From assembly GCA_036172665.1 (NCBI GenBank), contig CM069870.1, positions 22,852,001 through 22,916,000 of the forward strand: a DNA stretch of 64,000 nucleotides, written 5' to 3'. Positions 1-64,000 of the stretch are shown piece by piece. The notes under the pieces were generated by a model. That model made no database searches. It saw only the letters and a list, made by a program, of their open reading frames with translations, and was not told the DNA's origin. Position numbers and translations under genes: made by a program. This stretch comes from Prosopocoilus inquinatus (lineage: Eukaryota; Arthropoda; Insecta; Coleoptera; Lucanidae). Position 1 is the stretch's first letter; each line of letters starts with the position of its first letter.

Positions 1-70
1 AAACTAGAATTTGTCGACGCAAAATTTAAAATGACTTTTTCCTTTTTGTTCTTTTTTGTTCATGTTTGAT

Positions 71-220
71 TATGGGGTCTATTCTGTATCAAAACCGTTA
101 AATTTAAAGGGCTGTTAAATTTTGTTACTACGGTAACAACCAATCATAGAACTGCATTTTAAATTTTAAAGGACCTCTAAATTTTAACAGACCGTTAAAA
201 AGTTTCAGAATACGCCCCTA
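71..220. repeat. Short terminal-inverted-repeat element (MITE-like)
   Basis: The two ends are imperfect inverted copies: the left begins with ATGGGGTCTATTCTG and the reverse complement of the right end begins with ATAGGGGCGTATTCTG, each followed by a run containing AACCGTTAAA or TTAACGG. The interior is AT-rich with repeats of TTAAATTT and shows no coding potential. The length of about 150 bp and the inverted ends fit a non-autonomous DNA transposon. No superfamily is assigned because the target duplication is unclear. Confidence 0.5.
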
Positions 221-1374
221 TTTCAATTCTTCTTTCGCACTAAACGACATGAAATGGAACGCAAACTCCGTACCGACTCTTTAAGTGTATCTTATACCTT
301 CGATTTTTTATCGTTAAGCATTCAATACGGAAATAATGTAAACAAGTGCATAAATATTTATTTGAGCGAACATTTTTCCCCCACGACAAACAAATCTCTG
401 AAAAACGTGAAATTTCTCTCAAGTCGACAACACCGCGTCACACCGTCGACAACGAGTGGTGGGAGATTTAAAAATTGTTCGGCAAGCTAAATACAAATTT
501 GAACTTTAATGAACTTTAAACCAAGTATATTATTTAAAACTATGGAAATAAATTAACGGGGAATAGTTAAAAGTAAGTTCTGGGTGTCATTTTCTAAATC
601 GCAACATTTATTCTTATTCCTTCATTAAATAAATAATCAGTCACGTAAAAAAATATATGAGAATCCTTGTTAGTTATGGTACTTATCAGAATATGAAACA
701 AATAAAAATGCTTTTTAAAAACGAGCTAAAAGAGTAATTTATTGACTTACTTTGACGTTTCGCAAAAATAATTATTTGCTTCATCAAAAGTGAATAACGG
801 AAATATAAACAATTTAACCTACTAAATTTTTTAGATTAATTGTGAAGAGATTGTTAGGGTAAAAAAGAAAATTATCAGCAAAGATATAACTTGTAAACCA
901 AGAATATCATTATTGATGCGGCCAGGCCCGTCTTAACATAAACTCCAGTATTTACTGCAACTGTTAGGGAAATCCTGCTAAAACCTAACTAGAGCATGCA
1001 AATAAGTTGTTGTAACAAAAATTACAACAATTCTAACAATAACAAACCAATAAAATAACATAATAATATAGTTTTTCTAATAAATAACCAGGGGAGTTTC
1101 CGATTATTATGTCTCATTTAATGAACTTAGAAAACTACAAAATATATCGTTCAAACTTGCAAAATCTGTTCTTTTATTAATTGAATTATTACACATTTTT
1201 ATTTTACACATTTCAATAAATCTACGTTTAAACGTGTTTAGACAAATATGTTTTGTTAAAAGTGAATGTTCTACTAAGATTGAATGACTCTCATTCTTAT
1301 TTTGGATATAATATTTATGCTGATCTAACCTTTTTTAAACTTTTGGCTAGTTTCACCTATATATATATATATGC
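221..1374. other. AT-rich stretch with no recognised feature
   Basis: No ORF resembling a known protein, no RNA gene and no clear repeat is visible. The overlapping short ORFs near 240-490 lie on both strands and have no recognisable domain. A short AT dinucleotide run at about 1,361-1,372 marks the left edge of the next element. Confidence 0.5.
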
Positions 1375-1431
1375 TGTAGTATTCTTCCGGGTAGTCCTCC
1401 GCGTTGAGTTCTCTAAAGAACTATTTGTCTT

Positions 1432-1474
1432 CTGAAAACGTTTCGGCAAGGTCTCACTTGCCATCTTCAGGTCT
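1432..1474 (-). ncRNA. Hammerhead-ribozyme-like core, left arm, opposite strand
   Basis: This is the inverted copy of the core at 2,031-2,075. TCTTCAG at 1,464-1,470 is CTGAAGA on the - strand, followed by the same GGCAAG/CTTGCC stem and GAAAC. It differs in the bases before the cleavage position (GTTTTC rather than GTTGTC), so the two arms have begun to diverge there. Confidence 0.42.
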
Positions 1475-2030
1475 TCGCTGCTGCTTACCTGCTTCTGCTC
1501 CTCGTCGTTACTCGAGTCACAGTGGCTTCTGGTCGCGCTGGTGGTGGTTTAAGTACCGTGTTGCGGTCACGCGTCGTTACGCTTGGTGGTTTTTCCGCTT
1601 GACTTCTTGTTGTTGGTTGATTGGGTCGTGCCTGTTGACTGCTTTCTCCTAATCCTGATGGTCCGGGGTTCGCTGGTTTCTGGCTTCGGGTTACTGGTCC
1701 TCGACGGTCGGTGGATTTTCGGATCACTGGCCTCCAGGTGGGTGGTAGTCGTAAGGCATCATCTCTGGTGTTTAAGTTCATCTGATGTTTCTCGATTTCT
1801 ATCGCTTCTCGGATGATGCGCCAGAAACCAGCGAACCCCGGACCATCAGGATTAGGAGAAAGCAGTCAACAGGCACGACCCAATCAACCAACAACAAGAA
1901 GTCAAGCGGAAAAACCACCAAGCGTAACGACGCGTGACCGCAACACGGTACTTAAACCACCACCAGCGCGACCAGAAGCCACTGTGACTCGAGTAACGAC
2001 GAGGAGCAGAAGCAGGCAAGCAGCAGCGAA

Positions 2031-2075
2031 GACCTGAAGATGGCAAGTGAGACCTTGCCGAAACGTTGTCAGAAG
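2031..2075 (+). ncRNA. Hammerhead-ribozyme-like core, right arm
   Basis: CTGAAGA at 2,034-2,040 is followed by a stem II hairpin (GGCAAG at 2,042-2,047 pairing with CTTGCC at 2,054-2,059), then GAAA at 2,060-2,063, then CGTTGTC ending at 2,070, which gives a GTC cleavage triplet. These are the conserved pieces of a hammerhead core in the right order and spacing. Stem I between the upstream GCGAAGAC and downstream AGAAGAC flanks is not obvious, so catalytic competence as a single unit is doubtful. Confidence 0.5.
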
Positions 2076-2126
2076 ACAAATAGTTCTTTAGAGAACTCAA
2101 CGCGGAGGACTACCCGAAAGAATACT

Positions 2127-2131
<5 letters not shown>

Positions 2132-2184
<53 letters not shown>
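2132..2184. repeat. TA dinucleotide microsatellite
   Basis: About 53 bases of uninterrupted alternating T and A adjoin the right end of the inverted-repeat element. A short matching run lies at its left end (1,361-1,372), which suggests insertion into, or expansion from, a TA tract. Confidence 0.9.
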
Positions 2185-2186
<2 letters not shown>

Positions 2187-2337
2187 AATTTTGAATAAGA
2201 ATTTTTTAAATTAAATTTATTTCAGTTATAAATAATTTGTCTGAAAATAATACTGTATGGTCAATAATCACAAAGCAACACAAAACCTGTGGCTGTAATC
2301 CAAATAAATAGTGAGAAAACCCCTCGACCACACTAAT

Positions 2338-2409
2338 TCACTGAAAGCGAATACGTATTTCGGTAACGAAGTTACCATCTTCAGCGCTAAACTGATATCA
2401 GTTTAGCGC
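2338..2409 (-). ncRNA. Hammerhead ribozyme motif, - strand
   Basis: This is the mirror copy of the + strand motif in the other half of the palindrome. TCTTCAG at 2,378-2,384 gives CTGAAGA on the - strand, and the same stem II, GAAA and palindromic stem III follow. A transcript from either strand therefore contains one ribozyme and one antisense copy, which could pair with each other and compete with ribozyme folding. Confidence 0.65.
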
Positions 2410-2455
2410 TGAAGATGGTAACTTCGTTACCGAAATACGTATTCGCTTTCAGTGA
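2384..2455 (+). ncRNA. Hammerhead ribozyme motif, + strand
   Basis: CTGAAGA at 2,409-2,415 is followed by stem II (GGTAAC 2,417-2,422 with GTTACC 2,426-2,431, loop TTC), GAAA at 2,432-2,435, and TACGTAT ending at U16.1 (2,442) with U at the cleavage position (2,443). Stem III, ATACGTAT, is a perfect palindrome, as in dimeric hammerheads where two copies share that helix. Stem I can form from AGCG just before the core with CGCT at 2,444-2,447, extended by ACTGA with TCAGT around an internal loop. All conserved core bases are present. Confidence 0.68.
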
Positions 2456-3650
2456 ATTAATGTGGTCGAGGGGTTTTCTCACTATTTAACTGTATGGTCA
2501 GTTAAACTAATAATAGTTGAAATTTTGTGACTTTTTGGTTGATAGGAATTAAAATCTACCTGACCATGTAGGTTTATGATACCAATTTGTGATTAAATTA
2601 CCATTTTGTCTGACAATATTTACATCTAAAAAACTTATGGAATTATTATTTTCTTTTTCTACAGTAAATTGTAACCTATTACGAAAAGAATTAAATTTAT
2701 TTAAAATATAACATTATCATGAGGTAAAATTAATAAAATATCGTCAACATATCTATAATATAAAGTTAAATCAAAAGGTAACGAATTAATGATACTTTTT
2801 TCTAATTTTTGCATAACAATTTCAGCTAAAGCTGGAGAAAGAGGTTATCCCATTGCTGTACCAAAAGTTTGTTTATAAAATTTATCATTAAATGCACAAT
2901 AAGAAGTATCAAAACATAAGGTTATTATTTCTATAAAATTATTATATGAAATGTCAGTATATTCTTTAATTTCTAACCACCTATCTTTAATACTTTGTAA
3001 AGCAAGACCTTTTGGAATATTAGTGAACAAAGAAACGACATCAAGAGAAAGAAGAATATTATCATTTGGTACAACAATGTTTTTCAATTTTTTAACCAAT
3101 ACAAAAGAGTTTTTTACAAAAAAGATTCAGATTTACATGTAAGATTGTTAATAATTTTAGAAATAAATTTTGACAAAAAATATAGAGGAGAGCCAATAGT
3201 GGAAACAATAGGTCTGAGAGGAATGTTTGGTTTATCAATTTTAGAAATACATTATAATTTTGGTAAAATAGGATTCTGTACTTTTAGAGACTTTGCAACA
3301 TTATCACTAATTTCTAAAGCTTTTTGTAATTTATTGATCATAGCTAGAGTTTTTCTTTGATAATTTTGTGTAGGATCGTGATTGATTTCTAAATATGTGG
3401 TACTGTGGTATCGGACCACATGGTATTAACTTTAGGAAGATAATTTTCTTTATTTAATAAAACAGTAACGTTACTTTTATCTGATGTTGTAACTATAATA
3501 TTAGGATTTGCTTTAAGAAATGCTTTACATTGTAAAAGATCACGAATTAAAATCTTATATTTTGATTTGTGAAAAGTCTGATCAATACTTTTAATTTAGT
3601 TTAAAAAATCATTACAAAATTTGTTTCTAATTTGTTGCGACCCATACTAT

Positions 3651-4267
3651 TACAATTTTATCTTAATTTTTATACTGTGTAATTAACGCACAGAAAAAAA
3701 AAAGTAAGCGCCTCTAATAGCCACGGTTTAAATACGTTTTTTATTTATCAAATTATTTAAAACAACTTTCTGCGAGTTAATGACACTTAATGACTGGTTA
3801 TTAAAATATTTTAGATTAAATAATACTGTGTCCTGTTAATATACGGAATTTGTAGTGATCGTGTTCTGTAATTTACTGAAGTAATTTTTCTTTTAATGTA
3901 AATATAAGCGCACAAGAACGTGCCTTGGCAACCACGTATTGTCGATGCACACGAAGACAATGACTTTGATAGCTGAAGTGCTTTTTATAGATCAGGGCCG
4001 CAATGTATCCTACCTCGACTAAATAAGCACTATTATGAGGATGAGTATGAGAGGATGATAATCAGAAACCGGCTTGGCTGTTAAATGTCTGCAGATTACA
4101 ATACGAAGGGCACTCCTACACGCCCGTTCGCAAGAGACCAGACAGACAGACAAAATGCTAAGAAGGCGTTTTATTAAATTGCATTATTATTACTAGAAAG
4201 CGGATTCTATGCATTTCTTTTCCATTATGCAACCCTAACTATCTCCAAATTGCAAAAATTGCGCCCC
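3651..4267. other. No recognised gene
   Basis: The region is mixed AT-rich and moderate-GC DNA. The part from about 3,940 to 4,160 has higher GC than its surroundings and may be a mobile-element fragment, but I find no motif that identifies it. Confidence 0.35.
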
Positions 4268-4300
4268 TAATAGTGTTTCCCACTGGCTGCACTGGTGTGC
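4268..4300. repeat. End fragment of the AATAGCGTTTTCC MITE family
   Basis: AATAGTGTTTCCCACTGG and the following GCTGCACTGGTGTGC match the terminal sequence of the elements at 26,846-26,983 and 59,112-59,237. The rest of the element is missing. Confidence 0.5.
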
Positions 4301-4559
4301 TATAAGTTTAATGACAGTTTCAGTGATATACGACGAGGCAGCAACCCGAAATAAGAGAAATTGTTAAACTTGACAACGTTGCTTATACTTTTAGTTAAAT
4401 CGATTTATAGACAAGAAAAACAAATGTATGCTAGATTTTTTTTGTTTAAATATTATAGACAAACAATATTATCTGAGGACGGAGTTACAATAAACATTCA
4501 CTCACCATTGGTTAGGTCTCTCATTCCTAATGTTCTTTCTTCCTTTTTCTCGCTTCCCT

Positions 4560-5440
4560 GACCGCAACAGGCGCTGAGGGTAAACGTCTTAGCTCCCGAG
4601 CATCGCATTCCAATTCGATAAGGACCACGCAAATTGTAAGTAATCCTTTACGAATATCTATTCAGTAAAATGGAACATTCCACTTACCGGGGCCATTTTC
4701 CCGGCCCCGCCTGCTCCAGCGGCGAATCTAGAAGGTGTAGCTCCCTCATGGTGATATTGGTCACTAGGGAGGTCATCCTCGCACGTTGACTTCTTATCTT
4801 CGCATGCATTACCCCCCCACATTCACCTGTGGATACAAAACCCACCCCTCCCGATGGATATTAGCATACCTTGCCTCCCGAGCATACGTTCTCAGAACCA
4901 GTTGATGCACCGACTTCGTGAGTGTCGATCACCACTCCATACTAGTCCAATAACATCATCATGTCAGACCTTTCCGGATAGCTTAATGCCATCACCTGGT
5001 CAGGAAATCAATCAACCGAATTCCCACTCACAATGAATGCAGAGTACAGCTAATTGCTTTGCCGGTACCGTGCTCTTCATCGGTGGTGCCTGCACACTGC
5101 GACAGGAGCCCCGATACCGTATGCTGGTGCACGGTAGCATTCTCTGGTCAACGCCCCGGATCGCGTCCCGGACAATATTCTGCTACCAGAATACCTCCGC
5201 GTAACTCCTGACTCATGACCCTCAAACCGCATTGCCAATCGTGAGAATGTACCGCCCTAACACTTCTGCCAGAACATACCATCTCAGGTCATATTCTACA
5301 GACACCCTGTATGCTCTATGCTCGTGTCTGGCAACACACCGCGGCAACTACATATATCACCAGGCCCATCCGAGGTTCCGTTTACCGACACGTTTCGCCT
5401 TCCGCGCTATCCCTCGGGAGACTGCCGTCTCTGCCGTTGC
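4560..5440. other. GC-richer block, possible mobile-element remnant
   Basis: Base composition rises abruptly at about 4,560 and drops at about 5,440, where an AT-rich T run begins. The block is rich in CC and CCG-containing words, has no long ORF and no recognised protein domain. Composition so unlike its flanks suggests a non-LTR 3' end or an LTR fragment, but no diagnostic sequence is visible. A host CpG-rich or promoter region is an alternative. Confidence 0.35.
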
Positions 5441-6602
5441 TTTTAATTAATTTTTTTTTGCAGTTCTCCTGTTTTAACAGAAACCCAAAAGAACAATCGT
5501 GGGAGGTTTTGAAGCCTGGTTTATTTATGTTTCGTTAACGTTAGAGCCTTGCTTTGGCTTCGTCAACAATTTTGCTTCTTGCATGTGCAGATTTGTTACA
5601 CTAAGAAAATAATAAAATCGCCTTGTCTTGATTATGATTTGATTACGCTTACGAAAATATTATCTACATAACTTAATCCGTTATAAATCAGAGAAGACAA
5701 TGGATCTTTCTGTTTGTCGTTCACCTTCGCTTTATAAATTTGATTATTGCTATTATTTGCCCTTTTTTTAAATTATTAATAAATTAATCTGGGTGTACAG
5801 AATTCCGGTTTCTTACAGTGTAAAGAGAACAAACTCCGCGGTGCACTAAATTTGACCGAGTTGTGGCGCTTCTGTGATAAAAAAAAATGTTTCGTTGAGA
5901 CGCAATTTTCTTAAGGACTTGCAGATTTAATCAATTAAGTTACCATAAATCTTCTTATCAATATCTTTTTTTAATCTAATATTCAAGATAAAAATCATAA
6001 TGACTTACTTCGAGTGCTTCGTTGTTAAATGCATCCATCACCAAATGAAATAAATTTGTAACTCTCTAGATAAGATAGATCAGTAAATGATAAGAGTATT
6101 TATTTATTATTTGAAATATTCAGTGCAATGTGAATTTAAAAGCAAGTCGAGGCTCTCTGCTTGTGATTATATTATCAAGCAGTCACTTCAGTAATGCGGA
6201 CACTTTAATGGCAAGCCTGTCATTTTAATAACGTAGGCCGGCTGCTCTTGCAGTGTGTTGTAAGGAGATTAAAAAATAATTCTGAATAATAAATCTGTAA
6301 AAATCCGAAAATTATGCGAGCTCAACATAACTAGTAAACATGTTAACCTACTTCGCTTGTGTCACTTACATGAGAGGTCAATGTTTCTTTCACTGCACCT
6401 ACCGTCACAAATAAAGCATCATACCTTTTTTTTTGTCACTGAAAAGTAATCAATCTCAAATGCGTGTATAAAATGTTTTTTGAAATTTTTGTATTTTTAG
6501 GTACCACTAAAGTCTCTCCTGTGCTATACAATTTAACTTATCGTATTGACACATTTGAACTAACGACGCAAATTCAATTCAAAATTACAAATGACGTTAA
6601 AA
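5441..6602. other. AT-rich stretch with no recognised gene
   Basis: No coding region or clear repeat is seen. A - strand TTGACGAAGCC...GGCTCTAAC at about 5,548-5,576 looks like a decayed hammerhead core but lacks the GAAAC box at the expected place. Confidence 0.35.
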
Positions 6603-6815
6603 CAGTGGCGTAGCAAAAGGGGTTGCAGAGCAACCTGGCGCCAAGGTACCATAGGCGCCTGCTCTACAGTTAGGGTTACCAACTCTCGAAAGAACCAACC
6701 CCGGGAGATTTGAACAAATGGGAGAGGTGGAATAGAAGTCGCTAATTTGTTAGTTTTTATTTTTAAATTTATATTTACATTGCTTTGGACAAGCATCTAA
6801 TATTTATTTTCAGTA

Positions 6816-8051
6816 TACGTGGGCTGCTGAAAAATTTTCTGATATGTAGTAGGTCTAGAATTGTTAGCGTTTATTAACTGTCATATTTGAAAAATTTGAC
6901 GTTTTTCGCCTATAATTCTATTGACAGTTCCTATCTAAGTGAACTAGTTTTGTTTGTACAGCATTTGAGAAAAAGTAATTTTGTGTAAACATGAAAATCT
7001 CGCGTGAAAATTTTCGTGCCATGATTTTTTACGATTTCAAATGTGGTCTAACGCCGAAACAATGCCTCGAACGGCTTCATTTGGCTTTTGTAGATGAGGC
7101 ACCATCAAAAAGCAGTGTTTATAATTGGTTTGCCGAATTTCGTGAAGGTCGTCCATCAACATCTGTTGTTGCCACTAATGTAGATGCTGTGTGTGAAATG
7201 CTTGAGCGAGATCGACATGTGACATACCGTGAGATTCAAGCATCCTTACGCATTGACATGAAAGCAATACACCAGATTTTCCATGATCATTTGAACGTAC
7301 GAAAGCTTTCCAGTCGTTGGAGCCCATACAATTTAACGGAAGCGCAAAAGCAGGGTCATGTCAAATGGTGCGAAGAAATGCTCAAGAAATTCAATGAAGG
7401 TTGTTCAAATTTAGTTTTTAACATCGTTACTGGTGACAAAACGTGGGTCTATTCGTACGAGCCAAAGCAAACAACAATCTACCGTTTGGATATTTCAAAA
7501 TGAACAAAACCAACAAAAGTTGTCCGTTCACGCAGTGCTGCGAAGCAAATGATTGCTTGTTTCTTTGGTTTAACTGGACATGTAGCAACCGTGTCTTTAG
7601 ATATTCGAAAAACCGTGAATGCTGATTGGTATACTACAATTTGTTTGCCGGAAGTCATCGATCAAATAAGAAGAAACAATCGAAATCGACGAATAATTCT
7701 CCATCATGACAACGCCAGCTCTCACTCAGCCCGTCAAACAGTTGATTTTTTGTCCAACAAAAATGTTGAATTAATGACTCATTGATTTATCACCTAATGA
7801 TTTCTTTTTGTTCCCAAATATCAAAAATAAAATGCGTGGTGAGCGATTTTCGTCGGCTGAAGCAGCGGTTGAAACATTCCGGACACTGGTTTCTGAGGTA
7901 CCATCTTTAGAGTGGAAAGCGTGCTTGGTTCGAGCGTATGCAAAAGTGTATTGACGTCAAAAGCGGATACTTCGAAAAACAATGATACCGTTTACCAAAT
8001 TTCATATGCGTTTTTTTTTCCGTTTCCAGAAACTTTTCCAGCAGCCCACTA
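6816..8051 (+). mobile_element. mariner transposon, about 1.24 kb
   Basis: The left end GTGGGCTGCTGAAAAATT and the inverse of the right end GTGGGCTGCTGGAAAAGT form terminal inverted repeats, and TA dinucleotides flank both ends, as expected for Tc1/mariner insertion. The length is typical of mariner. The single gene inside (6,991-7,985) is broken. It lies inside the hAT-ended composite and so inserted after it. Confidence 0.9.
6991..7985 (+). pseudogene. Broken mariner transposase
   Basis: The start codon at 6,991 opens a frame beginning MKISRENFRAM, with the mariner N-terminal helix-turn-helix region through residue 110 or so. The first catalytic Asp sits in VTGDKTWVYSYEP at about 7,430-7,465. 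A TGA at 7,501-7,503 stops the frame, which then continues in phase with TKVVRSRSAAKQM and the second Asp in IILHHDNASSHSA near 7,695-7,735. After ELMTH near 7,785 the sequence shifts frame and resumes as DLSPNDFFLFPN, holding the third Asp of the DD34D triad, and shifts again before the C-terminal FERMQKCIDVKSGYFEKQ and stop at 7,983-7,985. Family length is about 345 residues. At least one stop and two frameshifts make it inactive. Confidence 0.92.
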
Positions 8052-8159
8052 TAATCCTAAAAGGTTTTATATGACAAATCAAAATTTTGTAGTATTTGTA
8101 ATTCTGCTTATACTATGCTTACTATGCTTATAATATGTTCATTCTCTTTCTTTTCTTTC

Positions 8160-8400
8160 CTTGTTCCATCATTCCTGCATCATTCTGAATACGCGTTCAC
8201 AAGAACCATTAGAGACACGAATGAAAAGAACAAACATGACAAGTTTTTTTTTTAATTCTGGAAAGGGATTTCCGTCATTAGATTTCGTGACAATTAATTT
8301 TATTTTAAAAAATCCGGAGAAGTTGTTGCATCCCGGGAGCTCGGGGGATTTGTACATTATTTCGGGAGTCTCCCGGACATTCCAGGAGGGTTAGGAGCCC
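8160..8400 (-). pseudogene. hAT transposase C-terminal dimerisation remnant
   Basis: The - strand reading contains FPELKKKLVMFVLFIRVSNG followed by SCERVFRMMQE, which matches the hAT family C-terminal dimerisation motif (small residues then S/A-x-x-E-R-x-F-S). The upstream catalytic region is not found, probably because the mariner and other insertions displaced or removed it. The flanks show CCCGGGAG-type words also present near 6,700, which may be the inner ends of this hAT copy. Confidence 0.6.
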
Positions 8401-9373
8401 CACCGCTATAGTACTCCCAAGCAAAGAAATTAAATTTTTATTTGACAATCTGGAAGGAGTCTTCAAAGTCGTATTAAAGAACATTTGTGCTACTGACGAA
8501 GTGCGAAACCGGTCTAGGAAAAAGAAAATAAAAAAGTATTAATTGCAAAAGAAAGTTTTCCTTATAATATTTAATAAAATTTTTCGTAAACAAAAAAATA
8601 TATTTTCCATTAGCTGTTTTCTTTTAATCGATTTTATATCTAATTCACATAATTGTAGCCGGACATGAGATATATCTGACCTGTGCAAAAATGCAGTTCA
8701 AGCGTATTCCGCTTAGCGCTAGTTTTCAGGTGCTTTGTTAACCTAAAATGTTGACAGCTCCTGTCACTTTTTGCTAAACAGGATGAATCAAGATTAAGTA
8801 CTTCTGTTTTACTTGGCACAGAAAATAAAGTAACTAAAGAAATGTGTTTTAATGAGAATTTAGACAAATTTGTAGTTAATACTACGGGTCAAAAAGAAAA
8901 TTTGTTAAAGTTTACAGGTATTAACAAGCAACTCTCAATGATTAGGGATATGTAACTGTTTGAACTTCGCCATATAAATATCTAGTGTGCGCTTACCATT
9001 ACGCCTAAGACAATTGGCAAGCTTTAAACCCTCTGAATGTCTAAATATGACTTTTAAAAAGACACTGTTTAGTGCTTAAAAGTGCTTCTGATAAGGTATT
9101 TTAATAATCACGTCGTTGATACTTGTTTACAAGTTTTTGTAACGGAAATGCTCGTTAAAAATAACGTAAATGACCGGAGAAGACCACTTCTGTAGTGTTA
9201 ACCAATGTTTTAAATTTGACATTTTTAAATGAACTTTTCTACTCAAGTTGCCTAATACTGTCATCTTATGAAATATTGAAACTTGCTTTTGAAATACCAT
9301 GTATAATTTTGTTAATAAACAGAATGTAAATTCAGTTGAAAAAATGTAATGTAAAAAAAAAAAACTAAACTTA

Positions 9374-10580
9374 TACAGGGTCAGTGATAATGGGCGGAAC
9401 AAACTTTCCCAGTATGTAGGAGAAAAATTTTTGAGTAAGAAAGTTCATATTAACCTACATACAGGGTGTTCGTGAGAAGCCACTGCAATAGCCAACTTTC
9501 TTATTTATATTTTTACGAAGTAACTGAAAATAGAAAAGTTTTCGGACTTTTTCTCCTCGATATTATGGTACTTTCGAAAATACCAATGACAGTCAGGTTT
9601 TCGAGATTTTCAACTGTTTTCAACTTTTTTTAATGGAACGTTAGGTTTTTTTATCATCGCATCGCATTCAAGATGTTAAATTAATTATGTCTCTAAAATA
9701 ACATCTCCTAGAGCCTATTATTTTATAAATTATTTATTTATTATATTTAGTAACAAAATCTTGGTGTTCATAGAAAACGGCTACAATAGTATAACTTTTT
9801 TATTTGGCATTTCACGAAGTAGCTTAAATTAGAAAAGTTTGAGGACTTTCCATGGTATCTTCGCAAAAACAAATGACTATCAGATTTTTGAGATTTTCAA
9901 TTGTTTTCAATGTTATTTACTAAATAATTTATAGAATAGTACACGTCGGAGGGAAATATTTTAGAGACGTACTTAGTTTGACAACCTGAACGCGATGCCA
10001 TGTTAAAAAAAACATAATGTTCTATTTAAAACAGTTGAAAACAATTGTAAATCTCGAAAACCTAACAGTCATTTGTTTTTCCGAAAGCACCATAATATCG
10101 AGCAGGGAAAGCCCTGAAATTTTTCTAATTTAAGCTACCTCGTGAAATGTCAAATAAAAAAGTTAGCTATTGGTAACCATTTCCATGAACATCAAGATTT
10201 TGTTACTAAATAATTTATAAAATAGTATGCTTTAGGAGATGTTATTTTAGAGACATAATTAATTTAACATCTTGAATGCGATGTGATGATAAAAAAACCT
10301 AACGTTCCATTAAAAAAAAAACAATGAAAATAATTGAAAATCTCGAAAACCTGATTGTCATTAGTTTTTTCGAAAGTAGCATAATATCGAGGAGAAGAAG
10401 TCCTAAAACTTTTCTATTTTCAGTTACTTCTTATAAATACAAATAAGAAAGTTGGGTATTGCAGTGGCTTCCCACGAACACCCTGTATGTAGGTTCATAT
10501 GAACTTTCTTACTCAAAAATGTCTCTCCTACATATTGATAAAGTGTGTTCTGTCCATTATGACTCCATTATGACACTGTA
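9374..10580. mobile_element. Foldback element with about 500-bp arms
   Basis: The ends TACAGGGTCAGTGATAATGG and the inverse of the right end TACAGTGTCATAATGG are inverted copies. Just inside, a second pair of ends ACAGGGTGTTCGTGAGAAGC (near 9,463) and the inverse near 10,489 defines an inner unit. The remaining arms contain inverted and direct copies of the same modules, such as the GAAAACCTGA...TCATT block. No transposase is seen. It appears to be a nested pair of non-autonomous elements or a compound foldback. Confidence 0.75.
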
Positions 10581-10637
10581 TTTAAACAAAATTTTAATTT
10601 CGTCAGTCCTGTACGTATATCGAAAACGAAATATTTA

Positions 10638-10857
10638 ACACCCATATTCATAAACCAAACTTACGCTATGCATTCGTTTATAATTCGCTGTATTTCATAA
10701 ACGGTATGTATTTTTCACATTGTAGGAAAGTAATTCGCAAAATGTTCATAAACCGTCACTGATTATACGCCAAAAATGTGGGAAATACGCTCAGTTTATG
10801 AAATATAGCGAATTTTAATCGGACGCGTAGCGTAAGTTTGGTTTATGAATACCGGCC
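10638..10857. repeat. MITE, CCCGTATTCATAAACC family, copy 1
   Basis: Inverted ends CCCATATTCATAAACCAAAC and its right-hand inverse are flanked by TTA on each side (10,635-10,637 and 10,858-10,860). A three-base TTA duplication is typical of PIF/Harbinger elements. A second copy of the same length lies at 61,273-61,492, also between TTA trinucleotides. Confidence 0.8.
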
Positions 10858-11699
10858 TTAGGGCTTAAAATAAGTCCAGGTATCACCCTTTCAAATTTCT
10901 TGCAATTATTGAGTTACTCCCTGTATAATAATAATCATAAAAGGCGTTAGTAAAGGTTTTGCGACTCGGCGACTTGACTTCTAGCTACGCCACTGCCGTT
11001 AAAACTTTCGTGAGAAAACGCGTCTTAAAAACTTTTTAGTACGTTAAAAGAAAATAGGGACAACGAAATTTAAAGTTTGCCCCGTTTCCTGAACGGACAA
11101 GAAATTACTTATCGATTATAAAGATATTTCACAATTTTTGCTTGGCTGTTTTAAGTTACTAGAACTTATTATTTATGTTCGTCTAAGAAAAGAAAATGTA
11201 GAAAAATAATAATAAATAGTAACTTAACTTAATATTAAAGATAGACGTAGATAATTCGTGCTGATAAATTAGTTCGCAATATTTACACAGAGTGTTTGGA
11301 AATTGCTAGTACAAAAAAAAAATTGCTCATGGGTGATGGTGAATTGAAGTCATCGACAAAAGAAATTCTAATAAAAATCCTTTAGTTTTCGAGATAAAAA
11401 TTACTAAAAATTTGGCAAAAACTGTTGGTGAGCCATTGAGTTAAGATAATAAGCTGTCACAATAATCACAACTCGTTACATTATTATTACCGAAATGAAT
11501 GCCGCTTACCTAAATAATGAGTTGACGGACATGGTGTTATTTTATGGAAAAAACAATGGGTTTTTAGGATATCTTAGGATTTGACCAGGATGACCAGATG
11601 CTACCGTTTTTTTTTTCGTATAGCAATTTCCAAACACCCCGTAGATGGACGTGGAGGTGCGTTTCGAAATGGCACTTTTGTACTTGCATTGACTGCATT

Positions 11700-12540
11700 T
11701 TGACGGCATTTTTCTCTGAAAAAATAAGAAGAATATACGGAATGTAATTGAATGTCATTTAAAATTAGACATCCTCCATAAGTGGTTGCTGGAAAAGACA
11801 AAGAAAATGGCCGATGGCGTCGGGGTGCGTTCCCAAATGTGCGCATTCTGTATATAACATGCAAAATCTGAATGTTTCCTGGAAGAGAAAAAAGAAGTGA
11901 TATTAAACACGCAAAAGATATTTTTCTCTGAAGGAATGGGAAGAATATACCGAACGTAATTGAACCACATACAATTAGATATCCTCCAATAAGTGGTTGC
12001 TGGCAAAGAAAAAGAAAATGGCCGATGGCGTCGGGGTGCGTTCCGAAATGTACGCGTACCGTTTATAACATGCATAAATCTGAATGTTTCCTGGAAAAGA
12101 AAAAAGAAGTGATATTAAACACGCAAAAAATATTTTTCTCTGAAGGAATGAGAAGAATATACAGATCGTAATTGAACCACTTACAATTAGACATCCTCCA
12201 ATAAGTGGTTGCTGGAAAAGAAAAAGAAAATGGCCGATGGCGTCGGAGTGCGTTCCAAAATGTGTGCGTTCCGTTTATAACATGCATAACTCTGAATGTT
12301 TCCTGGAAAAGAAAAAAAAGTGATATTAATCATGAAAAAGATATTTTTCTCTGAAGGAATGAGAAGAATATACAGAACGTAATTGAACCACTTATAATTA
12401 GACATCCTCCAATAAGTGGTTGCTGAAAAAAAAAAGAAAATGACCGTTGGGGTCGGGGTGCGTTCCGAAATGTACGCGTACCGTTTATAACATGCATAAA
12501 TCTGAGTGTTTCCTGGAAAAGAACAAAAAAGTTATATTAT
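11700..12540. repeat. Tandem satellite, about 211-213 bp unit, four copies
   Basis: The word AAGTGGTTGCTG recurs at about 11,779, 11,990, 12,201 and 12,414, with its surroundings conserved, including GAAAATG(G)CCG(A)TGG and TGAATGTTTCCTGG. The period is therefore close to 212 bp. The ORFs seen here on the - strand are repeated shadows of the unit and are not genes. Confidence 0.9.
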
Positions 12541-13429
12541 TCATAGAAAATAAAAAACAATGATATTATACATAGCGTTCTAATCAGTGATATATTAAAT
12601 ATGTTCATAAATAAAAATAATCAGTTGCAATTATAATGATTGTTTGTCGTGAAGTAATTAGGCATGTCGCGATCGGTTCAGTAATGTAATTTTTTTTTCA
12701 CTGTTAAGTCTGAGAATTAAATAAATAGTTGCGTTATCTTATCGAGTTTGTTTGAAATTCGTTCGTACGTACACATGTATTTTTAAGTGCCCGCGATGCT
12801 TTCACAGAATCGCACTTCTTCACCGAAGCCAAATATTGGCACAGGTTTACAGGAAATATTATTATCTACCCTCCTCTCCCCTATTTTTTTCCATCATCGC
12901 AGCGGCGGCTTTACACAAAAAAAAACAAATAAAAACAAAATGGATAAACTGTGATGAGTATTGTAAATGCACAAAATAATTAATCTACAGACTTGTTGTA
13001 GGTACATACTTGCTACAAATGACTTGTTGGTCCAATGACCATTTTGATTTAAGAAAAATGAATGATGAAAAGCACGCAAGTACTATTCACAAACGTCAAC
13101 TAGTTGATTTCTCATATACTGGAAAGGCGGAACATTTGAACGCCTACTGTGTCCAATGAATCATTTATAGCAACTCTGTATAACAGGTTAGGGTATCCAA
13201 AATTTAAAGAGAACTGTTTCGAGTCGAGCACGTTAACTAAAGTCTATTTTTTTAATTTTTTTAATCAATGAGGCAAAACAGTTGAAATTATTTTCTTCAC
13301 GAACAACAAAGAAATAAAATAATAAATAAATAGTAAAATAATTAATGTTCGCAATGTCGTGTTTGCTTTAAAACGGTAGTGTGGACGGTATCAGTGCTGC
13401 CAAACGTCCAATTACAATCGTATGCATAC
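12541..13429. other. No recognised feature
   Basis: AT-rich sequence without coding signal. A solitary TACAGGGTGTTTTG at about 13,428 is a lone transposon-end motif bordering the next repeat. Confidence 0.4.
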
Positions 13430-14400
13430 AGGGTGTTTTGAAAAAAAAAAACATTCAAGACGTAACGGTGCTTCGAAATTCACAGAGAAACAGAAAAACA
13501 ATTCAAAATCACTTACCAAGGAAAGAGGAATGCAAGAAAATATATATTTTTTAATTCAAAATGAATTTAAAAAATTAAGAAAAGGTAAGAAGAAAATAAT
13601 GACGGTAGCCGCATTTACGGGAATAAAGAAACAATGGAAATAATCAGAACAAAAACAAAATTCGCAAAGAAAATTATAAAAAAAAACAAACGACGGTCGT
13701 AATAAAAAGTTAAAATGTGACGATACTTCGAAATTCATAGAGAAAAGGAGAAAAGAAAACAAATCACAATCGCGAGACATTTACAAAGTGCAAGAAATTT
13801 AATTTTCTGAAAAATGGTAAACAATTCAAAACAGAATGAACGATAGTTTTAATAATCGAGAAGCACAATCGAAATGGAAAAAAGAAATACTCCAAACCAC
13901 GATCGTCATAAAAAATATATAAAATGAAAAGTCAAAGCGAATTGTAGAAATAAATTTTGAAGTCACGAAAAAAAAAATTAAAAATTGAAGAAAAGGAAAA
14001 AGAACATAATGATAATTGCCGCCGCATTTATGGCAATAAAAGAACAATGGAAACAATCAAAACAAAAACAAAATTCTCAAAGACAATAATAAAAGCGTCA
14101 AACGACGAACATAATAAAAATTTGAAACGAAAATCGTTCAAAACGGTACTTTGAAACTCATAGAGAAAAAAAGAGAAAAGAAAACAAATCACAATCGCGT
14201 AACATTTACAAATGAAAGAGGAGGGCAATAAATTTAATTTTCTGAAATATGGTAAACAATTCAAAACAAACAAAAAATGAAAATGATCGAGAAATACAAT
14301 CGAAATGGAAAACAGAAATTCAAATCACGATCCTAATTTAAAAAAATGAAAAGTCGAAGCAGCAGAATTAAATTTCACAATCAATTTGTCAAAATATTAT
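13430..14400. repeat. Purine-rich diverged repeat, about 430-bp period
   Basis: Two related blocks share GAAATTCATAGAGAAA, CAAATCACAATCGCG, AATTTAATTTTCTGAAA and AATGGTAAACAATTCAAAAC in the same order, offset by about 430 bp. The strand is almost free of pyrimidine runs, so the short ORFs here are low-complexity lysine/asparagine-rich artefacts. It resembles the complement of the T-rich tracts at 29.8-31.7, 47.2-48.4 and 50.2-51.2 kb. Confidence 0.65.
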
Positions 14401-17400
14401 TAAAGTTGAAAGTTAGGTTATGTTGTTCATTAACCATGGAGGTTAAATGACTGGAGGAGTAACAAGCGAGCAGAAAATGATTCGATAATAAAGAGCACCA
14501 GAGAACGCAACATGTTAGTGACATAGTGCGCGGTACTCTACACTCCATTCGTTTTGCTAGACAAGAGGCCCCCGACCGGATTGCTTTTCAGACATATTCA
14601 TTATACGGCATGGCGTCCTCCATATACTTAACCTCAATGTTGTCAACTAACGTATCAAATTCGTTGTTTTTAGAAAAGTATTGTGGTGAAATTAAGCAAT
14701 TAAAAATCAATAAATATTGTTCTTACTGTTAAACGTCAAAATAGAATACATTATTTTTCTCTAAAAAATACGAAGTTTGAAAATTAATGAGTTGGTAACA
14801 CTGGGCGACATTCAAGTCAGCTTCAATCGACTGAGGTTGATATGAGTTTTCTAACTTTGCTTGCTAGCTCGATTGACTGAATAAACGTGACGCTTTTGGT
14901 ACCTTTCTAGATTTAAGCTCGTTGATAATATTAAAAGAAATTGAACACAGGCGGAAAAACATAACCTATAAAGCATTCACGATCTTTTGACATTCTAATA
15001 GGATGTGTTTTTTTCCGTTAAGTTGCGTGCCTGTAATTTGGAAGAAATCAATGTTTGACATGTCAAAAATTATTATTTTCAGTTTTCTTATTTTTTAATA
15101 ATGACTATTAATGATTTGGAAGGATATTTAATCATGGTCGGTAATGGTAAGTAAAAGGAAATTAAATCATTCATAACGTTTACCAGTGGGAGTTTTCCAA
15201 ATTTCAGAAACAATAATCATGAAATTCTAACCTAATTTTCTGACGTTCATATTTTTAAGTGGTACCAACAAAAATGTCACCCTAACATGGCCTACTCTGA
15301 GTGCCAAAAGGTCGTGAACCGAAAATAACAAAGTACTGTTCTTAAATAATTTGAATTTCGATTTATTATAAATTTTTGAAAGAAATTTTAGTTTGTAAAC
15401 TTTAATGTTGAGCTGAACTGGAGAAGATAACAAAATGAAATTTTATATTCACATCAGCACGTCATTTTTTTTTCTTTTCTTTTTTGAAAAATTACACTCA
15501 AGAAACGCATTATTATTAGCGTCAGACTTGAATGAAAACATACCACAACAAGTTAGCCGTGCTTATTTAATTATAGATATCCGTGGGATTTCCCTTTGAT
15601 TAAAGTTGCGCTGTCCATATTAAACAATAGCCATTACGCTAACGGTTTAAACTGCAGAAAGCACCGAGAGCATTCATACTGTACAGTATATAATTATTAT
15701 ATAGTATTATAACCGACAGACGACATTCCTTCCTAGTTCTGTTTGCAATATTGACTTAATTATATTTATCTGATTTTTTTAATTCTTAAACTACTGCTTA
15801 TGTAAAAATCGTTTTTCTTGATTATGTGTATCTTTTGCGGTAGGTATGTCCGTTGATACTTCTTTATACATACCGAGTGTTTCTGGAGAAATGGTACACT
15901 AATGCTTAAAAGTTTCAAAATGAAAAGCAATAAAATCGTTCGAATTTGAACCTTATTGAAATGGGCCTAATATATTTCGAACCTTAAGGAACAGAGACAC
16001 TTTCTCTGCACCCCGATAGGAGGGTTGTTTACTTAGGTCCTATTAAACCCCGGCCGGTGCAGATGTTTATGGTTTGTTGAATTTCGTTGCCAGTATTTGG
16101 TTCCGAGTATTTATTGAGGCGACGCGCGGTTGCGAACGCGGACGCGGTGGCGAATTTGTTTGTTCTCTTTTGCTTTAACTTAAAAATTGAACAAAAAATG
16201 TTTTTTTTAAATTAGAATATTTTATATTGTTAAATAACAGGATTTCAGATCATATTATAAAGACATATAAATGTTAAATTGCTATAAAGGATCGACGATG
16301 TTAATTAATCTGAAAAATTATAATTATACCAAATTTCTGCCTTTATACACTTCTGGTTTGTTTGACTTCACAAAAATTTTATTCGTTTGTAGTTTGTGTA
16401 TGTTTTTCTGTGGATTCTAAAATTTTCATTACGAGAAATACATAAATAGATTTTTAGTAAAAATGAAATACAGGGTGATTTATTAGCTCACCGACAAGCT
16501 TTGCCAAACGGAAAGCTCACATAATTTTAAGAAAATAATAACAATTAGGACATATGTTCGATTTTATTTATTTTTAAGTAAATAGAAGACCTCACAATTT
16601 TGATTCTAGTTATTTTGTCCCCTTCCTCTGTACAGCTGTTTCAGTCCTATTTGGGGCTTCGTCAACAGAAGCGATCGCAGGATGTCGCTATTTAAGCGGT
16701 TTCTATTATGCTATTTAAGCATTTCCGTTATATTTTACATTTTTTCACGTCAGCATAGAGTATTTAAATTTGTTTCTTATTATAATAATATAAATGCTAA
16801 GAAGTTCTGCTCAACAAAGCTATTAATTAGTTGCAAAACATATGTGTATTTAATGAAACTAGAAAGTTAAATTTAATTAACGAAAAAAAAACAGATTTTA
16901 TTTTATTGACTTATTTAATTTCAATTGCCGAAGTTTCAGAAATTTTAATTTCATAATGCACACATTATTTACTACACATGTTATAATATTTAGAAAATAA
17001 ATTTTGTTAAATTTCTTATCCATCCAACTACAATGAAAGTCTTTCTAGCAGATTATTCAAGTTGGTTGAATAAGTTCGCATCTGTGTTAAATCGCTGTGT
17101 TTGCGATGACCGGTTTTATTATCGGGGTAGCAGGTACGGTTGTAAAAGCTATAAGGTTCATAATTGCAAAGCATAAAATTTCTTACTGCCAGTGGCATGT
17201 CTCGTACTCCGAAAACTTTATAGCAGAAGTGTACATACTTTAGTATATTACAGTATCATTCGTTTTGAGTAAAAAAAATCAGTCCTTTCAAAAATTTAAT
17301 TTTAATAAGTGAGAATGAGAAAAGATTCTCTGGTTTATCAATTATTGAGCATTCTGGTATGAAAGTAAATAAAAATTAACTTCAATTACTAACAATATAT

Positions 17401-18329
17401 CAAACTTTCTGTCAAACACCAGACATCTTCACGTCCGCAAGATATACCATGTTTGTATGTATAATCGACATAGTTCTCGTGATTTAGTTTAATTTATTTA
17501 AGAATTCCGGACATTTTATATCGTCTCGTTAATAATATTCGGGTAGATAAATAAAAAGTTCAAGTTGCGTGGCAAACAAATGATACGGACGTCTCCGCTT
17601 TATTCATCCGAATCCGAAAATAAGGTCAAAGTTTATGCGCAAAGTTTACGAAGATATTATTATTATGTGGTTCATATTGACATAACATCATAGGATGACA
17701 TGATTTTTAATTAATTGAATTTCAGAACTTAATGAAAACCGATCAAATATTTAGAATAATGAAACCTTTAGTATTCATTTTAATTCCTAATTAAAGCAGG
17801 CTACATTAATGTTTTTTTTTCTCTCTCTCTCTCTTAAAGATTTGTAGCAGTGACAGTCGTCCATTTATATTTTCATTCATGTTACAAACAACACAAATTA
17901 TTTATTATTGAAAGTTATTTTCGAACTGGTACATTAGAAAATGAAACTGGCAGTTATGGAATACTGTCCTCTCAGCACATAGTCTTGTCAATATTATAAA
18001 AAAAAATCACAGCCTGTTTTAATCAGGAATTCATTTGAAAGCACGGCACTTATAAATAACACACTGGTCCAGCACGTGAGTGTTATGTGAAACATGTATG
18101 CACGATTTTTTTGTTTTGTGTAAGTGCAGGAATAACATTTATGAAGTAAAAAATATCATTGTTGTCACGTGTAGAAAAAAAAATGTAGCTGATTACTGAT
18201 TATCTACTTTATATTACGCCGTTTAAATATTGAATGTTTTAATAATTGCAATGATTTGGTTGCAAAAAAATTGTATCTTTTACTGCAGATATTAAATACG
18301 GATTTTAAAAATAAAAATATTTTCTAGAG
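14401..18329. other. No recognised gene; isolated transposon-end motifs
   Basis: No ORF shows a known domain. A TACAGGGTGATTTATTAGCT end lies at about 16,472, and a degenerate hammerhead motif at about 16,621-16,690. GC-richer patches near 16,000-16,150 are unexplained. Confidence 0.4.
16621..16690 (-). ncRNA. Degenerate hammerhead-like motif
   Basis: On the - strand the order is TTCTG, TTGACGA, AGCCC, a loop, GGACT, GAAAC, AGCTGTA, CAGAGG. This is the same arrangement as the well-formed motif at 59,614-59,702, but the first core base is T instead of C and stem II has mismatches. The downstream GCGATCGCAGGATGTCGCTA tract recurs near 22,673, and in related form near 24,955, 59,525 and 59,835. 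Confidence 0.5.
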
Positions 18330-19395
18330 AATTGATCTTCCAAAGTAACCATAGTACCGCCATTGTAACTCCACTCTCTGGCGGCAAAATTTAAAATACG
18401 CTGCTGTGCTAATCTTCTAAGACTTCTTCTTTACTAGTTGTTTATTACCTATTTTTTATTACCACTGGTATTAAATAATAGATCTTGAGAGTAAAAACTG
18501 AAACATTTTTCAGAGAACTGAAGTTCCTAAGTAACCAAAGTACCGCCACCATTGTGACTCGCACATTCTGGCACCAAAATTTGAAATACTCTGCTGTGCT
18601 AATATTCTGTGACTTCCTTCTTATTGTACTTTTTAAGTGCTTTTTATTTACTATAGATATTAAATAATAGATTTTGAGAGTAAAAATTGAAACATTTTTC
18701 AGAGAACTAAAGTTTCTAAGTGACTAAAGTACCGCCGCCATTGTGACTCCACTTTTCGGCGGCAAAATTTAAAATCATTGCCAACCTAATCTATTGAGAG
18801 AGGATGCAGTATGAGATTGTCAAAAATTATCATTATTCATAAAGAAATCCCCAGAGAGTGCTAATCTTCAAAGACTTCTTCTTTACTAGTTGTTTATTAC
18901 CTACTATTTTTTATTACCACTGATATTAAATAATAGATTTTGAGAGTAAAAACTGAAACATTTTTCAGAGAACTGAAGTTCCTATGTAACCAAAGTACCG
19001 CCACCATTGTGGCTCACACATTCTGGCGCCAAAATTTAAAATACGCCGCGGTGCTAATATTCTGGAACTTCTTTCTTATTGTATTTTTTAACTGCTATTT
19101 TTTACTACAGATATTAAATAATAGATTTTGAGAGTAAAAATTGAAACATATTTCAGAGAACTAAAGAGTACCGCCACCATTGTGACTCGCACATTCTGGC
19201 GCCAAAATTTAAAATATGCTGCGGTGCTAATATTCTGGAATTTTTTAACTGCTATTTTTTACTACAGATATTAAATAATAGGTATTGAGAGTGAAAATTG
19301 AAACATTTTTCAGAGAACTAAAGTTTCTAAGCGGCCAAAGTACCGCCACTTTCTTTTGACAAAATTTAAAATACGCTGCGGTGCTAATCTTCTAA

Positions 19396-19584
19396 CCCCC
19401 AGTTTCACAAAATTTATTTAATCAATTAATTAATTTAACAGCGTGATTAAAGCCTGTGATTGGTTGGGTGAAATAATATAATTAGTTGTTACTTGTTTCA
19501 AATCTATTGTAACTTCGTCCAACAACACTCCTTAATCAGAGAATTAAATTAATCGCTGATTAACATTTTTTGTGAAACCCACCG
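19396..19584. repeat. MITE with TTTCACAAAA ends
   Basis: Left end CCCCCAGTTTCACAAAAT and the inverse of the right end CGGTGGGTTTCACAAAAA are inverted, with TAA on both sides. The inner parts near each end carry complementary TTAATCA/TGATTAA words. The TAA duplication suggests PIF/Harbinger. Confidence 0.65.
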
Positions 19585-19700
19585 TAAGACATCTTCCTTA
19601 TTAGTTATTAACTTCTATTTTTTACTGCAGATATTAAATACTCCTAACAGTTTTTGAGAGTGGAAACGAAAATATTTTTCAGAGAACTAAGGTTCCTACA

Positions 19701-19878
19701 GCCGTTTTCATAATAAGGAAGCTTTAATGTAAAGTCATTTTAAGAATAGAGAAAATAAAGGTATTTTTTTAGGTTAAGGTAACTTTAAATTTACTTTAAC
19801 CTAAAAAATACATTTGTTTCCCTATTCTTAAAGTGACTTTAAATTAAACTTCCTTAAAGTCTGATTATGAAAACGGCC
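19701..19878. repeat. MITE, GGCCGTTTTCATAATC family, copy 1
   Basis: The element has inverted ends GCCGTTTTCATAAT and ATTATGAAAACGGCC and an internal palindrome built on ACTTTAA, TAACCTAAAAA and ATTTGTTTCCCTATTC. Two more copies lie within 2.4 kb. Confidence 0.85.
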
Positions 19879-20140
19879 ATTAGTGACTAAAGTACCGCCG
19901 CCGCCGCCATTGTGACTCTACTTTCTGGCGGCAAAATTTAAAAACATTGCCAACCTAATCTATGGACAGAGGATGCAGTATGAGATTGTTGCACTATTAA
20001 GTTAGGTTATGATTACCCGCGTCTGTTTTGACATTTAGATTGTCGGCATGGTATTGTTTGGTGAGATATCTCAAATTTGGCACTGAAATTGAATAGAAAC
20101 GGCATTGACGATAGTTCACGAAGTTTTCATGAGAGTTATG

Positions 20141-20296
20141 CTGGGTTTCCTCACATCCTACACACGGCATCCGGCATTCGAATTCTTGTTTGTGATTGGT
20201 CGATTTAAAATTTCTGAACGTTGAAGTTTTAAATCAACGAATCACGAATAGAATTTCGAATGCCGGATGCCGTACGTCGGAGACTTGGAAACCCAG
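20141..20296. repeat. MITE with CTGGGTTTCC ends and internal palindrome
   Basis: CTGGGTTTCC and GGAAACCCAG bound the element. Inside, CGGCATCCGGCATTCGAA is mirrored by TTCGAATGCCGGATGCCG, and GATTGGTCGATTTAAAA by TTTTAAATCAACGAATC, so most of it could fold as one hairpin. Confidence 0.75.
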
Positions 20297-21187
20297 TGTT
20301 ACTTTTAAAACGGAATGAAAATGGGCTTGTTCAGTGAATTCTAAAAATGATATTAGTCACTAAAAATACAATATTTCAGATAAAAAATTAAATTCTGTAA
20401 AAAACTCAGTAAAAAAAATTCTGTTAAGAGATACTCAAGTTTAAATTTAACTAGTGTGATGAGCCTTCTATGCTAAGCAAAGGAAGACTATTTAGTAGCT
20501 TTTGGATTGTCCTACTTCCTAAAAAGTGACAACATCTGTCATAATTTTAGGTTAGAAAAGACCCCAAACACTGCCGCTAAGCAGAACACGCCTTAAAATT
20601 ATTCATGTAACCGTGAATTAAAATCGTTAAGGGAAATCAGAACTCAGAAAGAAAAGACTTATCAAAAAGGCGTCCATGCAGAAAATGCTCTCGAAGATGT
20701 GGCCTGTCTTTTATTTTCATAAGCCTGAGTTTTCTCTTTCAGAAGGATAACAAATTAATTGCACCACAAAATGTTACGCAACTTTTGACCAAGAAACTTA
20801 TCCGTAACAAGCGCCATCTATTGGGCTCCAACGCAAGTTTTTTTGCACACTAAAAATATCTCCGAAAATTAATCCTCTCAATTTTAATTAAAAGATAATT
20901 CAGTAAGTGTTCCCTATCTAAGAGGGAAACAAGAAAAACATTTTTAATTTTCTTTTTTTTGTTTGCTTAGTATTTCAATTTTTAAAACATATATTCATCG
21001 GAAATATTTGAAGTTTGACTTACAAAATATATAAGCGCGTGTGATTCTGAAACTGTTAGCTGAATCCTGATTTTTTTCTTCAATTTTAACATAGAATTTG
21101 ATATAGAAACAAAGAGCGCTATCTACAGGGCTCCAATACAGCTTTTTGCTTGCAAACTTAAAATATCTCAAAAAATTAATCCTCTCG

Positions 21188-21311
21188 GGGCCGATTTCAT
21201 AATAGGACTTTCAATTTAAAGTTACTATAACCTAAAAAAATACAATTGTTTCCCTATTCTTAAAGTGATTTTAAATTAAAATTTCCTTAAAGTCTGATTA
21301 TGAAAACGGCC
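21188..21311. repeat. MITE, GGCCGTTTTCATAATC family, copy 2
   Basis: It begins GGGCCGATTTCATAATAGG and ends TCTGATTATGAAAACGGCC, with the same internal AACCTAAAAAAATACAATTG core as the copies at 19,701 and 21,926. Confidence 0.85.
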
Positions 21312-21925
21312 ATCAGTTTTAATTAAAAGATAATTCCGTGAATGTCCAAGAGGGAAGCAAAAAAATATGTTTTTTTTTCATTTTCTTTCCTTATTTACTT
21401 AATATTTTATGAATGAATCCTGAATTTTTGCTTCAACTTTAACATAAAATCCGATGAAATAGAATAGTATTACGTAGAAGTTCAATTAGTGGCGGTAAAG
21501 AAGCTTTCTTTTTGTGTTTGGTATCTGGCAACACTGGTTGGCCGTCAACGAAATAATTTTTACCCCAGCTGAAGGATTGGAGACAACCAAAAGAGCGTTT
21601 ATTTACATTATTTTAACGTGTTTTAATTTTACTTATGAAAATTTGAGTAATACATACGTACAGCATTGGTCAGCTGGCTTGTAAACATAAGCGCTTCTTC
21701 GACTCGTTTCGTAAGCGTTCGCGCCTAATGCGCCCCCGAACGACATCCGTTTCCAACACACGTGGACGTGTCTACTCTTATTTCTTCTTCATTTTTATAG
21801 CGCCTTTCCTGTCGCATGAATTAGTGAAGATGTTCAGCCATAATTTAGCCAATTCTGTATACGTTACGTATATTTTTTCAACGAATTAACTGACCGTAAT
21901 TAAAAGAACGATATAATGGTTTTTA

Positions 21926-22049
21926 GGGACGTTTTCATAATCAGACTTTAAATTTAAAGTAACTTTAACCTAAAAAAGTACATTTGTTTCCCTATTCTTA
22001 AAGTGACTTTAAATTAAAGCTTCCTTAAAGTCTGATTATGAAAACGGCC
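21926..22049. repeat. MITE, GGCCGTTTTCATAATC family, copy 3
   Basis: It begins GGGACGTTTTCATAATCAG and ends CTGATTATGAAAACGGCC, nearly identical in length and core to copy 2. Confidence 0.88.
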
Positions 22050-22904
22050 GTTAATGTTTAACATTTTTGTGCAGCGAAAATTTCTCGCTTCGTCTGTTCC
22101 GATAGACAAAAGAGTTCTCTGCATGCAACAAAGAACAATTTATAATTAAGAAGTCCGATAAAACTTTCCCTTGAATAAATTTCGGACATGTGGTGTAACA
22201 TCATGGAATAAAATTAAGGAAAATGCACTCAATGCACATAGTGTACCCCAATCTAAAGCGCTATTAGTAACCGTTTGAAAAGTTAGCGCGTACACGAATC
22301 TGTGACGTCAATATATCCACAGCATCGAGGACTGGAGGAGGCTGCGCCGTATAACAAGTTTTCATGTATGTTCGTGCATTACCATTACCGAACGAAAACC
22401 GATCCGGTTTATATATTTTCAATTTTTTTTTTTTTTGAATGTGCATAATTAACTTCTAAACAATCACATAAATTGTTGTAAACGTGAAGTAAAATCAATT
22501 CAATCACTCAATGCATTTAACGTATAACAGCACAGGTACAATGACGTCACAATATGGCCATTTTACCTAACTTTATCATTTTTTCCATAGGCACTTAGAA
22601 CGCTCAAAAACATTTTTTTTCTTGAAAATTAGCTAATCTTATGGATTTTTGAGTCGTTTTTTTTTTAAAAGCGCGATCGCAGGATGTCGCTACTTAAACT
22701 TCCCATTAACTTAGTAGATAAAAACAGTGTTATTCTATGCATTACTAGTCGTTTATTTGAACCGTTCTTAGCTGACCTTAACAACTGAACGTGGCCGGTG
22801 TATTAGAACACTTATGTATAGGTTGACCACACGAGAATTTTCACCCCCTTTAACTTTTTTATTTTTGAATTTAGAAAGAAATGTTTATTAGAAAACTTAT
22901 ATTA
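22050..22904. other. No recognised gene
   Basis: It contains the short GCGATCGCAGGATGTCGCTA tract at about 22,673 shared with 16,671, which there lies next to a degenerate hammerhead motif. No coding signal is seen. Confidence 0.4.
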
Positions 22905-23040
22905 AGACTAATTCAAAGTGTAAAAAGAGACCGAGGAGACCTCTGGGGCCCGTTCAGAAATAATTAAGACTAATACAAAGTATAAAAAGAGACCGAGGTA
23001 CAGAGACATCTGGAGCCCGTTCAGGAATAATAAAGAGCGC
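22905..23040. repeat. Two-copy direct repeat of about 67 bp
   Basis: AAGACTAATNCAAAGTNTAAAAAGAGACCGAGG and GCCCGTTCAG occur twice in order, with the second copy carrying small insertions. Confidence 0.75.
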
Positions 23041-24171
23041 GCTCTGGGTAACATTCTTTCTCTCTCATGTAAATTATTTTGCGCATTTTGCTTTCCATTT
23101 TAAACGCCCAAAATGCACTCGCGATACAGTTTCTGAACGCACCTCTGCAGAATAAAACAAAGGATGTACTTAAGACAAAGCCTTGCGTTGTTAACTTTAC
23201 GTTGCGGAGGACTTAAGTGTGCGCCTAACACACTTTTTCAGAACAAACTGAAGCAGATCTTAGCGTATTTTTGCACATAATTTAAATTTATGACAGCACC
23301 ATAATAACTCTTCTGTGCATTTTTCTTTCTCCTGTCTAAAATTTCTCGGGAGAATTATTGCCTGACACTCTTAAGTTTATAATGGTCGTCGCACCCGACT
23401 GCACATCGTACATACAATCTCGTTATCCTCGTCATGGCTCGATAATTTTACACATATTATCGTGGCGGACGTCTAGAATTCTGCGAGAAATATTATTACT
23501 ACACTACCACATCATGCCTTCAAATTTTGCTTCTTCGAACTTGCCTCACAAAGAAAAACGTAAACGCTGGGTTCAGACCTTTGTGTTACTTCAGTTAGAA
23601 GTTGAACAAAGACGATCATTATTTTTAATATTCTTCGAGTATCACAATGTTTTCGTCAAAGAATGAATAACAAGAACTTTATTTTGTAGTCGAGTCGATC
23701 TCTTTGATCTTCGACGGGTAGCTTTAAGAGGACCCTACATATACACTGTGTCCACATTTCGATGCTCACCATTGGCATCTCGGTTATTAGAAGATATAGA
23801 GCAACGGTTAGATGGGGAATGTTTTGCAGAATTCAACGCTCGCGACAAATCTCATTTCAAATTCACCATAACTTTTTTAAATTTTAAGATAATTTAAGAA
23901 AACCAAAATTTGACGATTTCAATATTCCTCAATAACTCGATAACACCTGATGTGACCTCTTCTAAACTTTTACATTGTTGAGACACTTTTTTAAGACAAA
24001 GTTTTTGATGCAAACAGAAACCGCCGATTGTCATTTGTTTTCAAGTTACTAACGCGAACTTTTGTTTTTCATGTGGCACCCATATTATGTTTTTGGTTAG
24101 TTAGATAGTCTTTAAAAAGAGCTTTTCAACGATGTATAACATACCCGAAAAAAATTTATTTTTAGGGGATA

Positions 24172-25195
24172 TACCGGGTGTAATCAAATTAGTTTCACAT
24201 ATTAATACTGCAAGTTCCTCGTCATGTAAGAGAATTAATGCCGCAATTATCGTTGATCTAACTCAAAAATAAAAAAATGACCTACTAAAGGAGCGTTGGT
24301 ACATTTGTTTGAGAAATTCTGATCAATCGTGCGTAGACATCATTAAATAAAACTCCAGCAAAAGTCAAGGTCAAGTGCTTGATCGCATTTTTAAAAGCTG
24401 TGATGTTTTGTGTAAACACAATATCAAATTCATAGTGTCTCGGTGGTTGCCCACTTTTGCAATTTGATTAAAGAAGACCATTTTAAATCTACTCTGACTG
24501 ATTATATGGAATTAAATTTGTTTTATTAGATAATCGACAATAATTAGATTTTAGTGTGAATCACATAAACATAAACTTTATTCTTTATTGAATAACTAAA
24601 GAGTCTTCAATAACGACAAGACTAAATAAATAAATAAATACGTAAAATGAACAAGCATTCGACAATAATTTAAGTTAAAAGATAGATTCTTTGTCAGATA
24701 CTCCTCGATGTCAATTATTTATACAGTGTAAGCAAAACAAAATAATCAAATCATAAATGAAGGGACGATGAATACCGACGTAACTTTTACTTATTGTTAC
24801 ACTTTTGTCAGCAGAAAATTAACTTAATTAATCCAGTAAGTAATGAAACAAACGTGATGGATGTTTATTTTCTTTTGGTATGGAAAGATTTTATTGACCC
24901 AGTGCCCTTCATTTCGATGACGTTTTATTGGTTTATGTTTTATTTATAAACATATAAAATAGCGACATCTTACTATCGCTTTTTGACCTAACATTTATTT
25001 ATAATATAATGTTTTGCTTAGAAAAATCCACACACGATCGGTCAGAGGTTCTCAAACAAAAAGACTCCGGGCCCTTGTGGGGCTTTAATTTCTTACATTT
25101 TTCACCAAAAAAATTAAGATATGCAGAATTCGTTTTCTTAAGTGATGAAGAACTTACAGTTTTAATATGTGAAACTTATTTGATGACAGCCTGTA
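24172..25195. mobile_element. Nested inverted-repeat element, about 1.0 kb
   Basis: The left end TACCGGGTGTAATCAAATTA and the inverse of the right end TACAGGCTGTCATCAAATAA continue into an identical GTTTCACATATTAA, so the terminal repeats are about 35 bp. Insertion at a TA is shown by comparison with the undisturbed opposite arm of the host element. The reverse-strand tract at about 24,953-24,995 matches the segment found at 59,525-59,562. Confidence 0.8.
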
Positions 25196-25312
25196 TATTA
25201 ACAAAAACAAATTAATCCCTTATGAAATTAGTAGACTATGAAATTAAACACTCAATACTGTAAAATAGCGAAACGATATTGACGTAACAGATATTTGGAA
25301 CTACTAAAGCCG

Positions 25313-25857
25313 GCAATACATGTTCCAATAATTTCACGTAAAAATTCATGTAAACAAGTGCATGTATTCATGAATTGTAATTTGCAATACTCGTTTCAAT
25401 TATATTAATAAAAAGATGTTCTGCTAAATAGTAATTTAGAATGTTAATGTTGGTGAAGACGGTAACTCATTAATGCTTCTAACTTCAAGTTATTTTCTTC
25501 GAGCAGCTGGGAATGTTGGATTATATTATCCAGGGTGTCATCCAAATGGAGAGTACGTGGTCATCACTGATTAAACTGTCTTGAAGCTAAAATTATTTAT
25601 AAACATATACCCGCAGAAACTAGCTGAAGTCGTTCTTCTTTCATCTGAACCAACAGCCAACAGCAACAATCAAAGTCACTAGAATTTACTAAAATTTCAC
25701 GTCAAAAACCTTGAGAAATAGAACTTGCTCTTTGTTTTCAATTTTACATGTATAAATTCATGTAATTCTTTTTGCTCGCTATACACGTTGAAAAATAGGT
25801 TTTGTCATAAATTACATGTAAATTTCATGCAATTTATGATCGTCTATAGCGGGCTTT
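25313..25857. mobile_element. Nested MITE with AAAGCCNGC ends
   Basis: The left end AAAGCCGGCAATACATG and the inverse of the right end AAAGCCCGCTATAGACG are inverted. The neighbouring ATTCATG and ACATGTAAATTTCATG words are mirrored as well. No coding region is seen. Confidence 0.6.
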
Positions 25858-25899
25858 TGCAAACGAAAAATACCTGCTTCGAAACAAATTATTAATTCT

Positions 25900-26255
25900 G
25901 ACGACATGCAGAACATCTGGTTCTAGCAGGATGGTTATCTGGCCCATAACAGTCATGACGTACATTTTTTTGAGAGAAATCTTTATTGAGAGTGCTTTCA
26001 AATAATGGACTAGTACAATTGTTTGCGAGATCGCCCGACCTTACTCCCCTTGACTTTCATTTATGGGTACCACTAAAAACGAGGTATTTAATTTTGCACC
26101 GCCAAAAGCTCGGGGAATTTTAAAACAAAGAATTCTGGATGTGCTGAGATCATTAAACGAAAACACACTTTCTAGTGTCTGAAACTTTGTTAGATTAAGG
26201 TGTCAAAAGTGTGTAGAACAGAATGGTCGTCATGTTGAACAGTTTCTTTAAGTCA
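25900..26255 (+). pseudogene. Broken Tc1/mariner-superfamily transposase, C-terminal part
   Basis: Frames here read QNIWF, a TAG stop, then QDGYLAHNSHDV, which matches the second catalytic Asp block (WFQQDGAPAHNS-like) of insect IS630/mariner-type transposases. A shifted frame gives FARSPDLTPLDFHLW, the third catalytic block, followed by a LKQRILDVLRSLNENTLSSV-like helix and CQKCVEQNGRHVEQFL. Several stops and frameshifts are present. The N-terminal DNA-binding part is not recognisable. Confidence 0.75.
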
Positions 26256-26845
26256 ACCTGAACTCTTAGTACGCTTTCTTTACTTTTTTTCTTTTATGAC
26301 TTTTATTGTCATTTCGTTATTTTACAGCATAGTTAGCATATCTTTAAGCTTTCTCATTGGTGTTTAATTCCATAGCCTACTAATTTCATAAGAGATGAAT
26401 TTATGTTTTTGTTAATATCTCCCCTAAAAATATAAATTTTTTGGGTACGTTATACACCGTTGAAAAGCTCTTTTTTTTCTAACTAACTGAAAACCTAATA
26501 TGGGTGCCATATGATGAACAAAAATTAGCGCTAATAACTTGAAAACAAATGACAATCGGAGGTTTCTGTTTGCATCAAAAACTGTCTTAAAAAAGTGCTT
26601 GAACAATGTAAAAGTTTAGAAGAGGTCACATCAGGTATTATCGAGTTATTGAGGAATATTGAAATTGTCAAATTTTGAATGAAAGTTGTTGCGAGCATTG
26701 AATTCTGCAAAACATTCCCCATTTAACAATTGCTCTATGTCTTCTAATAACCTAGATGCCAATGATGAGCATCGAAATGTGGACACAGTGTATAGGTACT
26801 CTTGTCTGCCTCGTAATTGCAGTCAGCATTCCGAAATCTGTATGT

Positions 26846-26983
26846 AATAGCGTTTTCCACTGGTTGCACTTTCTTGCACTCAGTGCGCACTGAGTGTATC
26901 TCCATCTCGGTTCAGCTTTATGTAATAAAACGAGATAGAGATACACTCAGTTCACACTGGTGCAGCCAGCGGAAAACGCTATT
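26846..26983. repeat. MITE, AATAGCGTTTTCC family, copy 1
   Basis: AATAGCGTTTTCCACTGG at the left and CCAGCGGAAAACGCTATT at the right are inverted. Inside, GAGTGTATCTCCATCTCG is mirrored by CGAGATAGAGATACACTC around a TTTATGTAATAAAA loop. A second copy lies at 59,112-59,237. Confidence 0.85.
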
Positions 26984-29839
26984 AGGTCCTCTTAAGTCTA
27001 CTCGATGATACAGCGTTTTGCTAAATTACGCTTTAGACTTTCGTAAATGTGGTTGGCTTCTTTCTATTTGGAGAGAAGTGGCTCACCTGAAATCGTATTT
27101 GGTCACGTGATAGCACCTCCCTACTGTGATTTCTACTTTTCCTTCCTAATCTGGTAAAACAATTTCAGTTCAGTAGCACCCCGTATGTCAGTGAATATTA
27201 AAAGATTTTATTGTATTGAAATTGTAACATACGCTGTTAAATTTAATTTTCTATAAATTATTGTACAGGATGTTCTAAGAATGCGTTCTCGGGCAATATT
27301 TCCGTAACTACTGAAGACGCAAAAAAAGTTTCAGGACATTCATGATTTGAATTTTAGAGGTCTACAACATAAAATTGTTTTCATCATCTCTCCTCGTCTT
27401 TGTCGTTATGTGAATGGAGATGTAAAAAGGAGAGACCCCGTTTTCTTCCTGAGATAATTTCTTCTTCTTTGGCTGAATATTAATCGAGCTGGTCGAAGAT
27501 CGTTGAAATGAAATCGGCTTTTTCCCAACGTTATATTTATTTTTAATTATTCCATATTATTGTATACTAGGTCACTTCGTTATTTTAAATAGAACACCCT
27601 ATATATTTTTACATTTTCGGGTTCTAGACTGAATTTTAATGTGACTCTGTGTACCATATATAGGGTCTAATCTAAACCGTTTTCGCGTTATTCAACTTTT
27701 TAAAAAAATTATCTCTCTTCGAGTACCTCAAACAAATGCAAATATTTTCCGAATAAATAACGTTAGAGACTTGCGGTTTTTTGCAAAAGTTTCGTCTTAA
27801 AAGGCTTTTTCAGTTATACTGTCAAGAAGAAATCCCGGCAACATAAGTTTTTACAAAAAAGAAATTAATATACTTGAGAATATTCAAACTACGATGACTG
27901 ATTTTTTCTTAATGGAATGCCATATAACCTTGACCTACTATTAGATGCGTTATGTAATTCTCTTTTCAATGATATAAGGTTGTCGATATCTGTCGTTAAT
28001 AGTTTTTCAGTATTTAGATTTTTCTTTACGATTTTTAAAAATACCTGAAATATTGAGACATTTGTTAGTTGCTAGTTGGTTACAGAGCAAGCAAATTGTT
28101 TGTTTATCTAAAACTAAACACTCCGTATACGTCAAACTAATTTTAAAATATGCTCCATGCGGTACAGAGAAACTTTCATTTGAAACATTATTTCGTAAAA
28201 TTAATAACTAGAGAGGTATGACAGAATCTGCCTTAAGTGGGATACCCTGTATGTATACCTAGGTTTCAGAAGGTTGACTTTTCAAATGTCTCTGATAAAT
28301 TCATTTCTTACAATTTTCTCTTGTTTGGCCTTAGTGAACACGCTCTTAACGGGTCCGACACTTACTCCAAATCATCCTGTATACTGGCTAAACCCAATAA
28401 GTTGGATTTCTTTTGTATGGAGTTGCATTACATTGCAATCATTTTTTAGTTACACTTATTACAACCATGAACAATAATGTCTGAACAAATACAAAATCCA
28501 ATAAATCGGACCTTTTTTTAATGCCCGGTAACAATAAAGTGAAGCAAAAACTCTCTGTTTTTCTAATGGTTTGTTTGCTCTGCTGACACGTTAACGTCGT
28601 CACGCCCTTTAAATTGAGACCAAAGAAGTTGATGATTTATTTATTCTCTGTTTTTCACGCTCGCAAGCATACTACTTGAAATTGACCGTGATCTAGAAAG
28701 CTATAATAAACTCGCTGTTTAAATCTTTACGCAACAGCCTCATTTATTTAAATAACCGCTCGATTATAATTGCACAACACTGCCTAGGCCAACCTTGCCA
28801 AGGATGGATTTATTTATTTTCGCTTTTTTTTTCAATGTACAGATAGAGAGATATGCGATAAAGCAAGCTGTTATATAATGAGGTTAATTCTGCAATAATA
28901 AATGCACGCGTACATATTTCAGACATTCCGTAATCATAACTTACATAGTTAGAGGTTCGAATTTTTATTATTCACGACCTAGAGTCGAAAGAAAATCGTC
29001 ACAGAAATAATATAGTATTTCTCTCTAGGGAGTAAAAGTGATATAAGTGATCTGTGATGATAACCAGGGGCAAGAAATCGGCCCACTTGTTCCGCGAGTA
29101 GTACGAAAATTTAGTATTCCGACTGTATTAGTTCTGATGCCCACAGTAATTTCTGCACCCCATTCCCTCCCACTTAACAGCAACAATTTAGATGCATCGG
29201 AGCCGCGGAAGGAGTAAATAGTACATTCGACGTAAAAAGCATCCAACATTAATTAAGTGGGTCGAATTCGTTTGCCGGGTAATAACATAGTCCTTAGGGA
29301 ATCTTCATTGCATTTACTCTTTTAATGTTTCGGACATGTCATCCAATTAACTTCTGCGTTCTAATCCAGTACATATTAAGTACATAAATAGATTTGGAAA
29401 CTTAATCTGTACTTACATGGTGATTTTTCCCTAGTGACTTAAGGTATAACTCTTAATTGAAAGTCTTGAAATCTAAAATGTTTTAAAATGTTACAATCGC
29501 AGAAGTCTACAGAGACGATGAAATGGCCAAGTTCTGTTTTTACGGGAAACGGGACCATATGCTAGCACCAATATGGCGTTTTCGACAGGAAGGTATTCAG
29601 GAATTTAAGCGCACCCACTTTCGTCAATATGTTTGCATGCGGCAATCTTGCGCCATATTTTATTATTTGCCTTAAAACTAAATTAAACCACTTGAATTTG
29701 ATTTTACTGCAGGAATAAAAAACAGGATCAATTCTATTGTCCATTTGACAGAAGGAACACAGTATACACACCAGTGTAGCGGAACGGAGATCGTTTTCTT
29801 GTAGGTAAAACAGCGATCTCTAACTGATGCCTTTCTTTA
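26984..29839. other. No recognised gene
   Basis: Short ORFs on either strand have no known motif. Lone transposon-end-like words occur at about 27,266 (GTACAGGATGTTC) and 27,591 (GAACACCCTATA), which could be the two ends of a short element. No transposase is seen. Confidence 0.4.
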
Positions 29840-31725
29840 TTCACTGCTTCGAATTAATCAACTTTTTCTTTTTTTTTTCTATTAATTTTACTATATTTTC
29901 GGCAATTTTTGTTTCTCTTTCGTAAACATTGCGATCGTCACATGCACTTTCCCTTCGTAAAATTTACTACGATCGTCACTTGATTTTCTTTCTCTTTATT
30001 TAAGTTATCGGTTTTCTCTTTTCCTTTTTGCATATTATAATTAGATTTTCCAGTAGACGACAAAGTGTTATTTCTTCGTTTTTATTTGTGACGTCCGCAT
30101 TTTTTGAAAACGATTTCTTTCGTCAATGATTGCGATCGTCACTTGTTTTTTTTTCTATCTTTAAAAAAAATCCATTCGAATCTGGTTTCTCGATGTTTTC
30201 CATTTTTTCTTCTGATTTTTAGTTTGTCTATCATCATCATCATTTTTCCAGAAATTAAATGGTTTTAATTTCTTTGGAATTTTTTCCATTTCGATTATTT
30301 CTTTTGTTTTTGATTGTTTCCTTTTTTTACTCTTTTTCTTTTCTTTGTAACTTTTTGTACTGTATTGTGTTGTATTCTTTTTATGAAATGTGCGTTGCAG
30401 TTCGTTTTCTTTATTTCCTTTCTTATTTTTTTTGGGCAATTTTTAATCTATGATTTGTTTAGTTTTTTTTAACGCTCGTCCGATGCAAAAACGAGAGAAA
30501 CTTGACTGTTTTGCGCATAATTTGAAAAATTTTATTATTGTTAATTCAATTTTTGACGTAAACAATTGATGTACCATTGTTTTTTCTTGTATTAGATTTA
30601 GTTTGATTTTTATCTTTTGTTTTTTCCTTTTGTTTGATTTTATTTGACACGATTCTGTTTTTAATAACCTAATCAATTGATCGTCTTTTGTTTTTTTTTC
30701 TTGCGTTGGATTTGATTTTAACTTTAATTTGACTTTATTTTATTTTTAATATAATTGATCCACCTTTGTTTTTTTTCTATTATTAGATTACATTTGATTT
30801 GTTTTTACTTTTCAACTGTCGGTTTATCATCTTTTGTTTGATTTTATTTGAAATGATTTTATTTTTTTATTAATTAAGTGATCGTCTTTTGTTTTTGTTT
30901 TCACTTACTCGATTTGTGTTTAACTTTAATTTGACGCTTTAATTTATTTGACTTATTTAATTCAATTTTTAGCATAATCAATTGATCGACCTTTGTTTTT
31001 TCTTTTATTCAGTTTAATTTGTCTTGTTTTCATTTTTTAACTGTCAGTTTAATATCTTTTGTTTTTTTTTCTTTTGTTCAATCTTACTCGACACGATTTT
31101 ATTGTTTAATTATCAAGTGATCGTCTTTTGTTTTTTCTTTAGCTCGATTTGAGTTTATTTTATTTTACGTCTTAATTGCGCCTATTGATCGCCGTTTTTG
31201 TTTTCTCTAGTCTTCGATTTGACTTTATTTTTCTTTTGCTCGTCGGTTTTTGTGTCGTTTGACTTATTATTGGTACGCAGTTTTTATTCTTGCGCTCTTA
31301 GTTCTTCGACGATCGTCTTTTGGTTTTGTTTTATTTATTTTATTTCTGTCAATTTGTCATCTTTTGTTTGATTTTATTTGTCGCGATTTCATTCTTTTAA
31401 TCAATCAATCGATCGTCTTTTGTTTTCTTTCCTTTTACTTGATTTGAATTTAATTGAAATTTATTTGATTCAATCTTAACGTAATCAATTAATCGATCTT
31501 GGTTTTTTGTTTTCTTTTATTCGATTTCAGTTGATTTGTTTTCATTTTGTTAACCGTGTCGTTTGACTCATTGTTAGTTTTACGCAATTTTCATTTTCGT
31601 CCTTAGTTTATCGATGATCGTTTTCATCTTTTGTTTTCGTTTGTATCTTTTGTTTTCGTCTTTTTTTTTCTCGTCGTCATCGACCCCAAGCGGTCGACAT
31701 CGACTCCGTTAGAATCCCCTGTTTT
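29840..31725. repeat. T-rich diverged satellite, about 220-bp period
   Basis: The words GATCGTCTTTTGTTTT and CGATTTGATTTTATTT recur at roughly 210-240 base intervals (near 30,680, 30,890, 31,120 and 31,410). The block ends at about 31,720 with CTCCGTTAGAATCCCCTG. Its inverse, CAGGGGATTCTAACGGAG, resembles a hAT terminal repeat, and a similar end (CCCGTTGGGAACCCCTGG) closes the T-rich tract near 51,229. The ORFs here are low-complexity artefacts. Confidence 0.7.
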
Positions 31726-31794
31726 AAATCAATACATTACAATACAATTATTTCTTGTTTTTTTTAAGTTTAATTTTAACTTTACTTAATATTT

Positions 31795-32235
31795 ACAAGA
31801 ACCATTACTAACAATATCAGATATTGTCATAAAAATTAAAATAGTATACAGGGTGTAGCAAAACAGCACGCCTAGCATAGTACACATATATAGTATAATC
31901 GATTTTCTTGTCGTAAATACTGGTGTTCTAAAGTAAAATAAATAAATTTTTCGAATGCGTAACACGCAAAATAATAATTCTTTTTTTTTAATTTATGCCA
32001 GAAGATAACAGCCAGAACTATTACAAACAGTATCGGAAAATGTCGTAAAAATGTATAACACTAAAAATATATACAGGGTGTAACAAAACAGTGTGCTTAA
32101 CATAGTATACAAACATACTACACAATCGATCTTGTCCTGTCATAAATACTGCAGTTCTGAAATAAAATAAATCCGTAAAAATATAACATACAAAGTAATA
32201 AATTTTGAATTTATGCGAAAAGATAGCAAAACAAC
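31795..32235. repeat. Two-copy tandem repeat, about 222 bp
   Basis: Each copy has AGAACNATTAC(T/A)AACA, a TATACAGGGTGTA(G/A)CAAAACAG block (31,849 and 32,071), ACAATCGAT/ATAATCGAT and a TAAATACTG(G/C)(T/A)GTTCT block in the same order. Confidence 0.8.
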
Positions 32236-33252
32236 AGGCAATAAATTTATTAAGTGAATAGGGAATTAGTTTAATTTATTATTTAAGTCGGTTATAATTC
32301 ACAATTACAATAATTTATTCGGGAGCGCAATTTACGATGTCTATTTCCGGTGAAACCGGATTTAGCCGTAATAAATACCGCGTACAAAAAAAAACAAATA
32401 CGCGAGAGTTTCTTCAGGCGCAAATATTTTGAAAAGACGTTCTTCATTTATTATTTTATCGACTGTATGTGCATCTCGGACGAACCCATATCTGACGACT
32501 TCAAGTTGTATGTATGTAGTACATACATGTATGAAAGAATTTTAATTTTTTTTCCAACTTGGTGGTGTGCACCGACTGCATTTTAATGGTAATACGTTTC
32601 TGTTGCATCACTGTCTATTTATAAACGTTTTCCAGTTTTAGCTCGTTTTGTTAATAAATAACGACGTGCTGTTTGACCTTTTTTTTTTTTTAAATGCTCG
32701 GTGAAGCCATACTACACATGTTTACCTTTTGTGACATTTCACTGAAATTCACCGAACGACAATAGGTATTGTACAATTTGTAGGTCAGTCAAGTTAATAG
32801 TACTGAATGACATTGATTGTTTCCGAAAAGCTAATACATAATATACTAAAATAGAATTTGTTTGTTGAGCTCGTTAAATATTCATTTTGTGGACTGGCGC
32901 ATGGCGTCTACACAGGTTTTTTCTTTCTATAAGTAGAAGTGAACGACAGGCGACCATCTAATTCATTTAACCTTGGTAGTTTGAGAATGAATAATTTAGT
33001 TTAGAATCAAATTGATTTTCTTTATTTTTTTTTTGCATTTTCGAAATTGTTTAATCTCTTTTCGTGTAACATTTGTGGCATTAATATCTATACAGCCCTG
33101 CCATATGTCGGAATATATTCTACCTTCTTTCCAAGTTGAAATTGTATATACCTCCTTCGCTATTCCCTTTTTTGTTTTTGTTTTTGTTTTTGTTTTTTTT
33201 TTCAACGATGTGGTGCGTAGGTAACTATTTTCTCGGGATGGTGAGAATAAGA
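32236..33252. other. No recognised gene
   Basis: AT-rich DNA. The overlapping ORFs at 32,996-33,224 arise from TTTTTG runs. No other feature is seen. Confidence 0.4.
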
Positions 33253-35644
33253 AACTCTGTAGTAGTGACCTACAATACCGAAATTCATGTCAATGCCAGA
33301 GTCGTTTAACAGACGGGCGCTTCTTATTTCAAAAATACCGGGTATTTCATATTAGCCGGTCTATTTCATATACAGGGTGTATCAATAGTGCGTATTCGGT
33401 AGATAGCGCCTATATTAATGCAGATTTTTAAAATCTGTTTTCGCTATTACTCACCTATAGTATAGATGCATGATTTAAAATTAGCTACAATTATACACAG
33501 TGTTCCGTGTGGCTCTGCCAGACCAAAGTTTTGTTTTTTTTTTAATGGAACATACTGTATATTATGGTTTATTATCGATTCGTCTTTAAGAGTAAATAAA
33601 TTTATTATAAGGATGTTATGTACCTAAACCTTATAGTTTTGAGATATTGACATTTCAATGTAAAAAAATGCTATTATTTGATGTTTTACAGATCAGATGT
33701 TTATTAAAATTCTTCATTTAAATTTTAGAGTAACATTACATAATCTATGTGGAATAGAAAACAATTTCCATCTCGAACATATTCCTATTATTTTACGCAG
33801 GGTGATTCATAACTCCGATGTTTATTTTACTCGGTTAGTTTAAATGGAACATCCTCTATTTTATAACTGAATTTACTAGGTCTTTGATTAAGCTTTACGA
33901 TAATGTAGGGTTCAGTATGTGTTACACAACAAACCTACATACAGTAAAATGTCAAATCGTAGACTCATAAATCAGCATTTATTCTATCTTCTAATGGAAT
34001 ATTTTGTCTATAATTTAGTTGATTTTAATTAAAAAATCTTTATTGAGACTGTTTGTACTTTTTAGTCTGTTAAGAATTTACATTTATTTGATCTGTAACA
34101 TAAAAACCCGTATGCATACTTTTATTTAATACTACCATAGCTCCAAGCTTTCTGGTTTGTCGCAGAGTTGTAATGGTTGGTAATTATGATCATTAGGTGT
34201 GACTGCGACCGACTTACTACATGTTTACTTTCTTTGCCTTACAAACCAGGGAAATGCAGAAACACCAGTTCGAAGCAAATTCCACCAAATAATAACCGAC
34301 AAAAATTCCATCTCTCACATAGAACATGCACTGGCAATGGGGATCGAATCCACGCCTGAAGATGCCCGCCCCCCTCCAAGTGTCGGTTCCGTTGCCAGCA
34401 AAACTAATGCTTAACTCCTAAAATTTTAATTTTAATTTTATCGATACTATCTGATTATTTTAAATAAGATAACACCCAACAACAATAACAATACCAATAA
34501 AGGTACCAATAAAGATACCAATAAAAAGAACAGTAATAATATAAATGACTATAATAGTTGATATAAATGTGAATCAATCTGCTTGTGATAGAAAACGATG
34601 TAAAGAGCACCACGGTTATCACTTTGAAAATTTTCTATGTTGTTATTAATGTTAAATCAGTTGTTATTATTATTATTATTATAGTTATAATTTTACAGTT
34701 ATTTTCATTGGTATTGTTATTGTCATTTATTGCATTCCTTAGCGTTACTTAATCTTACTTAAAATAATCAGGCAATGTTGCTAAAATAAAAATGAAGTAT
34801 GCATATTGTCTGTGATGTCATAAATCAAATGAATGTTATTTATAACAGACTAGAAACTAGAAACAGACTCAATACAGATTTTCTAAATAAAATCAACGAT
34901 ATTATAGACAAAATATTCCATTAGAAGATGGAATAATGCCGTTTTATGAATTAATAAATTTGACATCTTACTGTGTGTAGGTTTGTTGTGTAACACATAC
35001 TGAACCCTATATCATTGTAAAGCTTAATCAAAGACCTATTAAATTCAGTCATAAAATATAGGCTGTTCCATTTAAACTAACCGAGTAAAATAAACGTCGG
35101 TGTTATGAATCACCTGTGTAAAATATGTTCGAGATGGAAATTGTTTTCTGTTGCGTAGAGGTTATGTAACGTCACTGTAAAATTTAAATGCCGAATTTTT
35201 AAACATCTTATCTGTAAAACGTCAAATAGCATTTTTTTACATTGAAATGTCAATATCACAAAAACTATTAGGCTTGGGTAACCATCCTTATAATAAATTT
35301 ATCTACTCTTAAGGACAAATCGAAAATAATAAAAAAATACAGTATGTTCCATTTAAAAAGACACAACTTTGGTCTGGCAGAGCCACATGGAAGACTCTGT
35401 ATAATTGTAGCTGAATTTAAATCATGCATCTATACCATAGGTTAGTAATAGCGAAAACAGATTTTAAAAATCTGCAGTAATATAGGCGCTATCTACCGAA
35501 TACGCACTATTGATCGACCCTGTATATGAAATAAACGGCTAATATAGAATACCCGGTATTTATGAAATAATAAGCGCCGTCTGTTAAACGACTCTGGCAT
35601 TAACATGAGTTTCGGTATTGTAGGTCAGTACTACAGACGTTCTT
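33253..35644. mobile_element. 2.4-kb inverted-repeat element with arms of about 750 bp
   Basis: The left part (33,253 to about 34,035) and the right part (about 34,915 to 35,644) are inverted copies. TACAGGGTGTATCAATAGTG at 33,371 and its inverse ending at 35,524 mark transposon-type ends, yet the mirrored similarity continues about 120 bp further out on both sides through GTCGTTTAACAGACG. The 0.9-kb centre has no transposase. A short relative with the same (T)ATTCGGTNGATAGCGCCTAT ends lies at 41,191-41,319. Confidence 0.8.
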
Positions 35645-36544
35645 AGCCGGTAAGATTGCATAACTTTACAGTACATGTACAAAGTTTTCGCGCGGTACCA
35701 GAAAAATGTATTTTGGCGTATTTTTTAAAATAAAAGTGTTTTTTTACACAAAAGTTAGTTTGTTGTAGTGTAGATTAATACAATAGTTGATATTTCACCT
35801 TATTAAATCAGAATGTTTCACATTTTCCCTTATTTCATATCACCCAACTGACTATTCCGTATTACCCGTCATTTTAAATCATATCATGAAAATGCAGTTT
35901 CTTTAATTTGTTACAGAATTTTCCCAAAAAATAACTATTTCTTAAGTTTATTATATGTAACCTATAGAAAACAACATAAAGTATTTTTAATTAAAATATC
36001 TGAGTACTTAGTGTCTTACTTCAGAATTTATGGGTATTCCATATATGCCGACTTTACTCTAATAATATCGTGTGCTGTTTAATAACAACTAGAGGTCGGA
36101 ATCACATATTTTGACGTCAGCAATAAGAGAACGAGCGATTTTTTTTATTTAACGAAAAAAGGCGATTTTATTTTTAATTCTGTTTCATTGCGCATCTTCT
36201 TTTTTCGTAAGGGAACGTTCAGACTTTCAAAAATTTCTTTGGTTTAGTTCTTCATACTGTTCTCCGTCAGATAATGTCGTAGAAATAAATATCTGTTGTT
36301 GAATAGACAGCCCATCAATCAAATCGAAATAGCTTCGCGTCTTCATAATTTGCTTGAAGCAAGGAAGTAGAACGGGTTGGTTAATTCAAACCATTTTCAA
36401 GGCGTCACTGTTTACATGTGTGTCATGTTGATTATAGTGGAGATGTTACTTCACGAGAAAAAATAAATAAAAACGAAACATTAAAATTCATTAAAAATTA
36501 AATTCGGCTCATATTGCTGATGATTTCATAATCGAGGGCGGTAT
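35645..36544. other. No recognised feature
   Basis: AT-rich unique-looking DNA without coding signal or clear repeats. Confidence 0.4.
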
Positions 36545-36896
36545 TTTATGCAATCCGGCGTTTCTCAAGGTCAACTCAAACCAACTGAACTCAACCTAAA
36601 TAAACTCAACTCAAGGAGAAAAACTAAAACCAAAAAAAATCAAGTCCGGTCTATTTAAAGGTCTACTCAATCCAAACCGAACTCGACCTAAATAAACCCA
36701 ACCCAATAAGACGAGGAGAAAATGAAAAATTTAAAATTCAACAAAAATTAAGTTCGGCTCATTTCAAGGTTAACCCAACAGAATCAACCACAGTAAATCA
36801 AATCCGAGATAATTTTGAAAGAAAAAATTAAATAAAATTCAGCAGCAATTAACTCAAGCTTAGCTCGACCCAGTTGACCTTTCTTTTTGTAGAGGT
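36545..36896. repeat. CAACC-rich diverged satellite, left part
   Basis: Diverged copies of GGTCAACTCAA...AACTGAACTCAACCTAAATAAACTCAAC alternate with A-rich stretches, with GGTC(A/T)ACTCAA words roughly 100 bp apart. The same family continues at 38,700-39,430 beyond the R1-like insertion, and its complement is at 60,360-61,130. Confidence 0.7.
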
Positions 36897-38699
36897 TTAG
36901 AGAATCTTCGAAAGACACCTCCGGTTTCATCTACACCAGAGGCGCGGTGGATTCACTCCGCCATTTCTGCACGAGGCGCCTACCAACTAAACTCCTTTCC
37001 TCTTTTGCCGTTCTGCGGAGGGAGGGACCGCCTCTCGGCATTTCTTCTCCCTCCGCATGTGCCTTGTAGTTCCTCCTCCTCTTTTATCACATCCTTTTTT
37101 CACCTATCCTCATCGAGTCTTCGTCCCATTCTCCATCCTCTTCTCACCTCTTCTTCCTCATCCTCTTCGCTCTTTTTCCTCTTCCTTGGCCTCTTCACCC
37201 CCAGTGCCTGCTTCCTCTTACTACATTGGCACTAGCTGCCTTCTGCATTCTTCTTGGCATTTGCCTTTCATTATACTCCTCAGCATTTCCATAATGGTTT
37301 CGTATTGCTCATTTCCTTCTAATAAAACGTCGGCCATATTTTCTTTGTTTACCGTCCCTGTTTTCTGCTGTGCTCTCCCGCGCTCCTCTTGCCACCTCGG
37401 GCAAATACAAAGTGTGTTCTGGGGTGTCATTCTCTTCCTCACAGAACCAACACTACGCCGAGTCCAGTTTTTTGTACTCCTTTAGGTACTTCCCGTATGC
37501 ACCGTGTCCGGTGAGCGCCTGCGTCCCATAATAATGCACTTCTCCTTTCAGACTGCACCACTTGGCCACATCTCTGATGAAGACCTTGGGCCAGCCCTGG
37601 TAATCGTTCCAGCTTTCTTGCCAGCGCTGGAAAAGTTCACTCCTGGCCAAGGCCTTCGCGCCGTGCCCTTCTTTGTAAATTCTCTACCGCTCCTCTATCT
37701 GCAGTCTTATGGGGGGGGGGATTCCAGCCACGACCAGAACGGCATCCTTAGAGACCGTCCTGTAAGCTGACGCCACCCTCACGGCTGCCAACCTGTTTAC
37801 TCTCTCTATCATTCGTACCAAATACGCGTATTTCAGTGCGTTCGTCCATACTGGTGCCGCATAAAGTATGATAGAGGAGACAACTGTCGCCAACAGTTTC
37901 CTCTTCCCTGACCTTGTGCCTCCAACGTTCGGCATCAACCTGGCCAGGGCCGGATACGCCTTGTAGGCCCTCGTTACTACCTCCTTTACGTGCGCGGTCA
38001 TCCTCCAATCCTTTTCCAGATACACACCAAGGTATCGTACCTGCTTGGAAGATGTCACCTCAGCATCGTCTATCCTCATTCTTATGCGAGTGAGGTTTGT
38101 CTTCCCAGCCAGGACGAGGATCTCAGTCTTATAGCCGGCCAGGGCCAGCTTAATCCTACACAATTCCTGTTGGATTCTTTCCACAGCCAACCCTGCTGTC
38201 TCTTCCAGCAAACTTACCGTCCTGGCAGAGACCACCACGGCCAGGTCATCTGCGTAAGCAATGTTTATCACGCCTTGCCCCATGTCCAGTTCGAGGATCC
38301 TGTTGTACATGAGATTCCAGAGGGTTGGTCCCAGCACCGATCCTTGTGAGGATCGCAGGTGAGACCCATCTTCTCTCCACCTTCCATTACTATCTCCCTG
38401 CCCGTGAGGTACGACTCAATCATGCTTCTTATTCCCTCACTAATGCTGTATTTGTGGAGGGCCCACACGATCTGCCTCCAAGAGGCCGTGTTAATGCATT
38501 CCTCACGTCCAGGGCTATTAGGATGCAATAGTGCCCGTTCTTGTCGGCCTTTGTTCTAATCTCTTCGACGATCCTTTGCACCTGACTCAGCGCGCTAATC
38601 GTCGATCGACCAGTCCGGAATCCATGTTGGTTCTCGTGTAAGACATTTTTTGCCTTCATCTCCTCGCTTAAGCGATTTTTAAGGAGCGTCTCTAAGACC
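36897..38699 (-). pseudogene. 5'-truncated R1-clade non-LTR retrotransposon
   Basis: Read on the - strand, fragments in order are QHGFRTGRSTISALSQV (about 38,580-38,640), CILIALDVRNA (A-motif Asp, about 38,500-38,530), a frameshifted SWRQIVWALHKYSISEGIRS block, LGPTLWNLMYNRIL (about 38,290-38,335), INIAYADDLAVVVSA with the catalytic YADD (about 38,220-38,270), KTEILVLAGK, and VRYLGVYLEKDWRM. The thumb region follows to about 37,684. Beyond it lie YGTQALTGHGAYGKYLKEY and a terminal CxxC...H...C cluster with EHTLCICPRWQEERG near 37,380-37,420. These are typical of R1/TRAS/SART-type elements. The endonuclease and ORF1 are missing, and stops and frameshifts are present. GC content is far above the surrounding satellite. 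Confidence 0.88.
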
Positions 38700-39430
38700 T
38701 AGAAAAAGAATCCCTGACTCTGCCCAACCCAAGTAAAAACCAACTAGAAATTAAAACAAAAACTTAAAAATTGATGAAAATTAACACGTCTCAATGTTAA
38801 TCCATCCAACTAAAATCGACCTAACTCTGTCTATCCCAAGAAAAAATTAGTAATTAAAAAAATAGAAACTGAAGAGTTCTAGAAATAATTAAAAATGATG
38901 GAATCAAGTCAACCAAACCCAACTGAATTCAACCTAAATAATTCCAATACGAAGAGAAAATTAAAACTCAAGACCGTCTTATTTAAAGGTCAACCCAACC
39001 CAACCGAACTAAATTTAAATTAACCCAACCCAAAAAATAAATAAAAACTAGAAATATTCAAATTCCGTAAAAATTAATTCAAAAGTAACTCGACTGAACT
39101 CAACCTAACTGTGCCTATCTCGAGTAAAAATTACTAATTAAAGAAAAATAGAAACTAAACTAACTAAAACAGTTGAAACTCAACCTGAAAAATTAAAACC
39201 AATAAAATTAAAAATCAAGTCCGGCTTATTTAAAGGTCAACTCAATTCAACCGAACTAGACCTAAATAAACCCAACCCAAAAGAAGTATCAAAAAATAAA
39301 TAAAACTAAAAATGTTAAAGTTCAATCAAGAAATCAGCTGAAGAGTAACTCAATCTAACTGACCTGGGAAAACAAGAAAAGTCTCAAGGTCCATCTAATC
39401 CAAGTAAGTTTATTTAAAAAAAAATCCAGC
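38700..39430. repeat. CAACC-rich diverged satellite, right part
   Basis: AGGTCAACCCAACCCAACCG, AACTCAACCTAA and CAAGTCCGGCTTATTTAAAG recur here as on the left of the R1-like fragment, at intervals near 240 bp. The R1-like fragment therefore interrupts one array. Confidence 0.7.
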
Positions 39431-40230
39431 AAAATGTCGCAAAACGTCGTTTAGAATTAAAAGTTAAGTTAACAACTTCCTCTATCTCGGTGCTTCTAAT
39501 TTGTTGTGATTTTGAATTTTACAGTGTTTTATTTTAATTGGGGTCAAAAATATTCAAACAAAATTTCATTTGTTGCACATTTTTTGAAAGACACTCTAGA
39601 TTAGCCCTAAAAGTGCACCTTTTTGTAGAAATTACCCTTTTAGTCTTTTTCTTTTTTTAATCTCCCCCCGTTAAAATGTAAAATCTTTTCATCTAGCAAC
39701 ACTGGGCATGCATAGCTACAACGACGCTCACCATAAATGATACCGTTTGACAGTTTCGTAGCCCTTATGCTGAATGTTCTTAGGGGCGTGGTTCGCATGC
39801 GGGAGTACGCATCATTTAAGTTGAGCTTGGTAGAACATATATGAAGTATACACTACGTATTAAAAGTAATATCTCCTCAATAAAATTTATATTTGGTCAG
39901 AAGGATTGACGTCTCAAATACTCTGTAAATCTGAAAAGGATGCAGTACTTAGGTTCAAGTTAGAAAAAAAGTTGCACCATTTTTATTGCCTTTGAATTTA
40001 ATTAACGTACAATAAAATTTCTACGTATTAATCGATGAGGTAACGAACGTGCCGCTGCGTTTTAATCACGGTTTAAAAATACACTCGGCGTCAACATGCT
40101 CCTTGTATTTTTTCCTTGATGGTGACTCATTTTGCAATGGTTCTAATTAAAGGTCACTAACGATCTTTAATTGTACCGACTTGAATGGATGTGCATAGTA
40201 CAGATTTAATTACAAGGCAGAAAGTGTATC
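39431..40230. other. No recognised gene
   Basis: AT-rich DNA with no coding signal or assigned repeat. Confidence 0.4.
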
Positions 40231-40760
40231 ACTGGAACGCAATTTGTATTGAAAAATTAACAGCAACAGCTTTTTGCATTATTATTAATTAAGAGTAGTT
40301 TATTAAATTACGAACTTCTAAATACATTTTTTATTAATCAGCTTGCCGGTGACATTATCATTAATCTGTTTTACTACTATTAGTTAACACTTTTGTGGAG
40401 TGCGTTCTCAATAAATTCTTTCTGAACGTACCCTGTAGTTACGTCATTTGACATTGAAAAACGTTACAAAATCTTCTGCTGTCAAACAAAAAATAAATTG
40501 CAAAAATAACCCTTGAATCTAAAGGTAATAGAAATGTAAATTGTCATATGTTACAAATGTTAGAAATTTGTTGTTACATCAAAAATGTACACTTATCTGA
40601 TATCTCCGTTAAGTAAAATAAATGTCAATCAAAACCTCGCCCCGTCAAGATTAATATTGAAGTTGAGGTTACGTTATCGTTATTAAATATGTCAAATCTA
40701 TTGAAATTTAGAACTTTATTTAAAAGGATTAGAAGAAAGTTACATTTACAACGGAATAAC
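40231..40760. repeat. Segmental tandem duplication, copy 1
   Basis: Landmarks in order are ACTGGAACGCAATTTGTA, TTAGTTAACACTTTTG, TGAACGTACCCTGTAGTTA, GACATTGAAAAACGTT, AAGTTGAGGTTACGTTATCG and GTTGAAATTTAGAA-type sequence. All recur in the same order in copy 2 (41,460-42,111 and 43,913-43,995). The copies are clearly diverged, so the duplication is old. No gene is seen in the unit. Confidence 0.85.
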
Positions 40761-40761
40761 G

Positions 40762-41456
40762 TACAGGATTTTTTTTAATTTTTGCACCCTACCTAGATAG
40801 AGAAAAACTTTAAATGCAAAAGTTGTAGGGTTTTATGTCTATTATCTTTTATGGTTATCAGATGAAACAAAAGCGCAACACAAATTGGAGAAAAAAATAT
40901 AGATTTTATTTTTTTTAATGGAACGCCCTGTATATTGTTTGCTAATATGAAAGACCATATTTTCCTGATTTCAAAAATCTATAATATGTTGACACTTGGA
41001 GGGGTCTTTCGTGATATAATTAAGTTTAAAATATCGGCCTAATGACGTTTAAAAGATCAAAATGACTTGGAAAGGTGCTTAAAAAGTTCTAAATAACTGT
41101 TTTAGTTAGCAAAAAACAATAGAAATTCCATTACCGGAAACCCAACACAATGGATTAATAATAAAAAACAAAATTCCCAGGCCGCCTTAATACTGGGTGG
41201 GCCGATAGTGCATATTCGGTGGATAGCGCCTATTTTTGATTTGATTTGATTTTGATTTTGAAAATCTGCATTAATATAGGCGCTATTCACCGAATACGCA
41301 CTATTGGCCCAGCCTCTATTTTAAACATTAATTCATTGATATTCTAACCTCAAATATCTAGGCATAGAACCTTACTACTTTTGCATTTAAAGGTTTTCTC
41401 TAGCTCCTAAAATAAACCCTCTAGGTAGGATGCAAAATATAAAAAAAAACCCTGTA
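40762..41456. mobile_element. TACAGG-ended inverted-repeat element between the duplicated copies
   Basis: TACAGGATTTTTTTTAATTT with TTTTGCACCCTACCTAGA at the left is mirrored by CTAGGTAGGATGCAAAAT and AAAACCCTGTA at the right. The arms include AAAACTTTAAATGCAAAAGT and its inverse. A smaller element is nested at 41,191-41,319. Confidence 0.78.
41191..41319. repeat. Nested short hairpin element
   Basis: GGGCCGATAGTGCATATTCG and GGATAGCGCCTAT are mirrored by ATAGGCGCTATTCACCGAAT and GCACTATTGGCCC around a TTTGATTT repeat. It shares its ends with the large element at 33,371-35,524 and is probably a non-autonomous derivative. Confidence 0.78.
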
Positions 41457-42111
41457 CATACCACTAGAACGCAATTTGTAAAAAAATTAACAGCAAGACT
41501 AAAGTTTGTAGACTTTGGGATTATTATTAATTACGAGTAGTTTATTATGTTACGCACTTCTTTATACTTATTATTATTATTATTATTATTATTATACAAC
41601 TTGTCATTGACGCTGTTATTTGTCTGTTTTATTAGTTAACACTTTCGCGGGGTGTTCTCAAAAAGTTTTATCTGAACGCACCCTACAGTTATGTCTTTTG
41701 CCATTGAAAAACGTTCCAAAATCGTGAAGAAATGGAAGAATTAAGCTGGATTCATTGTTAGGCGATTTTTCATCGCTGCGTTACGGGATAGCTATTTCAT
41801 TCGTTCGTTTAATTAAACAAATTATATATTTTTAAATTGGGCCAATAGAATCGCGTAGAATTTTAACACCAACGCAAAACGCCTAGCAATGAATATGGCT
41901 TTAATCTAAATCTTTTGCAGTTGCAAAAATAACTGTTGAATCGAAATGAAATATGAAGAAATATAAAGTGTCATGTAGTACAAATTTCAAAAATTTGTTT
42001 TTAAAGCAAAAGTGCAAGTACACTCAGTTAAGCAAGATAAATGTCAATTAAATCTAGAGACCCTACCTAGCCCCATCGAGATTAATATTGAAGTTGAGGT
42101 TACGTTATCGT

Positions 42112-43912
42112 TAGGACCGGATGTAGGGTTTCTGGCGCCCCGGGCTAAACAATTTTTAGCGCTTTAGCTCTTAATTGTATTGGGGAAACGAAAATTCATT
42201 CACAGAAATATAATAGTAGCACTTGTAACGTTTAGGATGGTAGGGGTACACTTCCCCGCTAGTGCCCATCCCTGATGACGTTTACTTTCAAATTTAATTG
42301 CTAACTTTGTTTATGGAAGCTTAACAAACAAGTAGAAATGGTATTGTTCACGATGATTGTAATGATGCAGTCTGAAAAACAACTGAACGTCGCCTTTACG
42401 AGATAAAGAGACGAAATTAGACATGGAACATCCTGTACATTATTTTACCATTCGATAGAGAATAAATTAAAATTAAAATTCTTGATTAAATTAGTTCTCC
42501 AGTCATTTTATAGTCGATTAATAAATAAAGAAGACTTCTGCTACTTTGCAAATTCGTCAAGAGGCTTAGTGCTTTGACAAAAAAAAAGAAAATTGTTACA
42601 AATTTGTTTTAAAAAAAAAAATTGTCACCAATGGAAACAATAAAAAATGATAAAAGAATAATTTTTGACTATCGAAATTGGAAATTGCAAAAAAGAAATT
42701 CCTAGAAACAAATGACGACTACCGCAATAAAAAGTTAAAACATATTACGGTTATGTAAAGTTACAAATAAAAAATGACATTTATTCAATTAAATATTGCG
42801 GAGTTCCCGTGCAAATATGATCAGATAATTTATAATAAACAATGACCTTCAGTCCTTTACCCAAAATAGAAAATCATTACGAAATTCTAAAAAAAAGTCC
42901 TGTATAGCAGCGTTTCCCAAACTTTTAGGTTTGGCGACCCCCTTTTGGGCTGTGTTATGATTCGATATGTATAGTCACGAGTATTAAATTTTGGTTGTCA
43001 CTGTTAATCAAATTTAAATCCAGAAATTAGATATTTTTATAAATAATAAATAAATTAAATATTTGAGAAACTATTCCTAACATTCAAAATTAAGAATCTC
43101 CTTACTTTCAATAAAATACAAGTTCGGTGACAACCTTTGACAATTAATGACTACCAAAATTTATTGCTCGCGACTGTATGTAAAATATAATATGGTAATT
43201 TTTTTTATTTATTCTGGTCGCCCCCCTTTGAAGACTTACGCGCTTCCCTAGGGGGCGCACCCCACAGGTTGGGAACGCTGCTGTACAGTATGATTTTTAA
43301 TTAAAGACTGACGATAGTTTGAATTTACGGCCATACCAAGTTATTTTTATGTTGGCAATACCCCCAGTCACTAATCTGTAACTGTCACTGATACATACTT
43401 TCGTCCTCCTTGTAAAGTCAAAACATCAAACTCAATTTATGATTTATTGAGAATTCTTCAATAACATCCGTTTATTGCAAAAATTAGTTTTATACGGTCG
43501 TGCGCAGCTTAAGTGCTACAACTTGACATTTCTGTGAGCCCGTATAGCACAACGTCTTAAGGGTAAGGTTTGCGTGCAAGACATGCATTTTAGTTGCGGA
43601 TAAGTATACATACGTGTCACAGTTTCATTTGTTGCTTTCTCAGTGTATAATTACGTCCTAAAGAATCAAGTAAATGCATTTTTGTTGCACAAAGCAAAGC
43701 GCGCATGTGCAATTCACTTATAGGCGAATATGAACGAGTTCGTACGAAGTTTAACTTGTTTGGCGCGAAAATTCAAATTCGTACAAATTTACTACTTTAT
43801 TATATGAAAAAATAATATTAATTTATAATTTCGAAAATGTTCATAAAAAGTATCCTAATTCTGCGTCCCTGAAACTTGTCGTCCATCTCGCCTGCCCCTG
43901 TATCCGGCCCTG
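42112..43912. mobile_element. hAT-type element, 1.8 kb, with 8-bp target duplication
   Basis: The left end (T)AGGACCGGATGTAGGG and the inverse of the right end CAGGGCCGGATACAGGGG are inverted. The flanks GTTATCGT (42,104-42,111) and ATTATCGT (43,913-43,920) match the undisturbed GTTATCGTTA site in copy 1 of the duplication, with one base changed. No transposase is recognised, so it is non-autonomous. A second hAT MITE is nested inside. Confidence 0.85.
42908..43280. repeat. Nested hAT MITE with 8-bp target duplication
   Basis: CAGCGTTTCCCAAACTTTTA at the left and the inverse CAGCGTTCCCAACCTGTGG at the right are hAT-type ends. CTGTATAG (42,900-42,907) and CTGTACAG (43,281-43,288) are the duplicated target with one difference. 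Confidence 0.88.
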
Positions 43913-44158
43913 ATTATCGTCAGTAAACATTTCAAATCCGTTGAAATTTAGAAAGATATTTGTTTATTATTCCGATTTTTAGAAAGGTAATGCAATGGAA
44001 TCAACCAACTAAAATGAATAAAAAATGAAGTTGATTCTTGTCACTATCAATCCATAGTGAAACGTTGAGTCCTTTTCCAATCATAATTCTGTCCGGTTTA
44101 AGATTAGAAACTTTTTACTTAAAATGAATTCCTGCATGACTGGACGAATAAATTGTAA

Positions 44159-44354
44159 GTACAAAGGTTTTTTTTTTAATCTCGAACCCGACAGAAATAT
44201 GATGGGAACACACTCAACGTTTCGCTATAGATTTATAGCCTCGTCAGGAGTGAAAAAAAGCGCAACGTTGAGTGAGTTCCCATCATATTTCTGCCCGGTT
44301 TGAGATTAAAAAAAAACTTTGTACTTACAATTTTCATCGGACAAGAACCAGCTT
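44159..44354. mobile_element. Hammerhead-bearing inverted-repeat retroelement, 14-bp target duplication
   Basis: CGAATAAATTGTAA is present at 44,145-44,158 and again at 44,355-44,368. Between them are inverted arms (44,159-44,220 and 44,264-44,324) that share TTTTTAATCTCGAACC, GACAGAAATATGATGGGAAC and CACTCAACGTT, and then an unpaired right-hand tail of 30 bases containing TTTTCATCGGACAAGAAC. The left arm carries a hammerhead core on the - strand. A second copy with the same tail is at 52,807-52,990. Confidence 0.85.
44205..44255 (-). ncRNA. Hammerhead-ribozyme-like motif
   Basis: On the - strand CTGACGA (44,241-44,247) is followed by stem II GCTATA-AATC-TATAGC and GAAAC, then CGTTGAGTGTG. 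Core bases and stem II are intact, but the base at the cleavage position is G, which hammerheads do not normally cleave after. Stem I is weak. The relative at 54,330-54,400 has C at that position. Confidence 0.5.
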
Positions 44355-44435
44355 CGAATAAATTGTAATTCATCATTTTTTTATCATTTATAATCGTTGG
44401 ATTTTTATACTTGTCGCAGTTCATTTGATTAGATA

Positions 44436-45066
44436 TACAGGGAAGGGCAAAAGTATGGAACCGGCTTAATATTTCGAAAACTGTTTGACGCATCTACTTG
44501 AAATTTGGTATGTGATTTAGAAATCAATAAAACCTATATTACCAATTTGTTTCAATTGTTTATCTGCTCTTGTTTCTGAGATCCAACGCCTACTTATTTT
44601 TTTTTAATGACAACCTGCTGTTTTTTTCCTATATGTAATAGCTCGTTTAATTCTCTAAACGACCACATAAAAATAATTATCAATTACATAAGAAAATTTT
44701 CGAGAAAAAAACGTTTGAATGAAAACGTTAGGAAAAATGGTTTATTGTTTGATATTCGACAAAAATTTTAGTTTTAACAAAAAAACTGTAAAACCACAAG
44801 ATTATGATAATAGATAATAGATAAATATTTTTATGTGGTCGTGTAAAGAATTAAACGACCTATTAAATAGAGGAAAAAAATCAGCAGGTTGTCATTTAAG
44901 AAAAATGAAGTAGGCATTGGATCTCAGAAACGAAAGCAGATAAACAATTGAAACAAATTGGTAATGTAGGTCCTATTGACTCTGAATCACACACCAAATT
45001 TCAAATAGATACGTCAAACAGTTTTCGAAATATTAAGCCGGTTCCATACTTTTGCCCTACCCTGTA
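44436..45066. mobile_element. 630-bp foldback element with TACAGGG ends
   Basis: TACAGGGAAGGGCAAAAGTA at the left and the inverse of TACTTTTGCCCTACCCTGTA at the right bound arms of about 270 bp, and TA flanks both ends. Matching inner blocks include AATATTTCGAAAACTGTTTG and CAATTTGTTTCAATTGTTTA. There is no coding region. Confidence 0.88.
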
Positions 45067-45203
45067 TAAATTCAGACTTACAGATTATATAACTCGAATC
45101 CAAGTTTAAAGAAGAAACATTTTATTTACCGAACAGTGTAAATGCGAAAAGTATGAAGTTTTTACCTTTTACTGTATCGGCTGCTTCTGTGTCTTTGACC
45201 TTT

Positions 45204-45580
45204 ATTATTAGACCGCGTGCACATTGTTGAAAGGGAAACAGACTTTTTAGACAGCGTTTTTAACTGCAACTGGTTCAGGGTGCTGCTTTTAATTGCTTCG
45301 TCTTCTTTTGTTTTAATAAGTTCTACTGACTAGATAAAGCACGAGGAAAATATTCTCTATAAATAAAACGTTACTATTAGGCTGCGTGCACATTGTTCAA
45401 AGGTAAACTTTTTCGACAGCGTTTTTAACTGAAACTGTTTCAGCGTGCTGCTTTAAATTGTTTCGTTCGTCTTGTTCTATTTTTAAAAGTCAATAATGTG
45501 CATTCGCTACTGACAAGATAAAGCACGCGAAAAATATTATTTAACAAAATTAATATAAATAAGACGTTACGTAGAAAATT
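45204..45580. repeat. Two-copy tandem duplication, about 170-200 bp
   Basis: GCGTGCACATTGTTNAAAGG, GACAGCGTTTTTAACTG, CAGNGTGCTGCTTTNAATTG and GATAAAGCACG recur in the same order, with the second copy carrying a short insertion. Confidence 0.85.
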
Positions 45581-46499
45581 GTTTTCGTTTTCACAGTGTT
45601 CAGGCGCTCTTACACACATACCCTCTTGTAAACCCGACGATCACAATAGGGCTAATTGAAATAGAATGTAATTTTACAATAAAGCAAGTATACAAAGGAC
45701 GAGTGACACTTTCTGCAGTATTAAAAAAAACCAGATGTATCGAGGAAGAACGAGTTTGAATAATGATTATGTAACGACTTTGATTTTGTGTAACACGTAA
45801 TAACATTAACAGGTGGCCACGTAGGTATAGTATACAAGAAAAGAACACACACAACCTTTTCTAAGGGATGGAAGTGCGTGAAATTACAAATCGATAGTAT
45901 CATAATTAATAATACAAAACAGTTTGCTTTACTTTTGTATCCTTTTAGAATTTATGTCATTTTTATGGGTTTGGGTTCGTGGAACTGTGGGTACGTGCGA
46001 TTAGTTTTTTTTTCAATTCAAAGAAAATTTAAACAAGAAAATAAATATCAATGTAGTTGAAAAGATTAATTTGAACAAGAAAAATGATTTAACATCAAAA
46101 TATTTTAACTTCTCACCCCTAGCCTTTCGCCATTTGATGACGCATTTAAATTTGCCGCTTATACACTCAGCTTAAAATTCTAGTATACCGATAGATGTCG
46201 CCTACTATATAGCACAATGGACAATACAGGCACATGCGCATTTTGTAAATAAAAGAACAACCATAATTAGACACTTTTTTTTTAAAAGATCAGTGTTACC
46301 AACTTAGCGGATTTCCCGCTGGTTCTGGCTTAGTTAAAATCATATTTGGAGTCAGAATTTTCAATCTAGCTACTGGCGGATTTTCTGGCTTATTTACGTG
46401 TTTTGTTTAGAGGCTTATTAATTTTATAAAGAAAAAATCAAATGACAGTAACGAAGTTAGAATTTCCACCAAGCAATGACCTATCGAATTTCAACGATG
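45581..46499. other. No recognised gene
   Basis: Overlapping ORFs on both strands at 45,600-46,060 have no known domain or splice-supported context, and are probably fortuitous. Confidence 0.4.
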
Positions 46500-46650
46500 G
46501 TATCCTACAAATTTACAAACCACCCTAGATCGTTAGAGACTATCCTAGAAAGTTAGAAACTATCCTGGAACATTAGAGAATATTAGAAACTATCCTACAA
46601 CGTTCGACTATCCTAGAAAATCAGAAACGATCCCAAAGCCTTAGAAACTA
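46500..46650. repeat. Minisatellite of a 20-24 bp unit
   Basis: Imperfect repeats of TTAGAAACTATCCTAGAA run from about 46,525 to 46,645. Six or so diverged copies are visible. Confidence 0.75.
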
Positions 46651-46808
46651 GACATGTTAATAGACGTAAAGGGAAGGTATTTATTAACGTTTTCGAATCA
46701 GTTGCGCGGCTCCACTCGTAGTATTTGCATCTTGTTTTAACCTCAGGTGATAAAACGTGATGAAAATACTCTGAGTGCAACTAGTACAAGTGAATCGAAA
46801 CCGCTCTA

Positions 46809-46966
46809 GATCAAGATGCACAGGCGGCGTTGCCCATTTGGGCGAGTTTATCTCTAAAAATAGGATTTTTAATCTCTTACGTTAAATGATCAAGATGCAC
46901 AGGCGGCGTTGCCCATTTGGGCAGTTTATCTCTAAAAATAGGATTTTTAATCTCTTACGTTAAATG
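46809..46966. repeat. Recent 79-bp direct duplication
   Basis: The unit starting GATCAAGATGCACAGGCGGC occurs twice back to back (46,809 and 46,888). The copies are identical except for one missing base in GGGC(G)AGTTTATC. Confidence 0.95.
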
Positions 46967-47189
46967 AGACGTTTGACACTGCAGCCATTTACAAAACTTG
47001 ATTGATTGAGAATTTTGTCGAATTGAAATAATTTCACAAAAAAAAAAAAATGTTGGCAGTAACTAATTCCGTAATGAAATACCTATTGCAGGGTTGCCGG
47101 TTTGAGCAAAATTCCGCTACATTTTAGACTTATTTTGATGTTTAAAAATTTTCTTCGGCGCCTGATTTGGGCTGCTTTTGTTGTCTTTA

Positions 47190-48360
47190 ACGACAAACAA
47201 CATTTTTACCAAACGATCTTTTGTCTTTTACTCATTTCATATTTGTACTTTCTTTTTTGTTTTAAAGAATTAATGTTTTGCATTTTATTCACGGCCCGTT
47301 TGTTTCCTGCCAATTTCTTTCTTGACTTGCAAAAGTTTCCGTCGTCGTTTCTTCATTAATCTTTTTTTTGTCTTTGGATTCGTAGGTCTTTCATTTTTTC
47401 TTTTGTTTCACGCATTTATCTTATTATCAACAATTAACTTCTTGAAATTCTGTTTTTCTTTTAAATTAATTTTATATCTCTGTATTTCTCTTTTATTTTG
47501 TTTTTGTCTAATTAATTTTACACATTTTGTTGGTTGACGCTTTTTTACAATTACCTTTTTCTCTATTAGTTTTTTTTTTTCATCTGGAGATTCATTTGTT
47601 TTTGGTTCGTTCATCTAAGCAGTCGATCTTCTTTTGTTTTTCTTTCTTATTCTTTATGCATTTGCACTATGTATTTCTCTTTAGTTTTTGACTCTTTTTT
47701 ACAGTTATTTTTGTTTCCCAAGAGCTCTTTTTTATTTGCGAAAACTTTCAACGATTTTCATTTTCTTGTTCACCTAGTTTCCTTCAATTTCCGTTTTTTC
47801 TTTTTAAATTCATTTTATGCCGTCGTATTTCTCTTTTGTTTATGCATCTATGAAACTGATTTTTCACATTTTGTTGACTTGAAGATAACTGTAAAAAGGC
47901 GTTATCTTTTGTTTTATGCTGGATTTTTTTTTAATTTTTCGTCGGGAGATTGATCTGGTTTTTGTTCATCTTAGTCGGCAATCTTCTTTTGTTTCTTCTT
48001 TTTTTTCGTACTGTGTATTTTTCTTTTTTTATAAAATTGATTTTGCGAATTTTATTGAGGCTTGTTTGTGGTACATCGTTTTTCATTTGTTTTCGAGTCT
48101 CATTTGTGATCTTTCGTTTCGCGCACTGTATTTCGTTTCCTTTTTGTTTTCGTTTTTTTTTTTATGGTATTATTGACTTTTCTACAGTTTGCTTTAATTT
48201 TCTACGAATTGATCTTCCATTGTTTTTGTTTTTGTTCACCTCACGTCTTGTATTTTGTTGCCACTGCTTTCATTTCTCTTTTGTTTCTGACTTTTTGGCA
48301 GGTTTAATTTATTTTTTTTAATTTGTTCTTTTGTTTATGACTTGGCGCCTTTCGGGTACA
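47190..48360. repeat. T-rich low-complexity repeat tract
   Basis: Recurrent CTTTTGTTT, TTTCTCTTTTGT and CACATTTTGTTG words give spurious phenylalanine-rich ORFs on the + strand. It belongs with the tracts at 29.8-31.7 and 50.2-51.2 kb by composition and shared words. Confidence 0.6.
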
Positions 48361-49020
48361 TTTTGTCAACAGGTTGACGACATTGTCTGCAAGAAATCTG
48401 ACCTATTGATCATGATCCTAAACGTCAAATGACTTAACGGTTTATGACAGCTCACAGATTATTATTTTTTAAAAATATGGCTGAATTTCAACCTCTCTCT
48501 GACGGATTAATGCTGTGGTAGTTGGCAACACTGCAAAAGATACAGTCCACTTCAAGTATAGAATACACGTGTTTGAAAACAGTGTAGTCTTATTTATTTA
48601 TGAAAATATCACCATCCTATTACAGAGAATCGTCAATCAGTCAATCAACACAATCGATTTCAGCAGAAAATCCCTAGTACTCCGAAAGAGCCACACTGCT
48701 TACAAACATTTTAAATATAGCTTCTTTTTCAGAAAGACAAACAACAGTAGACCATTAGTATAACTGAATTATTCAACACGTGAAGCCATTATAAATCAAT
48801 TCTCATAGACTTGAATAATAATAACAGAATGAAATTGACCGTCAAATTATATTAGAGAAGCTGTCTCTCTACAGCGTCATTTTGCACTTAACGTGCATAT
48901 TAAAATAACAATTATGTGTGTGTGACGTCATATCAGACTAAAAGTAGAATCATAATTGTGCTGTAGGTAGTCTCTATTATGTACTAATGAACACGATTGA
49001 TTTCTTTTCGTTTGTTACAG

Positions 49021-49082
49021 ATGAACAGGAAAGGGTGCAGAAAAAGACTTTCGTTAATTGGATCAATTCCTATCTATCCAAG
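49021..49082 (+). CDS. Msp300: Msp300/nesprin-1, start of calponin-homology domain 1
   Basis: This is the first exon seen of a giant actin-binding spectrin-repeat protein that, in animals, links the nuclear envelope to the cytoskeleton and to muscle Z-discs. An acceptor TTTGTTACAG precedes 49,021 and a donor GTAAGT follows 49,082. The exon starts with the last two bases of a split Asp codon and reads DEQERVQKKTFVNWINSYLSK, which is the first helix and actin-binding site 1 of the nesprin CH1 domain. The exon ends on a codon boundary. The upstream exon with the start codon is not identified. A CH1 domain of another family (dystonin, beta-spectrin) is less likely given the following exons. Confidence 0.93.
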
Positions 49083-50219
49083 GTAAGTAAGTCACGAAAC
49101 GGATGGATATCTTTAATTGACAGCGAAACGAAACTCAATCTTAATCTCGACCATCAAAGAAGCAATAAACACGAATGAGCTTAACCTGACAATATAATAT
49201 TTCTCTATCTCTCTCTGCTTTATGTTCATTGCAATCGATGGTTGGTTATGCTTATTATCTAAAAAAAAAAAAAAAATTATAATAAGAATAATGATTAATG
49301 ATAAAGAGGGGACGGTGTAAGTACCTAAGTGGTTATAGTATACAACATACCAAGCAGGATAGTTTTTAACTTTTGCAAAAGAAGTTTATGTTGCAGTTTA
49401 GCGGGTTTCGTGTTTGAGGTCGTTTATTTTGTGTGGGCAGTGTATACTATAGTTGCCTTGCACGTATAAAGTTGCCTGAAAGTTCCATCTGCATAGGTTT
49501 ACATGACCGTTATTTGTGCTTATTTCTAACCCCCGCCCCAAGTATTTTACGTTATTTATGCCGTGTGTATGATTAAGGCACAAAGTCTGTAATTTATATT
49601 CTACCTATATATATGTACTTGCAAAACCTAACTGATGCCTATTTTTTTTTTAATTGCTCAAACTGTATTACTGTTTTAAGTAAACTTTCCAGGGGCTAAT
49701 TTAAATATAATAAGGTATCATCAGCGAAATAAACAAATTGCACCGACTCTAATACGCTGTGATTATTGTATAGCCTCGCATAAAAAAATTCGAACACCAC
49801 CACCACTATCATCATCCCAATGATGCGAAAAACATTTCTTAATGAAATCCAGCCCAATCTTTTTGGTTGGCATTTGAAAATTAAATTAACAGCTTCGACA
49901 TTTGGTTAAAATTCAAGTTTAGAACCACTGGCGCGACTTGGTTGAGCAGTCGTAAAAGTACATTAATTAGCAGACTGCGGAAGTTCAGGCATTTGCTTTT
50001 TCTATTTGTTAAACACTACTTTGATAGGACCTTGTTACAAATACGTTTCACGTAGTTACTGTTCAAAGAGGAAAGTTTAATAATGTCTATTTTTGCCTAT
50101 CTACGCATAAGAGCCTATTTTAGATAAAAATGCCTATACTGTGCCTTTTTTCTAAAAATTCTCAGAATAAAGTTTAAATTTGCATAAAATTGGTATAAAG
50201 GTTGAATCCAGTCGCTTTT

Positions 50220-51229
50220 AACAAAAATAAAAGAAAATAAAAGCAAATGTCTCTTCTTTCATCTCCGACTTTTGTTTTTTTTTTAACTAGCAGTCGATCG
50301 CCTTCTGTTTTGTTTAAATTTTCTTTAATTAAATTGGAGTTCATTTTATTTGACACTTTAATTCCGTCGATTGATCGCCGATTTTGTTTTCTTTCTCTGT
50401 TATTCGATTTGATTTTATTTATTTTTTATTATTAACTAATTAATTGTTAATTTGCGATCAACGATTCCATTTGATTTAATTCAATTTTTAATTTAATCAA
50501 TTGACCAACCTTCACTTTCTTTTCTCTCTTTGATTCGATTTCATTCGATTCGTTGATTTATCATCTTTTGTTCTTGTTTTCTCTTCTCTTTAAATTTTAT
50601 TTGACGCGATTTTATTTTTTTTAACTATCATTCGACCGTCTTTTGTTTTATTGTATTTTCTTTTAATAGATTGGAGTTCATTTTATTTTACATTTTAATT
50701 CCTTCCTTCCTTTTCTTTCTCTGTTATACGATTTAACTTTATTTTATTTATTTATTTTTTATTATTTTAACCGTTGGTCTTTCTTCTTTAGCTAATATTT
50801 CGCAGACTGAATTTTTAATTGCGTTCGTGATTTTTTTTTCATCGATTTGACCTATCGTTGGTTTTAGCGCAATATTTTATTTTCTTCCTCGCTACATCCA
50901 CGATCGACTTTTGTTTTTCTTTTCGTTCGTTTTGACTGTATTTCATTTATATTTTAATAATCAATAGCTCATCTATTTATTCTTTTTCTTAGGATCTTAG
51001 GATCGAGTTAACACCCTGTAAAATGTTTAATTCAAGTACAATTATTCGTAAATCTTCTACTTTTCTTTTAATGAACTATTCAGAAAGACAAGAATTCATA
51101 ACTAAATCCGACCCCGTAAGAGACCCTTAGAGGTTCATCGGCCCCCAGCTCAGCCCTCTGGGTTCTTGGACCTCTTTCTAGTCTTCATTGACACCAATGG
51201 GTCGATTCGACCCCGTTGGGAACCCCTGG
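50220..51229. repeat. T-rich diverged repeat in Msp300 intron, with hAT-like right end
   Basis: CGATTTGATTTTATTT, GATCGCC and CTTTTGTTTT words repeat as in 29.8-31.7 kb. At the right edge TCGACCCCGTTGGGAACCCC ends in CTG; its inverse begins CAGGGGTTCCCAACGGGG, a common hAT terminal repeat. The matching left end was not found. Confidence 0.55.
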
Positions 51230-52806
51230 TCCACACCAGTGGAGCAATAAATTAGACAATAATGTCCAGTTGTACCAAAACGTTTAAGATGAACTTTAAA
51301 TGCCCCTTAGAATGTGAATTACATTAACGTTATGTAACCTTAAATGCCACATTATAAGCACTACTTAAATTTAAGGTCGGCTTAACTGCTTGGTGCAACT
51401 GGCCATAAGTAAGTTTCACTTTTTGGTTTTTACGCAAAATTCAACGCGTGTTTTAGGCAAAAATTGTTCGGTTGCATTTCACAGGTGCGGTTATTTACGT
51501 GGATTGACCGACGCGACGCGACGTTTGTTTGCATTGCAGATCAAGTTCCTTAGGTCAAGGAACGTACGCAAACGAACGTATAATAGAGGGAATTTCATAG
51601 GGGAATCTGTGTCAAATTTCTAAAATGTATATTATTTAATTGTTTAAATGAATCTAAACAGATAATTTCGAATTTTTACAAAAATGTCAAAGAAACGGAC
51701 AAATAAGTGCTTTAATTTCAGAATGGATTACAAATGTATTGCATTAATCTAATATTAAAAGAAACAACGATCAGTTCATACATTCCTCGCTCAGTCAGTT
51801 TCTAGAAAAGATCAGTTCTATCATAATCAACAATTCGAAAAGGCTGTTTAAGATAAATAATAAAAACATCTTTTTAATTTACTTGATTTTTTCATTGTAA
51901 TGAATTCCGATATGTAAATATTTTGGAGACTATTTATATTTTCTTTGTGCTTATTCTGCACATATATGAGCCTTTTTCAGACGCCTAAAATCGATTTTTT
52001 TAGTGCCTAAACTTCCACAGACTATTAATTAGAAATTAGATAGATAAAAATTAGAGTTACAGAAAAGTTTACATATTTGGTTGCTAATACCGTCTTGATT
52101 TCAATGGACAAGCAACAAACAGCCCCTACTGTTTGCTACTCCACTATTTTAATTTGATATCCACCGAGATCACATCCCTTTACGTTTTTTTGCATTCTAC
52201 TTCCTTCCAAGTCTGAATGTAACTTATTACTGCACTTAACGTTTCGGCAGTTCTCAAAATGTGGTGTCCGCCTGATTATTCCGGGTGAGAGACACTCTTG
52301 AAAAAAGTGACTAATAAATTTTCGATCCCTTTTACCTTCAGGAAACAACTGTTTAAGTTGTGGTGGTTTCCCACCTTTAGAATCCCTACACGAGCTAAAA
52401 TTGCATTCGGATTCATTTCCCTACAACAGTCGTTATTTCGTGGATATTTTTTAACTAGTTTTACTTATTCGGCAGTTTGGCTTCGTTAAATAAAACCATT
52501 TTTATTGATTGCATTTATGTAACACTCTGGTTTTCCATTTTCCCCGATTTCAGAACGAAAATAAACGACGTAGAAAATTGAGAATTTTAATTTCCTTTTT
52601 TAATTTTCGCGTATTTTCATGCAGAAGATGGGCAAACCAATGTACTCGTCAGTATGTATTGTTGCCTACCCTACAGGCGGTATCCATAATTTGTTTTGTC
52701 TAGGAATATACATTTTCACGATCAGGCAATTTTTCTATTTGTTGAATGTGCAAACAATTATCCAAAAAAAAGGAGACCGACGTCTAAAGATTACTAATTT
52801 ATTATC

Positions 52807-52990
52807 TACAAGGTTTTTTTAATCTCAAACCGGACAGAAAAATGAAGGGAACACACTCAACGTTTCACTATAGATTTATGGCTATAATCTATAGCGAAAC
52901 GTTGAATGTGTTCCCTTCATTTTTCTGTCCGGTTTGAGATTAAAAAAAACTTAGTACTTACTATTTTCATCGGACAAGAACAAACTTCAA
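52807..52990. mobile_element. Hammerhead-family inverted-repeat insertion, 12-bp target duplication
   Basis: TAATTTATTATC is present at 52,795-52,806 and 52,991-53,002. The arms share TTTAATCTCAAACCGGACAG, GAAGGGAACACACTCAACG and CTATAGATTTAT. The unpaired right tail of 34 bases contains TTTTCATCGGACAAGAAC, as at 44,325-44,354. The centre has collapsed so that the CTGACGA box is missing and no complete hammerhead remains. Confidence 0.85.
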
Positions 52991-53165
52991 TAATTTATTA
53001 TCATTATTTAAATTCCACATCCATGGGTGTACATTAAAGTACAGGCAAACCCAAAACCACAGTCGTCATTATTACGTACATAATTTTTGACCAGTTTCTG
53101 AAAAATTCAACAGTTTAATTTCACTAATGTTTTTTTTTTAATTCCTTAAAAACGTTACGGATGAT

Positions 53166-53970
53166 CAAGGCCCCCGCGAGACCAAAAGCCGCCCGCGTGC
53201 TACTTCATATTTTGACGCCCTTTGACAGATGAGTTTGGGGGGCACGCGAAAACGATCAATTATCGAAATTATTTAAAAAAAATGAAAAGAAATAAAAAAA
53301 ATTGAAAAAAAATTTACACTTAGGGAAAATTTTTAAAGCTTTTCATTTTTTTAAGCGCTTTCCAAGCATTTTCCTTGACTTTTTCCAACATTTTCCTTCA
53401 CTGTTTTTCAAGTTCCTAGCTGCCGCGGGCCCCCAAGGGCGAAGGGGGCCACGCCACAGAGTGCAATGAGACCGGAGACAGGTCCTCTGCGACCTCTGCC
53501 GTAGAAGACCCCTGTTCAACCCCCCCCCCCCCCCCTCCCCCTCCCAGAAAGCAAGTGGACGAAGCCCGCTTGTTATTAATAATAGAAAAAAAGAAACAAA
53601 ATCACAAAAGCAAATTCTAAAAACTTAAAAAGTAAAATAAAAAAAATTTTTTAATAAATAATAAAATTATTAAGTAAATTAAATGTTTTATGAAAAATTT
53701 TGCACTAAAATTAAACTTTTCTACTCTTAATTTCCGCAGTTAACTGTTCTATTTTAGTCAATGTTTTGCCGTGCGGTTGACGGCTTTATCAAGATAGTTG
53801 AGTCTTGTGGACAGTTTTCTCGAATAATTTTTACCTGACAAGAAACTATTTCCCGTCAATTTTTTTGTCGAAGAAAATGACAAAACAGTGGCCAAGAGGC
53901 TAATTGGCGCCCCTTAAACATGGCGCCCGCGTGCATTGCACGCTTTGCACACATGGTTACGGGGGCCCTG
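53166..53970. mobile_element. hAT-type non-autonomous element with exact 8-bp target duplication
   Basis: CAAGGCCCCCGCG at the left and the inverse CAGGGCCCCCGTAACC at the right are short inverted ends, and CGGATGAT is exactly duplicated at 53,158-53,165 and 53,971-53,978. The interior of 805 bp includes a poly-C tract at about 53,519-53,535 and GC-rich ends. No transposase is seen. Confidence 0.88.
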
Positions 53971-54329
53971 CGGATGATAAAGTAATAAATAATTTTCGAC
54001 TTCACAATTTCTTAACATGGCTAAATATAGGCTGATAAAATCAAAATATGTCTTCCTAACTGAATGGACTTGTCATTACGGGGTTCCCTGATTATTTTCA
54101 TTAGAAAACTTTCCGATTGAATGCGATTAGGTGACATTCCAGTTTTCCATTTTTCCCGATTTTAGAACAGAAACAAAATTTAGTATTATTTTTTTTATTT
54201 GATGAAAAAGATAGGCAAAATCAATGAACTGGGCAGTTTGTATGGTACCTGAAAGTTAAAGAGAAAAGTAAATATTGAATTTTTAGGTTATGAACCTAAC
54301 CTTTTTTAGACGGGTGTGCTCATTGAGTG

Positions 54330-54400
54330 GAGTGATGATGAATCATAACCTGACGAAGCTATAAATCTATAGCGAAACGTTGAGTGTCTTCCCATCATAT
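54330..54400 (+). ncRNA. Solitary hammerhead-ribozyme-like motif in Msp300 intron
   Basis: CTGACGA (54,350-54,356) is followed by stem II GCTATA (54,358-54,363)-AATC-TATAGC (54,368-54,373), GAAA (54,374-54,377), stem III ACG with TGT around a TTGAG loop, and a GTC cleavage triplet ending at 54,388. ATGATG upstream (near 54,335) can pair with CATCAT downstream (54,393-54,398) as the distal part of stem I, but the proximal stem I bases do not pair. It lies about 90 bases upstream of the next Msp300 exon on the sense strand. Confidence 0.55.
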
Positions 54401-54486
54401 TTCTGTCCGGTTCAACATTTAAAAAACTTTGTAAACCCTGAAATCCTTGCTTTGGTTATAATTTTTGCGTTGCTTCTCGATTTCAG

Positions 54487-54582
54487 CGAGTTCCACCGCT
54501 TAGGATAGAAGATCTGATCGACGATTTAAGGGATGGCACGAAACTCCTGGCTTTACTCGAAGTTCTGTCCGGGGAAAAACTG
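54487..54582 (+). CDS. Msp300: Msp300/nesprin-1, CH1 continued
   Basis: The acceptor is TTTCAG before 54,487 and the donor GTAAAG after 54,582. The 32 codons read RVPPLRIEDLIDDLRDGTKL then LALLEVLSGEKL, the conserved central part of nesprin CH1 with its DGTKLLALLEVLSG signature. Both ends are on codon boundaries, so it joins SYLSK from the previous exon directly. Confidence 0.95.
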
Positions 54583-54650
54583 GTAAAGATGCGGATCATT
54601 ATCAAACGAGGGGGCTTAAGCCCATTAACGACGACATTTTTGCGTTTCAG

Positions 54651-54827
54651 CCCGTGGAGAGAGGCAGAGTTCTCCGTCGTCCGCACTTCCTCAGCAATCA
54701 CAACACGGCTTTGCAATTCCTCACCGGCAAGCGAATCAAATTGGTGAACATAAACGCCAGCGATTTGGTAGATGGCAGGCCGCCAATCGTGCTCGGGCTC
54801 ATCTGGACGATCATCCTGTATTTTCAG
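54651..54827 (+). CDS. Msp300: Msp300/nesprin-1, end of CH1
   Basis: After a 68-bp intron, the 59 codons begin PVERGRVLRRPHFLSNHNTA and contain KLVNINASDLVDGRP and VLGLIWTIILYFQ. These are the third and fourth helices of CH1; the VLGLIWTIILYFQ end is near-invariant in nesprins. The donor GTGCGT follows in phase 0. If the 68-bp intron were retained, the frame would shift, so splicing is required. Confidence 0.96.
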
Positions 54828-55927
54828 GTGCGTGCCTTTTCCTCTTTCCTCGTCTTTCTTTTTTCATTTGCGAACATTCCCCCCGCGACTAGAAAGGTGT
54901 GTTAATGATTATATTATTTGAAACATACGTCAGGTAGCTAGCTAGTGCTTTGATACTTTGATTAGCAATTATTATTATTAATTCATTCACTGGTAAAATT
55001 TAGTTCGTCATTATTCTGTAATTAATTAATTACTAATAGATCACCACCAAGTAGTACAATCAATTTGTTAATGTAAATAAATTATAATTTATTTACGGAT
55101 GTGAGATGGTTAACTAGGAAACTTTGTGCTAAAAACAATGGGCTTCATTTTATTCACACGTGACCTCGTACTTCAATTAACTAACTATCAAATTAGTAAC
55201 TTTATACATTTAGGTAATGATGGCGCAGTTCTGCCTATCACGTGTATTGTTAGTGACCTAATTGTCAGGCTGAACTTGGTCACGTGGGATACAATCAATT
55301 ATGAAGGGTCTGTAATTATACTTATATAATTTGCGTTTTAAAAATTAAAAATTAATTAAATTAAGAAAGCACTTTTGATATTTTTTATTTGCCTATATGC
55401 GGAAATGATCGTGATTGAAAATCAGTGAGTGGCATTTAAGTAGCGAGTTGTAATTAGTTCTTGTGCCTGGATTTGCATTTACTGTCAGTTTATCCGCATA
55501 TCTCAGGCTTAATGAAGAATATTAATGAACTAGAAACATGAACTTAACCGCAAATAAATTCTCTACGACATTTCCCATTAACGGTTCCATCGATTACTTA
55601 TCATACGAAAAAAAATATTTAGTTTCCTGCTTGGCCGTTTCTATCTTCCTGGCTTCTTTCCATTCCATTATAAAGTATTTTTATTATTATTGCTTCTGCA
55701 CTTATTTTTTTATGTACGTTCTAAAGCTTCGAAAGAAGGATTTTGGATATAAACTGGTAAGTGCAAATGAAAATACCTAAACAGCACCGAATAGTAGCAT
55801 ATTTTTATTATCTTTTTCGATTCGCACACCAAATTTCTTTGACCTCTCTCTATATTAAAAAGAAAAAGAAAAACGAAAGGGCTGGAAAGCTATTGCTTAT
55901 TACTTCAATGGCTTTTTTTGTGTTTAG

Positions 55928-56082
55928 ATCGAGGAGAACAGCAGGTTTCTGGATTATCTTACGCACTGGGAAAGTACGAGCAGTTTAGAAAGCGCCGGCA
56001 CGACATCTTCCGCCGCCAAAGATAAATGGAAGCAAGGTGCGAGAAAGACTTTATTGCAATGGGTATCGAACGCACTTCCAAG
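55928..56082 (+). CDS. Msp300: Msp300/nesprin-1, CH1-CH2 linker and start of CH2
   Basis: Acceptor TGTTTAG, donor GTAAGC. The exon reads IEENSRFLDYLTHWE, then a Ser/Thr/Ala-rich linker of about 20 residues, then WKQGARKTLLQWVSNALP, the opening of CH2. The exon ends with two bases of a codon (AG) completed by T in the next exon to give Ser. The short, serine-rich linker is like that of fly Msp300. Confidence 0.95.
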
Positions 56083-56595
56083 GTAAGCCATTGTTTTTTT
56101 TTTTGGGGTATGTATAGCCATAATTAAAAGTAATGTCTCCCCAATAAAACTTTAAGGGGGTGATTCTAATCAGAGTTGCAAGTTGCAACAGGTTACGTTT
56201 CTACTACCGAGCATGTTGCACAACGTTGTGTTCTCCTACTACCGAACCTTGCCGAAGTTACAGCTTATTACCACGTTGCTAAGGAAGTATCGTTGTTGCT
56301 AGGTGGCAAAGACGATTAGAATGACCCCCTAAGTCGCTATCTAATAGGTAAAAAAACACTCCATGAATTTTATTTCACATACATATATATTTTGCATTTT
56401 ACTAACTATAATGGTGAGAAGGCCACAATTTAAAATTTGTAAGGGAGACATTACTAAAGAGTGTGACTGTACTTTCACGGCTTAATTAAACAATTTTAAT
56501 CTGATTTCTAAACTTTGAAAAATGTAGTAGATTATAAGATCACAAGATGGTGCTGCCCCCTTGATATCCAGTGCAATTTTCCTCTATCTCTCTTA

Positions 56596-56723
56596 GGGCC
56601 GGTTTTTCCATCACAAGTTAACTTTAACCTTCAGTTTATTGCCATGGAAACAATTGTCTTCGTACTTGTTACCCTGGAAATAAACCGAGAGTTAGGGTTA
56701 ACCTGTGATTGAAAAACCGGGCC
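56596..56723. repeat. MITE with GGGCCGGTTTTTC ends and TTA duplication
   Basis: The left GGGCCGGTTTTTCCATCACA and the inverse of the right GGCCCGGTTTTTCAATCACA are inverted, flanked by TTA (56,593-56,595 and 56,724-56,726), suggesting PIF/Harbinger. Confidence 0.85.
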
Positions 56724-58303
56724 TTAAAAAATGAAAGTTATTTAAAAAAAATAGAATCACCATATATATGTCAATAACTCAATTAGAGTCACTATATATA
56801 CCCAATAACATTCAATTATTCTTCTTATTTTGTTCGCTCCTATATTAGTATCAGTAATAAGTCTTATAATCATTGGTATCAGTGCTGACCTTGTTTTATT
56901 ATTACAGACTACGTCTAAACTACATTCCCTAATTGTATTTATTATTATCAGTCATGAGCTCAGTCCCATAGAGTGAAGGTTCAAGAATGCGCACGATATT
57001 ATAAATAATTTCCTTTTCCTTGCAATAAAGAAAACGGTAGTAGTGAAGAGAGTTCATAATTGTTTACATAAATGATTTCTGCCAATTAAAGGTAGACACA
57101 CGTATAATTATTTTTAACATTGTAAATCTATTACCGCCCCCCCCCCCCCCCAAAAAAAAAAAAAAACGCAACTTAACGATGGCGCCTCAATTAAGTCTTG
57201 CTCAACAGTTAATATCCTTCAAATGCTTAAATACAACTTGCGCGTCGTAATTGCGATAATTGCAACCGTAAGATGTAATTATTCCAGTCAGACACAAAGT
57301 ATGCGTGGTAATAAGAGTTTGGCAACGCCTTTTTCTGTCCGTCGGGAAATAATCTTAAAATTTGGTTATTTTTCTTGGCTGAGGAGAGTTTTTAAGTAAA
57401 ATAAATACTGCCCAGGTGAATTATTTTCGGCCAGTAATCGTTTCACTTTTAGCGAAATTAAAAATGCTTTTTTAATTTGCGCCAGTTGTAAATTAAAATA
57501 AACAAGAGAAACGGTATAGTTTTATGTTGATTTAATGTGTAAGAGAGTGACACGTTTATTTCTCACGGTGACGTGAGACATTCATGCATCGCTCTCTTAT
57601 ATTCGTGAAATTGGCATAAAGCTATATGTCATCTCTTGTTTATTATTTTTTAATCACAGCTTTAGTTACAGACGATTTTAATCAAGAGAATATATGCGCC
57701 ATTGAAATCTACCGCGTGACTGATGGCTGACTATTTCAATAAAATAGTTGATGAAGTTGACTTAAACATGTCAGCGTTAAACTTTATCAAAAAGATAACT
57801 ATCCTACATTTCCAACAATTTAAATACTCAATAAAAGGCTCTATTGCTGTTGGGTATTTTTTTTATAATAATAATAATTATTATTGCATTTCCTGTTACT
57901 TTCGCTTAAAAGCTATTTATTCCAAAAGTATGTAACTACATATAAGTAAGTTCGAAATGTTAATTTATTTTGGAAACGACGCCGAAACATCGATAAAGTA
58001 GCTTCCTATTATAATTGGGGAATATGAAGTTTAATTTGCGATAGACAGATGGCGCCACCTGAATCGATAACGCTCGCCTTTATCATTTTTATACTCTTAT
58101 TCCTATTTTATTTTGTATTAGAGATTTGTTTATCCTCATACGTAAAATTATTTTACTATTAATTAATTATTAGGCTGTAAGGACTCGTTTTTTACAAAAG
58201 AAAAATGTACCGGGTGATCAATGGAATTCATAATTAGAGGAGGATGTGATTGGTTCTATTTTGTGATGTGTGGTTGGACACAATAAGAAATAAATAATAA
58301 GTT

Positions 58304-58595
58304 ATCAAAATGTATTGGAGACTGTGGTTTGTAGTACAAAGAAAATGGATTTAACCTCCTAACCATAAAAAAAATTGTTTAAAAAACGAAATACATATTT
58401 CGGCAGCTATGCTGTCATCTTCAGTAGATGCCTTCTCCTTGATCACAAGAGAAGTCTCCTCTTTTCTTTCTTTTCTTCTCTTTCATGAGAAGACTTCTCT
58501 TGTGATCAAGAAGAAGGCATCTACTGAAGATAGCAGCACAGCTGCCCAAATACGTATTTATTTTTTCTAACAAACTTTTTGTGGTTAGGAGGTTT
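58304..58595. mobile_element. Hammerhead-bearing inverted-repeat retroelement, 11-bp target duplication
   Basis: AATAATAAGTT is present at 58,293-58,303 and 58,596-58,606. Inside come about 49 unpaired bases (58,304-58,352) and then an inverted repeat from AACCTCCTAACCA to GTGGTTAGGAGGTT, centred near 58,474, whose inner part mirrors TTGATCACAAGAGAAG. The left half has a hammerhead core on the - strand and the right half a decayed one on the + strand. The arrangement of left tail and palindrome matches the insertion at 2,264-2,488. Confidence 0.82.
58390..58440 (-). ncRNA. Hammerhead-ribozyme-like motif
   Basis: On the - strand CTGAAGA (58,417-58,423) precedes a stem II hairpin (ACAGC with GCTGC-type pairing, one mismatch), GAAA (58,397-58,400) and the near-palindromic TATGTATTTC. 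The sister copy on the + strand has CAAA in place of GAAA and is probably dead. Stem I is not evident. Confidence 0.5.
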
Positions 58596-59111
58596 AATAA
58601 TAAGTTGACATTATTTTGTATGGATGCTGGTTTAAAATTTTTTAGAATATTAGATGGGCTTCCATAAAACAAATCCGTTCATTACCAATCATTAAAAAAA
58701 ATTGTCACATTTCTGACAATTATTTTATTTTAATTTCATACTGTAATCCCGTGTTGCCAACTTTTTAGAAATTATCACAGCCTGCTTTAATTATAAATTC
58801 CGTTGATCTCGTGGTATAATTCCAATCAATTGCAAATATTTTTTGACGCACGGCAACACTGTTGGTGAAACAGGTTTGCAGCGTTGCTCATCGTGAAGAT
58901 TTACTTTTGGTAATCGTTTGGCTCACTTTTTTCACGGCCAGCTGAATTGATATGACATATTATGCGGTCAGCCCAAAGAGTTTTAAAAAATGTTTTTGGA
59001 AAAAATGAAAAGCGTGTGTTAAGTGGCTCCCTCAGATTCAAAACTAGTGTCAAAATTATTGTGATTTTGAAATTTCTGGTCATGAGAAATGTCAATTCGC
59101 CCATGACATTT

Positions 59112-59237
59112 AATAGCATTTTCCACTGGCCGCACTAGTGTGCACTGAGTGTATTTCCATCTCGGTTCAGCTTTATGTAATAAAACGAGATGGAGATGCA
59201 CTCATGCACACCGGTGCGGCCAGCGGAAAACGCTATA
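59112..59237. repeat. MITE, AATAGCGTTTTCC family, copy 2
   Basis: AATAGCATTTTCCACTGGCC at the left and GGCCAGCGGAAAACGCTAT at the right. The interior TTCAGCTTTATGTAATAAAA is the same as in copy 1 at 26,846-26,983. Confidence 0.85.
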
Positions 59238-59340
59238 AGTTGTCAAAATAAGCGTCGATGTCGTAACCATGGTAACACCAACACTTCTTATTATTATTAT
59301 TATTATTTTTAGAAAAATTTTGTGCAAATCGTTTTTGATT

Positions 59341-59429
59341 GCAGTGAGAACCTCGAGCAGCCTCTGGACAGCTGTTTCAGCCCTGCTTGGGGCTTCTTCA
59401 GCAGAAACGTAGCTCGACATTCCCACTGC
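59341..59429 (-). ncRNA. Well-formed hammerhead ribozyme, opposite strand
   Basis: This is the inverted copy of the motif at 59,614-59,702. TCTTCAG at 59,395-59,401 gives CTGAAGA, TTTC at 59,375-59,378 gives GAAA, and GAC at 59,667-equivalent position 59,367-59,369 gives the GTC cleavage triplet. Stems I, II and III are conserved, with only a few base changes between the copies. Confidence 0.8.
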
Positions 59430-59613
59430 AGACCAAAAACGACTTGCCCAATTTATTTATTGCATGGGGGACTCATTAGGAGCAAATCCCGCTTCAATTT
59501 GTCTATCCTACTGCAATGTTAGGTCAAAAAGCGATAGTAAGATGTCGCTATTTTATATGTTCATCATTCTTACATCGCATTTGCGAATAAATTGGGCAAG
59601 TCGTTTTTGGTAT

Positions 59614-59702
59614 GCAGTGGGAATGTCGAGCTACGTTTCTGCTGAAGAAGCCCCAAGCAGGGCTGAAACAGCTGTCCAGAGGCTGCTCGAGGTTCTCACT
59701 GC
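59614..59702 (+). ncRNA. Well-formed hammerhead ribozyme
   Basis: Core: CTGAAGA at 59,642-59,648, stem II AGCCC (59,649-59,653) with GGGCT (59,660-59,664), GAAA at 59,665-59,668, palindromic stem III ACAGCTGT (59,668-59,675), and C at the cleavage position (59,676), a GTC site. Stem I is long: TTTCTG with CAGAGG next to the core, then CGAGC with GCTCG, then GCAGTGGGAA against TTCTCACTGC, with internal loops in between. All three helices and every conserved core base are present, as in type I hammerheads of Penelope-like elements. Confidence 0.82.
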
Positions 59703-60359
59703 AATCAAAACAATTTGCACAAAATTTTTCTAAAATCTTTCATTATGCTTTGACAGCAAGCATGGCCGCCTTGCATGGGGGACTCATTAGGAGCAAATCC
59801 CGCTTCAATTTGTCTATCCTACTGCAATGTTAGGTCAAAAAGCGATAGTAAGATGTCGCTATTTTATATGATTATTATTATTATTATTATTATTATTTTG
59901 GCAATTGGTTACAAAACCATGTGCCAGACTTTTAAGTTGGTATTAATGGTATTTGTTTTTATCCACTTTATATTAAACTTTTTAGTTTAATAATTATAAC
60001 AGGAACATTTAAATTCATAAGTTAATTTTTGACAGAGTTAAAAAAAGAATTATTAGTTTAAACCTGCCTAAATTCAAATTTGATAAAATATAAGGAACAC
60101 CATAGTAGAAATATCGTATACTCTCCCTCCAATCAGCCGCCAAGTCAGGGGTGGGGAGGAAGAGTGTACGATACTCCATGGCTTGCTTTACTGAAACAAA
60201 TTTTTAGACGAAATGCACTGACCGTATATGATATCAATTCAGCCGACCGTGCTTTTTTTTACAACGGCAACTAACAACCAAAACTTACGATTTAATTTTT
60301 ATTTGGCTGCGAGTGACAATTTTGAAATACGAAGAAATTAACTTCGACGCGATTTTTCC

Positions 60360-61130
60360 TACTTTTCATATTTTCTTTTAAATTTTTTTGCTTGGATTGA
60401 ATAGAACTAGATTTGGTTGGGTTGGGTTGCCGGACTGGTGGAGCTTCGTTTTAATTGACTTTCAATTTTTAACATTTTTTACTGCGGCTCAATTTTCTTA
60501 CTTCCAATTTTTCCTGTAACTTTTAATTTTTTGCTCGTGTTAAATGGGTGGAGGTCAGCTGGGTGTTTAGTCAAATTTCGTTTTAATCGAATTTTAATTT
60601 ATTTTTAACTTTTTATTTATTTGCTTTGATTGAATAGAGTTGAGTTCAGTTGTAGGGTTGAATTGGGTTGACCTTAAGGTCAATCAATTTTCGCTTTAGT
60701 TATTTTTTAAATTTATAATATTTTTACTTTTAATTTTTCTTGTAACCATTAATTTTTTGTTTGTGTCAAATAAGGTTGGTCGAATTTAGTTTTGAGTTTT
60801 AATTTTTAACATTTTTTTAACTTATTGATCTTTCTGTAATTTTGAATTTCGTACTCGTATTAAATTAGTTGGATTTGGGTTGATTTCAGATGGATTTTGT
60901 TGACATTAATTTTTTGTTTTTCTAATTTAATGCCTAGTTTTAATTTTTTAATTGTTTCACGATTTTTAATCTTTCATTTAAAGTGATTAGTTAGAATTGG
61001 GTTGACCTTGAGATTGGTCAAGCTTCGCTTTAATCTTTTCTTAATTTCCAACTTTTGTTTACATTTAATTTTCTTGTAAGTTTTCTTTCTTGTTTCGATT
61101 GAATAGGGTTCGGTTGAGTTGAGGTCTGAA
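60360..61130. repeat. GGTTG-rich diverged satellite (complement of the 36.5-39.4 kb family)
   Basis: GGTTGGGTTG, GAATTGGGTTGACCTTAAGG and TTGAATAGAGTTGAGTT recur with TTTTAATTTTT stretches. Read on the - strand these are the CAACC/AACTCAACC words of the 36.5-39.4 kb arrays. Confidence 0.65.
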
Positions 61131-61272
61131 GCGACTTCAAACGAGGCAAAGTTACCTTCTGGTTATATGTTACTGATTTTTAGGCGACTAACTTATGACG
61201 TCACCCGTAACTTCGGTAACGTTTTGAGCTTACTGTGCTCTGAAATGAGTAAGCTTAAAATATTAGAGGTTA

Positions 61273-61492
61273 CACCCGTATTCATAAACCAAAACTTACC
61301 CTATGCGTTCGTTTACAATTCCCTATATTTCATAAACGGTATGTATTTCCCACATTGTGGGAAAGTAATTCACATAACGTTCATAAACCCTCACTGATCA
61401 TGCGCCAAAAATACGGAAAATATGCTCAATTTATGAAATATAGCCAATTTTAAGCGGGGACATAGTGTAAGTTTTGTTTATGAATACGGACC
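61273..61492. repeat. MITE, CCCGTATTCATAAACC family, copy 2
   Basis: It has the same ends and length as the copy at 10,638-10,857, between TTA trinucleotides (61,270-61,272 and 61,493-61,495). The interior CCTCACTGATCATGCGCCAA aligns with CGTCACTGATTATACGCCAA in copy 1. Confidence 0.85.
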
Positions 61493-61950
61493 TTAGAGTA
61501 CTAATACAGGGGCAATTACAAGTTACAGTCTCGAGTACAGTTACTTCGGGCCCCATCATTACTTATTACTATTAAAATAGTGTACCTACTCGTCAAAGAA
61601 AGATAACATTTAAAATTTCACCTATTTCATTTAAAATCTACTGCATGCAAAGTGTTTACGCAATAGTTGATCAGCAAATAGTTTCCTTGGATTCTTTTTC
61701 ATGTTGGTGTACTTACTGAAAGTAACTAATAGTTAACTCACGAAAATTACAAAATACCACCAAAGGTTCACATTGGATTCCAATAAGTATCAATACAACA
61801 ACACAATATACAGGGTGCCCATTTCAAGTCATAATCCTAATTCCTCGAGAATTGGAAATAGGAAACCCAATGTACTTGCATGCTTTTAGTATTACATACC
61901 CAATTTATTTATTTCTTTTGATTTGATTTCAATAAATTACTCCCTTGCAG

Positions 61951-62836
61951 TGACTCCGGGATAGAAATCAAAGATTTTGGTTCAAGTTGGAGGGATGGCA
62001 TAGCATTTCTAGCCATAATCGACGCGATCAAGGCAAATCTGATAAACATAGCCGAACTGAAAAAGGCGTCGAACAGAACTCGCCTGGAAACCGCTTTCGA
62101 TGTGGCAGAATCGGAGCTGGGCATAACACGCCTCCTCGACCCCGAAGATGTGGATGTCCCCAAACCAGACGAGCGCTCCATAATGACTTACGTAGCGCAG
62201 TTCTTACACAAGTACCCTGAACCTAAGAACACCAGGAATGACGCATTTACGGCCATCCAAGAGAAATACAATGAGTTGCTGACGTGGTTGCTGAAGAAGA
62301 CCCAGTACTTGGAGCATTTGCAGCACACGAATTCGCTACCACTCGATTATGATAGTTATTTATCTTTTAAGAATGAAGTCGACGAAAGAGAGAGTACTTA
62401 CAATAAGCTGAAGACTTTGATAGATTCGCAGAGTTTGATTTCGATTACCAGAGAGTCTTGGGGTGAGGTTGTTCACCTTTGGAACCTCCTTCAGAAGCAG
62501 CTGCTGCATTGGCTGTGGTTGTTGGACTCGAGATTGGGAGGGGATTTTAAATTTGTAGGAGAGTGGTTGGCCAAGGCCGAGCAGCTGATTAACGACAACG
62601 AAATACCGACTCTTATGAACGAAGAGACGGCAGCTATTATTAGTAGGAAACTGGAGGAGCATAAGGCTTTCTTCGTAGACTTACCCACCGTACAAGCCAA
62701 GTTTTTACAAGCTTATAATAGTCCTTTAGCCCGTGATGTGCCTTCCGCCCAATTAAGTAATATGCATAAGAGACTGAATGTTGTTGGACCTAAAGCAGCT
62801 CAGAGAAGAGTTAGACTGAAATTCCTCGAGCATAAA
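61951..62836 (+). CDS. Msp300: Msp300/nesprin-1, rest of CH2 and first spectrin-like region
   Basis: Acceptor CCCTTGCAG, donor GTAAGT, 295 full codons plus the last base of a split Ser codon. It begins DSGIEIKDFGSSWRDGIAFL and completes CH2 with LLDPEDVDVPKPDERSIMTY followed by VAQFLHKYP, the conserved nesprin CH2 end. About 200 residues of charged helical sequence follow, with heptad-like Leu/Trp spacing (for example EKYNELLTWLLKKTQYLEHL and WLAKAEQLI), consistent with the first spectrin-like repeats. The two CH domains together bind F-actin in the family. Confidence 0.96.
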
Positions 62837-62899
62837 GTAAGTGTTTTGTTAAAACGAAGCGGCGGCGACGTTTTGAGCTAAATTGATTTTGATTTTTAG

Positions 62900-63101
62900 T
62901 GTTGTTTAATTGCGTTCTTGCAACTTACGGAAACCAAATTGAAATCGTGGACTTCGAAATACGAAAGCTTAGACAAGGTGATACAGATTCTAGAGCAGTA
63001 CAGGAACTTTGTTTCAAAGAATCACATTTTCCAAGAATTTAACAAAGCCTACATCGATATGCAGGCGGTGATCGAAGAATACAAACGGGATGGAAATATT
63101 G
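62900..63101 (+). CDS. Msp300: Msp300/nesprin-1, spectrin-like region
   Basis: The acceptor is GATTTTTAG and the donor GTGAGT. Phase-0 reading gives CCLIAFLQLTETKLKSWTSK and then YESLDKVIQILEQY and FNKAYIDMQAVIEEY, all helical. The exon ends one base into a Gly codon. The intron on its left is only 63 bp. Confidence 0.92.
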
Positions 63102-63166
63102 GTGAGTTTATCTTGCATTATCATCATTATCATTTGTTGAGATGGTAATTTTCTTTTATTTTTTAG

Positions 63167-64000
63167 GTAAAAGAGAGGCAGCGGATATTGAAAAATTCAT
63201 GTCCGACATCGCTGAAAAGTGGAAGAGCATCTCCATGGAGCTGCGCTGCTTGCAGGGAATGTTGGAGGAAGTGCTGGTGTATTGGAGGCGGTGGAACGTG
63301 CTCTCAGTGGAATTCGAAGACTGGCTGAACAAGGCAGAGAGGGCGGTGAATTTGCCCGAGGAACAATGCATGGAGTTCTTCCAGGATATTACGGTTTGGA
63401 AGGACAACTACCAACTGTTGGGGGACACTGTCAGCTTCCTTATAGCCACCTGCGAGAATAAAGTTGCACTGAACATGCGAGATCAATACACAAGAATGAC
63501 AGAGCGTTGGGATAAGTTATACCCGACTGTGAGCAGGTATAGCCATGCCGGTGATATACTGAGGAACCGCAAGGACTTCCGAGCAGGCGTCGATGTCTTA
63601 TCGAATTGGATTGCGAAAGCCGAAGGCGTCCTCAACTCACAAGAATTAGAATCGACAGAAAAAATCAAGCAACATCTAGAGAGGCTGCAGAACTTACAGG
63701 GGGAAGTGGAAGGAACCGAGAACCTCTTCAAGAACATAAGCAAAACCTTCCAGTCGTTGATTCAGGATTTAACACGAGACGAAGTGGATCGCATGATGGC
63801 AACTCTAAAAAATCAAAAGGAGTCACTCGTGAAAATCCGCGCACTAATCCCGATGCAGATTCACTTATTCAATCAGTTGCTCGTGCAACAGCAATCTCTG
63901 GAGACGGGACAGAAAGAAATCACGCAGTGGCTTGACGAGGCCGAAACCTTACTGAGCGGGCTCTCCCTCTCGACCAACAAAGAAGACTTAATCTCACAAT
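63167..64000 (+). CDS. Msp300: Msp300/nesprin-1, spectrin-like repeats, continues past window
   Basis: The acceptor TTTTTAG precedes 63,167, where GT completes the split Gly codon. The frame stays open for 277 codons to the window edge. Spectrin-repeat features are regularly spaced Trp residues in helix A (EKWKSISMELRCLQGMLEEV, VYWRRWNVLSVEFEDWLNKA, VLSNWIAKAEGVLNS, QWLDEAETLLSG). The rest of the protein, usually many thousand residues with a C-terminal KASH domain in nuclear isoforms, is off the right edge. Confidence 0.95.

What the first reader, a model, noticed from the sequence alone, without database searches (positions are those of the whole stretch)
44145..58606. Four loci share one design: tail, inverted repeat with hammerhead cores, 11-14 bp duplication
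The insertions at 2,264, 44,159, 52,807 and 58,304 belong to at least three unrelated sequence families, yet all have a palindromic body, an unpaired tail of 30-49 bases on only one side, and exact target duplications of 11-14 bp. The shared design in unrelated sequences suggests a common mobilisation mechanism rather than common descent of the DNA. The 34-base tail at 52,957-52,990 is reminiscent of the short tail extension reported for Penelope elements.
Basis: partly seen in the sequence, partly recalled or inferred. Interest (0 to 1): 0.88.

Follow-up and report, generated by a model that had tools for sequence, protein, structure and literature searches.

The report
One-tailed inverted Penelope-type retroelement insertions
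Four short palindromic insertions in this animal genome look like footprints of Penelope-type retrotransposition in which one DNA copy is started from each cut strand, and their nearly strict one-long-end, one-short-end rule is a natural record of how these poorly understood elements insert.

Summary
All four loci are inverted repeats with exact 11-14 bp flanking duplications and a 30-49 nt tail on one side. E2 and E3 are one family, and complete hammerhead cores occur in only some arms. E1's empty site, with one copy of the duplication, was found at full length in 39 of 40 scored copies. A fifth, very unequal element lies at 44020-44119.

The shared mechanism is best read as Penelope-like (PLE) retrotransposition. 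An RT-encoding PLE, also present in the window, inserts the same way: 35 of 43 neighbouring hit pairs are head-to-head and 21 of 23 examined have one long and one short end. Family A gives 40 of 43. Of 89 genome-wide one-tail pattern loci, one matched on both strands. Both-tail exceptions exist.

Arms of one element share private variants, family-A junctions vary (27 strings in 37), and a short-ended arm can reach further 5' than its tailed partner, which argues against snap-back. Published work already has one-sided tails and two RT start sites; near-strict pairing and the short non-autonomous families are added here.

The parts
2252..2263 (.). E1 target duplication, left copy (12 bp)
   Evidence: identical to 2489-2500; single in 39 of 40 empty sites at full length
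2264..2304 (-). E1 tail, 41 nt, belongs to the left arm
   Evidence: unpaired outer part
2305..2396 (-). E1 left arm with hammerhead-like core 2358-2384
2397..2488 (+). E1 right (short-ended) arm with hammerhead-like core 2409-2435
2489..2500 (.). E1 target duplication, right copy
2501..3416 (-). decayed Penelope-like ORF (PLE2) that holds E1; RT-like matches at 2719-3120 and 3117-3416
   Evidence: tblastn with PLE1; reading continues by eye across the joined flanks
1358..2146 (.). 5'-truncated head-to-head copy of PLE1 (arms 1358-1684 and 1820-2146), both ends short, in (TA)n
44010..44019 (.). fifth element: left duplication TAAAATGAAT
44020..44119 (+). fifth element, family A: about 22 nt of inverted tail joined to a short-ended arm
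   Evidence: tail remnant score reached by 0 of 5000 random 24-mers
44120..44129 (.). fifth element: right duplication
44145..44158 (.). E2 target duplication, left copy (14 bp)
44159..44226 (-). E2 left (short-ended) arm; hammerhead-like core runs to 44247
44259..44324 (+). E2 right arm
44325..44354 (+). E2 tail, 30 nt
44355..44368 (.). E2 target duplication, right copy
52795..52806 (.). E3 target duplication, left copy (12 bp)
52807..52876 (-). E3 left (short-ended) arm
52886..52956 (+). E3 right arm
52957..52990 (+). E3 tail, 34 nt
52991..53002 (.). E3 target duplication, right copy
54350..54433 (+). family-A single arm with complete hammerhead-like core, no duplication of 9 or more found
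58293..58303 (.). E4 target duplication, left copy (11 bp)
58304..58352 (-). E4 tail, 49 nt
58353..58461 (-). E4 left arm
58487..58594 (+). E4 right (short-ended) arm
58596..58606 (.). E4 target duplication, right copy

Best explanation
The insertions are products of Penelope-like (PLE) retrotransposition of short non-autonomous RNAs. The PLE enzyme nicks both strands of AT-rich DNA with a 9-16 nt stagger. Each nick primes a cDNA on RNA from the same source element, one beginning at an inner start site (short end) and the other about 30-40 nt further downstream (long end, the tail). Each cDNA stops independently toward the RNA 5' end, often in or near the hammerhead-like region, and the two cDNA ends are joined, giving a head-to-head palindrome whose outer ends are both RT start sites, flanked by a target duplication. 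Shown here: layout, duplications, one empty site, fixed paired ends, varied family-A junctions, co-derived arms, the same layout in an RT-encoding PLE. Inferred: that the PLE enzyme acts in trans on families A, E1 and E4, the double priming itself, and that one RNA molecule rather than sister RNAs serves both arms.
For: Layout and duplications. Empty site of E1: joined flanks with one 12-mer matched at full length without length change in 39 of 40 scored copies, the other 74/74. PLE1 has RVT_1 above cut-off, a 922-aa ORF, 35 of 43 neighbouring pairs head-to-head among the 150 top hits and long+short ends in 21 of 23 pairs that were not chosen by their ends (binomial 3e-5 if ends were drawn independently at 0.5). 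Family A: 40 of 43 rows long+short, 38 of 43 with a duplication of 9 or more against 4.8% of 841 shuffles. One-tail head-to-head pattern: 90 matches at 89 loci, one locus on both strands. Arms co-derived: family A within-element distance 1.03 against 2.05, 0 of 2000 permutations as low, 5 doubleton variants in both arms of one element against a permuted mean of 0.19; PLE1 4 of 4 doubletons in both arms of one pair (22 pairs). Unequal arms with the short-ended arm longer: L112, L113, L114, L116, L117, L119, 44020-44119. Similar distance from core to long end: 116-129 nt in four families. Published: two RT start sites bounding the tail, cleavage and extension of both strands, AT-rich targets, hammerhead at the start codon (PMC11167929).
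Against: No sequenced intermediate or assay. The enzyme that moves A, E1 and E4 was not identified; their tails are not PLE1's. Exceptions: both ends long in L071/072, L104/L105 (one locus whose flanks are palindromic too), a C6 copy of E1, a C2 copy of E4, and two pattern loci; both ends short in window 1358-2146 and in one piece of the rearranged L106. Most family-A rows were picked as best matches to E3, which favours its design; with a body-only query 17 of 40 loci had a recognisable inverted partner, and of 12 of the other 23 only 3 were long+short, 7 had a longer 5' part with unseen partner and 2 were other. E4's top 40 are mostly one-armed matches. 70 of 150 PLE1 hits had no listed neighbour. 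E1 copies share one junction, unlike family A. Junctions show no excess of microhomology over blunt joins (mean overlap -0.2 against 0.9).
Confidence: 0.72

Rival explanations
1. Snap-back: one cDNA is made from the tail site, its 3' end folds back (for instance on a palindromic hairpin) and copies itself, giving the second arm. A self-priming origin for inverted PLE copies was proposed for a rotifer (PMC3846280, passages).
For: Arms of one element share private variants; E1's centre is a perfect palindrome; stem II can pair with itself.
Against: The second arm would have to end at the tail, not at a fixed site 28-41 nt short of it, and could not reach further 5' than the first. In L112-L114 the short-ended arm reaches PLE1 residues 359, 496 (plus a 265-338 piece) and 280 while the tailed arm stops at 669, 579 and 685 (chosen because open frames suggested it). 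By open frame the short-ended arm is the longer in 11 of 21 long+short pairs, shorter in 8, equal in 2. L116, L117, L119 and 44020-44119 have 20-60 nt tailed arms facing longer short-ended arms.
Confidence: 0.1
2. The palindrome is inherited as a unit: a palindromic source is transcribed or excised whole and reinserted, like a MITE or a hairpin RNA.
For: E1: all 40 scored loci match nearly the whole 225-bp unit including the junction, at 97-100% identity.
Against: Family A has 27 distinct junction strings in 37 readable elements, some of them point variants of the commonest; long-long, short-short and long-short distances between elements are equal (2.14, 1.95, 2.05), so arms have no lineages of their own; duplication lengths of 9-16 and a one-sided tail do not fit a TIR transposon. 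For E1 the ranking by whole-unit similarity favours the same junction, so this rival stays open there.
Confidence: 0.12
3. Retrozyme-type elements moved as circular RNA, with the palindromes as by-products.
For: Short non-coding units with type-I-like hammerhead motifs; published metazoan retrozymes are thought to be moved by PLEs (PMC7229834, PMC7761336, passages); one locus has tandem family-A units (L105).
Against: The published retrozymes are direct tandem repeats; here head-to-head pairs with one-sided tails prevail among the copies examined, the motif is incomplete in many arms, and arms extend 5' of the expected cleavage point, so cleaved monomers are not the template as such.
Confidence: 0.1
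4. Chance palindromes, foldback duplications of the locus, or assembly artefacts.
For: L104/L105 show a palindrome that runs on into the flanks.
Against: Flanking duplications above control, E1 empty sites, thousands of candidates per family (2505, 788 and 2180, of which 40 each were scored).
Confidence: 0.03

Closest known systems
Penelope-like elements with inverted pLTRs and a tail (rotifer Pen2a_Av; Drosophila virilis Penelope) - PMC3846280, passages
   Same: Head-to-head inverted terminal units, about 31-bp tail on one of them, 9-bp duplication, palindromes at the inverted junction.
   Different: Those flank an ORF; families A, E1 and E4 consist of little more than the terminal unit, and the one-long-one-short pairing is counted here over many copies.
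Anolis PLE PAc, in vitro (PMC11167929, main text)
   Same: Two RT start sites bounding the tail, both strands cleaved and extended, AT-rich targets, hammerhead-like motif at the ORF start codon. PLE1 has its ATG in the motif and its tail inside the ORF.
   Different: That work does not report, in the text I read, that each natural insertion uses one start site per strand.
Small hammerhead variants of PLEs that cleave as dimers (Lunse 2017; Cervera and de la Pena 2014) - cited in PMC7761336; the papers themselves are not held
   Same: Minimal type-I-like motif with reduced stem III.
   Different: Not testable here; activity unknown. Details recalled or from citing passages only.
Metazoan retrozymes (PMC7229834, abstract and passages)
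   Same: Short non-autonomous hammerhead-bearing retroelements proposed to depend on PLEs.
   Different: Direct tandem repeats rather than head-to-head pairs.

Membership tests
Penelope-like element (PLE1, host of the design) | Reverse transcriptase domain | tested here: met
   RVT_1 56.2 bits against cut-off 29.6
Penelope-like element (PLE1, host of the design) | GIY-YIG endonuclease domain | tested here: inconclusive
   GIY-YIG at residues 737-817, E 0.0072, 17 bits, below the cut-off 22.6; a homologue E 0.07, also below
Penelope-like element (PLE1, host of the design) | Inverted or tandem pLTR-type units with optional one-sided tail | tested here: met
   35 of 43 pairs head-to-head, 7 tandem, 1 tail-to-tail; 21 of 23 pairs one-tailed
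Non-autonomous PLE derivative (A, E1, E4) | Head-to-head units with one long and one short end, variable target duplication | tested here: met
Non-autonomous PLE derivative (A, E1, E4) | End sequences shared with an autonomous PLE in the genome | tested here: inconclusive
   Tails are not PLE1's; no partner PLE was identified. A longer form of A exists but could not be followed upstream
Hammerhead ribozyme | CTGANGA - stem II - GAAA core | tested here: inconclusive
   met in E1 both arms, E2 left arm, 54350, PLE1 arms with one extra base before stem II; absent in E3, imperfect in E4
Hammerhead ribozyme | Match to a curated covariance model | tested here: not met
   no hammerhead family
Hammerhead ribozyme | Self-cleavage | not testable with these tools
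   needs an RNA assay
Metazoan retrozyme | Direct tandem units of 170-400 nt | tested here: not met
   head-to-head pairs in the window and in 43 rows; one tandem locus, L105
TIR transposon or MITE | Fixed-length target duplication and symmetric ends | tested here: not met
   duplications of 9-16 bp and a one-sided tail

The most novel reading that the evidence does not exclude
Each Penelope-type insertion is made by a pair of unlike initiations: two RT subunits on RNA from one source, and plausibly on one RNA molecule, each extend one nicked strand, and one must start at the inner and one at the outer site. The tail is then not an optional extension but the signature of an obligatory asymmetric double start, and short hammerhead-bearing families are natural minimal templates for it.
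Probability: 0.42. Interest if true: 0.82.

Novelty: new variant of a known kind. Interest (0 to 1): 0.62.

Why it matters
How Penelope-like elements integrate is open; an in vitro study saw two RT start sites and extension of both strands but not the finished product (PMC11167929). Natural insertions here record the finished product: which start site each strand used, where each cDNA stopped, how they were joined, and whether they came from one source. The near-strict pairing of unlike ends and the co-derived arms are constraints that any model must meet, and thousands of short copies make them cheap to test. In seven searches of the held library I saw no listed paper on this pairing or on short inverted hammerhead families; key subscription papers are not held, so priority is uncertain.

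Tried and rejected
Rfam: best window hits are plant or animal miRNA precursor families far below their cut-offs, as expected of any strong hairpin; rejected. Viral contigs: no match to the family-A tail. Pfam with the C-terminal fragment: no family. Microhomology at the junctions: no excess (24 of the 27 readable strings, L047 and the two window strings left out), so I dropped the idea that stem II pairing joins the two cDNAs. Single arms: of 8 examined one had a duplication. Family-A rows dropped before the arm test: L011 (same insertion as L010), L104, L105 and both L106 rows; 38 of 43 remained. In one search the count 28 includes one unreadable junction (L093); 27 readable strings in 37, of which L009, L018, L019 and L025 look like point variants of the commonest. 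In one search, 22 of 23 PLE1 pairs could be aligned (not L071/072).

Not reached: the autonomous partner of A, E1 and E4; a second both-tail pattern (not completed); the upstream end of long family A (not completed). Unanswered for a busy machine: the genome search; I repeated requests later, in a different order, and waited with idle scripts.
Full report
Setting. The window is C2:22852001-22916000 of a 650-Mb genome in 173 contigs. It is animal, probably insect: the best named protein relative of the PLE fragment is from the beetle Carabus (2 proteins of 22 candidates).

Observation. Gapped self-alignment gives arms and tails of E1-E4, and the duplications are exact. Chance control: 52 of 63100 positions for an 11-mer. 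In a family-blind scan of 264 kb, 5 of 33 inverted repeats carry a non-simple duplication of 11 or more, E1-E4 and one copy in L047. E2 and E3 belong to family A. Hammerhead-like cores: 8 matches in the window by pattern, mean 0.4 in shuffles, of which two are in an unrelated inverted repeat at 59333-59710; E3 and E4 have none by that pattern. No Rfam hammerhead model matches.

Empty site. E1 lies inside a decayed PLE ORF. The 233-nt joined flanks matched 40 of 40 scored copies, of which the subject stretch was mostly about 11 nt longer; the 76 nt around the join, with a single ACTGTATGGTCA, matched at full length with no length change in 39 of 40 and 74/74 in one, at 95-97% identity. So the extra length lies elsewhere and the 12-bp duplication was made by the insertion.

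The same design in an RT-encoding PLE. A search with a PLE homologue found 4452 candidates, 150 scored. Among those 150, 43 neighbouring pairs within 8 kb: 35 minus-plus (head-to-head), 4 plus-plus, 3 minus-minus, 1 plus-minus; 70 hits had no listed neighbour. One locus gives an intact 922-aa frame with RVT_1 above cut-off and a sub-threshold GIY-YIG. I fetched the ends of 20 of the 35 pairs, plus two whole short ones, and added the window copy: 21 of 23 have one arm ending at the short site and one carrying the 30-nt tail, 1 has both short (window 1358-2146), 1 both long (L071/072). The tail falls on either side. The start codon lies in the hammerhead-like motif and the tail is inside the ORF, as published for an Anolis PLE. 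PLE1 sits in (TA)n, so its duplications cannot be read.

Family A genome-wide. 43 rows from 40 fetched places, L047 and the window: 40 long+short, 2 long+long, 1 short+short; duplication of 9 or more in 38 of 43, in 4.8% of 841 flank-shuffled pairs. The two long+long rows are one locus whose flanks are palindromic as well, and the short+short row is a piece of a rearranged element. These copies were mostly the best matches to E3 and so favour its design. A pattern that asks for head-to-head cores and one tail but says nothing about the other end gave 90 matches at 89 loci; only one locus matched on both strands, as a two-tailed element would (exact patterns, so mutated tails are missed). A two-tail pattern with a longer centre gave 3 matches at 2 loci. 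With a body-only query, 17 of 40 loci had a recognisable inverted partner by my count. Of 12 of the other 23, three are long+short with a 28-60 nt tailed arm (L116, L117, L119; duplications of 12 and 13 in the latter two, none of 9 found in L116), seven have a longer 5' part whose partner was not seen, and two are other.

E1 and E4 families. E1: 788 candidates, 40 scored, each matching nearly the whole unit at 97-100%, opposite-strand match starting at 25-42 except a C6 copy that matches from 1 on both strands, a two-tailed exception. E4: 2180 candidates, 40 scored, about a dozen inverted, the rest mostly one-armed matches over 1-152; one C2 copy matches from 1 on both strands; in the other inverted relatives the opposite-strand match begins at 26-37, so their tail is shorter than E4's 49.

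How the two arms arise. (a) Arms of one element resemble each other more than arms of different elements (1.03 against 2.05; 0 of 2000 permutations), and 5 doubleton variants sit in both arms of one element against a permuted mean of 0.19, with 5 others in two different elements and 22 singletons. In PLE1, 4 of 4 doubletons sit in both arms of one pair, with 9 singletons, over 22 pairs. (b) Junctions differ between family-A copies: 27 strings in 37, and the six strings shown differ too. E1's junction, by contrast, is shared. (c) In L112-L114 the short-ended arm reaches further 5' than the tailed arm; in L050 slightly, in L049 not. Since the tailed arm holds the tail and the short-ended arm holds 5' sequence that the other lacks, neither can be a copy of the other. 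Together these call for two separate starts on RNA from one source. With the published two start sites and two-strand extension, the simplest scheme is one cDNA from each nick, at unlike start sites, then joining. Both outer ends are then template 3' ends, which explains the head-to-head orientation, and a 3'-overhang stagger explains the duplication (inference).

What is known and what is new. The one-sided tail on inverted pLTRs, short duplications and palindromic junctions are published, with a self-priming reading (PMC3846280, passages). The two start sites and hammerhead at the start codon are published (PMC11167929, main text). New here, as far as seven searches of the held library show: the counted near-strict pairing, arms co-derived yet independently truncated, and short non-autonomous families of the same design. 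I file it as a new variant of a known kind.

Limits.

Noticed in passing
window 36864-38415: R2 RNA element match above the Rfam gathering score at 36891-37006 (minus) near a non-LTR RT-like ORF at 37684-38415.
   Followed up: no
window 59333-59710: Inverted repeat with 125-nt arms, 99% complementary, with a hammerhead-like pattern in each arm but no flanking duplication of 9 or more.
   Followed up: partly
L050, L068, L118, L120-L125: A longer form of family A with an internal (TA)n-A(n) stretch; PLE1 in L050 sits inside that (TA)n, and the uninterrupted copies serve as its empty site.
   Followed up: partly
L051-L090: All but one of the PLE1 ends read abut (TA)n (L077/078 has one end elsewhere), so this PLE appears to favour TA microsatellites.
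   Followed up: no
L117, L116, window 44020-44119: Very short tailed arms stop near the short start site (about 22, 28 and 35-39 nt), as if the outer cDNA were blocked where the inner one begins; too few to test.
   Followed up: no
window 61922-62881: Open frame of 319 aa resembling a spectrin-repeat or plakin-type cytoskeletal protein, by eye.
   Followed up: no
window 44434-45068: Nested inverted repeats next to E2, probably a terminal-inverted-repeat element.
   Followed up: no
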